A stretch of DNA of 64,000 nucleotides, taken from NCBI RefSeq assembly GCF_001971705.1, contig NZ_CP019327.1, positions 2,976,001 to 3,040,000 of the forward strand. The letters are read 5' to 3'. The notes beneath the pieces are model-generated. The model saw nothing but the letters and a program-made list of their open reading frames with translations, made no database searches and was not told the DNA's origin. Source of the DNA: Natronorubrum daqingense (GTDB lineage: Archaea; Halobacteriota; Halobacteria; Halobacteriales; Natrialbaceae). Below, piece by piece: positions 1 through 64,000 of the stretch. A program made the translations under genes and the position numbers. The stretch's first letter is position 1. Every line of letters starts with the position of its first letter.

Positions 1-42
1 GACCGAAAATCACACTATTACGTTATCACGTTCCAACTTCCC

Positions 43-822
43 ATGTACGACGACATTCGATACGAGACCGACGACGGAATCGCCACGATCACGATCGACC
101 GACCGGACGTACTCGACGCGTTTCGCGAGCAGACGATCGCGGAACTCAACGACGCCATCCGCGTCGCGAACGAGGACGAACGCGTCTACGTGGTCGTCCT
201 GACCGGGGCCGGAGACGGCTTCTGTGCCGGTGCCGACATCACGGAGATGCCGGATTGGCACGAGGAGATGTCCAAGGAAGACTACGCGGGCTACCTCTGG
301 GGCGTCCAGAACGTCGTCCGTCAGCTTCGAGCGATGGAAAAACCCTCCATCGCCGCCGTCGGCGGACCGGCCATCGGTGCCGGCTGTGACTTCGCGCTGG
401 CGTGTGACATGCGCGTCGTCGGCCCCGACGCGATCTTGCGCGAGGGATTCGTCCGCGTCGGCCTGGTTCCCGGCGACGGCGGCGCGTGGCTGCTCCCACG
501 GCTCATCGGCGAGTCGAAGGCCAAAGAGTACCTCCTCACCGGCAAAGACATCGAGCCCGACGACGCCGTCGACCTCGGTCTCGCCGTCGAGAACGCCGAC
601 GAGTCACTCGAGGCGGCCCTCGACCTCGCGGCAGATGTCCTCTCGCTGCCGGCACACGCCGTTCGGCGGACGAACGAACTCGTCGATTCAGAGCAGACGT
701 TCGAGGACTACTGCGAGCGGGCGATCGAGTACCAGTGGGAGTGCGTGAACGACGCCGAACACCACGAAGCGATCGCGGCCTTCGGCGAGGGACGAGACCC
801 GGCGTTCGACCGCGAGTACTGA
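43..822 (+). CDS. Enoyl-CoA hydratase/isomerase family protein (crotonase fold), non-canonical active site
   Basis: Crotonase-fold protein of 259 residues, the usual family length, expected to act on an acyl-CoA in the cytosol. The CoA/oxyanion-hole motif GFCAGADI (about residues 59-66) and the segment GPAIGAGCDFALACD are clear. The two acidic residues of classical hydratases (Glu144 and Glu164 of rat crotonase) are not conserved: the first is Asp (GCDFALACD) and the residue 20 later is Phe. The reaction may therefore be isomerisation, hydrolysis or something else. ATG 43 lies about 25 nt after a TATA-like CTATTACG, which fits a leaderless transcript. It faces the acyl-CoA dehydrogenase on the other strand. 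Fold is certain, substrate unknown. Confidence 0.88.
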   Translation: MYDDIRYETDDGIATITIDRPDVLDAFREQTIAELNDAIRVANEDERVYVVVLTGAGDGFCAGADITEMPDWHEEMSKEDYAGYLWGVQNVVRQLRAMEKPSIAAVGGPAIGAGCDFALACDMRVVGPDAILREGFVRVGLVPGDGGAWLLPRLIGESKAKEYLLTGKDIEPDDAVDLGLAVENADESLEAALDLAADVLSLPAHAVRRTNELVDSEQTFEDYCERAIEYQWECVNDAEHHEAIAAFGEGRDPAFDREY

Positions 823-855
823 GTTCGCGCTCGGCAGCACCTCGCGGCGAATTGC

Positions 856-1992
856 TCAGGCGAGGTCCGGCAACCCGCGCTGTTTCAACACCGAAGCGAT
901 CTGGTTCTTCTGGACTTCGTCGGTTCCGGCGGCCAATCGACGGCCCCGCGCCAGCCGGTAGAGGTACTCGAGCGGGTGGCCCTGCTGGTAGCCGTTCGCG
1001 CCGTGGATCTGCAGGGCTTCGCTGACGACCCGTTCGACCATCTCGCTCGAGCGGAGTTTGGCCATCGAGGCGTCGAGCCTGTCGGGGATCCGGCCGCGTT
1101 CGTGGGCCTGAATCGCCGCGCGGTGAGTGAGCGAGCGCGAGGCCTCGAGGTCGGTCGCGGCGTCTGCGAGCTTCCACTCGATACCTTGAAAGTCGGCGAT
1201 GGGCTGGTCGAACTGCGTTCGTTGCTCGGCGTACTCAAGGGCCTTATCCAGCGCGCAACTGGCGATGGCGTTGGCGAGGGTTGCACTGCCGAGGCGTTCC
1301 CAGTTGAGCGCGCGGAGTTGGTTCTTGAACCCCTCGGAGCCGCGCGTGACGACGTTTTCTTCGGGGACGACGACGTCTTCCATGACGAAGTGCGTCTGGT
1401 GGTGCTCGGCCATGTTCTCGTAGTGTTGCTCGATACTCACACCTGCCGCGTCGAAGTCGACGACGACGGAGCCGAGCCCCTCCGGGAACTGCGTCCAGAC
1501 GAGGACGGCACTCGAGTGCTCGACGTTGCTCACCCACGTCTTCTCGCCGGTGATACGGAGGTCGTCGCCGTCTTCTTCGACCGTCGTCCGCATTGCACCC
1601 ACGTCCGAACCGGCTTCGGGCTCGGAGATGCCGATGGCGATGCTGTCCTCGCCGGCGACCACCGGCGGGAGGTAGCGCTCTTTAGCCTCGTCCGTGCCGA
1701 ATAACTCGATCGCACGGGGGGCGACCATCTGCTGGTTGTAGAGGAACTCTGCCGTGTCGGGACAGACGCGGCCGACGGCTTCGATGGTGAGCATCGCGTC
1801 GAACTCGGTCATTCCCCCGCCACCGTACTCCTCGGCGATATTGATCCCGAGAAAGCCCTGTTCGGCGAGCAACTCGACGTTCTCCCAGGGCGGGTCGCCG
1901 TCCCACGTGAACGCGCGGTCCGTGAACTCCCGCTCGGCGAGGTCTTCTAACGACGAGACGAGCAGTTCCTGTTCGTCACTGAGCGTGATCAT
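856..1992 (-). CDS. Acyl-CoA dehydrogenase family protein
   Basis: FAD-dependent acyl-CoA dehydrogenase of 378 residues, normally oxidising an acyl-CoA to the 2-enoyl-CoA. The central beta-domain signature ISEPEAGSDVGAM and the helical motif RTQFDQPIADFQGIEWKLAD are typical. Near the C-terminus the family's EGT (catalytic Glu of medium-chain enzymes) reads AAGTDEVQ, so the canonical Glu is Ala. Several subgroups with (A/G)GT(S/D)E place the base elsewhere, so activity is not excluded. ATG 1992 follows a TATA-like TTGATATCA about 27 nt upstream. It converges with the crotonase and lies downstream of a CaiB-type CoA-transferase on the same strand (187 bp gap, each with its own promoter-like box). 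Confidence 0.9.
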   Translation of the reverse strand: MITLSDEQELLVSSLEDLAEREFTDRAFTWDGDPPWENVELLAEQGFLGINIAEEYGGGGMTEFDAMLTIEAVGRVCPDTAEFLYNQQMVAPRAIELFGTDEAKERYLPPVVAGEDSIAIGISEPEAGSDVGAMRTTVEEDGDDLRITGEKTWVSNVEHSSAVLVWTQFPEGLGSVVVDFDAAGVSIEQHYENMAEHHQTHFVMEDVVVPEENVVTRGSEGFKNQLRALNWERLGSATLANAIASCALDKALEYAEQRTQFDQPIADFQGIEWKLADAATDLEASRSLTHRAAIQAHERGRIPDRLDASMAKLRSSEMVERVVSEALQIHGANGYQQGHPLEYLYRLARGRRLAAGTDEVQKNQIASVLKQRGLPDLA

Positions 1993-2179
1993 CGCTAGCC
2001 TCTACCGGGGCGGCTGATATCAATGTACGCGAAACGGCGGTTGCGTCGAACGGGTGTCGATTTCGCACCCAGTAAAAAACGCACCGAGATCCACCCCGAC
2101 CTCATCGTCTTCGTCCGACCCGTCGACGCTCGAGTTATTGTCCTGTTCGTTGTGCCACTGGTGAAATCAACCGCGACCG

Positions 2180-3379
2180 TTACGTCTCCGGGACGGTACC
2201 CGCGACGACCGCGCCGGTCTCGAGCATCCGTTCGATCTCTCCGTCGTCGTAGGTTAGGGACTCGAGCACGTCGACCGTGTGCTCGCCGACGGCGGGCGGA
2301 TCGGAGGAGAACGTCCCGTCGTGGATGTCTGAACTGAACCGAAACGGGAGGGCAGGAACGGTGATCTCCTCGCCCGTTTCGGGGTTCGTGGAATCGACGA
2401 GGGACTCGCGAGCCTCGGCGTGTGGGTCGTCATCGACGAGATCCGCCACGGACTGAACGGCCCCGGAGGGGATCTGGGCCTCGAGGAGGTACTGCTCGAG
2501 GTCCTTCGACTCGAAGCGTTCGAACTCGGCCGTGAGTTCGTCCCGGAGCGCCTCGCGGTTGTCGACGCGATCCTCGAGCGTCTCGAATCGCTCGTCCTCG
2601 AGGAGGTCGGGTCGCTCGAGGAGATCACAGAGGCGGTCGTACATCGGTTCGGTGAGCGTGGCGACGTAGGTGTAGCCCTCGCCGGCTTCGAAGACGCCGT
2701 TTGGCGCGCTGCCGATGCCTTTGCTTCCCGCTCGTTCCGGCAGGGTGCCGGTTCGTTCGTAGTTCGTGATCCAGTAGGACATCCAGGCGACGGCGACGTC
2801 GAACAGCGAGATGTCGATGTGGGTACCCTCGTCCGCCCGGTCGCGCTGTCGAATGGCCCCGAGGATGGCGACGGCGGCGTTCGCGCCCGTCCCGCAGTCG
2901 ATGAGGCTCGCGCGGATTCTGACCGGTGGGCGGTCCTCGTATCCGGTGATCGACATCAGGCCCGAGACGGCCTGAATGCAGGGGTCGTAGCCCGGGAAGG
3001 TGCTGTAGGGACCGGTTCGGCCGAAGCCCGACAGCGAGCAGTAGATCACGTTCTCGTTTCGCTCCCGGACCGACTCGTAGTCGAGGTCGAACTTCTCGAG
3101 GACGCCGGGACGGAAACTCTCGATGACGACGTCGGCCTCGTCGACCAATTCCGTGGCGACGGCGTGGCCGTCCTCGGCCTTCAGATCGACGGCGATGCTG
3201 AGTTTGCCGTGGTTGAACGGCGCGGACATGTCCCCGCCCATCAGATTGCGGAAGGCGTCGCCCGCGGGCGGTTCGACCTTGATGACCGTCGCCCCCATTT
3301 CGGCGAGTAGTTGGGTACAGGTTGGTCCAGCGACCGATTGCGTGAAGTCGACGACCGTGATGTCGTCTAAAGGCTTCAT
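2180..3379 (-). CDS. CaiB/BaiF (class III) CoA-transferase
   Basis: Family III CoA-transferase of 399 residues that would move CoA from a donor thioester to a carboxylic acid. The N-terminus (LDDITVVDFTQSVAGP, then GATVIKVEPP) is the family signature, and the catalytic Asp is visible in LIDCGTGANAA (about residue 165). It probably activates the substrate of the neighbouring acyl-CoA dehydrogenase; that is inferred from position. A TATA-like CCATTATGAG lies about 25 nt before ATG 3379. A paralogue lies at 15586-16764. Substrate not assignable. Confidence 0.92.
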   Translation of the reverse strand: MKPLDDITVVDFTQSVAGPTCTQLLAEMGATVIKVEPPAGDAFRNLMGGDMSAPFNHGKLSIAVDLKAEDGHAVATELVDEADVVIESFRPGVLEKFDLDYESVRERNENVIYCSLSGFGRTGPYSTFPGYDPCIQAVSGLMSITGYEDRPPVRIRASLIDCGTGANAAVAILGAIRQRDRADEGTHIDISLFDVAVAWMSYWITNYERTGTLPERAGSKGIGSAPNGVFEAGEGYTYVATLTEPMYDRLCDLLERPDLLEDERFETLEDRVDNREALRDELTAEFERFESKDLEQYLLEAQIPSGAVQSVADLVDDDPHAEARESLVDSTNPETGEEITVPALPFRFSSDIHDGTFSSDPPAVGEHTVDVLESLTYDDGEIERMLETGAVVAGTVPET

Positions 3380-3655
3380 GCCAATTGCTCCGTGCTAACG
3401 CTCATAATGGTTTCGACGAGAGTCACCTCGCAGTGAGTTCGCGCGATGGTTCCCCCGATTCGGTGTCGACCTCGGTGACTCGAGCGTCGTGCCATCGACC
3501 CCCACGCTTTTGCTGCCAGCATCGAATGACCAGACGATGAACGAACCGACAGCCGAGACAGACCGTCGTTCGAACCGACGGCTGGCGTCGACTCGCGGAC
3601 CGTTTCGAGCAGTGCAGACTTCCCGTCGCGAAGTGCAGACTACCTGCTGTGAACC

Positions 3656-3660
3656 GGAGG
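3656..3660 (+). promoter_or_regulatory. Shine-Dalgarno site of the HpaI-type aldolase gene
   Basis: GGAGG ends seven nucleotides before ATG 3668. Good SD motifs are rare in this window, where most genes look leaderless. It supports ATG 3668 as the start and implies a transcript with a real 5' leader. Confidence 0.6.
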
Positions 3661-3667
3661 AATCCGG

Positions 3668-4462
3668 ATGACCGGGCTCGCAGACGCGGACGCGAGCGAC
3701 GGCTTCCGCGAGTCGTTCCTCGCCGGTGACGCGCTCGGGACGTGGCTCTCGATCGGCCACCCGGCGCTCGTCGAGGCCGCCGCTCGAGCAGGTTTCGACT
3801 ACGTCGCCATCGACACTGAACACACGACGATGAGCCTCGAGACCGTCGCCGAACTCGTTCGGACGGCCGCCGGCGTTCCCGGCGATCTCGCCGTCTTCGT
3901 CCGGCCCGCGTCGAACGATCCGGTTCGGATCAAACGCGTGCTCGACATCGGCGTCGACGGCATCATCGTCCCGAAGATCGACACGGTGGATGACGCACGG
4001 GAGCTGATCAGCGCGACACGGTATCCACCGAACGGCGAGCGCGGCGTCGCGTCGGGACGGGCCGCCGGCTACGGCGAGCACTTCGTCGACTACGTCGAGG
4101 ACGGTCACGCCGACTTGCTCGTTGTCGCCCAGATCGAGTCGGCGGCCGGCGTCGAGAACGCCGCCGAGATCGCCGACGTCGACGGCGTCGACTCCCTCTT
4201 TATCGGCCCGGCCGACCTCTCGGCGTCGCTCGGCGTCTTCGCCGAGTGGGACGCCCCCGAACTCGCGGACGCGATGGCTCGCGTCGTCGAGGCCGGTAAC
4301 GCCGCCGGTCTTCCCGTTGGCACGTTGACCGTCCGAGCGGAAGATATCGCCGCTCGAGCGGAACACGGCTTCGACTACCAGATCGCGGGCAAGGACATGA
4401 CGTCGCTCATCGAGAGCGGCGAGCGAATCCGCGAGCGCTACGCCGAGTGCGCGTCAGAATAG
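3668..4462 (+). CDS. HpcH/HpaI-family class II aldolase/citrate lyase-like protein
   Basis: Metal-dependent aldolase of 264 residues, similar in layout to 4-hydroxy-2-oxoheptanedioate aldolase (HpaI), which cleaves 2-keto-3-deoxy acids to pyruvate plus an aldehyde. Visible active-site elements are the DTEH His-containing loop (about residue 56), an Arg in FVRPAS, the metal-binding Glu in QIESAAGVENA, and the metal-binding Asp in GPADLSASLG. The start is set by the SD site seven nt upstream. The gene is monocistronic in appearance, ending in a T-run. Acyl-CoA lyase activity (CitE branch) is less likely because the HpaI-type motifs are intact. Confidence 0.88.
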   Translation: MTGLADADASDGFRESFLAGDALGTWLSIGHPALVEAAARAGFDYVAIDTEHTTMSLETVAELVRTAAGVPGDLAVFVRPASNDPVRIKRVLDIGVDGIIVPKIDTVDDARELISATRYPPNGERGVASGRAAGYGEHFVDYVEDGHADLLVVAQIESAAGVENAAEIADVDGVDSLFIGPADLSASLGVFAEWDAPELADAMARVVEAGNAAGLPVGTLTVRAEDIAARAEHGFDYQIAGKDMTSLIESGERIRERYAECASE

Positions 4463-4478
4463 GGCTGTCGGCGATCGC

Positions 4479-4483
4479 TTTTT
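4479..4483 (+). terminator. Probable T-run terminator after the aldolase gene
   Basis: Five consecutive T residues preceded by GC-rich sequence begin 17 nt after the stop codon at 4462. Archaeal termination commonly uses such T-tracts. It also separates this gene from the convergent TPP enzyme. Confidence 0.4.
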
Positions 4484-4549
4484 GGTGCGACCCACGCCCG
4501 ACGTCCGTCAGCTGTCAGCCGTGACCGCGTGCGTTCTTTCCGCGATCGC

Positions 4550-6193
4550 TCAGTCGTTCATGTGGACGCTCGACTGTGGCTCGTAGGGATCCGTCGGAAT
4601 TTCGACGAGCGTCGGGCCGTCGCTCTCGATGGCCTCGGCGACCGTTGCGGCTACCTCGTCGGTCGTCGTGGCGGACATCGTGTCGATGCCGAGGCCCTCC
4701 GCGACCGTCGTGTACGAGACCGGCGCGGACTCCCAGCCGTACTCGCCGGGGTCCATCCGATAGCTCCGGCCCGCTTCCTCGCTGATGATCGCGTAGTCGC
4801 TGTTGTTGAGGACGACCACCGTTACGTCGATCTCCTCGCCCGCGAGCGTGTGCAGTTCGTGAATGCACATCATCAGGCCTCCGTCGCCGGTGAGCGCGAC
4901 GACGTCCTGGTCGGGATTGGCCTTCTTCGCACCGATCGCCGAGGGGACGCCCGACCCCATCGTCGCCCACGAGCCGGGATTGACGTAGTTCTGCGTGTCG
5001 TACACCGGAAACGTCAGCAGCGTCCAGAGTCGGAACCCGCCGGCGTCGACCGCGATGATCGAGTCTCGTGGCGTTCCCTCCCGAATCGCGTCGAGCGCGC
5101 TCACCGAGGTCAGGGGCGCTTCCGTCACCGCGCGCAGTTCCTCGAGTCGGTCGTCGATCGCGTCGCGGGTCTCCCGTGCTCGCCGGGTTCCGTTCTCGCT
5201 CTGGACGGTCCGTTCTGCGAGGCTCGCGTCGAGCGCCTCGAGCGTTCGGCCGGCGTCGGCGACGATGCCGACGGCCGGATCGTAGCCCGTGCCGATGTCG
5301 TCCGCGTCGAGCGTGACGTGGACCAGGTCGTCGGGCACGTCGATCGACCAGTTTTGCATGGTGACCGCGTCGAAGTCGGTGCCGACGCCGAGTGCGGCAT
5401 CGGAGTTGGCGATAATCTCCTTCTGTGCCGTTCCGGTGCCCCCACAGAGGACGCCCCCCGCGAGGTCGTGGTCGTCTGGAAACACGCCCTTCCCCTTGTA
5501 CGTGAGGACGACGGGAGCCTCGAGTCGCTCCGCGACGCGTCGCAGTTCGTCGCTCGCACCCGAGGCGCGGACGCCGCCACCGGCGATGATGATCGGGGAT
5601 GACGCCCCTGCGAGAAGGTCTCCTGCGCGTTCGACCTTCGCTTCCGGCGGGTTGCCGGCTTCCTGGCGCTCGCTCGAGGCGGGTTCGGCGACCTCGACGT
5701 CCATCTTGAGGAAGTTCTTCGGGATGCCGATGCGGACGGGACCCGTCGGGGCCGTCTGTGCGATATCGATCGCTCGCTGGAGTTCGGCGACCGTGCTCTG
5801 GGGCGTCTCAACGGTGATGTTCTCCTTGACGACGTTGTCGTAGGTGTCCGGAGGCGTCTCGTGGATGCCGTCGCCGCCGCGGATTTCGGGTTCGGTCTCG
5901 ACGGCGATGTGGAGTAAGGGTGTGCAGTCGTTGAGCGCGTTCTTCAGCCCGTTCATCGCGTTCATGTCGCCCGGCCCGGGGATGACGACCGTCGCGGCCA
6001 TCGAATCGCTCGTCTCGGCGTAGCCCCACGCCTGATGCGAGACGGCGGTTTCGTGACGAGCCATCACGAACTCGATGTCGCTGCGTTCGCTGATGGTCTC
6101 GTTCAGCGGTAGCGACTGCTTGCCGGGAATGCCGAATAGGGTCCCGATGTTGTTGCTCACTAGACACTCGATAATCGCCTCGTTGACGTTCAT
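4550..6193 (-). CDS. Thiamine-pyrophosphate-dependent enzyme, acetolactate synthase-like
   Basis: TPP enzyme of 547 residues with the three-domain layout of acetolactate synthase and benzoylformate decarboxylase. The catalytic Glu that activates TPP lies in ARHETAVSHQ (about residue 48). The central domain has IIIAGGGVRASG, and the C-terminal Mg/TPP motif starts GDGGLMMCIHEL and ends LNNSDYAII. It probably decarboxylates a 2-oxo acid or joins it to an aldehyde. It is divergent from the two-subunit CoA-transferase at 6309; a TATA-like CCTTTACGC is 27 nt from ATG 6193. No regulatory small subunit is adjacent, which argues against biosynthetic acetolactate synthase. A distant paralogue lies at 51268-52899. 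Confidence 0.88.
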   Translation of the reverse strand: MNVNEAIIECLVSNNIGTLFGIPGKQSLPLNETISERSDIEFVMARHETAVSHQAWGYAETSDSMAATVVIPGPGDMNAMNGLKNALNDCTPLLHIAVETEPEIRGGDGIHETPPDTYDNVVKENITVETPQSTVAELQRAIDIAQTAPTGPVRIGIPKNFLKMDVEVAEPASSERQEAGNPPEAKVERAGDLLAGASSPIIIAGGGVRASGASDELRRVAERLEAPVVLTYKGKGVFPDDHDLAGGVLCGGTGTAQKEIIANSDAALGVGTDFDAVTMQNWSIDVPDDLVHVTLDADDIGTGYDPAVGIVADAGRTLEALDASLAERTVQSENGTRRARETRDAIDDRLEELRAVTEAPLTSVSALDAIREGTPRDSIIAVDAGGFRLWTLLTFPVYDTQNYVNPGSWATMGSGVPSAIGAKKANPDQDVVALTGDGGLMMCIHELHTLAGEEIDVTVVVLNNSDYAIISEEAGRSYRMDPGEYGWESAPVSYTTVAEGLGIDTMSATTTDEVAATVAEAIESDGPTLVEIPTDPYEPQSSVHMND

Positions 6194-6308
6194 ACGTGTA
6201 CTGTGTCAGTATCCAGCGTAAAGGTTCGGTCCCCCGCCCGCCGACGACTTCCCCGATGGAAATCCTTATCATGACATTGACCCACGTTCCACGTACTTGC
6301 GACCAGCT
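6194..6308. promoter_or_regulatory. Divergent promoter region between TPP enzyme and CoA-transferase subunit A
   Basis: The 115-bp spacer carries two TATA-like boxes facing outwards. Reading left, CCTTTACGC is centred near 6220, 27 nt before ATG 6193. Reading right, CCTTATC near 6266 is followed by ATG 6309. The arrangement suggests co-regulation of the two transcripts; no clear palindrome is seen. Confidence 0.5.
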
Positions 6309-7220
6309 ATGACGAACGTTACGACGATGGCAGACGCCGTCTCGGATGGCGTCGCCGATGGCGACCAGGTGTATCTGGCGGGATTTACCCACCTCATTCC
6401 GTTCGCCGCGGGCCACGAGATGATCAGGCAGGGCCTGCGCGACCTCGATCTCGTGAGAGCCACGCCCGATCTCATCTACGACCAGATGATCGCCGCGGGG
6501 TGTGCGAGCAAAGTGACCTTTTCGTGGGCGGGGAATCCGGGGGTCGGGAGCCTCCCGGCCTTTCGACGCGCCGCCGAGGAGAGCGTCCCGACCGAAATCG
6601 AACTCGAGGAGTACACGCACTTCGGGATGATCGCGGCCCTGCAGGCGGGTGCGTCGAACTTACCGTTCGCACCGCTTCGGGGCTTCATCGGCTCCGATCT
6701 GCCCGAACACAACGAGAACATCGCGCGGGTCGAGAGTCCCTTCGACGACGATTACGTCTACGCCGTCGCGCCGATCGAGCCGGACGTGACCGTCGTCAGA
6801 GCCCAGCGAGCCGACGAGAGCGGTAACGCCCACCTCTGGGGCATTCAGGGCGAACAGAAAATCGCCGCGCTCGCCGCCGACACGGTGATCCTCACCGTCG
6901 AGGAGCTGTGTTCGGAGGAGACGATCCGCAGCGATCCCAACCGGACGCTGCTCACGGGCGACGACGTGGATTACGTCGTCGAGGACCCCTACGGCTCTCA
7001 CCCCTCCTATGCACAGGGCTACTATGGCCGGGACAACGAGGCGTACATCGAGTGGGCCGAAATCGCGAGCGACGTCGACCGGGTCGAAGCCTGGCTCGAC
7101 GAGTGGGTCTACGACGTCGACGACCGCCGCGAGTACGTCGAAAAGCTCGGCGCGTCACAGCTACTCGAGCTCGAGCCCGAGAGCGACTTCGCCACGCCGG
7201 TCGACATGGGGCGGTACTGA
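6309..7220 (+). CDS. Class I CoA-transferase, alpha subunit (GctA-like)
   Basis: Alpha subunit (303 residues) of a glutaconate/3-oxoacid CoA-transferase. It begins with a glycine-containing GDQVYLAGFTH segment and has the family's ESGNAHLWG region near the middle. An in-frame TTG lies 12 nt upstream, but ATG 6309 follows the TATA-like box better. The beta subunit follows after 118 bp on the same strand, so the two should form one enzyme. The substrate is probably a dicarboxylic or keto acid handled by the divergent TPP enzyme; this is an inference from context. Confidence 0.9.
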   Translation: MTNVTTMADAVSDGVADGDQVYLAGFTHLIPFAAGHEMIRQGLRDLDLVRATPDLIYDQMIAAGCASKVTFSWAGNPGVGSLPAFRRAAEESVPTEIELEEYTHFGMIAALQAGASNLPFAPLRGFIGSDLPEHNENIARVESPFDDDYVYAVAPIEPDVTVVRAQRADESGNAHLWGIQGEQKIAALAADTVILTVEELCSEETIRSDPNRTLLTGDDVDYVVEDPYGSHPSYAQGYYGRDNEAYIEWAEIASDVDRVEAWLDEWVYDVDDRREYVEKLGASQLLELEPESDFATPVDMGRY

Positions 7221-7338
7221 CCGTGCGATCGGACCTCAGAGCGCAGGACGAGAGAACCGACGCACCCGAGGCGGGTGGAGAAACCGACCTAATCGACGCG
7301 ATCGACGCAACGAACACAACCGACACACTCGAGACACG

Positions 7339-8103
7339 ATGACGTACACGAACAGCGAACTGATGGTCGTATCGGCGGCGCGAGAACTCACGGACGACGA
7401 CTCGGTCCTGGTGGGGATCGGGATGCCGAACCTCGCGTGTAACGTGGCGAAGCGAACGCACGCCCCCGGCTTACAGATGACGTACGAGTCGGGGACGATC
7501 GGTTCGAATCCCGAGTCGCCGCCGCTATCGATCGGCGACCCGGGGTTAGCGTCCGGTGCACTCTCGATCGAACCGATGACGAATAGCTTCAACTACTACC
7601 TGCAGGCGAATCGTCTCGACGTGGGCTTCCTCGGCGGCGCACAGATCGACAAACACGGGAACATCAACTCGACGGTCATCGGCGACTACGACGATCCGAT
7701 CGTCCGACTGCCGGGCAGCGGCGGGGCCTGCGAAATCGCGTGTCACGTCGATCGAACGCTGGTCGTCACGCCCCACTCCGAGCGACGATTCCCCGAGGAA
7801 GTCGACTTCATCACCAGCCCCGGATTCGTCGGCGGCCGCGAGGGACGGCGGGAACTCGGCCTCGAGGGCGGTCCCGAGGCCATCATCACCGACCTTGCCG
7901 TCTGTCGCTTCGACGAGGCGGGCGAGATGTACGTCGACTCGCTGCACCCGGAGGCGACCCGCGAGGAGGTTCGCGAGAACACCGGCTGGGAGATCGCCTT
8001 CGCCGACGACGTGAAGACGACGCCCGAACCCGACGAGGAGGAACTGCGAATCATTCGTGAGGACCTCGACCCGGACGGACAGTACACCGGCCGAAGCGAG
8101 TGA
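7339..8103 (+). CDS. Class I CoA-transferase, beta subunit (GctB-like)
   Basis: Beta subunit (254 residues) that carries the covalent catalysis. The catalytic Glu is visible in TYESGTIG (Glu50), followed by GFLGGAQIDKHGNINS and the glycine loop LPGSGGACE. The open frame extends upstream, but the N-terminus typical of the family (MTYTNSELMVVSAARE) begins at ATG 7339. It is downstream of the alpha subunit. This intact Glu contrasts with the fused homologue at 46647-48350, where the same position is Ala. Confidence 0.9.
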   Translation: MTYTNSELMVVSAARELTDDDSVLVGIGMPNLACNVAKRTHAPGLQMTYESGTIGSNPESPPLSIGDPGLASGALSIEPMTNSFNYYLQANRLDVGFLGGAQIDKHGNINSTVIGDYDDPIVRLPGSGGACEIACHVDRTLVVTPHSERRFPEEVDFITSPGFVGGREGRRELGLEGGPEAIITDLAVCRFDEAGEMYVDSLHPEATREEVRENTGWEIAFADDVKTTPEPDEEELRIIREDLDPDGQYTGRSE

Positions 8104-8216
8104 CGACGTGTATCGAGCGGAACGGCGAGCGTCGACACTAAGACGGGTGCGCGACGGGTGAGGGAGCGCGACGTGAGGAGAGTAAACTATTAGCACGCGC
8201 CTGCGAATGCTCGAGT

Positions 8217-8960
8217 ATGCCCGCAGCACTCGTTACCGGTGCGTCTCGAGGAATCGGTCGCGGTATCGCCCGTCGCTTCGCAGCCGACGGCTACGATGTC
8301 GCGGTGAACTACCGGAGTAGCGACGCAGCGGCCCAGAACGTCGTCGACACGATCGAAACCGAGACGGACCAGCGCGCTCGAGCGATTCAGGCGGACGTCG
8401 GCGATCCCGACGCCGTCGAGTCCTGCGTCGAGGAAACCGTCGACGCGTTCGGGTCGCTCGATCACGTCGTCAACAACGCCGGAATCAACGAACACCAGTA
8501 CACGCCTGAGCTCTCCCCCGAGGAGTTCCAGCGCCTACTGGACGTCAACGTCACCGGGACATTTGCGGTGACGAAAGCCGCACTCCCCTACCTCGAGGAC
8601 TCGAGCGTGGACGAGGGGCCGTCCGTAATCAACCTCTCCTCGCGACTCGCCCACGCCGGGGCGGACTACGAACCCCACTACGCGTCCTCGAAGGCGGGGA
8701 TCATCGCGCTCACGAAGAGCCACGCCCTCGAGTTCGGACCGACGATCCGGGTCAACGCCATCGCGCCGGGCTTTATCGAGACGGACATGACCGACGCGAC
8801 GACCTCCGAGGAGTCGAAAGCACAGAAACGCCAGGAGGTTATTCCCGTCGGCCGTCTCGGGACGCCCGAGGATATCGGGCAGGCAGCAGCCTACCTTCGC
8901 GATGCGGGATTCGTCACCGGAGAGACGCTGAACGTCAACGGCGGCCAGCGAATGCAGTAG
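8217..8960 (+). CDS. SDR-family oxidoreductase (FabG-like)
   Basis: Classical short-chain dehydrogenase of 247 residues, NAD(P)-dependent. It has the cofactor motif TGASRGIGRG, the NNAG motif, an active-site Ser (NLSSRLA) and the catalytic YASSK. Its probable job is oxidation of a hydroxyacyl or hydroxy compound in the surrounding pathway. ATG 8217 follows a TATA-like AAACTATTAG. The last codons and the stop codon are part of a 39-bp tandem repeat continuing downstream. Confidence 0.92.
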   Translation: MPAALVTGASRGIGRGIARRFAADGYDVAVNYRSSDAAAQNVVDTIETETDQRARAIQADVGDPDAVESCVEETVDAFGSLDHVVNNAGINEHQYTPELSPEEFQRLLDVNVTGTFAVTKAALPYLEDSSVDEGPSVINLSSRLAHAGADYEPHYASSKAGIIALTKSHALEFGPTIRVNAIAPGFIETDMTDATTSEESKAQKRQEVIPVGRLGTPEDIGQAAAYLRDAGFVTGETLNVNGGQRMQ

Positions 8961-9032
8961 GTGGCGCTGCCCGTCAACGGCGGCCAGCGAATGCAGTAGG
9001 TGGCGCTGCCCGTCAACGGCGGCCAGCGAATG
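8934..9032 (+). repeat. 39-bp tandem duplication of the SDR gene 3' end
   Basis: Two perfect 39-bp units start at 8934 and 8973, and a 21-bp partial third unit starts at 9012 before divergence. Each unit encodes the SDR C-terminus VNGGQRMQ, the stop codon, and a short VALP-encoding spacer. Since 39 is a multiple of three, frame is kept and each full copy repeats the stop. The perfect identity suggests a recent replication-slippage event. Confidence 0.95.
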
Positions 9033-9043
9033 GGTTCGGGAAT

Positions 9044-10606
9044 CTACTCCGGAACGATCGACTCGAGCAGCGCTCGCCGGTCGATTTTGTCGCTGCTCGT
9101 CTTCGGCAGTTCGTCCTCGAAGACGTACTCTCGAGGGCGTTTGAACGACTCGAGTTCCTCGGAGTCGACGAAGAACGTCTCGAGGTCCTCACTCGAGAGG
9201 TCGCCGTCGGGGACGACGAAGGCGGTGACGACTTCGCCCCACTCGTCGTCGGGGACGCCGACAACTGCGCCGGAGACTACCTCGGGGTGGCTGTGCAGGA
9301 GATCCTCGACCTCCGCGGGGTAGATGTTCTCGCCGCCGCTGACGATCATGTCGTCCTTTCGGTCAACGAAGTAGAGGAAGCCGTCCTCGTCTCTGCGCCC
9401 GAGGTCGCCGGTTCGGTACCAGCCGTCGACGAGCGCTTCTTCGGTCGCCTCGGGCTTCTTCCAGTACTCGAGCATGCACGTCGTGTTCTTCACGAGGAGT
9501 TCGCCGACCTCGTTCGCCTCGAGGACGGCCTCGGGGACGGGATTTTCGGAATCAACGACGCGGACGGCCGCGTTCGGCGCTGCCTGCCCGATACTCCCCA
9601 ATTTCTCGTCGTGGAACTCCGGGTGAATGAGCGTCCCGAAGACGATCTCCGTCGTGCCGTAGGCGTTGACGAAGTCACAGTCGGAGACGTGCTTGCGTGC
9701 TCGCTTCGCTACCGCTTCGGGCATCGCCGCGCCGGAGTACTGAATCATTCGGACGTGCTCGACGTCTCGCCGCTCGATCGACGGCTCGTCGACCATCGCT
9801 CGGATGTGCGTCGGGACGGCCCACATCGTCGTGATGCCCTCCGATTCGATTCGCTCGAGGGTCGTCTCGGGGTCGAAACCGTGCTGGACGACGTTGCAGG
9901 CACCGGCGTTCAGCGCGGGCAAGACGTTACAGAGCAGCGGCCCGACGTGGTAGAGCGGGCCGAGCGCGACGTTGACGTCGGTCGGTCGCAGACGATTGTA
10001 CGGTAGGGAGACGAGCGAGGCGTTGACCACGGTTCGGTGGGAGTGGAGAACCCCCTTCGGCTGGCCCGTCGTCCCGGAGGTGTAGAGGAGCAACGCCGGA
10101 TCTGCTTCCTCGACGTCGACGACCGGACCCAGATCGCCGTCGTCGCCGCGAGATGTCCGTTCACCGCGGAGGGACTCGTACGAGACGCTCGCTCGCTCGC
10201 CGTCGACGTCGACTCCGACGAGCAACTCGGGTAACGCCTCGTCCTCGAGCGCGCGGACGGTGTCGAGACAGGCTTCGTCGAAGACGAGTCCCGACGACTC
10301 GGCGTTCTCGAGGACGTACGCCAGTCGCTTCGGTGGAACGCGGTAACTGATCGGGTTGAAGACCAGGCCCGCGTGAGCCGACGCGAACAGGAGTTCGACG
10401 AACTCGATGGAGTCGTTCGTCAGCACCGAAAGGTGATCGCCGGGCTCGAGTTCGGTCTCGAGCAGCCCAGAGGCGAGCGATCGCGCGCGTTCGTCCAGAC
10501 GAGCGAAGGTGATGGTTTCGTCGCGTACCGGGTCACGAAGCGCGGGTCGGTCCGGAAACCGAGCCGCCGCCTGGACCAGCACGTCAGCAGTGGTTGGCTG
10601 TGTCAC
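9044..10606 (-). CDS. AMP-forming acyl-CoA synthetase / long-chain fatty-acid-CoA ligase family
   Basis: ANL-superfamily ligase (520 residues) that activates a carboxylic acid through an acyl-adenylate to an acyl-CoA. Motifs seen are the P-loop-like LLYTSGTTGQPKGVLHSH, the NAYGTTE motif, the hinge YRTGDLGRRDEDGF with DRKDDMIVSGGENIYP, and the C-terminal catalytic Lys in TSSDKIDRRAL. GTG 10606 is chosen because it lies 28 nt from the box GTTTTAAC; an upstream GTG at 10624 would be too close to that box. It converges with the SDR gene. Substrate unknown. Confidence 0.9.
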   Translation of the reverse strand: MTQPTTADVLVQAAARFPDRPALRDPVRDETITFARLDERARSLASGLLETELEPGDHLSVLTNDSIEFVELLFASAHAGLVFNPISYRVPPKRLAYVLENAESSGLVFDEACLDTVRALEDEALPELLVGVDVDGERASVSYESLRGERTSRGDDGDLGPVVDVEEADPALLLYTSGTTGQPKGVLHSHRTVVNASLVSLPYNRLRPTDVNVALGPLYHVGPLLCNVLPALNAGACNVVQHGFDPETTLERIESEGITTMWAVPTHIRAMVDEPSIERRDVEHVRMIQYSGAAMPEAVAKRARKHVSDCDFVNAYGTTEIVFGTLIHPEFHDEKLGSIGQAAPNAAVRVVDSENPVPEAVLEANEVGELLVKNTTCMLEYWKKPEATEEALVDGWYRTGDLGRRDEDGFLYFVDRKDDMIVSGGENIYPAEVEDLLHSHPEVVSGAVVGVPDDEWGEVVTAFVVPDGDLSSEDLETFFVDSEELESFKRPREYVFEDELPKTSSDKIDRRALLESIVPE

Positions 10607-10630
10607 ACACGAGGGTATCCGCACACACCG

Positions 10631-10637
10631 TTAAAAC
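10631..10637 (-). promoter_or_regulatory. TATA-like box of the acyl-CoA ligase gene
   Basis: On the minus strand this reads GTTTTAA, centred about 28 nt before GTG 10606. It supports that start as a leaderless one. Confidence 0.45.
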
Positions 10638-10846
10638 GCTGCCGTCCGGCGGTCGGAAGACCGAACTCGAGGCCGAGACGTGAGCACGACTGGTGTGAGG
10701 GATGTCGAACGGCGGCGAGCGATTCGGGCAGATGGGACGTCGAGCGACGACGACGGACTCGGCGTGTCGACTGGTGTGCTAATCCCACGGAATTATGTGC
10801 GTTCTCGAGAAGGGGAACGTACGATCTTCCGGTCGTCACTGAAACC

Positions 10847-11983
10847 ATGATCTCATCGTTCGAACTCACGGACGCACACGAGGAGCACCGAGAGACGGTT
10901 CGCCAGTTCTGCGAGGACGAAGTCGAACCCCACATCGAGGAGTACGAGGAGTCGGGCACGTTCCCGATGGACGTCGTCGAGACGGTCGCAGACGCCGGCT
11001 TTCACGGCGTGCAGTACGGAACCGAGTACGACGGACTCGGACTCGACTATCGTTCCTACGCGATCACGATCGAGGAGCTCTCCCGAAGTTGGAAGCTCCT
11101 CGCCGGTACCGCCTCAGTCGCCGGCAGCCTCGTCGGCTACCCGATCCACGAGTTCGGCGAGGAGTGGCAACGCGAGGAGTGGCTCACCGAAATTTGCTCG
11201 GGCGAGTGGATCCCTGCCCTCTCGCTCACCGAACCCAACGCGGGTAGCGACGCCGGTTCGCTCGAGACGACGGCGACGCGAGACGGCGACGAGTACGTGC
11301 TCGAGGGCGAGAAGGTCTGGACGACTAACGGCAGCATCGCCGACTTCCTCGTCGTCGGGGTCCAGACGGACGAGGGCGTCAGCCTGATCGGCGTCCCGGA
11401 GCCAGCCGAGCGCGACGGCCTCGAGTTCGTCCGAGACATTCCGTGCATGGAAGGCGAGACGGCCGTCGAGACCGAAATTCGCTACGACGGCGTTCGCGTC
11501 CCGGCTGAGAACGTCATCGGCGAACCGGGACGGGGCCTTCGTTACGTGCTCGAGGGCCTCGACATCGGTCGTATCGGCACGGCGGCACAGGGTGTCGGCG
11601 TCGCACAGGGTGCGTTCGAGGAGAGCACGGCCTTCGCGGACGAGCGCGAGCAGTTCGGCCAGCCGATTCGCGAGTTTCAGGGTGTCTCGTTTAAGCTTGC
11701 GGACATGGCGATCGAGATCGAAGCGTCGCGGCTGTTGACCCTCGCCGCGGCGGCGAAACGCGACCGAGACGAACGCGTCACCGCCGAGGCCGCGATGGCG
11801 AAGACGAAGGCGACGGACGTGGCGATGGACGTCACCACCGAGGCCGTCCAGGTCCACGGCTCTCGAGGCTACTCCAAGGACTACTCGCTCGAGCGTCGCA
11901 TGCGCGTCGCGAAGGGGATGCAGATCTACGAGGGGACGAACGAGATCAATCGCGTCGTCGTCGCGAACCAACTCTACGAGTAA
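10847..11983 (+). CDS. Acyl-CoA dehydrogenase
   Basis: FAD-linked acyl-CoA dehydrogenase of 378 residues. It has LTEPNAGSDAGSL (FAD/substrate loop), EREQFGQPIREFQGVSFKLAD, VHGSRGYSKDY and the C-terminal QIYEGTNEINR containing the canonical catalytic Glu. It should introduce a 2,3 double bond into an acyl-CoA, passing electrons to an ETF. The reading frame is open upstream, but the conserved N-terminus begins at ATG 10847 (SSFELTDAHEEHRETVRQF). It is divergent from the acyl-CoA ligase, which may supply its substrate. Confidence 0.93.
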   Translation: MISSFELTDAHEEHRETVRQFCEDEVEPHIEEYEESGTFPMDVVETVADAGFHGVQYGTEYDGLGLDYRSYAITIEELSRSWKLLAGTASVAGSLVGYPIHEFGEEWQREEWLTEICSGEWIPALSLTEPNAGSDAGSLETTATRDGDEYVLEGEKVWTTNGSIADFLVVGVQTDEGVSLIGVPEPAERDGLEFVRDIPCMEGETAVETEIRYDGVRVPAENVIGEPGRGLRYVLEGLDIGRIGTAAQGVGVAQGAFEESTAFADEREQFGQPIREFQGVSFKLADMAIEIEASRLLTLAAAAKRDRDERVTAEAAMAKTKATDVAMDVTTEAVQVHGSRGYSKDYSLERRMRVAKGMQIYEGTNEINRVVVANQLYE

Positions 11984-11993
11984 CTGCGGCGTG

Positions 11994-12013
11994 CAGTCGG
12001 CAGTCGGCAGTCG
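11994..12013 (+). repeat. Short CAGTCGG direct repeats
   Basis: Three near-perfect 7-bp units (CAGTCGG) lie just after the acyl-CoA dehydrogenase stop. The rest of the spacer to 12090 contains more related GTCGG/CTGTCGG words. No function is apparent. Confidence 0.6.
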
Positions 12014-12103
12014 CCGGGGACTGTCGCCGAACGCCGTCGTCAGCCGCCAGTTGTCGGGGCGGTCGATTCTCAGCTGTCGGCTGTGAGCGAGTTCCGACAA
12101 CAG

Positions 12104-12110
12104 TTATTAG
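12104..12110 (+). promoter_or_regulatory. TATA-like box of the cyclase-family gene
   Basis: TTATTAG is centred about 26 nt before GTG 12133 and supports a leaderless transcript starting at this GTG. Confidence 0.5.
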
Positions 12111-12132
12111 CGAACCGATCACACGTGCTATC

Positions 12133-12858
12133 GTGTCGCAACTGATCGATCTCACAGCGACGATTACTGAAGAGATGACGAACCATCCCAACCACGGCCG
12201 GAGCCCGCTCTTTCTCGACGGCACGCGGATGAACCACGACCAGGCCGAGGACACCTGGCGTGGCAAGGGCGTCGAGGACCTCTCGCTGGTCAACGGCTTC
12301 GTCTACATCGCCGAACACAACGGGACGCACATCGACGCCCCGTTTCACCTCCATCCCGAGGGAAAGACGGTCGACGAACTCGACCTCGAGGAGTGTCACG
12401 GCCCCGCCGTCTGGCTCGACGTCTCCGACGTCGGACCGAAGGGAGCGATCGGCCCGGACGAACTCGAGACTGCGGCAGCCGACGCCGGCGTCGAGGTCGG
12501 CGCTGGCGACTCGGTTCTGCTGTACACCGGCTGGGACGAGTACGTGCCCGAGGACAGGGCGACGTACCTCGAGGACCACCCGGGACTTTCCGAAGCCGGC
12601 GCAGAGTGGCTCTACGAGCGCGACGTGACCGTCGTCGGCATCGACTGCGGGAACGTCGACATCGCCGGCGACGTGTCGATGCCGGCCCACCAGGTACTTC
12701 TCCGGGACGACGCACCCGACTCCTACACGCTCATCGTCGAGAACCTGCGAAACATCGACGACATTCCCGCCCACCGATTCACCTTCAGCGCGGCCCCGTT
12801 GCCACTCGACGACGCGACGGCGAGCCCGATTCGGGCCTTCGCGATCGTCGACGACTGA
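12133..12858 (+). CDS. Cyclase-family metal-dependent hydrolase (kynurenine formamidase / isatin hydrolase-like)
   Basis: Cyclase-family protein of 241 residues. The metal-binding signature HNGTHIDAPFH is present at about residues 61-71, and a second conserved region VVGIDCGNVD lies near residues 170-180. Family members hydrolyse amides or lactams such as N-formylkynurenine or isatin, using Mn or Zn. The start is GTG 12133, placed by the TATA box 26 nt upstream. No tryptophan-pathway gene is next to it, so formamidase is only one possibility. Confidence 0.85.
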   Translation: MSQLIDLTATITEEMTNHPNHGRSPLFLDGTRMNHDQAEDTWRGKGVEDLSLVNGFVYIAEHNGTHIDAPFHLHPEGKTVDELDLEECHGPAVWLDVSDVGPKGAIGPDELETAAADAGVEVGAGDSVLLYTGWDEYVPEDRATYLEDHPGLSEAGAEWLYERDVTVVGIDCGNVDIAGDVSMPAHQVLLRDDAPDSYTLIVENLRNIDDIPAHRFTFSAAPLPLDDATASPIRAFAIVDD

Positions 12859-12877
12859 GATACGCGTCGACCGTCGA

Positions 12878-13894
12878 TTACGGGTGGAGCGTGACCTTGA
12901 TCCCGGATCGATTGGCGACCGCCTCGAACGCCGCTTCGTACGCCTCGAGGTCGAACGACGGGCCGAGTGCCGGCGACAGATCGACCCGTTTCGCGATCGC
13001 GATCGCTCGACGCCAACTCGAGGCTCGGCGGCCGTAGACCGTCGTGACCGAGACGCCGCGACGAACCAATCCCGTGAGATCGACGGGGACACCCTCCTGT
13101 CCGTGAAAGAGCCCGATCTGGACGATTTCGCCGCCCGGTCGGACTCGCTTCGTCGCGAGGTCGAGTGCGGCCGGGCTCCCGGCCGTTTCGAAGACGCTGT
13201 CGAAGGATGCGTCCGCCTCGAGGCCGTCCGCTGTCACCGCCGTCGTTGCACCGAGTTCGCGTGCGAGTGGGAGTCGATCCCCGGTGTCGGCGTCGGTCCC
13301 GATAACGGTCACCGAGCCGGCACCCGCCGCGACGACGGCGACGAGCGTTCCGATTCCGACCGGGCCGGGCCCGACGATCGCCACCCGGTCGCCCAGTTCG
13401 AATTCCGACTTCTCGAGGCCGTGTACTCCCAGCGCGAGGAGTTCGAGGAAGACGCCGACGTCCGCCTCGAGCTCGCCGATCGGATAGAGCGTCTCCTGTG
13501 GGACGGTTACGTACTCGGCGAACGCGCCGTCGCTGTCGGCGTCGAGCCCGATAAGCCGCCGATCGGGACAGATCGCGAACGATCCCGTTCGGCAGTGTCG
13601 ACACGTCCCGCAGCCGACTACCGGCTCGACGGCGACGCGCTCGCCCGCCTGAACGCGCTCGACGCTCGAGTGGACCTCGTCGACGACGCCGGCGAACTCG
13701 TGGCCGAACAGCTGTGGCAACGCCGGTTCGTAGCGGTGCTTGCTCTCGTGCCAGTCGTAGATCAGCGCTTCCGCGCCGCCGTCGATCCCGACCGACTCGA
13801 CGCGAATGCTGACCTCGCCCGCTCCCGGGGTCGGAACGTCCCGTTGCTCGAGCGTCATCCCCCGTTCGGGCTGTCTTTTGACCAGTGCACGCAT
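12878..13894 (-). CDS. Zinc-binding medium-chain dehydrogenase, glucose-dehydrogenase-like
   Basis: MDR-superfamily dehydrogenase of 338 residues. It has GHEFAG, four structural-zinc cysteines in CGTCRHCRTGSFAIC, and the Rossmann motif VGPGPVGIG. At the catalytic zinc Cys (VGICGTD in alcohol dehydrogenases) it has Asp (VGIDGGAEAL). Asp at that position is known from halophilic glucose dehydrogenase of Haloferax mediterranei, so a sugar or polyol substrate is plausible. ATG 13894 begins the conserved N-terminus; an in-frame GTG at 13924 is an alternative. It converges with the cyclase gene with a 19-bp gap. Confidence 0.85.
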   Translation of the reverse strand: MRALVKRQPERGMTLEQRDVPTPGAGEVSIRVESVGIDGGAEALIYDWHESKHRYEPALPQLFGHEFAGVVDEVHSSVERVQAGERVAVEPVVGCGTCRHCRTGSFAICPDRRLIGLDADSDGAFAEYVTVPQETLYPIGELEADVGVFLELLALGVHGLEKSEFELGDRVAIVGPGPVGIGTLVAVVAAGAGSVTVIGTDADTGDRLPLARELGATTAVTADGLEADASFDSVFETAGSPAALDLATKRVRPGGEIVQIGLFHGQEGVPVDLTGLVRRGVSVTTVYGRRASSWRRAIAIAKRVDLSPALGPSFDLEAYEAAFEAVANRSGIKVTLHP

Positions 13895-14022
13895 CGTTTG
13901 ACCATCCCGTTGCGTCTCGTTCACACTGCACTATCGTCGCGAGCAGACGAAAGGGTACCCGTTTTGGGTGGCGTCTCGTCACCGACTGAATCGCCGGAAG
14001 AATTCGCGAGTTTCGTCGACGG

Positions 14023-14181
14023 TTAGAACGCGTTCGAGACGATTAGGTAGACGCCGAAGAAGAACGCGAACCAGAGAATCGTGCGGAAGAAGAGTTTGCT
14101 GTAGATATCCTTGCCCGGCATCGCCGAGTGCACCTTGTTATCGAGTTCGACGAGGCGGTCGAGTATCGATCGGTTTCCCAT
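14023..14181 (-). CDS. Small single-pass membrane protein, 52 residues
   Basis: A short ORF beginning ATG 14181 (MGNRSILDRLVELDNK) and ending TAA at 14023. Residues 1-30 are polar and charged; residues about 31-50 (FFRTILWFAFFFGVYLIVS) form one strongly hydrophobic helix. Haloarchaeal codon choice and a clean start and stop support coding. Nothing nearby is an obvious partner. I do not recognise a family. Confidence 0.7.
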   Translation of the reverse strand: MGNRSILDRLVELDNKVHSAMPGKDIYSKLFFRTILWFAFFFGVYLIVSNAF

Positions 14182-14251
14182 GCGTTATCGATTGATAGTG
14201 AGTTCGACTATTAGTCCTTTTCCTCACGGAGAATCCCCCGTGAGGGTGACT

Positions 14252-15472
14252 TCACTCCGTCGGGATTCGCGATCCGAGGAGCATCATCGCGCCGGCGAAC
14301 GCGGCCAGCGCCATGAACGCCTCGTCGAAGAAGCCGTTGTCCGCTGCAGCACCGAAAAAGACCGGGCCGAGCGCACCGACCGAGAAGCCGACCGTTCGCA
14401 GGATGCCGAAGCCGGTACCGCGAATGTCCTCGGGCAGGTGCTCGAGCAAGAACGGCTCCGTGACGGTCGCGAAGCCCAATAGCGTGCTGACGAACGCCGT
14501 CACGACGATGAGCACCCAGAAGTTGTCGAAAAACGGCAGTGCGAGAAAGGCGACGATCGGTCCACTCGTCACGAATAACAACGACCGTCGCGCCCCGATT
14601 CGGTCGTAGGCGCTGCCCGAGAGCGGCTTGATGACGATCCCCAGCGCGAAGAAGAGTCCAAAGAGGCCACTCGAGAGCGGTTCCGAGAGCCCCTTCTCCT
14701 GAACCAGATACGTGGGGTAGAAGCCGGTAAACGCCTGCCAGATGAAGAGTCCGAGCACGAGGACGGTCGTCGGATAGACGATTGCCGGCTGGCGGAGTAT
14801 CGAAGCGATGTACCGAAGTCCGGACAGCGAGAGCGCTTCGGCGTCGTCGGCATCGTCAGCGGAACGCTTCGGGGTCACGACCCAGAGCACGGCGGCCATG
14901 GCGAGAAACAGCGGTACGGCGAACCCGAAGCCGAGTTGCCAGACGAGCCCCGCCGCGATGATGCCCGCGAGCGGCGGCAGGACCGACTGCCCTGCATCCT
15001 GTGAGGACGCCGTCAGGCCGTTCGCAGCGCCGATTTGTTCGGGGTAGAGCTGCGGTAAGATCGTGTACCGACCGACCGCGTACAGGGCCGCACCGAAGCC
15101 GAACAGCGCCGTCGCGACGAAGAGCACGATCGCCGACCCGGCGGTGATGACGAGCACCAGCGTGATCGCCGAAATGAGCATACTCGAGGTGAGGATGAGC
15201 CGTTCGCCGATTCGATCGGCCAGCACGCCGCCCGGGAGTTGGCCGATGGCGTATGCCATAAAGAGCACCGTCAACAGGAGGCCAGCCGTCGTCAGATCCA
15301 GGTCGTACGCCGACTGGAGGTACGGCACCATCACGGGGTAGATCATTCTGACGCCCATCGTCAGGAACCACCCGCCCGCGACGGCGATCAACACCGTTCC
15401 GCGGCGGCCAGCGAGGAGATCGCGGACGCTCCGACTGACAGCAGAGAGATAGCTTGACGTAGGTTCCGTCAC
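14252..15472 (-). CDS. MFS transporter
   Basis: Major facilitator superfamily carrier (406 residues, about 12 membrane helices). The loop 2-3 motif reads GVLADRIGER, and GSAYDRIGARR is the equivalent in the second half. GTG 15472 is the chosen start: it lies 28 nt from a strong TATA-like CTTTATTAG and gives the usual short cytoplasmic N-terminus before the first helix. The frame is open further upstream, but that extension contains no helix. Probably imports an acid used by nearby enzymes; direction and substrate are inferred. Confidence 0.88.
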   Translation of the reverse strand: MTEPTSSYLSAVSRSVRDLLAGRRGTVLIAVAGGWFLTMGVRMIYPVMVPYLQSAYDLDLTTAGLLLTVLFMAYAIGQLPGGVLADRIGERLILTSSMLISAITLVLVITAGSAIVLFVATALFGFGAALYAVGRYTILPQLYPEQIGAANGLTASSQDAGQSVLPPLAGIIAAGLVWQLGFGFAVPLFLAMAAVLWVVTPKRSADDADDAEALSLSGLRYIASILRQPAIVYPTTVLVLGLFIWQAFTGFYPTYLVQEKGLSEPLSSGLFGLFFALGIVIKPLSGSAYDRIGARRSLLFVTSGPIVAFLALPFFDNFWVLIVVTAFVSTLLGFATVTEPFLLEHLPEDIRGTGFGILRTVGFSVGALGPVFFGAAADNGFFDEAFMALAAFAGAMMLLGSRIPTE

Positions 15473-15495
15473 TCGAAAGTGGTCTTTCGGTACAG

Positions 15496-15504
15496 CTAAT
15501 AAAG
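15496..15504 (-). promoter_or_regulatory. TATA-like box of the MFS gene
   Basis: The minus strand reads CTTTATTAG, centred 28 nt from GTG 15472. This is one of the clearest promoter boxes in the window and decides the start. Confidence 0.6.
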
Positions 15505-15585
15505 CTACTGAAACGAGCAATTCCGGAACCGTTCGACTGGCGTCCAAAGCGGGGCCTCGACTCCTCAAGACCTTCTCCTCAGCTC

Positions 15586-16764
15586 CTACGATTCCACGAT
15601 GACACCGTCTGCGAGCAGCGCCTCGATCGTCTCGTCATCGTAGCCCCACTCCTCGAGGACGGCCCGCGAGTGTTCGCCCTGTCGTGGCGGCGACTCGAGG
15701 TCGTCGACCGGCCCGTCTTCGAACCTGAACGGTAGCCGGGTCGTCCGGCAGGGTTCCTCGAGGTGCTGGTTGTACGTCTCGACGAAGAAGTCCCGCGACT
15801 CGGCGTGTGGGTCCTCCTCGACGAGTTCGTCGACCGATTGCACCGGCCCGGCCGGGATGCCACCCGACACGAGTTGCTCGACGAGTTCCCGCCGATCGTA
15901 CTCGGCGAACGCCTCCTCGAGTTCGGCCCGGAGGGTCTCGCGGTGCTCCCAGCGGCTGTTGAGCGTCTCGAATCGCTCGTCCTCGAGGAGGTCCTCGCGC
16001 TCGAGGGTACGACAGAGTCGGCGGTAGAGCTTCGTGGAGGCGGTCGCGAGGTAGAACGGATCGCCGTCGCCCGCCTCGAAGATACCGTAGGGGGCGATGC
16101 CGTCGATGGTGTCACCCGAGCGCGAGGGAACCTCGTCGGTCGCGGTGTACTCGGCGACGCGGTAACCCATCCACGTCGTGGCGACCTCGAACAGCGAGAC
16201 GTCGATGTGTTCGCTGCCGCCGGAGCGTCGACCGAGCAGGCCGCCCATAACGAGCATCGCGGCCGTCAGCCCGGTCGTGTAGTCGATCGCGCTCGTCCCG
16301 ACGCGGGCCGGCTTTCCATCCGCGGGGCCGGTGACGCTCAACAGTCCCGACATCGCCTGCGCGATGGGATCGTAGGCGGGATAGTCTTCGTAGGGACCGT
16401 CCTGTCCGAAACCGGTCACGGAGCAGTAGACGACGTCGTCGTTCGTCTCGGACACCGACTCGTAGTCGAGGTCGTAGCGTTCCATCACGCCGGGTCGGAA
16501 GCTCTCGACGACGACGTCGGCTTCGGCCGCGAGTTCCTGGGCGAGCGCACGACCCTCGTCGCTTTTGAGGTCGAGACTGAGACTCCGTTTGCCGCGATTG
16601 CACGAGGCGAACATTGCCCCGTCGATCAGGGGGCGAAAGGCGTCCCCGTCCGGCGGTTCTATCTTGACAACGTTCGCACCGAGCGCTGTCAGTGATTGCG
16701 TGCAGATCGGTCCGGCGATCGATTGTGTGAAATCGAGTACGTCGATACCCTCGAGTGGTTGCAT
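15586..16764 (-). CDS. CaiB/BaiF (class III) CoA-transferase
   Basis: Class III CoA-transferase of 392 residues, paralogous to the gene at 2180-3379. It begins LEGIDVLDFTQSIAGPICT, followed by VVKIEPPDGDAFRP, and retains the catalytic Asp in SAIDYTTGL (about residue 165). It should load CoA onto a carboxylate. An enoyl-CoA hydratase lies 92 bp upstream on the same strand and may act next in the pathway. Confidence 0.92.
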   Translation of the reverse strand: MQPLEGIDVLDFTQSIAGPICTQSLTALGANVVKIEPPDGDAFRPLIDGAMFASCNRGKRSLSLDLKSDEGRALAQELAAEADVVVESFRPGVMERYDLDYESVSETNDDVVYCSVTGFGQDGPYEDYPAYDPIAQAMSGLLSVTGPADGKPARVGTSAIDYTTGLTAAMLVMGGLLGRRSGGSEHIDVSLFEVATTWMGYRVAEYTATDEVPSRSGDTIDGIAPYGIFEAGDGDPFYLATASTKLYRRLCRTLEREDLLEDERFETLNSRWEHRETLRAELEEAFAEYDRRELVEQLVSGGIPAGPVQSVDELVEEDPHAESRDFFVETYNQHLEEPCRTTRLPFRFEDGPVDDLESPPRQGEHSRAVLEEWGYDDETIEALLADGVIVES

Positions 16765-16856
16765 AGCCGTCCTCTCTTCGTTATCGTTGCTGTGTGTTAT
16801 CTTTTCCCATCGCGTTCAGTGTGGGCGACAGCCCTCCCTCGTCTGGCGGGCCCGTC

Positions 16857-17618
16857 TCACCGTCCCTCGAGGAACCCTTCCATCGCCTCGGATTGCGCGT
16901 CGGTGCCGAAACAGGTCGCGATGAGTTCTAAGCTGTGGTCCATCCCCGTCTCGAGGCCGTTCGAGCGCCACTGCCGGAAGACCTCCGTCTGGTACTGCAA
17001 AATCGTCGGCTCCTTCTCGGCGAGTCGCTCGACGATTCCTTCGAGCGCGTCGTCGTGCGTTTCGGGCGTCGTCGCCTCGTTCACCAACCCTTCCGCGGCG
17101 GCCTGCTCGCCGTCGATCGGTTCGCCGAGGTAGATCAGCTCCTTCGCGCGCTGGAGGCCGACGAACCGAACCAGCAGGCCGCCTTCGATGCCCGTCACGA
17201 GCCCCACGTCGATCTCGGGGAGGCCGAGGACGGCGTCTCGAGTCGCGACGCGAAAGTCACACGAGAGCGCGAGTTCGAAGCCGGCCCCGAGGGCGTGCGT
17301 CCCGCAGTCACAGACGGTGACGGCGTCGAGATTTCGGACGGTCTGCATCGTTCCGTGCAGCGTCGTCAACACGTCTCGAGCCTCGACGACGCTCATGTCT
17401 TTCGCGCGCTCGAGGTGCAAGCCGCCGGTCAGCCCGGTCAGTTCCTCCGGCGGATGTTCCGGCCCGATCGTGAGGACGGAGACCTGCTCCGGCAGGTCTC
17501 GAAGAGTTTCCTCGAGTTCGGCGAGTCGCTGGGCCGTGAGCAGGTTCAACTTCCCGAAGTCGATGGTCAGGTGTGCGACGTGGGGTCGGTTCGAGTCGAG
17601 AGTCAGGTCGACGCTCAT
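16857..17618 (-). CDS. Enoyl-CoA hydratase/isomerase family protein
   Basis: Crotonase-fold protein of 253 residues. Both acidic residues of classical hydratases are in place: Glu in GAGFELALSCD and Glu in LGLPEIDVG, 20 residues apart. The usual SGGAD-like oxyanion segment is less typical (TGGLHLERAKDM). ATG 17618 is used because it starts the conserved part and is about 27 nt from the TATA-like ACTATTTGC; an upstream in-frame start would only add unrelated residues. It likely hydrates the enoyl-CoA produced downstream of CoA transfer by the adjacent CaiB-type enzyme. Confidence 0.88.
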   Translation of the reverse strand: MSVDLTLDSNRPHVAHLTIDFGKLNLLTAQRLAELEETLRDLPEQVSVLTIGPEHPPEELTGLTGGLHLERAKDMSVVEARDVLTTLHGTMQTVRNLDAVTVCDCGTHALGAGFELALSCDFRVATRDAVLGLPEIDVGLVTGIEGGLLVRFVGLQRAKELIYLGEPIDGEQAAAEGLVNEATTPETHDDALEGIVERLAEKEPTILQYQTEVFRQWRSNGLETGMDHSLELIATCFGTDAQSEAMEGFLEGR

Positions 17619-17715
17619 GTTCCGACGGTAGACAGTCGGACGCAAATAGTTGTGTGTTGGTGACAATCGACACGGATGGATTACGTTGCCCACCGATCGA
17701 TGCGGAGCGATTTCG

Positions 17716-18606
17716 TTACCCGCCGAGGGTCACTAACACGCCGCCGGCGACGATCACGCCCGCTGCGCCGAGCAGTCGCGGGGTGACGGTTTCGACCTGT
17801 CGGAGGAAGAGCGCCGAGACGCCGATCACGATCAGCGGACTCGTCTGCATGATCGGCACGACGACGCCGACGCGAGCGATCTCGAGGGCTGCGTAATACG
17901 CCAGTAAGAACGCGGTGTTCGCGAGGCCGGCCGCCGCTCCCCAGACGAGTTCCTCCCGGGAGAATCCCTTCGGGTGGGGAAGTTGACTTCGCCAGCGCAA
18001 GTAGAGGACGAACGCGCTCAACGCGACGATCGTTTTGATCGCGAGTCCCGTCAGCACGCCCGTCCCCTCGTCGAAGCCGACGTTCGCGAAGATCGGCTCG
18101 AGGCCGAAGAAGACCGCGGCGATCAGCGGCAGTGAGAGCCCGAACCAGGGAATCTCCGTGCCGGCGGCGCGCTCTGCCGAGGAGCCCTCCCAGGAGACCG
18201 CTGCGATGCCGCCGACCATCAACACGATGCCGACGAGTTGCGGGCCAGTTACCTGCTCACCGAGTAAGATCACCGCGAAGATCGTCGCGTGTAGGGGCAT
18301 CGAGGCCTTGATCGGCTCCGCGCGACTCGCGCCGACGCGTTTGATCCCGGCGTAGAAGAACGCGCGACCGACCATCGTTCCGACGAGGCCCGCGACGCCG
18401 AACGCGAGGATCGACAGGGGCGTGATCGTCGGATTCGGGTCGAGGACGAGGGCGAGCGGGATCAAGACGACGACGTTCACGAGCATGACGACGACGAGCA
18501 CGTCGTTCGCGAGTCCCTTACGGGTCGCGAGCCTGATAGAGAGCGTCTGGCCGGCGAGAAACCACGCAGCACTGATTGCGAGTGCGATACCGATCCCGGA
18601 GACCAT
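17716..18606 (-). CDS. EamA/DMT-superfamily transporter
   Basis: Integral membrane protein of 296 residues with about ten predicted helices arranged as two EamA repeats. The first repeat ends near GEQVTGPQLVGIVLMVGG and the second near LRQVETVTPRLLGAAGVIV, the usual internal duplication. Family members export or import small metabolites such as amino acids. It lies in a leftward group with the CoA-transferase and enoyl-CoA hydratase. Substrate unknown. Confidence 0.87.
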   Translation of the reverse strand: MVSGIGIALAISAAWFLAGQTLSIRLATRKGLANDVLVVVMLVNVVVLIPLALVLDPNPTITPLSILAFGVAGLVGTMVGRAFFYAGIKRVGASRAEPIKASMPLHATIFAVILLGEQVTGPQLVGIVLMVGGIAAVSWEGSSAERAAGTEIPWFGLSLPLIAAVFFGLEPIFANVGFDEGTGVLTGLAIKTIVALSAFVLYLRWRSQLPHPKGFSREELVWGAAAGLANTAFLLAYYAALEIARVGVVVPIMQTSPLIVIGVSALFLRQVETVTPRLLGAAGVIVAGGVLVTLGG

Positions 18607-18712
18607 GGGTGGTGTCTGGTATCATCCCGCTTGTAGTTCACGGATTGTAACCGGCGAGGGCGTCTCATCGGCGCTGGCAGACGACGGATGAACGGAGTCG
18701 GTCGAAACGGAG

Positions 18713-19492
18713 TCAGTCGATAGTCTTCCCGCCCGAGACGTTCAGCGCCTGCCCGGTGACTCGATCGGCCGCGTCAGAACAGAGGTAGGCGACCGTCGCG
18801 GCGACGTCTTCCGGATCGACGAACGAGTGAAGCAGCGTCTCCGTTCGTTTCTCCTCGCGGACTTCCTCGGGCGAGTGAGGCGAGTTCGCCGCTCGCTTTT
18901 CGATGACGTCGTCGATTCGCTCGCCGGTGACCGACCCCGGACAGATCGCGTTCGCCGTGACGCCGTGAGGGCCGCCCTCGGCCGCCGCCGTTCTCGTGAG
19001 CCCGAGTAGTCCCGCCTTCGAACTCGTGTAGGGACTCCGGTTGGGAATCGCTCGCTTCCCGGACGCAGAGGAGATGTTCACGATCCGGCCGTCGCCCTGG
19101 GCTTTCATCTCGCCGATCACCGCTTTCGTGCAACAAAACGCGCCGCGAAGGTTGACCGCGTGCGTTCGATCCCACGCCTCGAGGGAGGTCTCCTCGAGCG
19201 GTGCCGTCGGGCCGGCGATTCCGGCGTTGTTCACCAGGATGTCGATCGTGCCGACCTCCTCGAGGACGTCGTCGATGGTGTCTGCGACGCCCTCCGGGTC
19301 GGTGAGGTCGAGGTGGGTCTCGAGGGCCGTGCCGCCGGCGGCTTCGATTTCTGCGACGGTGTCGCGACGGGCCTCTGCCTCGAGGTCGGCGACGACGACG
19401 GTAACGCCGTGGCTCGCGAGTTCGGTGCTGATTAGCCGTCCGATTCCGACGCTGGCACCCGTCACGAGGGCGGTCTCTCCCTGAATGTTCAT
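18713..19492 (-). CDS. SDR-family oxidoreductase
   Basis: Short-chain dehydrogenase of 259 residues with TGASVGIGRL (cofactor), NNAGIAGP, active-site NISSASG and catalytic YTSSK. The C-terminal NVSGGKTID is typical of 3-oxoacyl-ACP-reductase-like SDRs. ATG 19492 (MNIQGE) is preferred over GTG 19501 three codons upstream. It is divergent from the PadR-like regulator, which is a likely controller. Confidence 0.9.
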   Translation of the reverse strand: MNIQGETALVTGASVGIGRLISTELASHGVTVVVADLEAEARRDTVAEIEAAGGTALETHLDLTDPEGVADTIDDVLEEVGTIDILVNNAGIAGPTAPLEETSLEAWDRTHAVNLRGAFCCTKAVIGEMKAQGDGRIVNISSASGKRAIPNRSPYTSSKAGLLGLTRTAAAEGGPHGVTANAICPGSVTGERIDDVIEKRAANSPHSPEEVREEKRTETLLHSFVDPEDVAATVAYLCSDAADRVTGQALNVSGGKTID

Positions 19493-19580
19493 CGGTACCA
19501 CCTCAATGACGGAGGGCCCATATCGTTCTTTTGCGTCGAACCGTTCGACGGGTCGGTCTCGGCTGCTGGGGGCGACCGGG

Positions 19581-19587
19581 TTTAATA
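19581..19587 (+). promoter_or_regulatory. TATA-like box of the PadR-like regulator
   Basis: TTTAATA is centred 27 nt before ATG 19611, which marks that ATG as the probable leaderless start. Confidence 0.55.
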
Positions 19588-19610
19588 TCGTCCGTCACAA
19601 CCGTCCCAGT

Positions 19611-20162
19611 ATGGAGCAACGAGAACTCGCGAGTCTCGCCGTCCTCGGCGTGTTAGCCGAAGAGTCGGTTGCGACGGTCGACCAGATTCACGACACGCTC
19701 AGACACAGACACGGCAGATACTGGGGTGCGAGTACCGGCATTTTGGTCCCGACGATCTCACAACTCGAGGAAGACGGCCACGTCAGTGCAGTCGCGGCCG
19801 ACGGGAGCTACGGATACGAGATTACCGCGGATGGCCGGGACCACCTTCAGTCGTTGCTCGACCGACCGATCGACGACGTCTCCCACCCCTCCGCTCGCTC
19901 ACACCTCATGGTGAAACTCGGATTTTTACACCATCTGCCGGTCGAGCGGAGGCGAGCGGCACTTCGGGAACTCCAGGAACAGGTACTCGAGACCCGCGAT
20001 CACTTGCTCACGGTGAAGTCGCGCCACGGGGAGGAACCGTCGGAGTCGTCCGCGCCCCCCACTCGCGGGAGCCTGCTCGACCTTCGTCTGTTGATTCTCG
20101 ACGCCGTCCTCGAGTGGCTCGAGGAGTTCGAGGTGTCCTCTCGGACCGACGCCTCGCGGTAA
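19611..20162 (+). CDS. PadR-like winged-helix transcriptional regulator
   Basis: Regulator of 183 residues. Residues about 8-80 form a winged helix of PadR type: an N-terminal helix pair, the recognition segment STGILVPTISQLEEDGH and a wing ending YEITADGRDHL. A helical C-terminal domain (about residues 100-175) includes LPVERRRAALRELQEQ and probably dimerises. The C-terminal tail is polar and disordered. It is divergent from the SDR at 18713 and sits before the TRAP transporter, so it may control either. Its own effector is unknown. Confidence 0.8.
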   Translation: MEQRELASLAVLGVLAEESVATVDQIHDTLRHRHGRYWGASTGILVPTISQLEEDGHVSAVAADGSYGYEITADGRDHLQSLLDRPIDDVSHPSARSHLMVKLGFLHHLPVERRRAALRELQEQVLETRDHLLTVKSRHGEEPSESSAPPTRGSLLDLRLLILDAVLEWLEEFEVSSRTDASR

Positions 20163-20491
20163 CCGCTCGCCGGTGGTTCAGTGCTTGTTCGGTGCTTGTT
20201 CGGCGGTTGTTGGCCGGTTGTTCGGCGGTTGTTGGCCGGTTGTTCGGCGGTTGTTGGCCGGTTGTTCGGCGGTTGTTGGCCGGTTGTTCGGCGACTCACG
20301 TTCGACGACGTGAGAGTCGTTCGTTGCCGGAAAACCGCGGGTCGTCGCTCTCGCCTCGCCACGAGTCGGATTATATTGCCGCATATTCGCATTGCCTCTT
20401 TTCGGAAAAAATACGAAATTTTATACCATTGTTGTGTACTGATTGGAAGGATTTATATAGTTATTACGACGACCATATACCGTGCTATAGA
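20163..20491 (+). other. Intergenic region upstream of the TRAP transporter
   Basis: The 329-bp spacer has two unlike halves. The first (to about 20293) is a GC-rich tandem repeat. The second (about 20370-20491) is unusually AT-rich, including GGAAAAAATACG and a TATA-like GATTTATATAG near 20449-20459, which is the probable promoter of the substrate-binding protein gene. Open frames over the repeat are low complexity and not credible genes. Confidence 0.7.
20184..20293 (+). repeat. 22-bp tandem repeat built from two 11-bp halves
   Basis: Four full 22-bp units start at 20196, 20218, 20240 and 20262, with a 10-bp remnant to 20293 and a degenerate copy before 20196. Each unit is TTGTTCGGCGG followed by TTGTTGGCCGG, two 11-mers differing at three positions. 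Copies are essentially identical. It lies between the PadR-like gene stop and the TRAP promoter. Confidence 0.93.
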
Positions 20492-21535
20492 ATGACGAGC
20501 AATTCCAATCACAAAGCGAAGGGTAGGGTCAGTCGCCGCACTGTGCTTCAAGCGAGTGCCGGCCTCGGTGTCGTTGGCTTGGCGGGGTGTCTCGGCGATG
20601 GTGGTGAAACGGTTACTGTTGGGGCCTCATCCGACGGGTCTGCGTCGTACGGCGCGATGAACGCTCTCCAGCGGTCGGTGTCGAATCACGCGGAAGACGC
20701 GCAACTGAACATTACGGCACCTGGTGGAGACCCCGACTCGATTCGGGCGTACGACGCGGGCGAACTGGACGGGTACACGGCGGGTAACTTCGTCTTCAAT
20801 CAGGCGCTCGACGACGGCGAACCGTTCGACGAGGAACCCGTCGACGACTTCGCTTACCAGGCGCTCTCGTACCTCAGCCTGCACATGCACTGGCTGGCCG
20901 TCGATGGCTCCGGCGTCGAAAGCATCGAGGAAGCGATCGACGACGACGACCTCAACATCTGGGTCGGTCCGCCAGGGTGGGGGCTCAGAACGCTCTGTAC
21001 GAGCATTCTGGACGACGCCGGTCTCTGGGACGACATCGAAGATCCGGTCGACGTCGCCTCGGAGGACGTCGCCGCACAGATCGACGAAGACCGCATCGAC
21101 GTCTTCTTCGGCTACGGAACCAACTTCAACAGCCTCCCCGGTTGGCTCGTCGAAGCTGACTCTCGAGAGGATCTCTACGCCCTCGAGATGGGCGACGACT
21201 ACGTCGAGGCGATCGAAAGCTCTGAGGCCGGCTACGCGGAGGTCGAACCGTACGGGTACGATCAGGACATCGACGCGGACGAAATTCAGTGTTGGACCGA
21301 AGACTACAATACGTACTTCGCCTCCGACGTCGACGACGAGGTCGTCTACGAGATCATGGAGATCAGCCACGAACACTGGGAGGAGATTCAAGAAGCCGAC
21401 GACAACTACATGGATCAGTCCGACCCAGCAGACATGGCCCAGTACTACCACGAAAACATTCCCGTCCACCCCGGTGCCGCCGACTTCCTCGAGGACAACG
21501 ACGCCTGGGACGACGACTGGGAACGTGGTGACTGA
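20492..21535 (+). CDS. TAXI-family TRAP transporter substrate-binding lipoprotein
   Basis: Extracellular solute-binding protein of 347 residues. The N-terminus has a Tat signal (RVSRRTVLQ) and a lipobox LAGC, so it is exported folded and lipid-anchored. The mature part starts with VTVGASSDGSASYGAMNAL, typical of TAXI proteins, and contains VGPPGWGLRTL. The surface is extremely acidic. The frame is open upstream, but ATG 20492 gives the signal peptide and follows the AT-rich promoter. It feeds the fused permease encoded 126 bp downstream. The substrate is probably an organic acid or amino acid. Confidence 0.92.
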   Translation: MTSNSNHKAKGRVSRRTVLQASAGLGVVGLAGCLGDGGETVTVGASSDGSASYGAMNALQRSVSNHAEDAQLNITAPGGDPDSIRAYDAGELDGYTAGNFVFNQALDDGEPFDEEPVDDFAYQALSYLSLHMHWLAVDGSGVESIEEAIDDDDLNIWVGPPGWGLRTLCTSILDDAGLWDDIEDPVDVASEDVAAQIDEDRIDVFFGYGTNFNSLPGWLVEADSREDLYALEMGDDYVEAIESSEAGYAEVEPYGYDQDIDADEIQCWTEDYNTYFASDVDDEVVYEIMEISHEHWEEIQEADDNYMDQSDPADMAQYYHENIPVHPGAADFLEDNDAWDDDWERGD

Positions 21536-21649
21536 GACGCACGTTTTTCAGTACGTGACGTCATCCACCGTTTATCTCTAAATACACAGCCTGACACATG
21601 ATATTCGCAACGTTGCACGAATCGGTGTTCACCACTATCGGTGAGTAAT

Positions 21650-21654
21650 GGAGG
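21650..21654 (+). promoter_or_regulatory. Shine-Dalgarno site of the TRAP permease gene
   Basis: GGAGG ends seven nt before ATG 21662. It favours this ATG over the in-frame GTG at 21641 and fits translation from an internal position on a transcript shared with the binding protein. Confidence 0.65.
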
Positions 21655-21661
21655 ATCAACA

Positions 21662-23626
21662 ATGAATGTGATACAGAACGTTAACAGAGCACTGTTCGTG
21701 GCGGCGACCGTTTCCTGGCTCGTCACACTTTGGTTTGCACAGACACAGGGGATCGCACAGGCCCGATACGGTGTGATCTTCCTCGGGTTTATGATTGCGA
21801 TCGCCGTCTTCGATAATCTCGAGGAGACTATCGAAGAAGAACAATGGATACACGTCGGCTTACTCGTCCTCGCAGGGATCTTGGGGGTCGTTGCGACGGC
21901 GTACATGACCTTGCACTACGAGGCCCTGATCTACACGCGAGTCGGGTACGCCCACACGCACGAGTACGTCCTCGCGGCGGGGCTCATGTTCACGATTCTG
22001 TACTTGACCTACAAGTCGTACGGACTCGTGTTCTTCCTAGTCGTCGTGCTGGCGTTCATTTACGGCATGTTCGGGAACTACTTCCCCGGCCTGTTGAACC
22101 ACGGCGGTTTCAGCGGTGAGCGACTGTTGCTCGTCACCGTCCTCGACATGGAAGGATTCGTCGGCACGATCCACCGGATCATGGCCTCCGAAGTGGCGCT
22201 GTTCCTGCTCTATGCGGGACTCATGCGCGGCTACGGGGCGTTCGATCTGATCCTTCGGGCAGCGTTGCGTTCGACGAAGTACATCAAATCCGGCGTCGGT
22301 CAGGCCGCAGTGACCGCGAGCATCATCATCGGTTCGATCACGGGTAGCCAGGCGGCGAACACCGCGATTACCGGTTCGTTCACCATTCCGCTGATGAAAG
22401 AACACGGGATGCGATCCGACACGGCCGGCGGGATCGAATCCGTTGCGTCCTCCGGTGGGCAGATTATGCCACCGGTCATGGGCGCGGCAGCGTTCGTGAT
22501 GGCCTCGATTCTCGGGACGACGTACCTGACGGTCGTCATCGCGGGCATCATTCCGGCGCTCATCTTCTACATCTCGCTGGTTATGGCCGTCCACTACACG
22601 ACGGTCGAGCAGGTCGGCCAGGCCGTCGAGGTCGACCCGAGCGATTACCTCGACGAAGCGAAGACCACCCAAGAGTTACTCGTTCAGGCTGCGCGGTTCA
22701 TCATCCCGTTCATCGTGCTCGTCTATACGCTCGGTGTCCTACAGTGGACGGTGATGACCGCGGGGATGTACACCGTCATCACGATGCTCCTGACCGGATT
22801 CGGCGTGCCACTCGCCCAGCAGGCGTACGAAGACAGCAGCCAGATGCGAGCGGAAACGTGGGACGTTGTCAAACAGACGGCGATGGGGCTGAAATACGGT
22901 GCAATCACGCTGGCACCGATCGTCATCATCGTCGCTGCGGTCAACGGCATCGTCGACATCCTCACCCAGACCGGGCTTCCGGGGACGATGTCGCTCGCCT
23001 TGATCGACCTCGCAGGTGGCAATATGGCACTGACCGTGATCCTCGCGATGGTCATCTGCATCCTGCTCGGACTCGGGATGCCGACCGTCGCGGCGTACAT
23101 CGTCGTGGCGTTCCTCATCGCGCCGACGCTCGCGAGTCAGTTCCTCGTCGACGAGATGGCCGCCCACTACTTCGTGTTCTACTCGGCGATTCTCTCCGGG
23201 TTGACGCCACCAATTGCGATTGCGGTGGTGGTGGCTACAGGCATTGCCGGCTCGAACTTCTGGCGTACGTGTTTCGAGGCGCTCAAGGTTTCGGCAGTGT
23301 TGTTCATCCTGCCGATCGCGTTCATCTACAACCCTGAACTCGTCATCGACGGATTCACCGTCGAAACGCTCATCTCCGCCGGAATCGCGATGGCCGGCGC
23401 ACTGGGCGTCGTCCACGGCCTGAACACGCGATCGATCAACATGAGCATGCCACCGACGATGGTCATGCGGGGCGTGTTCTTCGTTCTCGGGACGACGGCG
23501 ATCATCTTCCCCGAGAACACCGTTCGGGTCGGCGCGCTAGTCGGGATCCTCGTGCTCTACCTGTTCCAGACCAACAACCCGTTCGCCTCGCAGTCGATGA
23601 CTGCGGAAGCATCGGCTGAAAACTAA
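21662..23626 (+). CDS. TRAP transporter fused permease (4TM/12TM, DctQM-like)
   Basis: Membrane protein of 654 residues with many hydrophobic segments. The N-terminal part corresponds to the small DctQ-like subunit and the rest to DctM. Typical DctM segments are GSITGSQAANTAITGSFTIP and ASSGGQIMPPVMGAAAF in the first half, and GLGMPTVAAYI and LSGLTPPIAIAV in the second. It uses the ion gradient to import the ligand presented by the TAXI protein. The SD site seven nt upstream sets ATG 21662. Confidence 0.93.
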   Translation: MNVIQNVNRALFVAATVSWLVTLWFAQTQGIAQARYGVIFLGFMIAIAVFDNLEETIEEEQWIHVGLLVLAGILGVVATAYMTLHYEALIYTRVGYAHTHEYVLAAGLMFTILYLTYKSYGLVFFLVVVLAFIYGMFGNYFPGLLNHGGFSGERLLLVTVLDMEGFVGTIHRIMASEVALFLLYAGLMRGYGAFDLILRAALRSTKYIKSGVGQAAVTASIIIGSITGSQAANTAITGSFTIPLMKEHGMRSDTAGGIESVASSGGQIMPPVMGAAAFVMASILGTTYLTVVIAGIIPALIFYISLVMAVHYTTVEQVGQAVEVDPSDYLDEAKTTQELLVQAARFIIPFIVLVYTLGVLQWTVMTAGMYTVITMLLTGFGVPLAQQAYEDSSQMRAETWDVVKQTAMGLKYGAITLAPIVIIVAAVNGIVDILTQTGLPGTMSLALIDLAGGNMALTVILAMVICILLGLGMPTVAAYIVVAFLIAPTLASQFLVDEMAAHYFVFYSAILSGLTPPIAIAVVVATGIAGSNFWRTCFEALKVSAVLFILPIAFIYNPELVIDGFTVETLISAGIAMAGALGVVHGLNTRSINMSMPPTMVMRGVFFVLGTTAIIFPENTVRVGALVGILVLYLFQTNNPFASQSMTAEASAEN

Positions 23627-23720
23627 CACGTACCGCCTCGATCCGCTTCGCCACCATCCCGATTCGCGCCACCACATTTTCGCCGCGTTTCTCGACGATA
23701 CTCGCCGAGTCGCTCCTCGA

Positions 23721-24146
23721 CTACTCGAGCGTGGCGACGAAAAACGGCTCGTCCTCGCGTCTCCCGCGATCGAACTCCTGATCGTATTCGACCGCCTCGA
23801 GTTGAACCCGAGCACCGATCCCGAGGTCCTCGTACGAACTCTCGAACGCCGAGAGCACCCGCGGCCCGTCCTCGAGTTCGACGAGTCCGACGACGAGTTC
23901 GTCGTCGAACATCGGTGCCGTCGCGTGCTGGCGCGTGAACGAGAAGACGGTCCCGACGGCGCTCGATTCCTCCCAGGAGACGGCCCTCGAGTGGCAGTGC
24001 GGACAGACGGGTCCCGGCGGGAAAAACGACTTCTCGCAGTCGCTACACCGTTGAATCAGAAACCTGTCCTCAGCCAGTGCGTCCCAGAATCGGTCGGTTC
24101 CGAACGCGTCCGTTTCGGCTCGCTCGGTGTCCGTGTGTTCGCTCAT
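23721..24146 (-). CDS. DUF35 Zn-ribbon/OB-fold protein
   Basis: Protein of 141 residues. A rubredoxin-like zinc ribbon has four cysteines in CSDCEKSF and CPHCHSR (about residues 34-54), followed by an OB-fold with GTVFSFTRQH and VVGLVELEDG. DUF35 proteins are obligate partners of thiolase-like enzymes and help bind or channel the CoA ester. It lies 3 nt downstream of the thiolase-like gene, so the two are translationally coupled and almost certainly form a complex. Confidence 0.92.
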   Translation of the reverse strand: MSEHTDTERAETDAFGTDRFWDALAEDRFLIQRCSDCEKSFFPPGPVCPHCHSRAVSWEESSAVGTVFSFTRQHATAPMFDDELVVGLVELEDGPRVLSAFESSYEDLGIGARVQLEAVEYDQEFDRGRREDEPFFVATLE

Positions 24147-24149
24147 CGG

Positions 24150-25313
24150 TCAGGCCTCCGTTCGAAAGATCGTCGCCGTCGCGCCGTTGACGTGGCCGTG
24201 CTCCGCCGTCGTCAGGACGCTTCGCGCGTCCGAAATCTGCGTCGACGCCGTTCCGCGAAGCTGTTTCACGGCTTCGACGTGATTGAGCAGCGGCGTCACC
24301 ATGGGCGGGTGGCCGCGACCGATACAGCCCCCGGAGGGACTGATCGGGAACTCGCCGTCCGGTGCGGTCTTCCCCTCGAGGCAGGCGTCGACGCCCTCGC
24401 CGCGCGCAGCGAGTCCCAACGCTTCGACGGTCATCGCCTCGACGTGCGGGAACGGCGCGTAGGGCTCGTAGACGTCGACCTCGTCCGTCGGAACGCCAGC
24501 CCGTTCGCTCGCGGCGTCGGCGGCGGCCTCGACGGCAGGTAGTTCGGTCACCGGTTCGCCGTGGGTCACCAGCATGTGACTCGAGGCGTGGTGCGCGCCG
24601 ATGCCGGCGACCTCGACCGCTCGCTCTTCGTCGCTCGCCTCCTCGGCGCTCGAGACGACGAGGGCGGCCCCGCCGTCACAGGGTGCCGGACACTCGAGGA
24701 GGGTGAGCGGGTCGGCGATGGGTCGGGCCTCGAGGACGTCCGCTCGCGTCACGGTGTCGTCGAAGAGGGTGTTCGGATCGTCGGCGGCATTGTTGCGCTT
24801 CTCGACGACGATGTCGGCGACGGCCTCGCGGTCGACGTCGTACTCGTGGAGGTAACGCTGGAGGCTCTGGGCGTAGACGCCGGGGACGGAGAGTCCCGTC
24901 GGCGATTGGAACTCCACGTCGAACATCCGCAGCGCGTACTCGAAGTAGGAGTCGGTCGTCTCGATCGAGGAATTGCGCTCGACCGCGAAGACGACGGCCG
25001 TGTCGACCTCGCCGCGGCGAACGGCCGAAACGGCCGCGTGAAAGGCCTGTCCGCCGCTCGTGCCGCCGGTCGAGACCTCGAGCGTTCGGGTCGTCTCGAG
25101 ACCGAGTCGGTGGTGGAGCGCCGTCGAGAAGAACTTCTGGTCGGTCCACGGCCGCGGAGCCGACATGTAGAGCCCGTCGACGGCTGAGAGGGGCGTCGAG
25201 GCGTCCTCGAGCGCGTCGAGGATCACCTCGAGTGCGAGTTCCTGTTCCGGCGCGTCGTGCGTTCCGTTGGGGAGGTGTGTGACTCCCGATACGACCGGCG
25301 TCGAAGCTGTCAT
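24150..25313 (-). CDS. Thiolase-like protein lacking the nucleophilic Cys (Ltp2-like)
   Basis: Thiolase-fold protein of 387 residues of the lipid-transfer-protein type. The position of the nucleophilic Cys (about residue 85) reads STGGTSGGQAFHAA, without Cys. The C-terminal GGCIGRGHPP and HGHVNGATA keep a conserved His and the final loop. Such proteins with a DUF35 partner, for example Ltp2-ChsH2, catalyse retro-aldol cleavage of a hydroxyacyl-CoA rather than Claisen chemistry; that role here is an inference. ATG 25313 begins the conserved part; an upstream in-frame start adds 36 unrelated residues. Substrate unknown. Confidence 0.87.
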   Translation of the reverse strand: MTASTPVVSGVTHLPNGTHDAPEQELALEVILDALEDASTPLSAVDGLYMSAPRPWTDQKFFSTALHHRLGLETTRTLEVSTGGTSGGQAFHAAVSAVRRGEVDTAVVFAVERNSSIETTDSYFEYALRMFDVEFQSPTGLSVPGVYAQSLQRYLHEYDVDREAVADIVVEKRNNAADDPNTLFDDTVTRADVLEARPIADPLTLLECPAPCDGGAALVVSSAEEASDEERAVEVAGIGAHHASSHMLVTHGEPVTELPAVEAAADAASERAGVPTDEVDVYEPYAPFPHVEAMTVEALGLAARGEGVDACLEGKTAPDGEFPISPSGGCIGRGHPPMVTPLLNHVEAVKQLRGTASTQISDARSVLTTAEHGHVNGATATIFRTEA

Positions 25314-25433
25314 GCGTGCGAATATCACACGATCCGCGCAGGTATACGGTTCGGTTTCGGCGGGATCTGAGCGAAGTGAGTCGATGCTCACGCGGTCGGT
25401 TGGACGCCTTTCACTCGTCACGGCGTGCGTGCT

Positions 25434-26609
25434 TCACTCGTCGCGACCGCCGCCGTAGGACTTCGCGCTGACGCCGTAGAGCCCGTCACCCGTCTCGAAT
25501 CGCGAGAGTCGGTACGCCTCGAGGTCGATCCGCGGCGACCGACCGAGAATGTCCAGCGCGACCGATTCGCCGAACGCCGGCGACTCTTTGAATCCGTGGC
25601 CGCTGCCCCCGAGGACGTTGTAGACGTTCTCGAGTCCCTTCGGGACGCCCACGATCTGGTGGGAGTCCGGCGTGACGGTGATGATGCCGGACCACGAGTC
25701 GACGACGCTCGCGTCGGCGTACCCCGGCACCCGCCCCTCGAGGCGTTCGCCGACGGCCCGGAGGAACGACTCGCCGACGCCCTGAAGACCGACGGATCGA
25801 TCGACGGGCGGGCGGTCGACGCCGCCGGCGATGAAGTCGCCGCTGGGTTCGGGTTTGAGGTACATGTCCGGCGCTCGCGAGTGATCCGACAGCGTCGGCA
25901 GGTCGGGGCCGTAGGAGGTCTCCGATTGGAGAACGACGATCTTCGACTCGTACCACTCGAGGGGAACGTCGACGCCGACCATCTCGGCGAGTTCGCCGCC
26001 CCACGCTCCGGCGGCGTTGACGACGTAGTCCACGGGTTCGACCCCTTCGGGGGTCTCGATGCCCGTCGCCCGCTCGCCCTCGAGTCGGATATCGGTGACC
26101 GGCGTGTCGGTGCGAATCTCGACGCCGTTGTCGCGCGCCCCCGCGGCGAACCCCGTCGCGACCAGATAAGGGTCGGCGAACCCCGCCTGCGGTTCGTACG
26201 CCGCGAGCGAGACTCCCTCCGGATCGAGCGCGGGCAGCAGGGACGCCGCCTCGTCTGCGTCGAGGAGTTCCACCTCGAGACCGGCCCGACGCTGTCGGTC
26301 GACGACCGTCCTGAACTCGGCTTCCGCGTCCGGGTCCGCGAGAAACAGGTAGCCGTTCTGGCGGAAGCCGCCGTCGCCGCCGTCGACGGACTCGAACTCC
26401 TCGAGGAGTTCGCGCCCGCGGATGGCCGTCTCGATCTGGACGGGATTCGTGTAGTGGTGACGGACGATGCCGGCCGAGTAGCCCGTCGACTCGCTCGCGA
26501 GCGATCCGCGCTCGAAACAGACGATATCCACGTCCTCGCCCCCGAACTCGCTCAGGTAGTAGGCGACGGCGAGGCCGTAGACGCCCCCGCCCACGATTCC
26601 GACCTTCAC
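25434..26609 (-). CDS. FAD-dependent oxidoreductase, DAO/sarcosine-oxidase-beta-like
   Basis: Amine or amino-acid oxidising flavoprotein of 391 residues. The N-terminal dinucleotide motif is GIVGGGVYGLAVAYYL, followed by SAGIVRHHY and, near the C-terminus, LGGSGHGFKESPAFGE, a typical DAO-family FAD contact. Likely substrates are secondary amines, glycine derivatives or D-amino acids. It is divergent from a second DAO-family gene at 26905, and the shared 295-bp spacer carries a degenerate direct repeat. Confidence 0.9.
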   Translation of the reverse strand: MKVGIVGGGVYGLAVAYYLSEFGGEDVDIVCFERGSLASESTGYSAGIVRHHYTNPVQIETAIRGRELLEEFESVDGGDGGFRQNGYLFLADPDAEAEFRTVVDRQRRAGLEVELLDADEAASLLPALDPEGVSLAAYEPQAGFADPYLVATGFAAGARDNGVEIRTDTPVTDIRLEGERATGIETPEGVEPVDYVVNAAGAWGGELAEMVGVDVPLEWYESKIVVLQSETSYGPDLPTLSDHSRAPDMYLKPEPSGDFIAGGVDRPPVDRSVGLQGVGESFLRAVGERLEGRVPGYADASVVDSWSGIITVTPDSHQIVGVPKGLENVYNVLGGSGHGFKESPAFGESVALDILGRSPRIDLEAYRLSRFETGDGLYGVSAKSYGGGRDE

Positions 26610-26791
26610 CGGCCATCACTGGGGTGTGTGTCCCCCACGGTAGCTCGCGGTGCGGTCGAATCGGGCCGATGTACTCCACACTTCACGGGTGTCGTGACTC
26701 CACAGCGCATGGTTCGACCTCTGCGAGCAACCCGATAAAGGTACGCACCGACGACCCGGCAGCGTGCGTTTCCTCCGCACCGGTTACCACA

Positions 26792-26870
26792 CCCGCTCGC
26801 ACTCCGACCACTACCTGCTCGCGTTCCGATCCCACTTGCTCGCGTTCCGATCACCGCCCGCTCGAGTCGA
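26792..26870 (+). repeat. Degenerate 21-22-bp direct repeats between divergent oxidase genes
   Basis: The 16-mer TGCTCGCGTTCCGATC occurs at 26816-26831 and 26837-26852 (period 21). A weaker copy (CGCTCGCACTCCGACC) begins near 26794, and a remnant (CGCTCGAGTCGA) follows. The repeats end just before the TATA-like GCTATTTGG of the rightward gene. They could be regulator-binding sites; no regulator gene is adjacent. Confidence 0.7.
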
Positions 26871-26904
26871 AATTGCTATTTGGTAGCACGTATCTTGTCC
26901 TCGT

Positions 26905-28068
26905 ATGTGCGCGAATGCGGATCACGCCCTCGAGCGGGTCGTGATCGTCGGGGCTGGAATCGGTGGCTGTCACGCCGCTCGAGAACTCGCGAGCGATCAC
27001 GACGTGACGCTCCTCGAGTCGAGCGACGTCGCGTCCGGTGCGACGGGACTCTCGGCCGGAATCGTCGCGCCGACGCTGTTCTACGGCGATTTGCCGGACG
27101 TCGCCCGGCACGCGAACGAGTTCGTTCGGGAGTTCGACGGCACGGACGCTTTCTCGTTCACGCAACGCCACCGACTCGATTTCGTCTCGGCCGAGGAAGC
27201 GCCGGACGCTCGAGAGACGGTGCGAGAACTGGCTGGGGCGGGCTTCGACGTAACCTACCTCGAGCGATCGCGACTCTCGAGTGAGTTTCCGCGAGTCGAT
27301 CCGCCCCAAGACGGCGGCGCAATACTGTACGAGGATACGGGCTGGGTCGACCCGTACACGTACGCGAACGCGCTCCGTTCGGACGCCCAATCGCGCGGCG
27401 CGAGCCTCGAGACCGGGGTCGAGGTCACCGAAATCGTCACGGAGAACGGGCGAGTTACGGGCGTCGACACGACCGGCAGTCGGTACGAGGCCGATGCCGT
27501 CGTCGTCGCCGCCGGGTGGCGAACGAGTGACCTCCTCCCCGAGGGGTTCTCCCTGCCGATCCGCCCGTATCGGACCCAGTGTGTCGTCCTCGAGCCAGCG
27601 GAACCCCTCGACGAGTCGGCGCCGATCGGTCGAATCGGGAGCGAGCACCTCTACTTTCGCCCGGAGCACAACGGCGACCTGCTCGTCGGGGGTGCCCACG
27701 AGACGGTCTCGGACCCGCTCGCGGCCTCGAGCGACGCCGACGAGTCGTTCACCCGGCAGGTCGCGGACGTCGTGCCGTCGGTGCTCTCCGGGTTCGACGA
27801 CGCCGGGTTCGTCAACGGCTGGGCCGGGATCGACGTGGCGACGCCGGATACGCGGCCGATCGTCGACCAGCCGCCAGCGGCCCCCGACGGATTAGTCGTC
27901 TCGACGGGATTCAACGGATTGGGGATCATGACGTCGCCGGTCGTGGGGCCGACGGTTCGCGAGCGACTGACCGGCGAGCGAGCACCGTTTTCGACCGCGC
28001 CGTTTCGCGCTGATCGGTTCGACGTGTCCGGGTCGTCGTTCGCGTACACGTCGACGTCCGAACTGTAG
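26905..28068 (+). CDS. FAD-dependent oxidoreductase, DAO family
   Basis: Flavoprotein of 387 residues. It has VVIVGAGIGGCHAARELA, SSDVASGATGLSAGIVAP and the C-terminal TGFNGLGIMTSPVVG. It resembles glycine/D-amino-acid oxidases and dehydrogenases. ATG 26905 is about 27 nt from GCTATTTGG, consistent with a leaderless start. It is divergent from the homologue at 25434 and precedes an MFS gene on the same strand, so uptake and oxidation of one amine may be linked. Confidence 0.9.
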   Translation: MCANADHALERVVIVGAGIGGCHAARELASDHDVTLLESSDVASGATGLSAGIVAPTLFYGDLPDVARHANEFVREFDGTDAFSFTQRHRLDFVSAEEAPDARETVRELAGAGFDVTYLERSRLSSEFPRVDPPQDGGAILYEDTGWVDPYTYANALRSDAQSRGASLETGVEVTEIVTENGRVTGVDTTGSRYEADAVVVAAGWRTSDLLPEGFSLPIRPYRTQCVVLEPAEPLDESAPIGRIGSEHLYFRPEHNGDLLVGGAHETVSDPLAASSDADESFTRQVADVVPSVLSGFDDAGFVNGWAGIDVATPDTRPIVDQPPAAPDGLVVSTGFNGLGIMTSPVVGPTVRERLTGERAPFSTAPFRADRFDVSGSSFAYTSTSEL

Positions 28069-28232
28069 CGTCGGTCGGGGGGATGCGAACTGGTCCGAAC
28101 TGTCGTGTCGACGTCCGAACTGCCGTCTCGGATGTCCTCGCCTCGAGCGTCGGACTGGCGACGTTTGCGCGTCTACGGATCGGTAACTACTTTCAACGGG
28201 AGACGCTACCACCGCAGTACGACTCAGTATCT

Positions 28233-29501
28233 ATGGGACTCAATACGAACGACCGGTCGATCGCTGGATTCACCATGGCGGGTCACTCGCTCGTCCACTG
28301 GTTCGAAACCTCTATTCCAATCTTTCTCGTCGTCTGGCTCGCCGAATTCGACGTCTCCTTGCTGGTCCTCGGACTCGTGCTCGCGCCGAGTTACGGCCTG
28401 TTCGGATTCGGCGCGCTGCCGGCCGGCGTGCTCGCCGATCGATTCGGCGCGAAACGACTGATATTGCTCTGTCTCGCCGGCATGAGCGCGGCCTTCGTCC
28501 TCATCGCGGGTGCCGCCTACGTCGATTCGATCTACGCCATCGCGTTCGGCTTGCTCCTCTGGGGGCTCGCCGCGAGCGTCTACCACCCCGCCGGACTCGC
28601 GCTCATCAGTACCGGCGTCGAGGAACGGGGCACCGTCTTCGCCTGGCACGGTATCGCCGGCAATATCGGTATCGCGCTGGGCCCGTTCGTCGCCGCCACG
28701 CTGCTCATCTTTCTCGAGTGGCAGTACGTCGCGGCCATCCTCGCGATCCCGGGCTTCATCGCGGCGGTCTACGGATTACAGGCGGACTTCGATGCGACGG
28801 CGGCCGTCGAGGAGAACGTCGACGCCGGTTCCGACGACGCGCTGACGCTCGGTGACTTCCTCTCGAACTCTCGGACGCTCTTCGCGAGCGCGTTCGCAGT
28901 CGTCTTCGTCATCGTCACGTTCGAGGGACTGTTCTACCGCGGCATGCTCACCTACCTGCCCGAAATTCTCCACGGACTGCCCGTCATGGAGGGGATCGAT
29001 ATCGGTGCCGGACTCGAGGGTATCGAACCCGCCGACTACATTTACGTCGGCTTGCTCGTGGTCGGGATGGCGGGTCAGTACGCAGGCGGGAAACTGACGG
29101 ATCGCTTCGCCGCCGAGCGCGGACTGATGGTGATCTTCGCCATTCTCGCGCTCCTCGCGCTGGTGTTCGTCCCGGTCTCCTCGATCGGATTGGTGCCGCT
29201 GCTCGCACTCTGTGGCGTGATCGGCTTCTTCCTCTTCGCGATTCAGCCCTTCTACCAGGAGGCCGTCGCCGTCTACACGCCTGCCGATACGCGCGGACTC
29301 TCCTACGGTTACACCTACCTCGGCGAGTTCGGCCTCGGCTCCGCGAGTATCGCCGCTGGCGGGTTCGTCCTCGGCTCGTTCGAACTCGTCTACTTCTTCG
29401 CGATGCTCTCCGGATTCGCGCTGATCGGTGCCGCGCTGTCGATCGGATTGCACGTCGCGGTGAGCCACCGACAGTCCACGACGACGGACGCGAGCGCCTG
29501 A
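28233..29501 (+). CDS. MFS transporter
   Basis: Carrier of 422 residues with about 12 helices. The conserved loop motif is GVLADRFGAKR after helix 2, and its counterpart is GGKLTDRFAAERG. ATG 28233 is chosen because the upstream open frame has no membrane segment. It follows the DAO gene by 164 bp and may carry the amine substrate; this is inferred. A short T-run (29522-29525) follows and separates it from the convergent MFS gene. Confidence 0.87.
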   Translation: MGLNTNDRSIAGFTMAGHSLVHWFETSIPIFLVVWLAEFDVSLLVLGLVLAPSYGLFGFGALPAGVLADRFGAKRLILLCLAGMSAAFVLIAGAAYVDSIYAIAFGLLLWGLAASVYHPAGLALISTGVEERGTVFAWHGIAGNIGIALGPFVAATLLIFLEWQYVAAILAIPGFIAAVYGLQADFDATAAVEENVDAGSDDALTLGDFLSNSRTLFASAFAVVFVIVTFEGLFYRGMLTYLPEILHGLPVMEGIDIGAGLEGIEPADYIYVGLLVVGMAGQYAGGKLTDRFAAERGLMVIFAILALLALVFVPVSSIGLVPLLALCGVIGFFLFAIQPFYQEAVAVYTPADTRGLSYGYTYLGEFGLGSASIAAGGFVLGSFELVYFFAMLSGFALIGAALSIGLHVAVSHRQSTTTDASA

Positions 29502-29561
29502 GGGGGCTCGAGCGTTCTCCGTTTTCACCTCGACAACCCACAGCACTCACAGCCGACCGAC

Positions 29562-30728
29562 TCACTCCCCAGTGAGCACGACGAGGGCGATGAACCCCGA
29601 CCCAAGCAACGCGAGTACGCCGAGGAACGACCACGCGGCGGCGTACCCCGTCGTGTCGATCAAGAACCCGAACACGGGCGGTGCGAGCAATCCGCCGAAG
29701 GTCATCGCGAACTGACCCGCCGAGGACGCCGCGCCGATTTCGTCGTCCGGGACGACCGTCGAGATACAGGAGTAGTAGACGCCCGTCGATCCGAGCACGA
29801 GAAAGCCGAGGACCGAGAAGACGACCGTGGCCTCGAGTGGCGTCTCGGTGAGCGTCACGAGAAAGAAGACGAAGCCGCCGAGGAACACCTGGACGAAGAG
29901 GATGGCTCCGATTCTGCGCCGGGGTGTGCCGGGGAGGGTGTCCGCGAGCCAGCCCGAGAGCACCTTGCCGACGCTACTGAACACCTGCAACAGGGCGAGG
30001 ACGATGCCGCCGGTCGCGACCGCAGCGCCGATGCCTTCGTCGACGTAGAGGACGGTGTAGCCGGTCGTCGTGTAAAAGCCCGCGCCGATACAGACGCCGG
30101 CGGTTACGAGGAAGAGATAGGTCTGATTCGAGAGCAACTTTCCGAAATCGGGGTACGTCGCCGCAGCCGCGCTGGTTCCGCCGTAGGTCAGATAGAACAA
30201 TAGGGCGCAGACGATCCCGACTCCCGCGGCGACGAGGAAGCCGGCCTGCCAGAAGAGGTAGCCGACCAGTCCCGTCACGAGCAGCGAACTGACCGCGCTG
30301 CCGATAGTCGGCCCGATCTGTTTGACGCCGATCGCCCGGTGTTGTCGCTCCGGTCGAACGTTGTCGAAAATCGCCTTGTTGGTTCCCGGCGTGGCGGTGC
30401 CGTACGCCGAACCGAGCACGAAGACGGCGACGAGCAACAGGCCGTAATTCGGCGCGAGCGCGACCAGAAACGCGCCGACCGAGAGGCCGAGAAGACCCAG
30501 CGTCAGCGTGGTGTGCTCACCGAATCGATCCGTCGCGACCCCCAGTGGCAACAGAAAGATCGCGTAGCCAAGCGTCAGCGAGGTGATGACGAGGCCGACT
30601 TCGAACCCGGAGAGCGAGAACGCGTCGCTGAACAGCGACGTGCCGGCGTAGATCGCGTAGTAACAGATGCTGGCCGCGACGTGCCAGATAGTAACCTGCG
30701 AGACGAGTTTCCAGAACCGACTTGCCAT
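29562..30728 (-). CDS. MFS transporter
   Basis: Carrier of 388 residues with about 12 helices. It has the loop motif GVATDRFGEHTTL, and GWLADTLPGTPRRR in the second half. A TATA-like GTTTTAATC lies about 27 nt before ATG 30728. It converges with the preceding MFS gene. Sequence gives no substrate. Confidence 0.9.
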   Translation of the reverse strand: MASRFWKLVSQVTIWHVAASICYYAIYAGTSLFSDAFSLSGFEVGLVITSLTLGYAIFLLPLGVATDRFGEHTTLTLGLLGLSVGAFLVALAPNYGLLLVAVFVLGSAYGTATPGTNKAIFDNVRPERQHRAIGVKQIGPTIGSAVSSLLVTGLVGYLFWQAGFLVAAGVGIVCALLFYLTYGGTSAAAATYPDFGKLLSNQTYLFLVTAGVCIGAGFYTTTGYTVLYVDEGIGAAVATGGIVLALLQVFSSVGKVLSGWLADTLPGTPRRRIGAILFVQVFLGGFVFFLVTLTETPLEATVVFSVLGFLVLGSTGVYYSCISTVVPDDEIGAASSAGQFAMTFGGLLAPPVFGFLIDTTGYAAAWSFLGVLALLGSGFIALVVLTGE

Positions 30729-30821
30729 ACACTGTCACCCGACAGGAACCGATTAAAACATCGGATCGAGGCAACCCGTAGTTTCCGCGCCGACTCCTCG
30801 AGGCAACTGCCGAGAACGCGC

Positions 30822-31646
30822 TCACTCCTCGGCCAGTCGCTCCTCGTCCTCGAGGTCGTCGAACGGCGGCGAGGGCGGCCACTCGCTCGCGACCCACGCG
30901 TACTCGACGGTTCGGTCGGGCCCGACCAGAAACATCGCCGGCCGTGGCTCCGAGATCCCCGCCATGCCGTCGAGGTCGTGGACGACGCCGTAGCGTTCGG
31001 CTACGTCGTTTCCGGGATCGGAAAAGAGCGGGTACTCGAGGCCCCGTCGCTCGATGAATCGCTGGTGGTCGAACGGTTGTGAAATGCCGACGCCGACGAC
31101 GGAAACGTCGGGTGCCCAGTCGCGACCCTGCAACTCATCCCACCAGTAGACGGACTTCCCGCCCCAGTTCAGCGGGAAGAACACCACCAGTACGCGTCCG
31201 TCCTCCGCGACGAGGTCCGACAGCGACGCGTCCTCCCAGTATTCGTCGGTGACGAGCGGACGGGTGAAATCCGGTGCTTGCTCCCCTTCGGTCGGGTGCT
31301 CGGTCGGCGGAAACTCGACCAGTTCGGTCCCAGCCGGCACCGCCGACTCGTCGCCTCCCTCCTCTCCGTACGTCCGATCGAGGTACTCGAGGATGCGCGC
31401 GCTCTCGGGCATCGTCACGTCGCGGTCGTGATCGACGAGGACTGGAACCGACCGCGTTCCCGAGACTCGAGCGACGGCGTCTCGCTTGCTGTGTTCGCCC
31501 GCGACGAACCGCGAGCGATAGGAGATAGCGTATCGCTCGAGTCGGCGCACGACGAGTTCGCAGTAGGGACAGCCGTGGAGTCGATACAGTGTCATCGAGG
31601 CCGCGTCGACCGTCTCGTCGGTCTCAGTATCGGTTTTGGAAGCCAT
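30822..31646 (-). CDS. Glutaredoxin-peroxiredoxin fusion without peroxidatic Cys
   Basis: Two-domain redox protein of 274 residues. Residues about 17-95 are a glutaredoxin/GST-N-like domain with active-site CPYC (Cys26, Cys29) and the cis-Pro segment SVPVLV. Residues about 122-255 are an AhpC/TSA-like domain (QAPDFTRPL, VVFFPLNWGGKSVYWW). In peroxiredoxins the pattern is PxxxTxxC; here Ser165 stands at the Cys position, Gly at the Thr position, and this domain has no Cys at all. It cannot be an ordinary peroxidase. It may be a thiol-disulfide exchanger or chaperone; this is speculative. Confidence 0.85.
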   Translation of the reverse strand: MASKTDTETDETVDAASMTLYRLHGCPYCELVVRRLERYAISYRSRFVAGEHSKRDAVARVSGTRSVPVLVDHDRDVTMPESARILEYLDRTYGEEGGDESAVPAGTELVEFPPTEHPTEGEQAPDFTRPLVTDEYWEDASLSDLVAEDGRVLVVFFPLNWGGKSVYWWDELQGRDWAPDVSVVGVGISQPFDHQRFIERRGLEYPLFSDPGNDVAERYGVVHDLDGMAGISEPRPAMFLVGPDRTVEYAWVASEWPPSPPFDDLEDEERLAEE

Positions 31647-31831
31647 CAGCGGGTACCATGACCTCTCTCACAGCGTTACAAAGATGCACCGCCGCGGACG
31701 CTCGTGTCCCCGCTCGTGATTATAGTCGAATTTTGGGTGGAATATTCCCACACAATTCAATAACAGCTGATCGGTAGTGGAGGGAAACCAATCACCTGAT
31801 ATTTATGTGAACGCGTATCGTATGCGGGTCT

Positions 31832-33157
31832 ATGGCAATGGAACGACTCGACAGCGAGACGGATTCGACGCCCGCGGCCGTTCCCCACTGGTACGACGGG
31901 GACGACGATATTCCCACGATCGTCGACGGCGAGGGCGTCACGGTGTACGATTCGGAAGGCACGGCGTATCTGGACTTCCAATCACAGCTCTATTGCGTTA
32001 ACGCGGGCCACAGTAACCAGCAGATCATCGACGCGATCGCCGACCAACTGGCTCGAATCCCCTACGTCTCCTCTGGAAAGCACAACGACACGCGAAACGA
32101 GCTTCGAGAGCGCTTGCTCGAGGTCGCCCCCGAGTCGATGGCCCAGACGCTCTTTTCGATCTCCGGCAGCGAGGCCAATGAGACGGCGGTGATGCTCGCC
32201 AGAGCGTACGCCGACTCCTCGAAGGTGCTCACCCGCTGGCACTCCTACCACGGCGCGACGTACGGCATGGCCAGTCTGACGGGCGACACCGACACGCGCG
32301 CCTACATCGAACCGCACGCGACGACGACGGGCAACGCCAAGTTCCTCCCGCCGATTCCGGAGGCGTTCGACGCCGAGACGCCCGAGGAACTCGCCGAGAA
32401 GGCGGCCAACCACCTCGAGTTCGTCATCCGAAACGAGGGGCCGGACACGATCGCCGCGCTCTTGACCGAGGTCGTCGCGGGCTCGAGCGGCGCGTACACC
32501 GCCCCGCCGGGGTACTTCGAGCGCGTTCGCGAACTCTGTGACGAGTACGACATCCTGTTGATCGCGGACGAAGTGATCACCGGCTTCGGGCGCACCGGCG
32601 AGTGGTTCGGCGCGCAATCCGAGGGCATCCAGCCCGACCTGATGACGTTCGCGAAGGGGCTCACGAGCTCCTACGTCCCGCTCGCGGGCGTGATGATGAA
32701 CGACGACCTCGCAGAGTACGTCGCCGCGGAAGGCTTCGACGTGGGCCAGACGTTTGCCGGCCACCCCGTCGGCTGCGCCGCCGCACTCGCCGCGATGGAC
32801 GTCTACGAGAACGGACTCCTCGAGAACACGCGCGAGGTCGCGCCACGACTCGAGTCCCGACTCACCGACCTGGAGGAGCGATTCGACGTCGTCTCGTCGG
32901 TCCACGGCCGCGGCCTCCACTGGGGCGTCGCGTTCGCCGACCCCGAGGACGGCGAGCCGTTCGTCGACCCGCGAGTGAGCGACGAGGAGGATAACCCGGT
33001 CGAGACGGTGCTCTCGACGGCCGGCGAGAACGGCGCGCTGTTCGGCATGGGCCGACCGAACACCCAGCTAATCGTCTCGCCGCCGCTTTGCGTCACCGAG
33101 GACGAGATCGATCAGGCGGTCGACGCGCTCGAGGACGCTATCGAACGCACGTTCTGA
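31832..33157 (+). CDS. Class III (omega) aminotransferase, taurine/beta-alanine:pyruvate type
   Basis: PLP-dependent aminotransferase of 441 residues. It has SGSEANETAVMLARAY, the YHGATYG loop, the Asp of LLIADEVITGFGRTGEWFG and the PLP Lys in MTFAKGLTSSYVP. Sequence style matches omega-amino acid transaminases acting on beta-alanine, GABA or taurine with pyruvate. ATG 31832 lies about 28 nt from the TATA-like GATATTTA. A paralogue at 41856 sits beside a semialdehyde dehydrogenase, so this one may supply the same enzyme. Confidence 0.9.
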   Translation: MAMERLDSETDSTPAAVPHWYDGDDDIPTIVDGEGVTVYDSEGTAYLDFQSQLYCVNAGHSNQQIIDAIADQLARIPYVSSGKHNDTRNELRERLLEVAPESMAQTLFSISGSEANETAVMLARAYADSSKVLTRWHSYHGATYGMASLTGDTDTRAYIEPHATTTGNAKFLPPIPEAFDAETPEELAEKAANHLEFVIRNEGPDTIAALLTEVVAGSSGAYTAPPGYFERVRELCDEYDILLIADEVITGFGRTGEWFGAQSEGIQPDLMTFAKGLTSSYVPLAGVMMNDDLAEYVAAEGFDVGQTFAGHPVGCAAALAAMDVYENGLLENTREVAPRLESRLTDLEERFDVVSSVHGRGLHWGVAFADPEDGEPFVDPRVSDEEDNPVETVLSTAGENGALFGMGRPNTQLIVSPPLCVTEDEIDQAVDALEDAIERTF

Positions 33158-33187
33158 GGGGGGTCGATGCCCCGACGAGACTCCAGA

Positions 33188-34204
33188 TTACTGTTGGGGC
33201 CGAAGCACGAGTTTTCCGACCATCTCACGATCGCGCATCGCCGAGAGCATCGCTGCCGTCTCGCTCAGGGAAAACTCGTCGGCGACGACCGGGTCCAGTC
33301 GGCCGTCGGCGACGAATTCGACGAGTTGAGCGAGGTCGGCCTGCGTGCCGAGCGTACTGCCCAGAATGCGTTTGTGCCCGAAGTAGAGCTCTCGAGCGTC
33401 GAACGACGGGAACTGACCCGCGGTTCGGCCACAGAGGACGTGTGCTCCGTTGGTCCCCAGAAGATCGACGCCGACGCTGGTGTAGGGCCCGCCAAGGTGG
33501 TCGATGGTGATGTCAACGTCGCCGATCGACGCGACCCGCTCGCGCATTTCGTCGGGGTCGCCGGTGTGGATCGCGTGATCGAGGCCGAGCGCGTCGACGG
33601 CCGCGAGTTTGTCCTCGTCGGTCGACGTGCCGATCGTCTCCGCACCCAGGATGGTCGCGAGTTGAATCGCCGCGACGCCGACGCCTCCCGTCGCTCCCGG
33701 CACGAAGACGCGATCACCAGCGCCGGCGTCGCCTCGCCGGAGCATTCGGTAGGCGGTCGTGTACGCAATTGGTAGCGCCGCGGCCTTGAGGAACCCGACC
33801 GAGTCGGGGAGGGACACGAGGCGCGTCGCATCGACCACTACCTGCTCGGCGAACGCGCCGTCGAAACTGCTGTAGTTCTCGCACCTGTTCTCTGGGCCGT
33901 CCCGACAGGCTCGACAGACGCCACAGGTCTCGAGCGGGCAGAGAACGACCCGATCTCCGGCGGTCACGCTCGAGACGTCGGCTCCGGTCGCGTCGACGAT
34001 GCCCGCCAGATCGCCGCCCGGAACGAAGGGGAGGTCGGAGTCGTCGAGTCGGCCGTCGTCCTCGAGTTTCCAGAGGTCTCGGTGATTGAGCGCGGCGGCT
34101 TCGACGCGGACGACCGCCTCGCCCGCGTTCGGTTCCGGCGTTGATCGGTCCTGTACCTCGAGTTCGGGCGGCAGTTCGGTGCTCGTGAGTGCAGCGACGC
34201 GCAT
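33188..34204 (-). CDS. MDR-family alcohol dehydrogenase / quinone oxidoreductase
   Basis: Medium-chain dehydrogenase of 338 residues. It has the NAD(P) loop VPGATGGVGVAAIQLA and the structural-zinc-like cysteines in ETCGVCRACRDG. The catalytic-zinc positions are altered: ALNHRDLW has no Cys and GHE is replaced by GGDLAG. It is therefore probably a zinc-free or atypical reductase. ATG 34204 begins the family N-terminus (MRVAALTSTE); the upstream frame is unrelated. It is convergent with the aminotransferase. Confidence 0.88.
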   Translation of the reverse strand: MRVAALTSTELPPELEVQDRSTPEPNAGEAVVRVEAAALNHRDLWKLEDDGRLDDSDLPFVPGGDLAGIVDATGADVSSVTAGDRVVLCPLETCGVCRACRDGPENRCENYSSFDGAFAEQVVVDATRLVSLPDSVGFLKAAALPIAYTTAYRMLRRGDAGAGDRVFVPGATGGVGVAAIQLATILGAETIGTSTDEDKLAAVDALGLDHAIHTGDPDEMRERVASIGDVDITIDHLGGPYTSVGVDLLGTNGAHVLCGRTAGQFPSFDARELYFGHKRILGSTLGTQADLAQLVEFVADGRLDPVVADEFSLSETAAMLSAMRDREMVGKLVLRPQQ

Positions 34205-34356
34205 AGTGTGTGGTCGTGACACTCTCCGAAGCGTCTTAGCTACTGTGTCGTCCGACGTTGCTTCGTCCTCGAGCGTCGAGCGGGCCGTTCGCGCCCCCGT
34301 CGCGACGAGCGTCGGTCGCGTGCACCTATAACTCACTGGAGCGTGAGTGTCGAGCA

Positions 34357-34947
34357 ATGGCCGCGATCGGATTTACACACGTGACCGTTTACGGAGACGA
34401 CCTTGAGGCGTTGGTCGACTTCTACACCGAGGTGTTCGACATGGAACGAATTCAGGCGCCGAACCTCGGCGCCCCCGTCAGGTGGTTGCGATTCGGCGAC
34501 AGACAACTGCACCTCGTCAGGCGCGAGACGGACGCCCCGACGTACCACCACTTCGCGCTCGCCGTCGACGACTTTGAGGCGGTGTTCGACGCCGCCGAGG
34601 AGCGGGGCTGTTTCGACGACGCGCTCGCACCCGACGGCGGCTATCCGCTCTATCGATTGCCCGACGGCACCGTCCAGTTGTACCTCCGCGATCCCGCCGG
34701 GAACCTCCTCGAGGTCGACCGACCCGACACCTCGTCACTTCCTTCGCGCATCGACGCCCACGTCATCGACCGAAGCGACACCCACGAGCAGTCGCCGGAA
34801 CAGGCGGACGCGACGCTCTTTCTCGACCCGGAGTTGCTCGCTCGAGCAGACGGCAGAGGGTCGGTTGATTCGGACGGCGAGGGGTCGGCTGACTCGGACG
34901 GCGAGGGGTCGGCTGACTCGGACGGCAGGGGATCGAGTGAGGACTAA
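34357..34947 (+). CDS. VOC-family (glyoxalase-like) protein with repetitive acidic tail
   Basis: Protein of 196 residues. Residues 1-120 are a glyoxalase/dioxygenase-superfamily domain: GFTHVTVYGDDLEALVDFY, a LHLV strand, HHFALAVDD and the metal-type Glu near NLLEVDRP. Residues about 168-196 are a tail of an 8-residue repeat, G-(E/R)-G-S-(V/A)-D-S-D, encoded by a tandem DNA repeat. ATG 34357 is about 28 nt from the TATA-like CCTATAACTC. It is divergent from the MDR gene. Confidence 0.85.
   Translation: MAAIGFTHVTVYGDDLEALVDFYTEVFDMERIQAPNLGAPVRWLRFGDRQLHLVRRETDAPTYHHFALAVDDFEAVFDAAEERGCFDDALAPDGGYPLYRLPDGTVQLYLRDPAGNLLEVDRPDTSSLPSRIDAHVIDRSDTHEQSPEQADATLFLDPELLARADGRGSVDSDGEGSADSDGEGSADSDGRGSSED
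34857..34934 (+). repeat. 24-bp tandem repeat inside the VOC gene
   Basis: Three units of about 24 bp (GGGGTCGGCTGACTCGGACG plus four bases) encode GSADSDGE-type repeats at the end of the VOC protein. The last two units are identical and the first has small differences. Frame is preserved. Confidence 0.9.
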
Positions 34948-35054
34948 CGCGAATACAGCCGGCAGCCGATAGACCCGTTATCGGATGGGATTCCAGCACC
35001 GGACGACGTCCGGAAGCCAGTCAGTCTTAACTCGCTGGGCCGTGAGACCAACCC

Positions 35055-36008
35055 ATGGATCCCATCGTCGTGCTCCACACGACAGCACACGGCATTCCGG
35101 CCGAGGAGTGTAGCGACCGCCTTCGCGAACGACTGCCGGACGCAGATGTTCGGCAGGCGTCCTCGAGACGCGAGGAACGCGAACTCGTTCGCGACGCCGC
35201 CGTCGTCGTCGGTCGCGACCTCCGTCCGGAGTTGCTCGAGGCCGCGGAGAACCTGCAACTCTTCGCGTGCTCGTCGGCCGGCGTCGGTCACCTCGACCTC
35301 GAGACGTTCCGCGAGCGGGGGATCGCTGTGACGAACGCGTCGGGCGTCCACGGCCCCAACATCGCCGAGCACGTGATCGGGTGGATCCTCATGATCACGC
35401 GGCGACTCGACGAGGGGATTCGCCGCCAGGAGCGCCGCGAGTGGCGTCACTTCCAGGCGATGAGCGACTTTCACGACTCGCGCGTCTGCGTCGTCGGCCT
35501 CGGCGCGATCGGACAGGCGATCCTCGAGCGCCTCGAGGGCTTCGGCGTCGAGACGGTCGGCGTTCGGTATTCGCCGGAGAAAGGCGGCCCGACGGACGAG
35601 GTCTACGGTTTCGAAGAGATCGAGCAGGCGCTGGTCGACGTCGACTACCTCGTGCTCGCCTGCCCGCTGACCGACGAGACGCGCGGACTGATCGGCGCCG
35701 CCGAGTTGGAAACGCTGCCGCCAAACGCCGTCCTCGTGAACGTCGGCCGCGGCCCGCTGGTCGACACCGACGAACTGCTCTCGGCGCTTCGCAACGAGGG
35801 TCTCCACGCCGCCGCACTCGACGTGACCGACCCCGAACCGCTCCCCGAGGACCACCCGCTGTGGGGCCTCGGGAACGTCTACATCACGCCCCACAACTCC
35901 GGCTACACGCCGGCGTACTGGGAGCGCGTCGCGGACATCCTCACCCGAAACCTCGAGCGAATCGACGAGGACGGCCCCGACGCCGACCTCGAGAATCAGG
36001 TCGCCTGA
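35055..36008 (+). CDS. D-2-hydroxyacid dehydrogenase (NAD-dependent)
   Basis: Dehydrogenase of 317 residues of the phosphoglycerate/formate dehydrogenase superfamily. It has the cofactor motif VVGLGAIGQAIL, the substrate Arg in VNVGRGPLVDT, the Glu in DVTDPEPL and the catalytic His in ITPHNSG. It interconverts a 2-oxo acid and D-2-hydroxy acid. ATG 35055 follows the TATA-like GTCTTAAC. Its stop is 9 bp from the convergent ICMT-like gene. A similar but truncated gene starts at 63843. Confidence 0.92.
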   Translation: MDPIVVLHTTAHGIPAEECSDRLRERLPDADVRQASSRREERELVRDAAVVVGRDLRPELLEAAENLQLFACSSAGVGHLDLETFRERGIAVTNASGVHGPNIAEHVIGWILMITRRLDEGIRRQERREWRHFQAMSDFHDSRVCVVGLGAIGQAILERLEGFGVETVGVRYSPEKGGPTDEVYGFEEIEQALVDVDYLVLACPLTDETRGLIGAAELETLPPNAVLVNVGRGPLVDTDELLSALRNEGLHAAALDVTDPEPLPEDHPLWGLGNVYITPHNSGYTPAYWERVADILTRNLERIDEDGPDADLENQVA

Positions 36009-36017
36009 TCGGGCGGC

Positions 36018-36506
36018 TCACCGCCGCGAAAACCACCGAGGAACCTGGTCTCGATACTGCTCGTACTCGTCGCCGTGTTTTTCGGCCAGGTGTGGCTCCT
36101 CGTACCGGATGATTCTGTTGTGGAACCCGATCCAGCAGCCGGCGGCCCACCAAAGAATCGAGACGGATCGGCGTCGAAGCGCCTGCCCGGCGATCACGAG
36201 GAGGACGCCGACGTACATCGGGTTCCGAGATCGAGCGTAGACGCCGCTCGTAACCAGTTCGTCGGGCTCGTCGCTCGGCGACGGCGTTCCGTCACCCGCC
36301 GCGAGGAACTCGTGGGCGGTGTGCAGGTACAACAAAATTCCTGAACCGATCGAGAGCGTTCCGACGAGGTTGGCGACGCTCGAGTTCACCGGTAGTCGCG
36401 GATGCGGTCGCCACTTCGCGAGGAGTTGGGGAATCGCGACGGCGAGCGTCCCGGGGACGAGGATCGTGAACAGCACCGTTTTTGCCGCCGTGCGAATCGA
36501 TGTCAT
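36018..36506 (-). CDS. Isoprenylcysteine carboxyl methyltransferase-family membrane protein
   Basis: Membrane protein of 162 residues with about four helices. The ICMT/PEMT signature SGVYARSRNPMYVGVLL is at about residues 87-103, and EEPHLAEKHGDEYEQY follows near the C-terminus. These proteins methylate lipids or prenyl groups using S-adenosylmethionine, but in archaea the substrate is undefined. It converges with the hydroxyacid dehydrogenase. Confidence 0.87.
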   Translation of the reverse strand: MTSIRTAAKTVLFTILVPGTLAVAIPQLLAKWRPHPRLPVNSSVANLVGTLSIGSGILLYLHTAHEFLAAGDGTPSPSDEPDELVTSGVYARSRNPMYVGVLLVIAGQALRRRSVSILWWAAGCWIGFHNRIIRYEEPHLAEKHGDEYEQYRDQVPRWFSRR

Positions 36507-36630
36507 ACTCGTCGTCTTCGCGCTGTGTCACTATGAACGTGCGTGCCCGTCGCACAGTAGTGAGCGTGGGTGTGAACGCTGAACTGTGAGCGTGAGCGCG
36601 AGCGGGAACGCCGGACTCACTCGAGTCAGC

Positions 36631-37767
36631 TCACGCCAGTCGGGTCCCTAACCGGTGGACGTCGATCGGGTGTTCGGTCTCGCCGTCGGTGGCGAAGTCG
36701 GCCAGCACCTCGCCGACGACGCTGGTGAACTTGAAGCCGTGGCCGGTGAAGCCGGCGGCGATCGAGACCTGCGAGTACTCCGGGTGCGTGTCGAGGTAGA
36801 AGTGACCGTCGAGCGACCGCGTGACGATGCAGGTTGCGAGGCGCAGCGTCGGCCCGTCCCCGTTCGGGAAGCGATTCGCGGACAACTTCCTGAGTCGCTG
36901 CTCGTCCTCGAGCGTCGGCTCGTCGGCCCAGTCGTCGGGGTCGATCGATTCGGCCTGAGCGGGGGTGCGCCCGAACTTGAATCCCGGCTGATCGGCCACG
37001 GGAAAGCCGTAGAACTTCCCTTCGGGCACGTCGACGCTGAACACCGGGAAGGAGTCGGGGGCGAACTGCGCCGGCGTTTCCGGCTGGAGCCAGCACATCA
37101 CCCGCCGTTGGGGCGAGAGGGCGTCCTCGAGCAGTGGGAGTTGATTCGCGGCCCACGCGCCGGCGGCGACGACGAGGTGGTCGGCGTCGTAGGTTCCCCG
37201 GTCCGTTCGAACCTCGACGCCCGATTCGCGGGACTCCCACTCGAGAACGCGCTCTCGAGCGCGGACGGTCGCGCCGTGTTCGTGGGCGAGGCGCACGTGC
37301 GTCGAAATCGCGCGCTCACACGCGAGGAAGCCGCCGTCGGGCTGGTAGACGCACTCGTGGTCCGCTGGGAGTTCGTATCCGGGGAATCGCTCGTTCACGT
37401 CGCTCCCCGAGAGCACCTCGTGGGGGAGGTCGTGTGCCTCGCAGGAGTCGACGGCGTCCGAGACGTGCGAGCCGCCCGCGGGACCGGCGTGAATCGACCC
37501 CGTCTCGGTGAGGAGATCGGCTCCGGACTCCGCCTCCAGCTCCCGCCAGAGCGTCCGCGCGCGTTCCGCCAGCGGGACGTACGACGGGTGCTCGGGCTGC
37601 GTGAGCCGGAAGATTCGGGTGTCTCCATGAGACGAGCCCCGCCCGTGGGGAACGTCGTAGCGTTCGATGCCGAGCACGTCGACGCCGCGTTTGGCCAGGT
37701 GATAGACGGCCGCACTGCCCATTCCGCCGACGCCGAGGACGATCGCGTCGTAGGACCCTCGAGTCAT
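36631..37767 (-). CDS. Monomeric sarcosine oxidase / N-methyl-L-tryptophan oxidase-like flavoprotein
   Basis: FAD enzyme of 378 residues, close to the length of monomeric sarcosine oxidase. It has VLGVGGMGSAAVYHLAKRG and IERYDVPHGRGSSHGDTRI. Near the C-terminus TCIVTRSLDGHF places Cys313 where sarcosine oxidase carries its covalent FAD (Cys315), then AAGFTGHGFKFTSVVGE. Substrate is probably an N-methylated amino acid. ATG 37767 is 27 nt from the TATA-like CCTATGG and starts the conserved region. Divergent from a VOC gene. Confidence 0.92.
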   Translation of the reverse strand: MTRGSYDAIVLGVGGMGSAAVYHLAKRGVDVLGIERYDVPHGRGSSHGDTRIFRLTQPEHPSYVPLAERARTLWRELEAESGADLLTETGSIHAGPAGGSHVSDAVDSCEAHDLPHEVLSGSDVNERFPGYELPADHECVYQPDGGFLACERAISTHVRLAHEHGATVRARERVLEWESRESGVEVRTDRGTYDADHLVVAAGAWAANQLPLLEDALSPQRRVMCWLQPETPAQFAPDSFPVFSVDVPEGKFYGFPVADQPGFKFGRTPAQAESIDPDDWADEPTLEDEQRLRKLSANRFPNGDGPTLRLATCIVTRSLDGHFYLDTHPEYSQVSIAAGFTGHGFKFTSVVGEVLADFATDGETEHPIDVHRLGTRLA

Positions 37768-37879
37768 GGGTCTGACGGACGGGGGGCGACTCCATAGGCA
37801 TTCCGTTGCCGGAAGCCAAAACGCGTCGCGACGAGAAACGGACAGCCACGCTTTTGTACTGCCATTGAGTGTCTCAGCC

Positions 37880-38260
37880 ATGGACGTGTTACACACTGCC
37901 GTGTGGATCGACGACGTGGACTCGGTGATGGAATTTTACTGCGAGGGCCTCGACCTCGAGCGGACGCGCGATTTCGTCGGCGACGACGGCGTGACGAACT
38001 ACTACGTCCAGGGCGAGGCGGAGGCCGAGATCCAATTCAAACACGACGCCGACCGTAATCTCGACCTCGAGCCCTCGGGAATCGACCACATCGCGATCGG
38101 CGTCGACGACGTCGAGTCGACCCTCGAGCGACTCGTTGAGGGCTACGACAGCGAGGTGGTCGACGGCCCGCGACGGATCGAGCGCTCGAACCTGCTGATC
38201 GCGTTCGTAACCGATCCGTCGGGCTACGTCGTCGAACTCATCGAATCGTTGGACGAGTGA
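37880..38260 (+). CDS. VOC-family (glyoxalase-like) protein
   Basis: Single-domain VOC protein of 126 residues. It starts VLHTAVWIDDVDSVMEFY, has IDHIAIGVDD with the second-half metal-site His, and ends FVTDPSGYVVELIE with the Glu of the metal site. Relatives include glyoxalase I and extradiol dioxygenases. ATG 37880 is chosen for the family N-terminus and the TATA-like CTTTTGTAC upstream. Function unknown. Confidence 0.88.
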   Translation: MDVLHTAVWIDDVDSVMEFYCEGLDLERTRDFVGDDGVTNYYVQGEAEAEIQFKHDADRNLDLEPSGIDHIAIGVDDVESTLERLVEGYDSEVVDGPRRIERSNLLIAFVTDPSGYVVELIESLDE

Positions 38261-38433
38261 GGCGCACCGGTGAATTTTGAGGCGACGAGAGGCGAACCAT
38301 CGCGCTGTCGCCACGTTGCAGGTACCAGTACACTCTTGGTCCGTTCGGCTCAGTGGCAAGTGAACGGTCGGTTCGAAATGATGGTGGCTTCGACTTCAGG
38401 AGTAGTCGTCCGCGCTCGTGGGATCTCCGACCG

Positions 38434-39609
38434 ATGAGCCGCTGGCGATATCGCAACACGGTCCTCGCGCTCTGTACGCTCGCGTTCTTCGTGACGATGT
38501 TCGCCCGGGTCGCGATCAGCCCGGTCGTCCCGCAGATCATCGCGGCGTTCGAGGTCTCGAACACGGCGATCGGTGCCGCGCTGACGGGAATGTGGGTCGC
38601 CTACGGGCTGGTCCAGTTCCCGAGCGGCGTCGTCGGCGACCGCTTCGGCGAGCGCGTCGTCATCCTGACGGCGCTCGGCGGGACCGCCGTCGCGTGTTTG
38701 CTCATCGCCGGTGCACCCGTTTTCGTCGTGTTCGTAGCCGCGACGATCGTCCTCGGCGCGTTCGCCGGCCTCCACTACAGCGTCGCGACGACGCTCCTCT
38801 CACGCATTCACGACAACGTCGGGACGGCGGTCGGGATCCACAACTCCGGGGCGACGATCGCCGGGTTGGTCGCCCCCGGAATCGTTACGTGGCTCACCGT
38901 CGCCTTCGGTTGGCGGGTCGCGCTCGCCTCCACGGCGGTCGTCGGGGCCGCTGCATTCGCCCTCTTTTACGCGTTCGTCGAGCCGACCGAGCCCCAGCGA
39001 CCGTCGGTTTCGATGCGCGAGCAGTTCGACTTCCGCGCGCTCGCCGAATTGCTCTCGCGCCCGGCGATCACGTTCATGGTCCTCGTCGCCATCGTCGGCG
39101 AGTTCGTCTGGCAGGGTGCCGCGTCGTTCCTACCGATGTTTCTCATCGAGCATCGAGAGTACTCCTCCTCGCTCGCGGCCGTCGGCTTCTCGGCGTACTT
39201 CGTCTCCCAGGGGTTTGCACAGGTCGGCGTCGGCTGGGTCTCCGATCGTTTCGGTCGCGACCTCGCGACCGCCGGGTGTTTCCTGCTCGGCGCGCTCGGT
39301 CTCGCGCTCCTCGTCGTCGGCCCGGGACTCGCGGCCGCGGCCCTCGGCGTGTTGCTCCTCGGCGTCGGCATGAGCTTCGAGGCCCCGCTGTTGCCCCGAA
39401 TCCTCTCGAGGCTGTCCGAGGCCGAACGGGGCACGGGCTTCGGACTCATTCGAACGGTGTACGTGCTCACCGCCTCCGTCGGCTCGCTCGTCGTCGGGTT
39501 CACCGCAGACGTGTTCGGCTGGGGCGTCTCGTTCGGCCTCCTTGCCGTGTTACTACTGCTCGTCTTCGCGTCGTTCGTCCTCACCTGGGTGTTTTCGATC
39601 GACGTCTGA
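38434..39609 (+). CDS. MFS transporter
   Basis: Carrier of 391 residues with about 12 helices. It has the loop motif GVVGDRFGERV after helix 2 and GWVSDRFGRDL after helix 8. The start at ATG 38434 gives a short cytoplasmic N-terminus (MSRWRYRNT) directly before helix 1. It follows the VOC gene by 173 bp. Substrate unknown. Confidence 0.88.
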   Translation: MSRWRYRNTVLALCTLAFFVTMFARVAISPVVPQIIAAFEVSNTAIGAALTGMWVAYGLVQFPSGVVGDRFGERVVILTALGGTAVACLLIAGAPVFVVFVAATIVLGAFAGLHYSVATTLLSRIHDNVGTAVGIHNSGATIAGLVAPGIVTWLTVAFGWRVALASTAVVGAAAFALFYAFVEPTEPQRPSVSMREQFDFRALAELLSRPAITFMVLVAIVGEFVWQGAASFLPMFLIEHREYSSSLAAVGFSAYFVSQGFAQVGVGWVSDRFGRDLATAGCFLLGALGLALLVVGPGLAAAALGVLLLGVGMSFEAPLLPRILSRLSEAERGTGFGLIRTVYVLTASVGSLVVGFTADVFGWGVSFGLLAVLLLLVFASFVLTWVFSIDV

Positions 39610-40196
39610 GGAGTACTCGAGGTGACGCGACGAACTCACTCCACGGTCAGTTCGGTCGGATCTGGCTCGAAAAACGCTGATGGCAGAGAGTGTGGCTCGA
39701 CGATGACCAACCGGGAACGAGTTCGATCATCCACAGTGAGGATGTTTCCGGTCGACGTTCTCGTGACGTCGCCAGACCGGTCCCAGGTGGCAACTGAGTA
39801 GCCGTTGAGGTGCCCGTCGATCAAGCGTCGTCTCGGGCCGCTTACAGGCCGCTGGACGCCGTTTCGTGGCGTCAGGCGTGATCGGGATGGACGCGTATTC
39901 GAGCCGACACACGCGTCCGAACGCCCGCGTTCGAGACTTGCACTCGAGTGCTGGCTCGCCAGTCACGGGTCTTCGCGTCGGTTATTGGCTGTCAATATCA
40001 CTCATGGTAGCTGTGGTCTATAACTGTTGTGGCCGAGCGCGTCGTTGATTATCGGTCCCACCACGGCTACTGAAATCGAATGCACCACGGGCGCTCCGGC
40101 GAAAAAGGGATGGCAGGAGTCGGTTCGCCTCGAGCGCGAACGGTGTGTTTCTCGTCGTCGTCGCCTCCCTCGAGTCGAGGGGGTCGCGTCGAGCCC
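39610..40196. other. Gene-poor 587-bp region, possible decayed reading frame on the minus strand
   Basis: No convincing gene is seen. On the minus strand an ATG at 40005 starts a haloarchaeal-looking MSDIDSQ but stops after seven codons. Further along that strand, an open segment from TTG 39824 to the stop at 39636 encodes 62 residues ending EPDPTELTVE with acidic composition. Together they could be remnants of one broken small gene. The 40030-40196 part holds nothing recognisable. Confidence 0.35.
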
Positions 40197-41678
40197 TCAG
40201 GCGTCTGGCCAGCGCTCGATGTAGACCGCCTTGTCGGTGTAGAAGTGGATCATGTCCTCGCCCTGGGCGTGGAGGTCGCCGAAGAACGAGTCCTTCCAGC
40301 CGCCGAAGTGGAAGAACGCCATCGGCGCTGAGGTGCCGACGTTGACGCCGAGGTTACCGATCTCACCCTCGTGTCGGAACTTGCGGGCGTCCGCACCGCT
40401 TCCGGTGAACAGACTCGCCGCGTTGCCGAATCGGCTGCGGTTCATCCGCTCGATCGCGTCGTCGACCGAGTCGACCGAGGCCAGTCCGAGGACCGGGCCG
40501 AAGATTTCCTCTTGAGAGATGGTCATCTCTTCGCTGACGTCGCCGAACACCGTCGGTGCGAGGAAGTTTCCGTCCTCGTGACCGTCGATCTCTGCATCGC
40601 GGCCGTCGAGCAGTACCGTTGCACCCTCTTCGACGCCGGTGTCGATGTAGTCTCGAACGCGCTGTTCGTGTTCCTCGCTGATGAGCGCGCCAATGTCGGT
40701 CTCCTCGTTGAGACCGTTACCGACGACCTGCGAGGCCGTCTCTTCGACGACCAGGTCGGTGAACTCCTCGTAGACGCCGTCTTCGACCAGGACGATGTCG
40801 TTCGCGAGACAGCGCTCGCCCGCACAGGCACACGCCGAGGAGACCGTCTTTTCCGCGGCGAACTCGAGATCAGCCGTCTCGGTGACGATGATGTGGTTCT
40901 TCGCGCCACCCTGGGCCTGCACGCGTTTACCGTTCGCCGCCGCGCGCTCGTAGATGAGCTTCGCGACCGGCGTCGAGCCGACGAACGAGATGCCCTCGAC
41001 GCCCTCGTGATCGATGAGGCCGTTGACCGTGTCGACGCCGCCGTTGACCAGTTGGACGACGCCGTCCGGGAAGCCCGCCTCGTCGATCAGTTCGAACAGC
41101 CGGGTCGCGACGAGTGGGTTCTGCTCGCTGGGCTTGAGAATGAAGCTGTTTCCGGTCGCGACTGCGTAGGGAAGGAACCACAGTGGGATCATTCCCGGGA
41201 AATTAAACGGCGTGATCGCGGCGAAGACGCCCAGCGGTTTGCGAACCGCGCTCTCGTCGATCTCCGGGGCAGCGTTGAGCAGCGACCCCGACTGCATCAT
41301 CGAGGGAATGCCGCAGGCGACCTCAACGTTCTCGATCCCGCGTCGGAGTTCGCCGCGGGCCTCCGCGAGCGTCTTTCCGTGATCCTGGACGAGAAGTTCT
41401 GCGAGTTCGTCTTGGTGTTCCTCGAGCAGCGTCTTGAGCCTGAACAGCGGTTGAATCCGCTCTTCGACGGGAGCCTGGGACCACTCCTCGAACGCCTCGT
41501 TGCCGGCTCGGACTGCCTCGTCGATGTCGGATTCGGAACTGAACGTGACCGAGCCGAGTGGCTCCGTCGTCGCCGGGTTCGAAAGCGCCTGTTCGTCGTC
41601 GCCGGTTGGCGTCTGCCACGCCCCGTCGACGTAGTTTTCGACCGCCTCGGTGCCGTCGGGTTCGCGCAAGTCGACCAT
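40197..41678 (-). CDS. mmsA: Methylmalonate-semialdehyde dehydrogenase (CoA-acylating)
   Basis: Aldehyde dehydrogenase of 493 residues that converts malonate or methylmalonate semialdehyde to acetyl- or propionyl-CoA. It has ITPFNFPGMIPLWFLPYA, the catalytic Cys in CACAGERCLA, and QGGAKNH in place of the ELGGK motif, so the general-base Glu is absent as in MMSDH. ATG 41678 is preferred to the in-frame start at 41690 because it lies 27 nt from GTCTTTATTT. It is divergent from an omega-aminotransferase, which would produce its semialdehyde. Confidence 0.93.
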   Translation of the reverse strand: MVDLREPDGTEAVENYVDGAWQTPTGDDEQALSNPATTEPLGSVTFSSESDIDEAVRAGNEAFEEWSQAPVEERIQPLFRLKTLLEEHQDELAELLVQDHGKTLAEARGELRRGIENVEVACGIPSMMQSGSLLNAAPEIDESAVRKPLGVFAAITPFNFPGMIPLWFLPYAVATGNSFILKPSEQNPLVATRLFELIDEAGFPDGVVQLVNGGVDTVNGLIDHEGVEGISFVGSTPVAKLIYERAAANGKRVQAQGGAKNHIIVTETADLEFAAEKTVSSACACAGERCLANDIVLVEDGVYEEFTDLVVEETASQVVGNGLNEETDIGALISEEHEQRVRDYIDTGVEEGATVLLDGRDAEIDGHEDGNFLAPTVFGDVSEEMTISQEEIFGPVLGLASVDSVDDAIERMNRSRFGNAASLFTGSGADARKFRHEGEIGNLGVNVGTSAPMAFFHFGGWKDSFFGDLHAQGEDMIHFYTDKAVYIERWPDA

Positions 41679-41700
41679 ACGGGGTATCATCTCGACGAGG

Positions 41701-41710
41701 AAATAAAGAC
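41701..41710 (-). promoter_or_regulatory. TATA-like box of the semialdehyde dehydrogenase gene
   Basis: The minus strand reads GTCTTTATTT, centred 27 nt from ATG 41678 and only about 15 nt from the alternative start at 41690. It therefore decides the start. Confidence 0.6.
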
Positions 41711-41855
41711 TTCGGTGCGAATGTACGATGTTCTATCTAACGTGGATATCTGAGGAAGCTGTCTCAATATCGGTTCCAAATCTAGACAGCAGACTACATA
41801 TTTGCTCCCTCCTCGAAAAGACTAAGAGACCAGTGAACGATTGCAGTGATATCCC

Positions 41856-43196
41856 ATGACAGACTCGACTCGATCGACGGACGAAGACGGTCGCACCGAC
41901 GTCGAAGCACTCGACAAGGAGTACGTCTTCGGCACGTGGTCCTACCAGAACGAAGTCGATCCGACGGAGGTCGTCGGCGGCGACGGCGTCCGATTCACCG
42001 ACGCACACGGCACCGAGTACCTCGACCTCTCCGGACAGCTCATGTGTTCGAACCTCGGTCACTCGGCCGACGCCGTCGCCGACGCGATGGCCCAACAGGC
42101 CCGGGAGGGTGCGTACTTCGCACCGGGCTTCGCGACCGAGGCTCGAGCGCGCCTCGGCGAGAAACTCGCCGAAGTCACCCCGGGAACCCTCTCGAAGACG
42201 TTCTTCTCGACGAGCGGAACGGAGGCCGTCGAGGCGGCCATCAAGATCGCTCGCATGTACACGGGCAAACAGAAGATCATCTCTCGCTATCGCTCCTACC
42301 ACGGTGCGACCGCCGGCTCGATCAGCGTCACCGGCGACCCGCGACGCCTGAAAGCCGAACCCGGAATGCCGGGGTCGATCAAGGCACCGGACCCCTACGC
42401 CTACGGCTCGACGCTCGATCCCATGGAGAGCCTCGACTACATCGAGGAGATGCTCATGCTCGAGGGCGATACGGTCGCCGCCATCCTCGTCGAACCGATC
42501 GTCGGCTCGAACGGCATCCTCGTCCCGCCCGAGGAGTACCTGCCTCGGCTCAAGGAGATCGCCCACGAGCACGGCGCGCTCTTGATCTGCGACGAGGTCA
42601 TGGCCGGCTTCGGGCGCACCGGCGAGTGGTTCGGCTGTGACGTCTTCGACGTGACGCCGGACATCATGACGATGGCGAAGGGCCTCTCCGGTGCGTACGC
42701 GCCACTCGGCGCGACGATCGTCACTGACGAAATCGCCGACCACTTCGAGGACGAGATGTTCTGTCACGGCCACACGTACGCGGGCCACCCCGTCGCCTGC
42801 GCCGCCGGCCTCGCCGCCGTCGAATCCTACCAGGAACAGAACCTGATCGAACACGCCAGCGACGTCGGCGCGTACCTCGGCGACCGACTCGAGGAACTCG
42901 CCGAATCCCACCCGAGCGTGGGCGACACCCGTGGTGTCGGCCTCTTCCGGGGCATCGAGTTGACGAAAAGCGAGGACGAACGCGTCCCCTTTGGCGAGCG
43001 CTCGGACAAGATTTCGACGGGTTCGACCGTCGTGGACGAGGTCGCCGACGCAGCCGCTGCAGACGGCGTCTACGTCGCGAACATGATCAACACGCTGATC
43101 ATCGCGCCGCCGCTGCCGATCACCGAATCCGACGTCGACGACGCTATCGACGTCCTCGACGACGCGCTCGAGGTCTCCGACGCGGCGATGGACTGA
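41856..43196 (+). CDS. Class III (omega) aminotransferase, beta-alanine/taurine:pyruvate type
   Basis: PLP enzyme of 446 residues. It has STSGTEAVEAAIKIAR, YHGATAG, ICDEVMAGFGRTGEWFG and the PLP Lys in MTMAKGLSGAYAP. Together with the divergent MMSDH it makes a plausible beta-alanine or beta-aminoisobutyrate degradation pair: transamination to a semialdehyde, then oxidation to an acyl-CoA. An Lrp-type regulator lies 104 bp downstream on the same strand and may sense the amino acid. Confidence 0.92.
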   Translation: MTDSTRSTDEDGRTDVEALDKEYVFGTWSYQNEVDPTEVVGGDGVRFTDAHGTEYLDLSGQLMCSNLGHSADAVADAMAQQAREGAYFAPGFATEARARLGEKLAEVTPGTLSKTFFSTSGTEAVEAAIKIARMYTGKQKIISRYRSYHGATAGSISVTGDPRRLKAEPGMPGSIKAPDPYAYGSTLDPMESLDYIEEMLMLEGDTVAAILVEPIVGSNGILVPPEEYLPRLKEIAHEHGALLICDEVMAGFGRTGEWFGCDVFDVTPDIMTMAKGLSGAYAPLGATIVTDEIADHFEDEMFCHGHTYAGHPVACAAGLAAVESYQEQNLIEHASDVGAYLGDRLEELAESHPSVGDTRGVGLFRGIELTKSEDERVPFGERSDKISTGSTVVDEVADAAAADGVYVANMINTLIIAPPLPITESDVDDAIDVLDDALEVSDAAMD

Positions 43197-43267
43197 GACG
43201 GGCTCCCGTGTCGATTTCCCGGAGACTCGCGCCTCGGGGCTCGAGTCCTGTGTTTGAAACGACACGC

Positions 43268-43276
43268 AAATATAGC
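43268..43276 (+). promoter_or_regulatory. TATA-like box of the Lrp/AsnC gene
   Basis: AAATATAGC is centred about 28 nt before ATG 43301, giving the regulator its own leaderless transcript. Confidence 0.5.
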
Positions 43277-43300
43277 CCGGCCCGATAACTGTCGTATTAA

Positions 43301-43801
43301 ATGAATCACGATCTCGACGAAACCGATCTCAAAATCCTCGAGGCCGTCGAGGACGACTACGAGCGAAGCCTCGAGGAACTCGCGGAAGAGCTCGATATCT
43401 CGAAATCGACGATCCACTATCGGCTCAACAAACTCAAAGAGAACGACGTGATCTCGACGCCCTCCGTCTCGATCGATCCGAACGCGCTCGGATTGAACAT
43501 GCTGCTCATCACCGAGGTGTCGGTCTCTCACGAGCGGGGCTACGCGGACGACATCGGCGACCAACTCGCCGATATCGACGGCATCGTCGACGTCTACTAC
43601 ACGATGGGCGATGTCGACTTCGTCATCCTCGCTCGCGTCCAGGATCGCGATCAGATGAACACGCTCATCGACGACGTGATCGCCATCGAGGGCGTCAACG
43701 AAACGTCGTCACGGTTCGTCATGCAGGAAGTCGAAACCAACGCCGATCTCATGGGGACGATGTCCGAGGAGATGCGCGAGAACGTGCTCGACGCCGAGTA
43801 A
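43301..43801 (+). CDS. Lrp/AsnC-family transcriptional regulator
   Basis: Regulator of 166 residues. Residues about 6-55 form the helix-turn-helix (LDETDLKILEAVEDD, then LAEELDISKSTIHYRLNKLK). Residues about 62-150 are the RAM ligand-binding domain with GIVDVYYTMGDVDFVI. Lrp proteins respond to amino acids. Position beside the aminotransferase and MMSDH suggests control of that pair. Confidence 0.92.
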   Translation: MNHDLDETDLKILEAVEDDYERSLEELAEELDISKSTIHYRLNKLKENDVISTPSVSIDPNALGLNMLLITEVSVSHERGYADDIGDQLADIDGIVDVYYTMGDVDFVILARVQDRDQMNTLIDDVIAIEGVNETSSRFVMQEVETNADLMGTMSEEMRENVLDAE

Positions 43802-43828
43802 CGAGACTCTCCCCGGCTTGTTTTCCGG

Positions 43829-45082
43829 TCAGTCGATCACGATCAGCGCCACGAAGAGCGCCGCGAGCACGACGCTGACGCCGGCGATCGCGGGGAACGC
43901 AGCGACGATCCCCCACTGTGTCGAGAGCGCGCCGAACAGCGCCGGCCCGCTCGCGCTGCCGAGGGCCGAACCGGTCTGGATGACGCCGAAGAGGCCGCCA
44001 CTCGAGGTCGCCTCGGCGTGTTCGGAGACGAGCGCGTTCTTCACCGGGTAGCTCGCGTACATCATCACGCCGATGATCGAGAACCAGACGACGAGCACGG
44101 CGAGGAGAAGCCCGAACGGCACACCGTCGACGAGCGGCGTGACGAGCAGGGTCGCCGCGACGAGGACGGCGGTGGCGACCGAGGCGGCGATCCCGAGTCG
44201 CTTGCGGTCGAACCGGTCGGCGAGGTCTCCCGCCCACAGCGAGGAGAGGCTTCCGCCGACCAGCAGGGCGAAAAACGCCACGTTGCCGATCGTCGCGGAC
44301 GTTCCCGTCTCGGCGGTGATGTACGACGTCGTGTAGGTCTGGATCGCTCGATGTTGCATCGAGAGCACGAGCGTGACGAAAAACAGGAGGACGATTCCTC
44401 TCGTCAGCGGAACGTCGAGGACCCCCTTCGCGGCACGTATCGTCTCGCCGACCGACGTGGGTCGACCACCGTCCGCTCGAGTCGCTCGCGTCGTTCCCGG
44501 TTCGTCGTCTGGAAACACCCGCATGATGTACACCGTGACGGCGAACCCGACGACGAGCGCGCCGGCGAGTGCGACTCGCCAGCCCGCGACCGCTGCGAGC
44601 CCGCCGACGACGAGCGGCGAGGACATCGTCCCGAGCGCGCCGCCGAAGCCGAAGACGCCCATCGCCTTCCCCTCCGTTTCGCTCCCCTCGACGTCGCTGA
44701 TGAGCGACATGCCGGTGGGGTGGACGGTGCTGCCGCCGATGCCGGCGACGGCCTGTGCGAGGAGCAACACCTCGTAGGTCGGCGCGGCGGTCGCGAGCAC
44801 GATGCCCGCGGACATCCCGAGGAGGCCGGCGACGAACATGCGCTTTTTCCCGACCCAGTCGGCGACGATCCCCGCGGGAAGCTGGAAGATCGAGTACATG
44901 ACGAAGAAGACGGTGACCAGCACGCCCGCCTGTCCGTACGTAATACCCAGATCGGAGACCAGGAGCGGAATGATCGGCGGGATAACGATGGAGAAGAACT
45001 CGTTGACCCCGTGGCCGGCCGTCACCGGGGCGACGACCGTCGGCCGGTCGACCTCGGTAACCCGTCGAAGCGAACCCAACAT
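43829..45082 (-). CDS. MFS transporter
   Basis: Carrier of 417 residues with about 12 helices. It has the loop motif GIVADWVGKKR after helix 2 and GDLADRFDRKR in the second half. A TATA-like CTTTTAGTAAC lies 27 nt before ATG 45082. It converges with the Lrp gene with a 27-bp gap. It lies downstream of the leftward acyl-CoA dehydrogenase run but has its own promoter. Confidence 0.9.
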   Translation of the reverse strand: MLGSLRRVTEVDRPTVVAPVTAGHGVNEFFSIVIPPIIPLLVSDLGITYGQAGVLVTVFFVMYSIFQLPAGIVADWVGKKRMFVAGLLGMSAGIVLATAAPTYEVLLLAQAVAGIGGSTVHPTGMSLISDVEGSETEGKAMGVFGFGGALGTMSSPLVVGGLAAVAGWRVALAGALVVGFAVTVYIMRVFPDDEPGTTRATRADGGRPTSVGETIRAAKGVLDVPLTRGIVLLFFVTLVLSMQHRAIQTYTTSYITAETGTSATIGNVAFFALLVGGSLSSLWAGDLADRFDRKRLGIAASVATAVLVAATLLVTPLVDGVPFGLLLAVLVVWFSIIGVMMYASYPVKNALVSEHAEATSSGGLFGVIQTGSALGSASGPALFGALSTQWGIVAAFPAIAGVSVVLAALFVALIVID

Positions 45083-45153
45083 GTTGCTCGAGCGTTCACT
45101 CGAGCGTTACTAAAAGCAACCGATTCCCCCACCCATCGTCCGGTTTAGCGCCA

Positions 45154-45230
45154 GCTGAGCGAGTCGATCGGTTCGACACTGATCGGACGATGCGATCGAT
45201 TCAGCACCGGCTGAGCGAGTCGACCGGTTC
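45154..45230 (+). repeat. Pair of 21-bp direct repeats upstream of the MFS gene
   Basis: GCTGAGCGAGTCGATCGGTT and the next base occur at 45154-45174 and again at 45210-45230 with one T-to-C change, 56 bp apart. They lie between the acyl-CoA dehydrogenase stop and the MFS promoter. They may be regulator sites or a duplication relic. Confidence 0.7.
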
Positions 45231-45247
45231 CTTGCCTCGTCGGTGAC

Positions 45248-46519
45248 TCACTCGAGGGGAAGCGGATCCGGGTCCTCGTAGCCGTTGAGCAGGTTCCGCG
45301 CGATCGTTTTCAGGTGGATTTCCGAGGGGCCTTCGCCGATCCGGCGGACGCGGGCTTCCCGGAGCCACCGCTCGAGGGGGAGGTCGGCGTCGACGCCGGC
45401 ACCGCCGTGGATCTGGACCATTCGGTCGAGAACGGTCCAGAGCGACTCGGTGGTCTGGTACTTGGTGATCGAGGACTCGTGGCGGATGTCCTCGCCGTCG
45501 TCGAATTGCTGAGCGGCGTGGTAGACGGAGTACTTCGCCGCCTGGTAGTCGACGGCGGATTTGGCGATCTTCCACTGGATCGCCTGCCGGTCGGCGAGGG
45601 GCTTTCCGCCGACGGTTCTGTCGTTGGCCCACTCGATGCCCAGCCGGATCGACTGATCGATCGGACCCAGGGAGTTCGCCGCGTAGAGCACTCGAGACTC
45701 GCCGAGACACTCCTTCGCGAGTCCCAGCCCGGAGCCGACCTCGCCGAGGACGTTCGCCGCCGGAACGCGAACGTCGTTGAGCGTCACTTCGAAGGGGTAC
45801 TCAGGCCGGATGACCGGAATCGATCGCATCGAGACGCCGTCGTCGTCGGTCGGGACGAGGAACGCGGTGATGCCGTGGTCGGAGATGTCGTCGCCCTTTG
45901 GCTCCGTTCGCGCGAAGAGGATTAGGAAGTCGGCGTCGCCCGCCCACGAGATGTAGTGTTTGGTTCCGTTGACGACCCACTCCTCACCCTCTTTCGTCGC
46001 CAGCGTCTCCATTCCGCGCGGGTCCGAACCCGCCGCGGGCTCCGTCAGCGCGAAGCAGCTCTGCTTCTCGCCGTCGATACACGGCTGGAAGAAGCGCTCG
46101 ACCTGGTCCTCGTTCGCCGCCCCGAGGTAGGCGGAGGGCTCGCCGACCGTCAGGCCGGGCCCGAGTTCGATCACGCCCAAGCCGGGCTGGTAGAGGCCGA
46201 GTCGGTGCTTCGAGAGCTCCTCGAGGACGACGCAGCGTTCGACCAGACTGAGTCCGCCGCCGCCGTACTTCTCCGGAACGCCCATCGCCCAGAACCCGGC
46301 GTCTTTCGCCTTCTCCCTGAGTCGCTCTCGGTCGTCTTCGGGAATCTTGATCGGGTGCGGTCGAACGTTGTCGGTCAGTTCCGGGTTCTCCGGCTCGAGG
46401 TCGTGGTAGCGATCGATGTCGTCCGCGAGTTCGGTGAGTATCGGCCGAAACTCCTCGTCGACGAAGCGCCGGATCTCCCGGCGAAGCATCGTCGTCTCTG
46501 GTGAGAGGTCGAGCTCCAT
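45248..46519 (-). CDS. Acyl-CoA dehydrogenase, long form
   Basis: Acyl-CoA dehydrogenase of 423 residues, about 45 longer than the other two here because of an extended N-terminal helix region. It has MGVPEKYGGGGLSL, ALTEPAAGSDPRGM, IQIHGGAG-like VQIHGGAGVDADLP and the C-terminal RRIGEGPSEIHLK. The Glu of EGPSE sits at the catalytic position. The first residues are acidic (MELDLSPETTMLRREI); ATG 46519 starts them. It is the last gene of a leftward run with the CoA-transferase-like fusion and the thiol dioxygenase. Confidence 0.9.
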   Translation of the reverse strand: MELDLSPETTMLRREIRRFVDEEFRPILTELADDIDRYHDLEPENPELTDNVRPHPIKIPEDDRERLREKAKDAGFWAMGVPEKYGGGGLSLVERCVVLEELSKHRLGLYQPGLGVIELGPGLTVGEPSAYLGAANEDQVERFFQPCIDGEKQSCFALTEPAAGSDPRGMETLATKEGEEWVVNGTKHYISWAGDADFLILFARTEPKGDDISDHGITAFLVPTDDDGVSMRSIPVIRPEYPFEVTLNDVRVPAANVLGEVGSGLGLAKECLGESRVLYAANSLGPIDQSIRLGIEWANDRTVGGKPLADRQAIQWKIAKSAVDYQAAKYSVYHAAQQFDDGEDIRHESSITKYQTTESLWTVLDRMVQIHGGAGVDADLPLERWLREARVRRIGEGPSEIHLKTIARNLLNGYEDPDPLPLE

Positions 46520-46646
46520 TGTGGTGCAATCGCCGGGACATTTGCGAGAAATTCGCATAAGTGTTGGGGTGTTCACACGGTGCACCCCCGCTGCCCTCGA
46601 GTGAATTTCTATTGTCGGCCGAATTCCGCCGTCGTCGGCTCGAGAG

Positions 46647-48350
46647 TCACTCGAGAGCGGAGAGCGTCTCGAATCCGGAGCGGCGGACGCGGGTTGGATC
46701 GACGCGCTCGAGGGCCTCGAGTTCCTCGTCGGTCGGAAGCGGCGTCTCGTCGACCTCACTCGAGGCGAAGCGCACGTCCCACCCCGTTCGCTCGCGGATC
46801 TCTTCGCGAGAGACGCCGGGGTGGATCGAGACGACCTGCAACTCGCCGTCGCGGCGCTCGAACTCGCAAAGCGGCGTCACGAGGTAGGTGAGGTTCCCCT
46901 CCGCAGTCGTGAAGTCGACCGCGGACGGCAGCGAGCGGGCGCGGTGTTCGGTCCGCCAGGCCCACGCCTCCTCGACGAGGGGGAGCAGGGAGCCCGCACC
47001 GCCGCCGCCGCCGAATTTGACCGACGGCTCCGCCCACGACCCCGCGACGGTGTTGTTGAGCCGCCCGCGCCGGTCGACCTGTGCGCCGCCCACGAACATC
47101 ACGTCGACGCCCCCGCGCGCCGCCAGGTCGAACGCCTCGGGCGAGGAGAAGTGCGCCGGCGCTCCCTCGAGCAGCCGCGCGTCCTCCGTCGAGAGCGGCG
47201 TTTCGGCGGGCGAGCCGTTCATCGCGCCCGACGCGCTCAGGTGGGTCGTCCCGGCTCGCTCGCGCGCCGCCCGAAGGGCGACCGTCGGCAGCGGCGAGGC
47301 GAATCCCTGAAACGCGACGGAGATTTCCTCGAGTCGCCGAGCGATGGCGACGGTCATGACCTCGGCGATCGTACACGCTGCGTTGGGCGCTGGGTCCTGC
47401 GGGTGATCGCTCGAGTCCGTCGTCTTCGAACTTGCAGTGCTCGAGCCCCCTTCGGCGACACCGCCGTCGCTCGAGACCGCCGGCTGGTGAGCCCCCCACT
47501 CGAGTGCGTCCCTCCGGTCGGCGACAGCGCGCTCGCGATAGTGGTCCTCGTCCGGGCCGACGTACTCGGTGATATAGGCCTCGAGATCGCCCGAACTCGC
47601 AGCCTCGAGATACTGCTCGAGGTGTGCGCGGTCGTAGTCGTACCTGCCCGGACAGCTGCACGGATGGGCACCGTCGGGCACTTCGGCGACGGCGTCGACC
47701 AGCACCCCCGGTACGTCGGTCGAGCCGGGATCGTCCGTGAACGTGTCGGCGTCGACCACCCGCTCCGCGGTGACGAAGACCCGATCCGCCGCCTTCGCGA
47801 CGAGGTTTTCGGTGAGGTCCGCGCCGTCGAAGCGAGCGTTACCGTCGGCGTCGGCTTCGGTCGCGTGAATCACGGCGATATCCGGCTCGACCCGCCGAAC
47901 CGCGTACGTCGACTCGCCGGTGAACGGGTCCGACGTCTCCGCGAGGTAGGCGTCTCCGATCTCGAGGAGGTCGCTCCCGTCCAGTCCGGCGATCGGCAGG
48001 AACGGAACGCCCTGCGTCGCGGCGCGCAACGCTGTCGCGACGGTGTAGCACGTCCCCTCTCGAGCCTCGAGCGTGCCGTCCTCGATCGCCCGCCGGGTGT
48101 TCGGCGCGAGGCCGAACGCCTCGAAGCCGACGTAGCCGTAGCACGCCGCCTCGAGCTGTCCCGTTCCGGCGAGGAGGTCGATATCCATCGAGTTCGCGAG
48201 CCCGATCGGGACGAGATCCGAGACGTCCGCCCGGACCAGCTCGCGGACGAACGCCATCGGCGCTCGGTGCAGCGTCTTGCCGCCGAACGCGATCGTCGAG
48301 CCGTCCTCGACGCGGGCCGCGAGGTGCTCGAGGTCGACCACGTCGGTCAT
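46647..48350 (-). CDS. Fused alpha-beta class I CoA-transferase-like protein lacking the catalytic Glu
   Basis: Fusion of 567 residues. Residues 1-287 match an alpha subunit (IAFGGKTLHRAPMAFV, EADADGNARFDG); about 288-324 are a Ser/Gly/Asp linker; 325-567 match a beta subunit (VDVMFVGGAQVDRRGRLNN, FGGGGGAGSLL). The beta catalytic Glu, present in the split enzyme here as YESGTIG, reads LSASGAMNG with Ala373. Loss of that Glu is known for IpdAB, a CoA-transferase homologue that hydrolytically opens a ring. This protein may thus be a CoA-ester hydrolase or lyase. It starts 24 bp after the dioxygenase stop. Confidence 0.88.
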   Translation of the reverse strand: MTDVVDLEHLAARVEDGSTIAFGGKTLHRAPMAFVRELVRADVSDLVPIGLANSMDIDLLAGTGQLEAACYGYVGFEAFGLAPNTRRAIEDGTLEAREGTCYTVATALRAATQGVPFLPIAGLDGSDLLEIGDAYLAETSDPFTGESTYAVRRVEPDIAVIHATEADADGNARFDGADLTENLVAKAADRVFVTAERVVDADTFTDDPGSTDVPGVLVDAVAEVPDGAHPCSCPGRYDYDRAHLEQYLEAASSGDLEAYITEYVGPDEDHYRERAVADRRDALEWGAHQPAVSSDGGVAEGGSSTASSKTTDSSDHPQDPAPNAACTIAEVMTVAIARRLEEISVAFQGFASPLPTVALRAARERAGTTHLSASGAMNGSPAETPLSTEDARLLEGAPAHFSSPEAFDLAARGGVDVMFVGGAQVDRRGRLNNTVAGSWAEPSVKFGGGGGAGSLLPLVEEAWAWRTEHRARSLPSAVDFTTAEGNLTYLVTPLCEFERRDGELQVVSIHPGVSREEIRERTGWDVRFASSEVDETPLPTDEELEALERVDPTRVRRSGFETLSALE

Positions 48351-48374
48351 CGTCTCCCTCCGCGTGCGTTCGAG

Positions 48375-49139
48375 TTACTCATTGGCGGTGTGTTCGATCG
48401 AGTGTCCGCCCTGATCGTAGCTGTGTCCGCCCTCTCCGTGGTCGTGCGCGTGTCCGTGCCCGCCGTGGCCGTGGCCGACTTCCGGGGGCTCGCGGACGTC
48501 CTCGCACTCGACGTTACTGTACCCCGACTGGAACAGTTCGACGTCGTTGTCGTCGGCGCAGAAGGCGTGGCGCTCGATACAGCCCACGTCGGCTCCGAGC
48601 AGGTGGACGCTGACGCTCGGTTCGTCCGAGGTCGTCTCCACCGAGTGGATGTCGTTGTTCGGCGGCTCGAGTCGGTAGAAGTCGCCCCGGCCGTTGTCCT
48701 CGGTCCGCAGGTGCTCGAGTTCCGCGTCGCCTTCGTGGCCGCCGTCGTCGACGCGGCGGTAGAACTCCTCGCGCTGGGTGCCGCCGTAGATGCCGACGAG
48801 CCCCCACGCGAGGTGGTCGTGGATGGGCGTCTCCGCGCCCGGCGGGAGTACGAGGGTGAACAGCGCGAGTTTGTCGCCGAGTCGATAGACCAGCCACTGA
48901 GCGATGTCGCTGCCCATGTCGCCTTTGTCTTCCATGTCGTCCGGCGTCAGGTGCTGGTAGCGTTCTGGCAGCCAGCCGTCCTCCATCAGGAGTTCTTCGA
49001 AGGGCTCCTCGAGGGCGTCGAGCAGGGCCGGAACATCCTCGTGTTCGTCCGCGGTGGCGTGGACGGTGTCGACGAACTCGCGGATTCGGTCGTTCTCGTG
49101 GAAAAATTCCGGGTCTGGTTGCTGATCAGGATCGCTCAT
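48375..49139 (-). CDS. Thiol dioxygenase, cysteine/3-mercaptopropionate dioxygenase-like cupin with His-rich tail
   Basis: Cupin of 254 residues. The iron ligands appear as His107 and His109 (PIHDHLAWGLVGIYGG) and His165 (NNDIHSVE), the three-His pattern of cysteine and 3-mercaptopropionate dioxygenases. HDH followed by WGxxG resembles the bacterial mercaptopropionate branch. It should oxidise a thiol to a sulfinate with O2. Residues about 217-254 form a Gly/His-rich tail (for example GHGHGGHGHAHDHG) that may bind metal. It lies between a threonine-synthase-like gene and the fused CoA-transferase-like gene. Confidence 0.87.
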   Translation of the reverse strand: MSDPDQQPDPEFFHENDRIREFVDTVHATADEHEDVPALLDALEEPFEELLMEDGWLPERYQHLTPDDMEDKGDMGSDIAQWLVYRLGDKLALFTLVLPPGAETPIHDHLAWGLVGIYGGTQREEFYRRVDDGGHEGDAELEHLRTEDNGRGDFYRLEPPNNDIHSVETTSDEPSVSVHLLGADVGCIERHAFCADDNDVELFQSGYSNVECEDVREPPEVGHGHGGHGHAHDHGEGGHSYDQGGHSIEHTANE

Positions 49140-49212
49140 CTAGTTCGTGCGTATCGATACCGTGGGCCATAACAGTTTGCCCGGAGTGTCACTCCAGCCG
49201 GAAGGCCGATAT

Positions 49213-50412
49213 TCAGTCGTCCCTGAATGCAGCGAGTCGGTCCTCGAGCGCCTCTATTTCGACGAGGTCGGCGGAGCCGGAGCCGAGGTGGTCGGTGAGA
49301 CCCGTGCCGGTCGTGACGGCGACGACGTCGTCGCTCGAGTCGATCTCGCCCGCGTCGACCAGCCGTCGAATCCCCGCCAGCGCGGTCGCCGACGACGCCT
49401 CGACGCTGAGACCCGCCTCGCTGGCGAGGGTCCGTTGTGCCTCCAGAATCTCCGGATCCTCGAGGCCGACGGCCGCCCCGTCGGTGTCCTCGATGGCGGC
49501 GAGGGCGCGCGTCCCACTCGGCGGATCGGGATTGCCGATCGAGTAGGCGACCGTCTCGCCGCGTTCGACCCGCGACACCTCGCTCGCGCCGCGGTCGTAC
49601 GCCTCGGCGATCGGGGCGCTGGCCGCCGCCTGCACGGCGTACAGTCGGGGCACGTCCGCGAGGACGCCCGCCGACTCGAGTTCGCGAAGCGCTTTCCAGA
49701 TCCCGCTGAAGTGCCCGCCGCTGCTTGTCGGCACGACGATGGCGTCCGGCGCGTCGGGCGCGAACGACTCGCAGATCTCGAGGGCCGTCGTCTTCTGGCC
49801 CTCGACGCGAAGCGGAACGTCGGAGTTGAGGAAGGCGATGTCTCGCGCCGGACCGATCTCGAGCGTCCGCTCGTAGAGTCGGCCGTAGTCGCCCGCGACC
49901 CGGAGCACCGTCGGATCGAACTGCGAGATCGTCTCGAGGCGGCTCTCCGGGATGTCCTCGGGGACCAGCACGACGCAGGGCAACCCCGACGCAGCGGCGT
50001 AGGCGGACGTGCTGATGGCCATGTTTCCGTGGGAAACGGTGCCGACGGCGTCGACGGCCGGTTCCTCTCGGCCATCAGCTTGCAGCACGGCGAGGCCGAG
50101 CGCGCTGCCGCGGTCTTTGAACGACCCCGTCGGGTTTCCGCCCTCTACCTTGAGGTGGACGCGAGCGCCGGCGAACGCGTCGAGGGACGGCTCGCGAACG
50201 AGCGGCGTCCCGCCGGCCGCCGCGAAGAGCCCGTCGGGCGCGCTCACGGGGAGCAGCGATTCGTAACGCCACATTCCGGGCGCGTCGATCACGTCGTTCC
50301 AGTCGAACGAGTCCGCGTCGGTCTCGAGCCAGAGCGCTTCGCCACAGGAACAGCGAGCGACGAGTCCAGTCTCGCGCGAGCCACAGGCGTAACAGCGACG
50401 CGTCGCGCTCAT
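49213..50412 (-). CDS. Threonine-synthase-like PLP enzyme
   Basis: Fold-type II PLP enzyme of 399 residues. An N-terminal zinc ribbon has Cys7, Cys10, Cys21 and Cys23 (CYACG, CSCGE). The PLP Lys is Lys99 in NPTGSFKDRGSA, and the phosphate loop is PTSSGGHFSGIW. Family members eliminate or replace the side chain of phosphohomoserine; archaeal relatives include cysteate synthase. Placement beside a thiol dioxygenase makes a role in sulfur amino acids possible, but a plain threonine synthase cannot be excluded. Confidence 0.87.
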   Translation of the reverse strand: MSATRRCYACGSRETGLVARCSCGEALWLETDADSFDWNDVIDAPGMWRYESLLPVSAPDGLFAAAGGTPLVREPSLDAFAGARVHLKVEGGNPTGSFKDRGSALGLAVLQADGREEPAVDAVGTVSHGNMAISTSAYAAASGLPCVVLVPEDIPESRLETISQFDPTVLRVAGDYGRLYERTLEIGPARDIAFLNSDVPLRVEGQKTTALEICESFAPDAPDAIVVPTSSGGHFSGIWKALRELESAGVLADVPRLYAVQAAASAPIAEAYDRGASEVSRVERGETVAYSIGNPDPPSGTRALAAIEDTDGAAVGLEDPEILEAQRTLASEAGLSVEASSATALAGIRRLVDAGEIDSSDDVVAVTTGTGLTDHLGSGSADLVEIEALEDRLAAFRDD

Positions 50413-50469
50413 ACGATCACCCGCGGGGTCGCGACGCCCGCTCGAGGTCGAGCAGCTGTGGCGAACGGT

Positions 50470-51108
50470 TCAGAACTCGTGGTCATCGTCCTCAAGGTCG
50501 GCGACGGTCGCGCCGGCGTCGATCTTTTCCTCGATGGTCGACTCCTCCGAACGGATTTCGGCGACGGTAGCGGCGATTTCGCTCGCGCGTTCGGCGGGCA
50601 CGACGACGACGCCGGTTCCGTCCGCGACGATGACGTCGTCGGCCGAGACGGCGACGCCGCCGATGTCGATCGTTCCGCCGACTTCCTCGACGGTCAGTCG
50701 CCGCTGGCCGGTTTTCGGCGTCGGCGCGCGACCGAAGACGGGGAACGATCCGGATCGAATATCCGGGACGTCGCGGTAGCCGCCGTCGACGACCACGCCT
50801 TCGACGCCCGCTCGCTCGGCGAGCACGCAGGCGTTGCCGCCCCAACACGAGAGCTCCGGGCCGACGCCGTCGATGGCGAGGACGCGGTCCGCACGAAGCT
50901 CCTCGAGCAAAGCGTAGGGAAAGTTTGTCTTCGATCCCGGTTCCGAGACGGGTTCGAACCGGAGCGTGTGGACCCGCCCGACCGCTTTCTGTGACGGATC
51001 GACCGCGCCGATTTCGGTCGCGACGCCGTCGATTCCGTACTGGTCTAGCGCGTCGGACACGATACTCGAGTCGACAGTCCTGAACGTCTCGATGACCTCC
51101 GAATCCAT
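50470..51108 (-). CDS. RraA-family protein (HMG/CHA aldolase or oxaloacetate decarboxylase-like)
   Basis: Protein of 212 residues of the RraA/demethylmenaquinone-methyltransferase-like family, which includes class II 4-hydroxy-4-methyl-2-oxoglutarate aldolases. It has SIVSDALDQYGIDG, a DGVGPELSCWGG loop and the metal/substrate motif GVVVDGGYRDVPDIR. ATG 51108 is about 27 nt from the TATA-like CAATTATGTG and begins the conserved N-terminus. It is first in the leftward run ending with the acyl-CoA dehydrogenase and is divergent from a TPP enzyme. Confidence 0.87.
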   Translation of the reverse strand: MDSEVIETFRTVDSSIVSDALDQYGIDGVATEIGAVDPSQKAVGRVHTLRFEPVSEPGSKTNFPYALLEELRADRVLAIDGVGPELSCWGGNACVLAERAGVEGVVVDGGYRDVPDIRSGSFPVFGRAPTPKTGQRRLTVEEVGGTIDIGGVAVSADDVIVADGTGVVVVPAERASEIAATVAEIRSEESTIEEKIDAGATVADLEDDDHEF

Positions 51109-51267
51109 ACGCCACCATCTCTCACGGACAGACACATAATTGCTCGCACGGGTCGCCCGCCGTGTTCGGATTCTCCTCCGACACAGCTGCTACTTGTGCA
51201 ATTCGCGTGGGTCCGTGCTAAAATCACAAACCGAAACGATAAGACCGGCGGGGTGTTTGCTCGAGCC

Positions 51268-52899
51268 ATGGACGTTGCTAGCACGGGGAGTGCGTACATC
51301 CTCGATGCGCTCGGAGCCGAGGGAATCGACACGCTGTTCGGCGTCATCGGCGAAGGAAACGCGCACCTGCTCGACGCGGTCAACGATCGGGACATCGAGT
51401 TCCAGCAGGCTCGCCACGAACAGGCCGGCGTCACGATGGCCGACGGCGCCGCGCGCACGAAACAGGGCGTCACCGCCTGCACGCTCACTCACGGTCCAGG
51501 GGTGACGAACGGCGCGACCGGCATCGCCGCCGCCGACCGCGACAATATCCCGATCGTGATCCTCGTCGGCGATACGAGCATCGAGGGGCGGGAAACGTCG
51601 CTTCAGTACCTCGACCACCCGACGTTCGCGTCGCCGATTTCGGTCTACCAGACGCGGATCGAGACGCCGGTGACGATTCCCGAGGTCCTCGAGCGAGCGT
51701 TCGATCGCGCGAGAACCCGAAGCGGCCCCGTGCTGGTCGAGGTGCCGGCGGACGTCCAGGAGGGCGAGGCTCCCGACGAGGAGTACACGCCGAGTGCACG
51801 GCCGCGCCAGCGGGTGCGACCGGATGAACGCCACGTCGAGGAGGCCGCCTCGTTGCTCGACGATGCGGATCATCCCGTTATCCTCGCGGGCGGCGGGGCG
51901 GTCCGATCCGACGCCGGCCAGGAAATCGCGACGCTCGCCGAACACGTCGGCGCACCAATCGCGACGACGTACTTCGGTCGCTCGCTCCTCGACGAAGCGC
52001 ACCCGATGGTCAGTGGCATCGCGGGCACGTTCATGTCGCCAGCGAACGACGACCTCCTCTGGGACGCCGACGTGGCAGTCGTCGTCGGTGCTCGGCTGTC
52101 GGGCAAGACGACTCGCTACGGCGAGTTGTACGCGGACGCGGACGTGATCCAGATCGACATCGACGAAGAGTCGATCGGCACCCACCAGGAGCCCGCGATC
52201 GGAATCCGCGCCGACGCGCGAGAAACCGTCGCCGACCTTATCCACCGCTGCGAGACGGATCCGGAGCGAGCCTCCAGCGTCGCGCAGACGATCGAGCGGG
52301 CACCCTCGCCGTGGGCCGACGGCTTCGAGGAACGACCCGACCAGATCGACCCCCGCGAGTTCACCCTCGAGCTTTCCGAGCGCGTCCCCGACGACGCGAT
52401 CCTCACCGTCGGCTCGGGGAACAACACCGGGTTCCCCGCCGTCTTTCACGAACTCGGCGCGGACGCCTCGATGCTGATCAACGGCAACTTCGGGACGATG
52501 GGCTACTCGCTTCCCGCCGCGCTGGGGGCGAAAGCGGCCGCGCCGGATCGTCCCGTCGTCTGTTACACCGGCGACGGCGCGTTGATTCAGGTGATTCAGG
52601 AGATCGAAACGGCCGTTCGCCTCGAGTTGCCGCTGCTCGTCGCCGTCTTCAACGACAGCAGCTACGGGATCATCCGCCACCGCCAGAATCTCGTCCACGA
52701 CCGCGAGACGGGGAGCACCTACGACAGTCCGGACTTCGTCGACATCGCCGAAGGGTTCGGCGCGAACGGTGCCGTAATTCGTTCGGCGGACGACCTCTCA
52801 GTCGTCGAGGAGTACTACGACGCAGACCCCGACGTCCCGCTCGTTCTGGACGCGCGAACGATCCCCGAGGTTTCGCGCCCGGGATTCCCGCCGTACTGA
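51268..52899 (+). CDS. Thiamine-pyrophosphate-dependent enzyme, acetolactate synthase-like
   Basis: TPP enzyme of 543 residues. The catalytic Glu is in ARHEQAGVTMADGAAR (about residue 50), the central domain has VILAGGGAVRSDA, and the TPP/Mg motif starts GDGALIQVIQEIE and ends FNDSSYGIIR. No small subunit is adjacent. ATG 51268 is 27 nt from ACGATAAGACC; the frame is open upstream but without homology. It is followed by an aldehyde dehydrogenase, suggesting decarboxylation of a 2-oxo acid to an aldehyde and then oxidation; this is inferred. Confidence 0.89.
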   Translation: MDVASTGSAYILDALGAEGIDTLFGVIGEGNAHLLDAVNDRDIEFQQARHEQAGVTMADGAARTKQGVTACTLTHGPGVTNGATGIAAADRDNIPIVILVGDTSIEGRETSLQYLDHPTFASPISVYQTRIETPVTIPEVLERAFDRARTRSGPVLVEVPADVQEGEAPDEEYTPSARPRQRVRPDERHVEEAASLLDDADHPVILAGGGAVRSDAGQEIATLAEHVGAPIATTYFGRSLLDEAHPMVSGIAGTFMSPANDDLLWDADVAVVVGARLSGKTTRYGELYADADVIQIDIDEESIGTHQEPAIGIRADARETVADLIHRCETDPERASSVAQTIERAPSPWADGFEERPDQIDPREFTLELSERVPDDAILTVGSGNNTGFPAVFHELGADASMLINGNFGTMGYSLPAALGAKAAAPDRPVVCYTGDGALIQVIQEIETAVRLELPLLVAVFNDSSYGIIRHRQNLVHDRETGSTYDSPDFVDIAEGFGANGAVIRSADDLSVVEEYYDADPDVPLVLDARTIPEVSRPGFPPY

Positions 52900-53060
52900 C
52901 TGCTGTCCCTGTCGATTTTGGGTTCGGCCACTGTCGACCACTGCTCTCGCCATCTCTGTTCTGTCGTGTTCCCGACCGGTTTCGCCGCCGATTTCAGGAT
53001 CTCGTGTACGACACGCACCGGTGCAAAATACTAATCAGCACTCGAACACACGTCTGAACC

Positions 53061-54527
53061 ATGGCGACACACAGCGCGAACGATCGCGATCAGTACGGCC
53101 TGTTCATCGACGGGACCGAAAGCGAGTCGGCGTCCGGAGAGACGATTTCGGTCGTCGACCCCGCGACGGAAGAGCCGTTCACGTCGATCCAGGCCGGATC
53201 GGCGTCCGACGTCGACCGCGCGGTCGACGCCGCACTCGAGGGCCAGACGGAGTGGTACGGACTCGCACCCGCCGAACGGGGTCGGATACTGCGCCGAGCG
53301 TCGGATCTCATCGCAGACCGACGCGACGAACTCGCCCGACTGCTGACTCGCGAGAACGGGAAACCGATCTCGCAGGCGCGGACCGAAATCGACGCCGCCA
53401 GCCGGTACTTCGAGTACTACTCGGGAATGGCGGACAAAATACAGGGCGAGACGATCCCCCTCGGTCGCGAGTACGTCGACTACACGATTCAGGAACCACT
53501 CGGCGTTACCGGTCACATCATCCCCTGGAACTTTCCGGCGGCGATCTTCGGTCGGACCGTCGCGCCGGCGCTCACCGCCGGCAACGCCGTCGTCGTCAAG
53601 CCGGCGGAACAGACGCCGCTGACGGCACTCGAGTTCGCTCAAATACTCGACGAGGCGGGCGCTCCTTCCGGGACGGTCAACGTCGTCACGGGATACGGCG
53701 TCGACGCCGGCGAACCGCTGACGGAACACGAGGACGTGAGCTGCGTCGCGTTCACGGGCTCCGTCGAGACCGGCAAAGCGGTCGCAGCCGCCGCTGGCCG
53801 ACAGCTCACGCCCGCACACATCGAAGCCGGCGGCAAGAACCCGAACGTCGTCTTCCCGGACGCCGACCTCGAGCAAGCCGTCGAGCAGACGCTGATCTCG
53901 ATCTTCACGCGAAACGCGGGACAGGTCTGCTCGGCCGGGGACCGTCTGATCGTTCACGAAGATATCCGCGAGGCGTTCCTCGAGCGACTCGTCGAGGAGG
54001 TCGAGTCGCTCGAGGTCGGCACCGGCCTCGACGATCCGGACATCGGACCCCTCGTCTCCGAAGCGCAGTACGAGACGGTCAGCGAGTACATCGAGATCGG
54101 CTCGAGCGAAGTCGGCGAGCCGATCGTCGGCGGCGCTCCCGAGGAGACGGAGGACGGCTACTTCGTCGAGCCGACAGTATTCGACGGCGCGAGCAACGAC
54201 GACCGAATCAGCCAGGAGGAGATCTTCGGCCCCGTCCTCACCGTGATCCCGTTCAGCACCGAAGCCGAGGCAATCGAACTCGCCAACGACAGCGAGTACG
54301 GCCTCACGGCGGGTATCTTCACCACCGACCTCGAGCGCGCTCACCGGTTCGCCCGCGACGTCGTTGCCGGCCAGGTGTACGTCAACGAGTGGTTCGCCGG
54401 CGGCGTCGAGACGCCCTTCGGCGGCTTCCGCGAGAGCGGCTTCGGTCGCGAGAAGGGCCTCGAGGCGGTAGAACAGTTCACGGCCACGAAGAACGTCGGG
54501 TTGAAGATCGGCGACGGCCCGTCGTAG
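53061..54527 (+). CDS. Aldehyde dehydrogenase (NAD(P)-dependent)
   Basis: Aldehyde dehydrogenase of 488 residues. It has PWNFPAAIFGRTVAPALTAG, the catalytic Glu in IEAGGKNPNVV, and the nucleophilic Cys in NAGQVCSAGDRL. It oxidises an aldehyde to the acid. It follows the TPP enzyme by 161 bp, with a TATA-like AAAATACTAAT before ATG 53061. Similar to succinate-semialdehyde and betaine-aldehyde dehydrogenases; substrate not assignable. Confidence 0.93.
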   Translation: MATHSANDRDQYGLFIDGTESESASGETISVVDPATEEPFTSIQAGSASDVDRAVDAALEGQTEWYGLAPAERGRILRRASDLIADRRDELARLLTRENGKPISQARTEIDAASRYFEYYSGMADKIQGETIPLGREYVDYTIQEPLGVTGHIIPWNFPAAIFGRTVAPALTAGNAVVVKPAEQTPLTALEFAQILDEAGAPSGTVNVVTGYGVDAGEPLTEHEDVSCVAFTGSVETGKAVAAAAGRQLTPAHIEAGGKNPNVVFPDADLEQAVEQTLISIFTRNAGQVCSAGDRLIVHEDIREAFLERLVEEVESLEVGTGLDDPDIGPLVSEAQYETVSEYIEIGSSEVGEPIVGGAPEETEDGYFVEPTVFDGASNDDRISQEEIFGPVLTVIPFSTEAEAIELANDSEYGLTAGIFTTDLERAHRFARDVVAGQVYVNEWFAGGVETPFGGFRESGFGREKGLEAVEQFTATKNVGLKIGDGPS

Positions 54528-54549
54528 TCGTCCGCGGACACTCGCGCGC

Positions 54550-55326
54550 TTATTTTCCGTCGAACTCCGGTTCTCGCCCCTCGAGGAAGGCCTCCGCCCC
54601 CTCCTTCTGGTCGTCCGTCGCGAACAGGAGCGCGCTCGCGAGGCGCTCGAAGTCGAGTCCGGCCTCGATGTTCAGACTTCGGTCCATGGCCTCTTTGGCC
54701 AGTTGCTGGGCGATCGGCGCTCTCGAGGCGAGTTGCGTCGCCAGCTCCCTGACTTCCTCGTCGAACTCTTCGTCGGGGTAGACGTGGTTCACGAGCCCGA
54801 TATCCTCGGCCTCGTCGGCGTCGACGGTTCGTCCGGTGAGGATCAACTCTCGAGCGAGGCCGGACCCGATGGCGTGGACCAGTCGTTGCGTCCCGCCGCC
54901 GCCGGGAATGATCCCGATGGTGATCTCTGGAAGGCCGAACACCGCGTCGGGGGTCGCGAGCCGGATGTCACAGGCGAGCGCGATCTCGGTTCCGCCGCCG
55001 AGGGCGTAGCCGTCGACCGCGGCGATCGTCGGCTTGGGGACGTCCGCGACGTAGTTGTACAGCGCCTGTCCGTGCGTCTCGCCGTACTCGAGGCCGTCGA
55101 CGAGATCGTATTCGGAAAAGGCCTCGATATCGCCGCCCGCGACGAACGAGCCCTCGCCGGCTCCACGGAGGACGATCGCTCGCACGTCGTCATCGTCGAC
55201 GGCGGTTTCGAACGCCGCTCGCAGCTCTTTTCGGGTCGCGACGTTCATCGAGTTGCGTTTCTCCGGTCGGTTGACGGTGATCGTCGCGATTTGCTCGCGT
55301 CGCTCGAGAAGCACTCGATCGCTCAT
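54550..55326 (-). CDS. Enoyl-CoA hydratase
   Basis: Classical crotonase of 258 residues. It has GSFVAGGDIEAF (oxyanion hole), the first catalytic Glu in LGGGTEIALACD and the second in FGLPEITIGIIPG, 20 residues apart. It should hydrate 2-enoyl-CoA to 3-hydroxyacyl-CoA. A TATA-like AGTATTATACG is about 27 nt before ATG 55326. It is convergent with the aldehyde dehydrogenase and lies downstream of the CMD-family gene. Confidence 0.94.
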   Translation of the reverse strand: MSDRVLLERREQIATITVNRPEKRNSMNVATRKELRAAFETAVDDDDVRAIVLRGAGEGSFVAGGDIEAFSEYDLVDGLEYGETHGQALYNYVADVPKPTIAAVDGYALGGGTEIALACDIRLATPDAVFGLPEITIGIIPGGGGTQRLVHAIGSGLARELILTGRTVDADEAEDIGLVNHVYPDEEFDEEVRELATQLASRAPIAQQLAKEAMDRSLNIEAGLDFERLASALLFATDDQKEGAEAFLEGREPEFDGK

Positions 55327-55436
55327 GTACTCGGAGTTCGAGTCAGTCTCGTATAATACTTCGTTCCTCGCTCACACGTCACTCCGGCTCACACGCCCCG
55401 GCCTCGAGCGCTTCACGCCGTCCGATTCGCTTCGGG

Positions 55437-55976
55437 CTACTCGCCCTCGAGGTCCCAGCCGACGAACGAATCCTCGAGTGGGACCTCGAGCGCGCTCAGG
55501 AACCGGGCCGTCGCGAGGTAGTGCGTAGCGATCAGCGTGATGCCGACGATTTCCGTGGGCTCGAACCACTCCGAGAGGGCGGCGAATCGGTCGTCATCGA
55601 CCTCGTCGCGGACGACGGCCTCGACGTACCGGAGCAGCGCGGTCTCCCGTTCGTCGAACCGGTCTCGGTCGCCGTCGGCGATGGCGAGGATCTCGTCGTC
55701 CGAGACGCCGCTTTCCCGAGCGATCGGGACGTGCTGGTGCCACTCGTAGACCGCCTCGAGTTCGCGGGCGATGGTGAGGATGCAGCGCTCGAGGTCGTCC
55801 GCCTCGAGGCCGCCGTCGGACCACAGCGTGGTTCCGTAGCGCATGTACGACTGCAACGCGTCGGGGTTGTTCGCCATCGCACAGAGGAGGTTGAGCTCGC
55901 CCAGCGCGTCCTCGCCGAGGAGGTACTGGTAGTCGTCCGGGAGGTCGTCCTGTCGCCTGAGTGGAACGCGCGCCAT
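55437..55976 (-). CDS. Carboxymuconolactone decarboxylase-family protein
   Basis: All-helical CMD/AhpD-fold protein of 179 residues. The conserved region is LERCILTIARELEAVYEWHQHVP-like (key residues Glu, Tyr-Glu-Trp and His), without the CxxC pair of peroxidase-type AhpD, so a thiol peroxidase role is unlikely. It may be a lactone decarboxylase relative. ATG 55976 follows a TATA-like AAGGATACC. It lies between the IclR gene and the enoyl-CoA hydratase on the same strand. Confidence 0.85.
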   Translation of the reverse strand: MARVPLRRQDDLPDDYQYLLGEDALGELNLLCAMANNPDALQSYMRYGTTLWSDGGLEADDLERCILTIARELEAVYEWHQHVPIARESGVSDDEILAIADGDRDRFDERETALLRYVEAVVRDEVDDDRFAALSEWFEPTEIVGITLIATHYLATARFLSALEVPLEDSFVGWDLEGE

Positions 55977-56071
55977 ACAGGGGGGTCGATACCGGTATCC
56001 TTGAATGACACTGATGCCGGATCGACACTCGATCGCAGTTCGTCCAGTCGACTTCTGAAGGGAGAAGTCCG

Positions 56072-56848
56072 CTACTGGTAGATGATGTCGAGTTCGATTT
56101 CGTTGCAGACGCCGAGAATCGTACTCGGGAGTTCGTCGGTGAAGTAATCGCCGCTCATCCGGTGGGCGGGCCCCGAGACGCTGATCGAGCCGACCACCGA
56201 GCCGTCCTGTCGTTTGACCGGCGCGGCGACCGCTCGTAACCCCTCAATATGTTCCTCATAGTTGAACGCACAGCCGCGGTCACGAATCTCCTCGAGGTGC
56301 TCGTAGAGTTCGTCCCGTTCAGTGATGGTGTTTGGCGTTAGCTTCGGGAGATCGATCGATTCGATGATCGCCTCGGATTCCGATTCGGGCATGAACGCCA
56401 GTAGCGATTTTCCGGACGCGGTTGCGTGTAACATTTTCCGGCGTCGGCCGAGTCGGCTGCCGGTACTCACGGCGTTATCGCCCATCGCGATCCGGATGAA
56501 GACGCACTTCCCGTGTTCTTCGCCGACGAACTGGACCCGTTCGCCGGTTCGCTCTGCGAGCGCTTCGATTCGCGGCTCGACGAGACTGTACACCTCGTCG
56601 CGGTTTTTGACGTACTCGCCGAGGTCCATGAACCGCAGACTCAGATTGTAGATGTCGCCCTCTTTGACCAGATAGCCACACTGCTCGAGCGTCTCCATGT
56701 GGTTGTAGACCGTGCTCTTAGGCCACGTGAGTTCGTTCGCGACCTCCGTTACGCGCGCCCCATCGAGGCCCTGGAGGGTCTCGATGATCGCCAACGTCTT
56801 CGTGACGGACTTCACCTCGGTCGCGTTTTCCTCGCTATCCTGTTGCAT
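56072..56848 (-). CDS. IclR-family transcriptional regulator
   Basis: Regulator of 258 residues. An N-terminal winged helix (about 14-75; TEVANELTWPKSTVYNHMET) is followed by the IclR effector domain with GRRRKMLHATASGKSLLAFM and GCAFNYEEHIEGLRAVAAPV. ATG 56848 is preferred to an in-frame GTG at 56863 because it lies 26-29 nt from the box CTTTACA. A 12-bp palindrome between box and start suggests autorepression. It is divergent from the tricarballylate-dehydrogenase-like gene, a likely target. Confidence 0.93.
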   Translation of the reverse strand: MQQDSEENATEVKSVTKTLAIIETLQGLDGARVTEVANELTWPKSTVYNHMETLEQCGYLVKEGDIYNLSLRFMDLGEYVKNRDEVYSLVEPRIEALAERTGERVQFVGEEHGKCVFIRIAMGDNAVSTGSRLGRRRKMLHATASGKSLLAFMPESESEAIIESIDLPKLTPNTITERDELYEHLEEIRDRGCAFNYEEHIEGLRAVAAPVKRQDGSVVGSISVSGPAHRMSGDYFTDELPSTILGVCNEIELDIIYQ

Positions 56849-56853
56849 GAGTG

Positions 56854-56865
56854 GTGTGTACACAC
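56854..56865. promoter_or_regulatory. 12-bp palindrome, candidate IclR operator
   Basis: GTGTGTACACAC is a perfect palindrome ending six bases before the IclR start codon complement, between the TATA-like box and ATG 56848. Its position would block transcription initiation, which fits autorepression by a dimeric regulator. Confidence 0.45.
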
Positions 56866-56873
56866 TACGCCCA

Positions 56874-56880
56874 TGTAAAG
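56874..56880 (-). promoter_or_regulatory. TATA-like box of the IclR gene
   Basis: The minus strand reads CTTTACA, centred 29 nt from ATG 56848; this supports the shorter IclR start. Confidence 0.45.
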
Positions 56881-57205
56881 TACACTATTGCCGAACACCG
56901 ACGTTATAGATTTCCTAGGAGTCGAATTCGGATCTATCGGCTCGCTATTCGCGACCTATATGTTACAGCCGTATGGGTGTAATGTTTTAGCGACGTTTGG
57001 TTGAGTGGTATCGACAACCAACAGTGATGGTGTCGAATGTCTTTGTCTGTGTACTCTGTTCACATACGGTGCCAATTCTGTTCATCATTACGGAACTTTA
57101 TATGGGGCGTACTCGTTCGACGTGGAGTCTCGACACGAACGATGGTGTCACAACGATAGTGGTGATAACCGGCACCACTAAGCACCCGTCCGCAGATGCT
57201 AGACG

Positions 57206-58621
57206 ATGGCACCCATGGATCAGGAAGCCTACGACGTCGTTATCGTCGGGTGTGGCATCGCTGGACTGACTGCCGGATTACGCGCCACGGAACAGGAGTA
57301 CTCGGTCGCGATTCTCGAGAAAGCGCCGGAGGCGAATCGCGGCGGCCACACGCGCTTTACCGAGTCGTTTCGCATCCCGACGGCCGATATCGACCTCACG
57401 GACGTCGAGTTCAACGTCGAGGACTACACGGCCGCGGACTTCTACTCGGACATCATGAACGTGACCCACTACCGGGCGGACGACGACCTCGCCTCGGTCG
57501 TCACCGGCGAGGCCGCGTCGACGTTCGAGTGGCTGACCGCCCACGGCCTCGAGTGGGAGTACGACGCCCCACACCCGGGTTACACTGCCGGTCGGGTCTG
57601 GCTCGACGGCGCGGAGATGATCGCCGAGATCGTGGACGTTCTCGAGGCCGAAGGCGTCGACATCTACTACCGGGCGGACGCTCGCGGGGTGGTGAGAGCC
57701 GACGACGGCTCCGTCTCCGGCGTGGAGGCCTTCGTGGACGGCCGCCGAACGGAGTTTTCGGCCGACGCGACGATTCTCGCGGCGGGCGACTACGGCTCGA
57801 GCACCGAGAAGCGAACGCGCTACTACGGCCCCGGCTACGGGAACATGAAGGTCCGCGGCAGCCGGTACAACACCGGCGAGGTCATCGAGGCGGCGATGGA
57901 CGTCGGCGCGAAATCGGCCGGCGAGTTCGGCGACGCGCACATGGCCCTGATCGACGCCGGCTCGCCCGACGTGGAGGGCGGAATCACCCGAATCGACGGC
58001 TATCAGTACGGCCTGATTCTCAATCACGACGGCGAACGATTCGTCGACGAAGGGCAGGACGCACGCGCCCACACCTACGCCAAGTTCGGCCGGCGGATCT
58101 TCGAACAGCCCCACCACGAGGCGTTCATCGTCGTCGATTCGACCGTCGTCGACGACGTGGCCCACATGGGTCCCTCTCGAGCAATCCAGGCCGACTCGCT
58201 CGAGGGACTCGTTCGCCGCCTCGACATCGCGAACGTCGAGCGCGCCGTCGAGACGATTCGAGAGTACAACGAGGCCTGCGACCCCGACGCGAGCGACAAC
58301 TACGACCCGAACGTCCTCGACGGCAACGCGACCGAGGGCCTCGAGTTACCGAAGTCGAACTGGGCGCTTCCCCTCGAGGAACCACCCTACACCGGCTATC
58401 CCGTTACCGGCGGGATGACGTTCGGTTTCGGCGGCGTCGCGATCACCCCCGACGCCGAGGTCCTCGATACGACCGACACCGTGATTCCGGGTCTGTACGC
58501 CGCCGGAAACGTCACGGGCGGGTTGTTCTACAACAACTACCCGGGCGGCACCGGCCTCACCAATGCCGCCGTCTTCGGAAAGGTCGCGGCCGAATCCGTC
58601 GCCGAGTACCTCGAGTCCTGA
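57206..58621 (+). CDS. FAD-dependent oxidoreductase, tricarballylate dehydrogenase (TcuA)/fumarate-reductase-like
   Basis: Flavoprotein of 471 residues. The FAD motif is VVIVGCGIAGLTAGLRA, followed by the TcuA-like EANRGGHTRFTESFR; the middle contains GYQYGLILNHDGERFVDEG and the C-terminus GMTFGFGGVAIT and NNYPGGTGLTNAAVFGK. The family oxidises or reduces C-C bonds of di- and tricarboxylates. No TcuB-like electron partner is adjacent, so the acceptor is unknown. ATG 57206 (or 57215) starts just before the FAD motif. Likely controlled by the divergent IclR. Confidence 0.88.
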   Translation: MAPMDQEAYDVVIVGCGIAGLTAGLRATEQEYSVAILEKAPEANRGGHTRFTESFRIPTADIDLTDVEFNVEDYTAADFYSDIMNVTHYRADDDLASVVTGEAASTFEWLTAHGLEWEYDAPHPGYTAGRVWLDGAEMIAEIVDVLEAEGVDIYYRADARGVVRADDGSVSGVEAFVDGRRTEFSADATILAAGDYGSSTEKRTRYYGPGYGNMKVRGSRYNTGEVIEAAMDVGAKSAGEFGDAHMALIDAGSPDVEGGITRIDGYQYGLILNHDGERFVDEGQDARAHTYAKFGRRIFEQPHHEAFIVVDSTVVDDVAHMGPSRAIQADSLEGLVRRLDIANVERAVETIREYNEACDPDASDNYDPNVLDGNATEGLELPKSNWALPLEEPPYTGYPVTGGMTFGFGGVAITPDAEVLDTTDTVIPGLYAAGNVTGGLFYNNYPGGTGLTNAAVFGKVAAESVAEYLES

Positions 58622-58739
58622 GGTGCAGGTGGAGTCAATTCACCGCCCTGATACGAAGACGGCTCCGCGTTCGCGGGGACTCGCCGCTCTCGGCCGCGAC
58701 TGCAATCTTTTTTATAATCCCCTCTCGCAGTATGACGTG

Positions 58740-59531
58740 ATGGACTTACAGATCCATGGTAACACGGCACTCGTAACGGCGTCGTCCAGTGGACTCGGCA
58801 AGGCATCGGCGAAGGCGCTCGCTCGAGAGGGCGTCAACGTCGTCATCAACGGCCGCGACGAGGCTCAACTCGAGGAGGCCAAATCGGAGGTCGAAGCCGT
58901 CGCGACGGGCGAGGTCGTCGCCCAACCGGGCGACCTCACCGACGAGGACGACATCGAAGCACTCGTCCAGACGACCGTCGACGAGTTCGGCGGACTCGAC
59001 CACCTCGTCACGAGCGCGGGCGGCCCGCCTTCCGGCCCGTTCCTCGAGACAGACGACGAGGACTGGTATCAGGCCTACGATCTGCTCGTGATGAGCGTCG
59101 TCAGGCTCGCTCGCGAGGCCGAGCCCCACCTTCGGGAGGGCGACGGCGGCACCATCGTCAACATCACCTCCCGGAGCGTCAAGGAGGCCATCGACAGCCT
59201 CGTCCTCTCGAACTCGGTTCGAATGAGCGTCATCGGCCTCGAGAAGACACTCTCGAAGGAGTTCGGGCCTGACATCCGCGCGAACGCCGTTCTCCCCGGC
59301 CCGCACGAGACGGCTCGGATCAAAGAACTCGTCGAGCAGGCTGTCGACCGCGGCGAGTACGACAGCTACGAGGAGGGACTCGAGGCCCGCGGCTCGGGCA
59401 TCCCGGTCGGTCGGATCGGCGACCCGATGGAACTCGGCAACACCGTCGCGTTCCTCTCTTCGCCCCAGTCCGGCTTCATCAACGGCGTGTCGGTGCCGAT
59501 CGACGGTGGTTCGGGGTCGTCGAACCTATGA
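58740..59531 (+). CDS. SDR-family protein lacking the YxxxK catalytic pair
   Basis: SDR-fold protein of 263 residues. The cofactor motif TASSSGLGKASA is intact, and NNAG reads TSAGG. At the active site the expected YxxxK is replaced (NITSRSV, then LSNSVRMSVIG), so the classical Tyr and Lys are absent, as in a known SDR subgroup with SxxR. ATG 58740 lies about 28 nt after TTTTATAAT. Its stop overlaps the cupin start by four bases (ATGA), so the pair is translationally coupled. Confidence 0.87.
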   Translation: MDLQIHGNTALVTASSSGLGKASAKALAREGVNVVINGRDEAQLEEAKSEVEAVATGEVVAQPGDLTDEDDIEALVQTTVDEFGGLDHLVTSAGGPPSGPFLETDDEDWYQAYDLLVMSVVRLAREAEPHLREGDGGTIVNITSRSVKEAIDSLVLSNSVRMSVIGLEKTLSKEFGPDIRANAVLPGPHETARIKELVEQAVDRGEYDSYEEGLEARGSGIPVGRIGDPMELGNTVAFLSSPQSGFINGVSVPIDGGSGSSNL

Positions 59532-59872
59532 AGCCGGTCGACTTCGACACCGCGGAGACGTACGAGCCCGACGAGGGTTGGCGACGGGTCTCGATGGCCG
59601 GCAGCGACCAGTTCAGCTTCGAGTGGTTCGAGAAGCCGCCGGGCCACAGTTCGCCGATGCACGATCACGAAAACGAGCAGGTGTGTCTCTGTCTCGAGGG
59701 CGAACTCACGATCTACACCGAAGACGACGAGGTCACCCTCCAGAAGCACGACTCGGTGTTGCTCGAGTCCTGGGAGGAACACCGCGTGGAGAACACGGGA
59801 GACGAGCGCGCCGTGGGGCTCGACGTGTTCGCCCCGGGTCGCTCGTTCGACTTCTGGACCGACCGCGAGTAA
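59528..59872 (+). CDS. Cupin-domain protein
   Basis: Small single-cupin protein of 114 residues. Motif 1 is SSPMHDHENEQVCLCLEGE, with His-x-His and Glu metal ligands; motif 2 includes SWEEHRVENTGDE with the third His. It may be a metal-dependent isomerase or decarboxylase, or a sugar/acid binding protein. It overlaps the SDR stop codon by four bases and probably works in the same pathway. Confidence 0.87.
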   Translation: MKPVDFDTAETYEPDEGWRRVSMAGSDQFSFEWFEKPPGHSSPMHDHENEQVCLCLEGELTIYTEDDEVTLQKHDSVLLESWEEHRVENTGDERAVGLDVFAPGRSFDFWTDRE

Positions 59873-59920
59873 CGACCGCCGCCACCTCCACTTTCTGCGT
59901 TCGTTCGATCGCGTCCCGTC

Positions 59921-61219
59921 TCACTCCGAGACGAACGCTTTCGTCCCGTCGTCGAACTCGAGTCGCTCGCGCTCGAGGACGCTCACGTCCTCGGAAATCT
60001 CCTCGAGCAGGGCCGGCGAGACGTGCATCTCGGAGAGCTCGGTGGTGTTCTCGATCCACGCGACCCTCACGGTCTCGGGATCGTAGCCGCCGAGCGCGGA
60101 GAGCGCGGTTCGGATCGCGAGTTCGTCGTCCGGGGCGACGACGGGGAGTTGTGCCTTCGACAGCGAGCCGCTGGTCAGCGCGTTCGCGTAGGTCTTTTGG
60201 AGGTCGAGTTGCTCGATCGCGTCCCGTCGCGTGATGTCGCTCAGACCGATGCCGTTACCGTTACCCTTCGTACTCTCGGTGAGCCCGCGGGCGTAGATGA
60301 GGTCGATCGCGGGCGTCTCCGGATCGGGGGCGTTGAGCACCTGATACCGGCCGATGACGTTCGTGTCCATGCCGGCGCCGGAGATCTCCTTGCCGATCTC
60401 GTCGACGACGAGCAAGTCGAGGTCGTCCGTCGGCAGCGTCGCCATCTCCGCTCTGGCCCGTGCGAGTAACTCGGGCTCTCGCTGCTCGAACGCCGAAGCC
60501 GAGACGCCCTCGATGTGCGCCGTCTCCTCGTCGAAGTTCTCGACGAGCGCGATCCCGCCCAGCAGCGGCGTCTCCTCCCTGACGACGGAGAGCAGCGCCT
60601 CCATCGTCTCGACGTAGCCGTGTCGGATCGCCGTCGAGTGAAACGACTTCGCGCCGGGTTGCTTCCCGAGGCCGACGACGCTCATCTTGCACAGCCCGCT
60701 CTCGAGTTTCCCCGTGAAGTTCGTGTGCGGTTTGACGCGATTGAGAACTATCACCCCGTCCGCCTCGCGAGCGACGCTCGAGAAGGAAACCGTCGTCTCC
60801 GTCCCGCCGACGGTCACCTCGCCGAGTTCGTCGACGGCCATGTCGGCGTCGATGGGCGCGCCGACGCTCGACTCCGTGACGCCGAGGGCCTCGAGGAGTT
60901 CGAGTTGGCCCTCGGGCGTCGCCCCGCCGTGACTGCCCATCGCGGGGACGACGAGGGGCTCGAGGTCTCGGGCCTTCAGCGCCGAGACGATTTCCTCGAC
61001 GTAGGCCTCGAGGTAGTGAATGCCGCGACTGCCGACGCCGACGGCGACGGTCGAACCGGGCTCGAGGTCGTCGAGGGGCAGTTCGTCGAGTTCCGAACGA
61101 ATCGTCTCGAGGGGATCGGAGACGGTTTCGGCCGACGGTTCGTACGCCACCCGAACGAACGGCGGCAGCGGTTGTGGGTCGATCAGGTCGTCCACGTGGG
61201 CTCGAGTGGGAAACTCCAT
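59921..61219 (-). CDS. LarA-like (DUF2088) nickel-dependent racemase-family protein
   Basis: Protein of 432 residues related to lactate racemase LarA. Visible are VGVGSRGIHYLEAYV, the His-containing VPAMGSHGGATPEGQ (compare LarA His108 region) and VKPHTNFTGKLESG with His and Lys like the nickel-pincer region. Such enzymes racemise or epimerise 2-hydroxy acids. No larB, larC or larE cofactor genes are in the window. It converges with the cupin gene and is divergent from the enolase pair. Confidence 0.83.
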   Translation of the reverse strand: MEFPTRAHVDDLIDPQPLPPFVRVAYEPSAETVSDPLETIRSELDELPLDDLEPGSTVAVGVGSRGIHYLEAYVEEIVSALKARDLEPLVVPAMGSHGGATPEGQLELLEALGVTESSVGAPIDADMAVDELGEVTVGGTETTVSFSSVAREADGVIVLNRVKPHTNFTGKLESGLCKMSVVGLGKQPGAKSFHSTAIRHGYVETMEALLSVVREETPLLGGIALVENFDEETAHIEGVSASAFEQREPELLARARAEMATLPTDDLDLLVVDEIGKEISGAGMDTNVIGRYQVLNAPDPETPAIDLIYARGLTESTKGNGNGIGLSDITRRDAIEQLDLQKTYANALTSGSLSKAQLPVVAPDDELAIRTALSALGGYDPETVRVAWIENTTELSEMHVSPALLEEISEDVSVLERERLEFDDGTKAFVSE

Positions 61220-61358
61220 GAGTTCGGTGTCTACGTGCGACGTTCACGCGCGTTCGTTAAAACAGTGCCGTCGGTTCGGAGGAGCGTAGCGGGACTCGAA
61301 CCCGAGTACGGCTCGCCGACGGTCGCGTCGATCGCCCGTGATCTTGCCCGGACAACAA

Positions 61359-61365
61359 GTTATTT
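61359..61365 (+). promoter_or_regulatory. TATA-like box of the enolase-superfamily operon
   Basis: GTTATTT is centred about 29 nt before ATG 61391, fitting a leaderless transcript for the two-gene operon. Confidence 0.45.
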
Positions 61366-61390
61366 GAGAACAACCGTCACACATCGGCCC

Positions 61391-62500
61391 ATGGAGATAA
61401 CCAGCGTCGAATCCTTTCCGGTAGAGATTCCACTGGAATCGCCGGTCTCCTTCTCGAATCGAACGATCACGTATCGCGATCACGCGATCACGTACGTGCG
61501 AACCGACGAGGGCGTCGAGGGAGTTGGCTACTCGCTCGGCTACGAAGGTGCCCACCTGATCGCCGACGCGGTCGAGGACATGCTCGAGCCGCTGCTCGTC
61601 GGCGAGGATCCCCGAGACACAGAACGGCTGTGGCGAAAGATGTTCGACGGCAACGTCCAGATCGGCCGGCAAGGGATCTTACTCCGGGCCATCTCGAGCG
61701 TCGACATCGCCCTTTGGGACGCGAAAGCGAAAGCGGCGGGCCAACCGCTGTACAAGCTCCTCGGCGGGTACGCGGACTCCGTTCCGGCGTACGCCAGCGG
61801 CGGCTACTACCGCGACGACAAGGGCCACGAGGGGCTTCGCGCCGAGATGCAACGCTACCTCGAGGAGGGCCACGACATCGTCAAGATGAAAGTCGGCAGA
61901 CGCTCGGTCGCCGAGGAGGTCGAACGCGTCGAGGCCGTCCGAGACGAGATCGGGCCGGACCGGACGCTGTTGCTCGACGCGAACGGCGTCTGGTCGAGCG
62001 CGAACGAGGCGATCAGGGCCTGTCGCGCCTTCGAACCGTACGATCCGTACTTCATCGAAGAGCCCGTGATGATCGACAAGGTCCAGGCGATGGCCGAACT
62101 TAACGAGGCCATCGCCTACCCCGTCGCGACGGGCGAACTCGAGGGGACCCGATACAACTTCGCGCGCCTCTACGACGACGGTGCGGCGAACGTCCTCCAG
62201 GCCGACGCGACGGTCTGTGGCGGCATCACCGAGTGGCTCAAGATCGCCCACCACGCGGCGGCTTACGACATCGAACTCGCCCCACACTACAACTGGAACC
62301 TCCACGCGTCGCTCGTCGGCTCGATCGAGAACGGGCTCTTCGTGGAGTACTTCTACCGCGACATGGACGTGAAGGTCTTCGACGATATCGTCGAGAACCC
62401 GCTGTCACCGGACGACACCGGGTCGATTCCGCTCCCACAGGAACCGGGCCACGGCGTACAGTTAGATACAGACGCACTCGAGACGTTCAAACCAACATGA
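61391..62500 (+). CDS. Mandelate racemase/muconate lactonizing enzyme-family protein
   Basis: Enolase-superfamily protein of 369 residues. It has the KxK acid-base motif IVKMKVG, metal ligands in LLLDANG, IEEPV and TGELEG, and the His segment APHYNWNLH. These enzymes abstract the alpha-proton of a carboxylate to racemise or dehydrate hydroxy acids. The frame is open far upstream on the opposite side of the LarA-like gene, but ATG 61391 begins the family N-terminus. The next gene overlaps its stop (ATGA). Confidence 0.92.
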   Translation: MEITSVESFPVEIPLESPVSFSNRTITYRDHAITYVRTDEGVEGVGYSLGYEGAHLIADAVEDMLEPLLVGEDPRDTERLWRKMFDGNVQIGRQGILLRAISSVDIALWDAKAKAAGQPLYKLLGGYADSVPAYASGGYYRDDKGHEGLRAEMQRYLEEGHDIVKMKVGRRSVAEEVERVEAVRDEIGPDRTLLLDANGVWSSANEAIRACRAFEPYDPYFIEEPVMIDKVQAMAELNEAIAYPVATGELEGTRYNFARLYDDGAANVLQADATVCGGITEWLKIAHHAAAYDIELAPHYNWNLHASLVGSIENGLFVEYFYRDMDVKVFDDIVENPLSPDDTGSIPLPQEPGHGVQLDTDALETFKPT

Positions 62501-63708
62501 GAGATTACTCAAACCACATTCAACACCGAGACGCGGACCGAGACGTCGAAATTACGGACATCACCGCCCACGTCGTCGAAGGCAACTTTGAGTGGAACAT
62601 CGTCGAGATCGAGACGGACGCGGGCGTGACCGGCATCGGGGAATCCTACCGCGGCGGCGGCGTCCCCGAACTCGTCGAGTACACGAAACGCTTCCTGATC
62701 GGGGAGAACCCCCTCGACGTGGAGCGACTCTTCAGACAGATCGTCCAGGAGATGTCGGGCCACGGCGGGACGACGGGGAAGGTCGTCACGGCCGCCTCGG
62801 GGATCGAAATCGCCCTCTGGGACGCCGCGGGGAAGATCCTCGACGTGCCGGTCTACCAGCTCCTCGGCGGGAAGTTCCGCGACGAGGTGCGGATGTACTG
62901 CGACTGTCACGCCGGCGAGGCCTACGCCGTCGAGGACGGCTCGACCGCCTACGCCGAGGCCGAGGCGTACTCCCCGGAAGCCTACGCGAACGAAGCGCGG
63001 CGCGTCCTCGACCTGGGCTTCGACGCGCTCAAGTTCGACCTCGACCTCGAGATGGACAACGACCCCGACCCGTTCAACGGTCGCCTCTCGAACGAAGCGA
63101 TCGAGCACAAGCGCCAGATCGTCGAGGCCGTTCGCGAGGAGATCGGCTACGACGTCGACCTCGCGTTCGACTGTCACTGGGACTACTCCGTCGAGAGCGC
63201 GAAGCGACTGGCTCACGAACTCGAGGAGTACAAGCTGATGTGGCTCGAGGACCTGATTCCGCCGGAGAACATGTCCGCCCAGATCGAGGTGAATCAGGCG
63301 ACGACGACGCCGACGGCGACCGGCGAGAACCGCTTCCGGGTTCACGAACTCTCCGAGTTGATCTACGAGCACGGCGTCGACATCGTCACGCCGGACCCGA
63401 CGACGGTCGGCGGCCTCAGCGAGACCATGCGAATCGCCGACCGAGCCGAGGAGAACTACATGCCGATCTCGCCCCACAACGTCTGCAGTCCGATCGGGAC
63501 GATGGCCTGCGTCCACCTCGGCGCGGCGATTCCGAACTTCGACGTCCTCGAGTTCCACGCGCTGGAAGTCGACTGGTGGGACGACCTCGTCACCCGCGAC
63601 GAACCGCTCATTCAGGACGGCTACATCGAGGTCCCCGAGAAGCCGGGGATCGGCGTCGAACTCGATCGGGACGTGCTCGAAGAACACCGGTTTGAAGGAC
63701 CCAGCTAA
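62497..63708 (+). CDS. Mandelate racemase-family dehydratase, sugar-acid dehydratase-like
   Basis: Second enolase-superfamily protein, 403 residues. The N-terminal capping domain ends in GESYRGGG; the barrel has KFDLDLE in place of KxK, metal ligands in AFDCHWDY, LEDLIPP and TGENRF, and SPHNVCSPIG near the C-terminus. The altered acid-base motif suggests a dehydratase of a different substrate than the preceding gene. ATG 62497 overlaps the upstream stop by four bases, so the pair is coupled. Confidence 0.92.
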   Translation: MRDYSNHIQHRDADRDVEITDITAHVVEGNFEWNIVEIETDAGVTGIGESYRGGGVPELVEYTKRFLIGENPLDVERLFRQIVQEMSGHGGTTGKVVTAASGIEIALWDAAGKILDVPVYQLLGGKFRDEVRMYCDCHAGEAYAVEDGSTAYAEAEAYSPEAYANEARRVLDLGFDALKFDLDLEMDNDPDPFNGRLSNEAIEHKRQIVEAVREEIGYDVDLAFDCHWDYSVESAKRLAHELEEYKLMWLEDLIPPENMSAQIEVNQATTTPTATGENRFRVHELSELIYEHGVDIVTPDPTTVGGLSETMRIADRAEENYMPISPHNVCSPIGTMACVHLGAAIPNFDVLEFHALEVDWWDDLVTRDEPLIQDGYIEVPEKPGIGVELDRDVLEEHRFEGPS

Positions 63709-63842
63709 CCCACTCGAGTACGTATGAGCAATCGTGTGACGAGCCCTCGCTCGAGCGTCGCCGCCGAAGGGTGTCGATCGCAGCGCTCGAATCGGGTTCG
63801 AACGGAATGCAGCGACCGACGACTCGCGGGTGATCCGAGCCG

Positions 63843-64000
63843 ATGAGCGACGACTGGAACGTCCTCGTCACCGAACCGATCGACGAGGCGGGTCTCGTGA
63901 AACTCGAGGCGTTCGCGGACGTCACCCGCTGGGACGAGTACGAGGCCGACGCGGACGAGTACGGTGCCGACGCGAGACTGCCGGCGGATATCGAGCGCTA
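63843..64000 (+). CDS. D-2-hydroxyacid/phosphoglycerate dehydrogenase-like protein, truncated by window end
   Basis: Partial gene: 52 codons from ATG 63843 reading MSDDWNVLVTEPIDEAGLVK, typical of the N-terminus of 3-phosphoglycerate dehydrogenase-like enzymes, followed by an acidic stretch. The stop and the NAD-binding domain lie outside. It follows the enolase pair by 134 bp on the same strand. Family assignment rests on the first 25 residues only. Confidence 0.6.
   Translation, partial: MSDDWNVLVTEPIDEAGLVKLEAFADVTRWDEYEADADEYGADARLPADIER

Follow-up and report, generated by a model that had tools for sequence, protein, structure and literature searches.

A thiol dioxygenase homologue lacking the usual tyrosine in a gene block within an older degradation island of Natronorubrum daqingense

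Five leftward genes at 45248-51108 of a 64,000-nucleotide stretch of Natronorubrum daqingense (contig NZ_CP019327.1; this whole stretch is called the window) raise the question of whether they form one operon for a sulfur-containing acid, as a preliminary description had proposed. All are on the minus strand: an RraA-like gene (50470-51108), a pyridoxal phosphate (PLP) enzyme with a threonine-synthase-type fold (49213-50412), a thiol dioxygenase homologue (48375-49139), a fused A+B protein of the class I CoA-transferase fold (46647-48350) and an acyl-CoA dehydrogenase (45248-46519). The coordinates and the gaps of 57, 73, 24 and 127 bp were reproduced exactly, and homologues of the expected kind were found for each gene. 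Given that the congener G197 carries all five in the same order, with a per-gene identity of 91–98%, the five reading frames are real genes. Conservation of this order across haloarchaea, on which the proposal had been made to depend, was not found, the order having turned up only in this one near-identical congener.

The promoter box said to lead the run, a TTATG promoter-like box 31 nt upstream of the RraA-type gene (51139-51135, minus strand), is present, but that account was incomplete. Two more boxes of this type lie on the same strand within the run, 33 nt upstream of the dioxygenase gene (49172-49168) and 41 nt upstream of the dehydrogenase gene (46560-46556; AACACTTATGCGAA); the first of these and the box before the RraA-type gene are consensus matches only. 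The dehydrogenase box also occurs in Natronorubrum aibiense (AACAGTTATGTGAA), despite different neighbours there. Because of the extra boxes before the dioxygenase and the dehydrogenase, a single transcript of the five genes is not implied, and a single operon is unsupported in view of these boxes and the gene arrangement in N. aibiense.

In the window, an 8-kb block of six genes (46647-54527) separates the dehydrogenase gene from that of an enoyl-CoA hydratase (54550-55326, minus strand). The block consists of the genes for the CoA-transferase-like protein, dioxygenase, PLP enzyme and RraA-type aldolase and, divergently on the plus strand, a thiamine diphosphate (TPP)-dependent, acetolactate-synthase-like enzyme (51268-52899) and an aldehyde dehydrogenase (53061-54527). 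Around it lie a carboxymuconolactone-decarboxylase-family gene (55437-55976, minus strand), an Lrp/AsnC regulator (43301-43801, plus strand), a class III aminotransferase (41856-43196, plus strand) and a CoA-acylating methylmalonate-semialdehyde dehydrogenase (40197-41690, minus strand; TIGR01722, 527 versus 448.5). In N. aibiense, the order SDR-CMD-ECH-ACAD-Lrp-aminotransferase-MMSDH is contiguous, with the hydratase adjoining an acyl-CoA dehydrogenase 89% identical to that of the window; the six block genes are missing and there is no dioxygenase. By gene order, the dehydrogenase is thus part of an older module and not of the dioxygenase unit, and two modules can be told apart where a single operon seemed present. 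On the basis of this one same-genus comparison, the block was probably gained as a unit, and its insertion is tentatively favoured over its loss. The block has a G+C fraction of 0.675 against 0.64–0.65, being slightly richer, which is a weak signal. Among the annotated genes of the island (about 35–61 kb), no sulfite-handling gene was recognised.

The dehydrogenase had been offered as the desulfinase of the pathway, with the caveat that it keeps a catalytic Glu lost from the known desulfinase. The caveat was borne out: the window protein reads GEGPSE where the Diaphorobacter desulfinase reads AGGTAQ, and it scores 155 bits against the desulfinase model, compared with 600 for the model. A 3-sulfinopropionyl-CoA desulfinase was rejected on the retained Glu and this score, and the separate conservation of the older module also speaks against that role. 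Diaphorobacter does have a real cluster of this kind, with a class III CoA-transferase, an annotated desulfinase and a Tyr-type dioxygenase. Clusters of a class III CoA-transferase and a dehydrogenase also occur in two dioxygenase-bearing relatives (G142 and G240), but their dehydrogenases reach just 187–195 versus 600 bits and were rejected as a true desulfinase route. They lack the C-terminal Glu and have a Glu elsewhere, at what we take to be the isovaleryl-CoA-dehydrogenase-type position. The attribution of a 3-sulfinopropionate-activating CoA-transferase to Advenella needs correcting, since Advenella uses the ligase SucCD and it is Variovorax that has the CoA-transferase Act (PMC5373536, PMC6370202).

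The fused protein belongs to the class I fold (PF01144), whereas the CoA-transferase of the 3-mercaptopropionate route is of class III, and no class III gene lies within the five-gene run. At the catalytic Glu site in its B half, the YESG of paralogues is replaced by SASG (Glu to Ala), also in the orthologues of G197 and G264. The B half finds its best match in AibB, the A half scores similarly to GctA, and the Glu equivalent to AibB Glu72 is retained (STED). The earlier remark that this CoA-transferase is atypical was apt, Ala replacing the class I catalytic Glu in a protein closest to the AibAB decarboxylase; its assignment to the 3-mercaptopropionate route is not supported. Judging from these residues, the fusion probably does not transfer CoA but works as a decarboxylase or as a hydrolase of C-C bonds; its structure model (pLDDT 48) was too poor and was set aside. 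Family names alone are evidently unsafe for calling a CoA-transferase or a desulfinase.

The PLP enzyme, earlier likened to cysteate synthase, scores 51.3 bits against the archaeal cysteate synthase model (TIGR03844; cut-off 324.9) and just reaches that of threonine synthase (TIGR00260; 167.5 versus 167.1 bits), a borderline match. It has five further homologues in the genome, and as a partner of the dioxygenase it was rejected, its 68% orthologues being found in other contexts. The 'RraA' protein carries the HMG/CHA aldolase motif G-X20-R-D-X2-D, reportedly the exact form of the class II pyruvate aldolase motif given by Mazurkewich et al. 2014, and scores under every equivalog cut-off.

The cupin had been called a thiol dioxygenase, and its kinship with that family is supported. 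It matches 3-mercaptopropionate dioxygenase (3MDO) with E=4e-20, the closest solved structures are 3MDOs, and its AlphaFold model (pLDDT 85.5) has 3MDOs as top structural matches, with a target-normalised TM of about 0.8; a search for a Pfam-A match gave none. The Fe-binding histidines H107, H109 and H165 (HxH...H) are invariant in its clade, and R190, equivalent to the carboxylate-binding Arg168 of 3MDO, is conserved. Small-molecule thiol dioxygenases carry an outer-sphere Ser-His-Tyr motif (PMC8050391, PMC10966181), where the window enzyme has S177-H179-L181. All the close relatives examined have Ser-His-Leu; they amount to about 60 distinct sequences and come from Halobacteria and several bacterial phyla. 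Tyr was retained in all eight Tyr-type comparison sequences. The Ser-His-Leu enzymes form one group in the tree (support 100/99), with C187 and H191 as invariant additions, and apparently represent a widespread, undescribed branch of the thiol dioxygenase family. Given that this Tyr is described as conserved among small-molecule thiol dioxygenases (PMC10966181), the chemistry of an enzyme without it could differ; however, ADO/PCO thiol dioxygenases likewise lack the motif (PMC8503633), and thus loss of the Tyr does not exclude thiol dioxygenase activity. The clade offers natural test cases for how the Tyr contributes to O2 coupling and to the choice of substrate.

The dioxygenase was detected in 13 of 391 genomes of the class and 14 of 125 genomes of the family, and orthologues of the CoA-transferase-like protein only in G197 and G264. 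The set of dioxygenase, CoA-transferase-like protein and aldehyde dehydrogenase recurs in one other genus; G264 encodes the dioxygenase (67–69% identity), the CoA-transferase A (72%) and B (79%) parts as separate genes and the aldehyde dehydrogenase (71%), with an HpaI-type aldolase adjoining the dioxygenase and the PLP gene absent from the cluster. Bacterial clade members often adjoin sulfonate, rhodanese, homocysteine or cystathionine genes. These are individual cases: SsuA and an SsuD-like monooxygenase in Nostoc, a metallo-lactamase-rhodanese beside L036, a Cys/Met-metabolism PLP enzyme beside L040, a homocysteine methyltransferase beside L020 and a cystathionine beta-synthase in Acidobacteria. 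Haloarchaeal homologues have varied catabolic surroundings (a C-P lyase operon, TPP/HpaI/CaiB clusters), mostly without nearby sulfur genes, although G268 has a rhodanese nearby. HpaI, RraA-type or class II aldolases adjoin clade members in several lineages. Given the sulfur-gene neighbours of the bacterial members, a thiol substrate is still likely.

We consider it about an even bet (probability roughly 0.5) that two units meet here, a mercapto-acid dioxygenase module lying inside an older carboxylic- or amino-acid degradation island. The dioxygenase, with Fe(II) and O2, would most likely convert a mercapto-carboxylate to a sulfinate without the usual outer-sphere Tyr, the substrate carboxylate being gripped by R190. 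The carbon skeleton would then probably pass to the aldolase, the TPP decarboxylase, the aldehyde dehydrogenase and the CoA-transferase-fold enzyme, the last acting as a decarboxylase or C-C hydrolase. Sulfite may leave in a separate step or spontaneously, as it does from sulfinosuccinate (PMC5373536). The sequence itself establishes the genes, the boundary of the module, the Tyr-to-Leu clade, the absence of the transferase Glu, the aldolase motif and the intact Glu of the dehydrogenase; the thiol substrate, the sequence of reactions and what becomes of the sulfur are inferences. The sulfur theme of the preliminary description survives in part, in the dioxygenase family and the organosulfur genes beside bacterial clade members, and its pathway of the Advenella/Variovorax type is not supported.

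A possible though doubtful alternative is a carboxylic-acid pathway that does not involve sulfur: the cupin would take as substrate a non-thiol chelate, perhaps an oxo acid or a hydroxy acid, and the fusion would be a decarboxylase or hydrolase. The lost Tyr, the mostly non-sulfur catabolic neighbours in haloarchaea and the recurrent aldolases would fit it, but the enzyme retains the three His, the Ser-His pair and the Arg known from 3MDO, and Nostoc, L036, L040, L020, Acidobacteria and G268 have their sulfur-gene neighbours. Oxidation of cysteine or a relative through thiolate/amine binding, followed by transamination to an unstable 2-oxo-3-sulfinate and sulfite loss, with the PLP enzyme and aldolase acting on amino or oxo acids, is unlikely. 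Removal of the Tyr159 hydroxyl in 3MDO does shift cysteine binding to thiolate/amine (PMC10966181), PLP and aminotransferase genes are close by, and sulfur amino-acid enzymes adjoin some bacterial clade members; against this, the Arg of the 3MDO carboxylate site is kept, the PLP enzyme falls below cysteate or cysteine synthase model cut-offs, and the G264 cluster does without the PLP gene.

Very little credence can be given to the 3-mercaptopropionate route itself (3MDO, CoA activation and an acyl-CoA-dehydrogenase-family desulfinase). A 3MDO-like dioxygenase and an acyl-CoA dehydrogenase do share one run, and the Diaphorobacter cluster is a precedent, but the dehydrogenase keeps its Glu, scores far below the desulfinase model and is conserved without a dioxygenase, the CoA-transferase-like protein is not of class III and lacks the class I catalytic Glu, and the window dioxygenase is in a different clade. 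Equally remote, and reached by analogy, is a novel archaeal mercapto-acid route in which the Tyr-less dioxygenase is joined by the Glu-less fusion as desulfinase, sulfite being expelled via an enolate; if true, this would be a desulfinase fold not known before. AibAB expels CO2, and sulfite would leave a sulfino-acyl-CoA in like manner.

Set beside known systems, the locus resembles the 3-mercaptopropionate clusters of Variovorax, Advenella and Diaphorobacter in that homologues of a thiol dioxygenase and of an acyl-CoA dehydrogenase are encoded close together; those clusters have a class III CoA-transferase or SucCD and a Glu-less desulfinase, neither of which is in the window run. The RraA-type protein has the motif in common with the HMG/CHA aldolases (RraA superfamily, class II pyruvate aldolases) while staying below the equivalog cut-offs. 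The AibA/AibB 3-methylglutaconyl-CoA decarboxylase of M. xanthus and the IpdAB hydrolase share with the fusion a CoA-transferase fold without the catalytic Glu, but AibAB has two subunits where the window protein is fused, and Cys56 of AibB where the window protein has Ala; the Cys56Ala variant of AibB still decarboxylates (PMC7756340). With the 3MDOs of Azotobacter (6XB9) and Pseudomonas (4TLF), of the cysteine dioxygenase family, the window dioxygenase shares the fold, the three Fe ligands, the Ser and His and the Arg168 equivalent, and it differs from them in its Leu for Tyr159, its extra C187 and H191 and an identity of about 28%.

The locus consists of ordinary catabolic genes surrounding an unusual dioxygenase. 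The preliminary description placed five minus-strand genes here, and their positions were confirmed: genes for an RraA-like protein (50470–51108), a PLP enzyme (49213–50412), the dioxygenase (48375–49139), a CoA-transferase-like fusion (46647–48350) and an acyl-CoA dehydrogenase (45248–46519), separated by gaps of 57, 73, 24 and 127 bp. Its broad gene labels were backed by family searches, which matched RraA-like (PF03737), PALP and acyl-CoA dehydrogenase families and found CoA_trans twice within the single fusion protein. All five genes occur in the same order in a near-identical congener (G197), with 91–98% identity. The idea of sulfur chemistry survives for the dioxygenase, while the specific route proposed for the run, an Advenella-type pathway for 3-mercaptopropionate, is not supported.

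On the Natronorubrum aibiense plasmid NZ_CP045490.1, genes for an SDR, a carboxymuconolactone-decarboxylase family protein, an enoyl-CoA hydratase, an acyl-CoA dehydrogenase, an Lrp protein, a class III aminotransferase and a CoA-acylating methylmalonate-semialdehyde dehydrogenase are contiguous; the hydratase, dehydrogenase, aminotransferase and semialdehyde dehydrogenase share 80, 89, 88 and 87% identity, respectively, with the window genes. The window has these island genes too, but with six extra ones between the acyl-CoA dehydrogenase gene (45248–46519) and the hydratase gene (54550–55326): those for the CoA-transferase-like, dioxygenase, PLP and RraA-type proteins on the minus strand, and for a TPP enzyme (51268–52899) and an aldehyde dehydrogenase (53061–54527) on the plus strand. 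The acyl-CoA dehydrogenase gene carries its own TTATG box, which is similar in both arrangements. We read the six genes as a module (46647–54527) placed within an older island. They may instead have been lost from N. aibiense, whose genome yielded no dioxygenase when searched. Parts of the module are carried by a member of another genus (G264), namely the dioxygenase, an aldehyde dehydrogenase with 71% identity, and CoA-transferase A and B, which are encoded separately; there, an HpaI-type aldolase gene adjoins that of the dioxygenase. Beyond this genus the module did not turn up: a search of 391 genomes of the class gave, besides the window, only the congener G197 and one 32% match (G388). 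A separate haloarchaeal cluster recurs in four genomes (L053, positions 1589–9801, in G142; also in G238, G239 and G240) and encodes a TPP enzyme, HpaI, a D-2-hydroxyacid dehydrogenase, an acyl-CoA dehydrogenase that lacks the C-terminal catalytic Glu, an MFS protein, the dioxygenase and, mostly, CaiB. Elsewhere in the window, a nickel-pincer-cofactor-dependent isomerase of group 22 (59921–61219, minus strand; 487 bits against a cut-off of 400) is encoded next to an SDR and a FAD enzyme resembling the tricarballylate dehydrogenase TcuA (57206–58621, plus strand; 430 bits against a cut-off of 369).

The fusion has SASG where its Glu-bearing paralogues, including one in the window (6339–8073), have YESG, and it retains the Glu corresponding to AibB Glu72. 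Its B half was closer to AibB (E about 1e-24) than to GctB (1e-13) or IpdB (1e-8). The Cys56Ala variant of AibB, which still decarboxylates (PMC7756340), resembles the Glu-less state of the fusion. Because Glu-less CoA-transferase homologues can also be intramolecular transferases, such as ThnP (PMC11659651), a decarboxylase role for the fusion is our preference and not a result. The paralogous A/B pair at 6339–8073 (plus strand) has its catalytic Glu intact (YESGTIG) and is related to the GctAB pair of a haloarchaeal TPP-HpaI-CaiB cluster. The RraA-type protein contains the motif G-X20-R-D-X2-D; within the RraA family, bearers of a motif of this kind are mostly regarded as class II pyruvate aldolases (PMC5065237). 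The PLP enzyme only just reached the threonine synthase model.

No Pfam match was obtained for the dioxygenase at E 1e-3, and a PDB search matched 3-mercaptopropionate dioxygenases (4e-20), whose structures were also the best matches of its ColabFold model (39 sequences, pLDDT 85.5). The residue pattern HHH-S-H-L-C-R-H was tallied in 61 distinct homologues, with one more matching where covered, and three outgroup sequences have Tyr. In a tree of 69 rows, the 61 with Leu were separated from the 8 with Tyr at a support of 100/99. The sample was gathered by window-protein patterns and is therefore biased to close relatives, and intermediates may exist.

Among relatives with Ser-His-Leu, sulfur-related neighbours were observed in several instances, a tentative association. 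The Nostoc member lies near SsuA (above the cut-off) and an SsuD-like monooxygenase; at L036, the gene of a metallo-lactamase-rhodanese protein overlaps that of the dioxygenase; a Cys/Met-metabolism PLP enzyme (L040) and a homocysteine S-methyltransferase (L020) are among the neighbours at two further loci; cystathionine beta-synthase lies near an acidobacterial member, and a rhodanese near that of a haloarchaeon (G268). Other members, most haloarchaeal ones included, have unrelated neighbours. A C–P lyase (phn) gene run on the Halorientalis litorea plasmid NZ_CP095483.1 (L136) ends with the dioxygenase gene, a cyclase-family gene is paired with it in several Actinomycetota (L032, L034, L039 and L041), and a 140-aa cupin-like protein adjoins it at three haloarchaeal loci (L114, L115 and L116; G240 and G243).

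In the thiol dioxygenase group, a published sequence logo has His and Tyr conserved (PMC10966181). The Ser-His-Tyr motif is described as catalytically non-essential (PMC8503633), and cysteine binding is altered in 3-mercaptopropionate dioxygenase without the Tyr hydroxyl (PMC10966181). Like 3-mercaptopropionate dioxygenase, the window protein keeps the three Fe ligands, the Ser and His of this motif and the Arg168 equivalent; unlike it, it has Leu181 in place of Tyr159, and C187 and H191 in addition.
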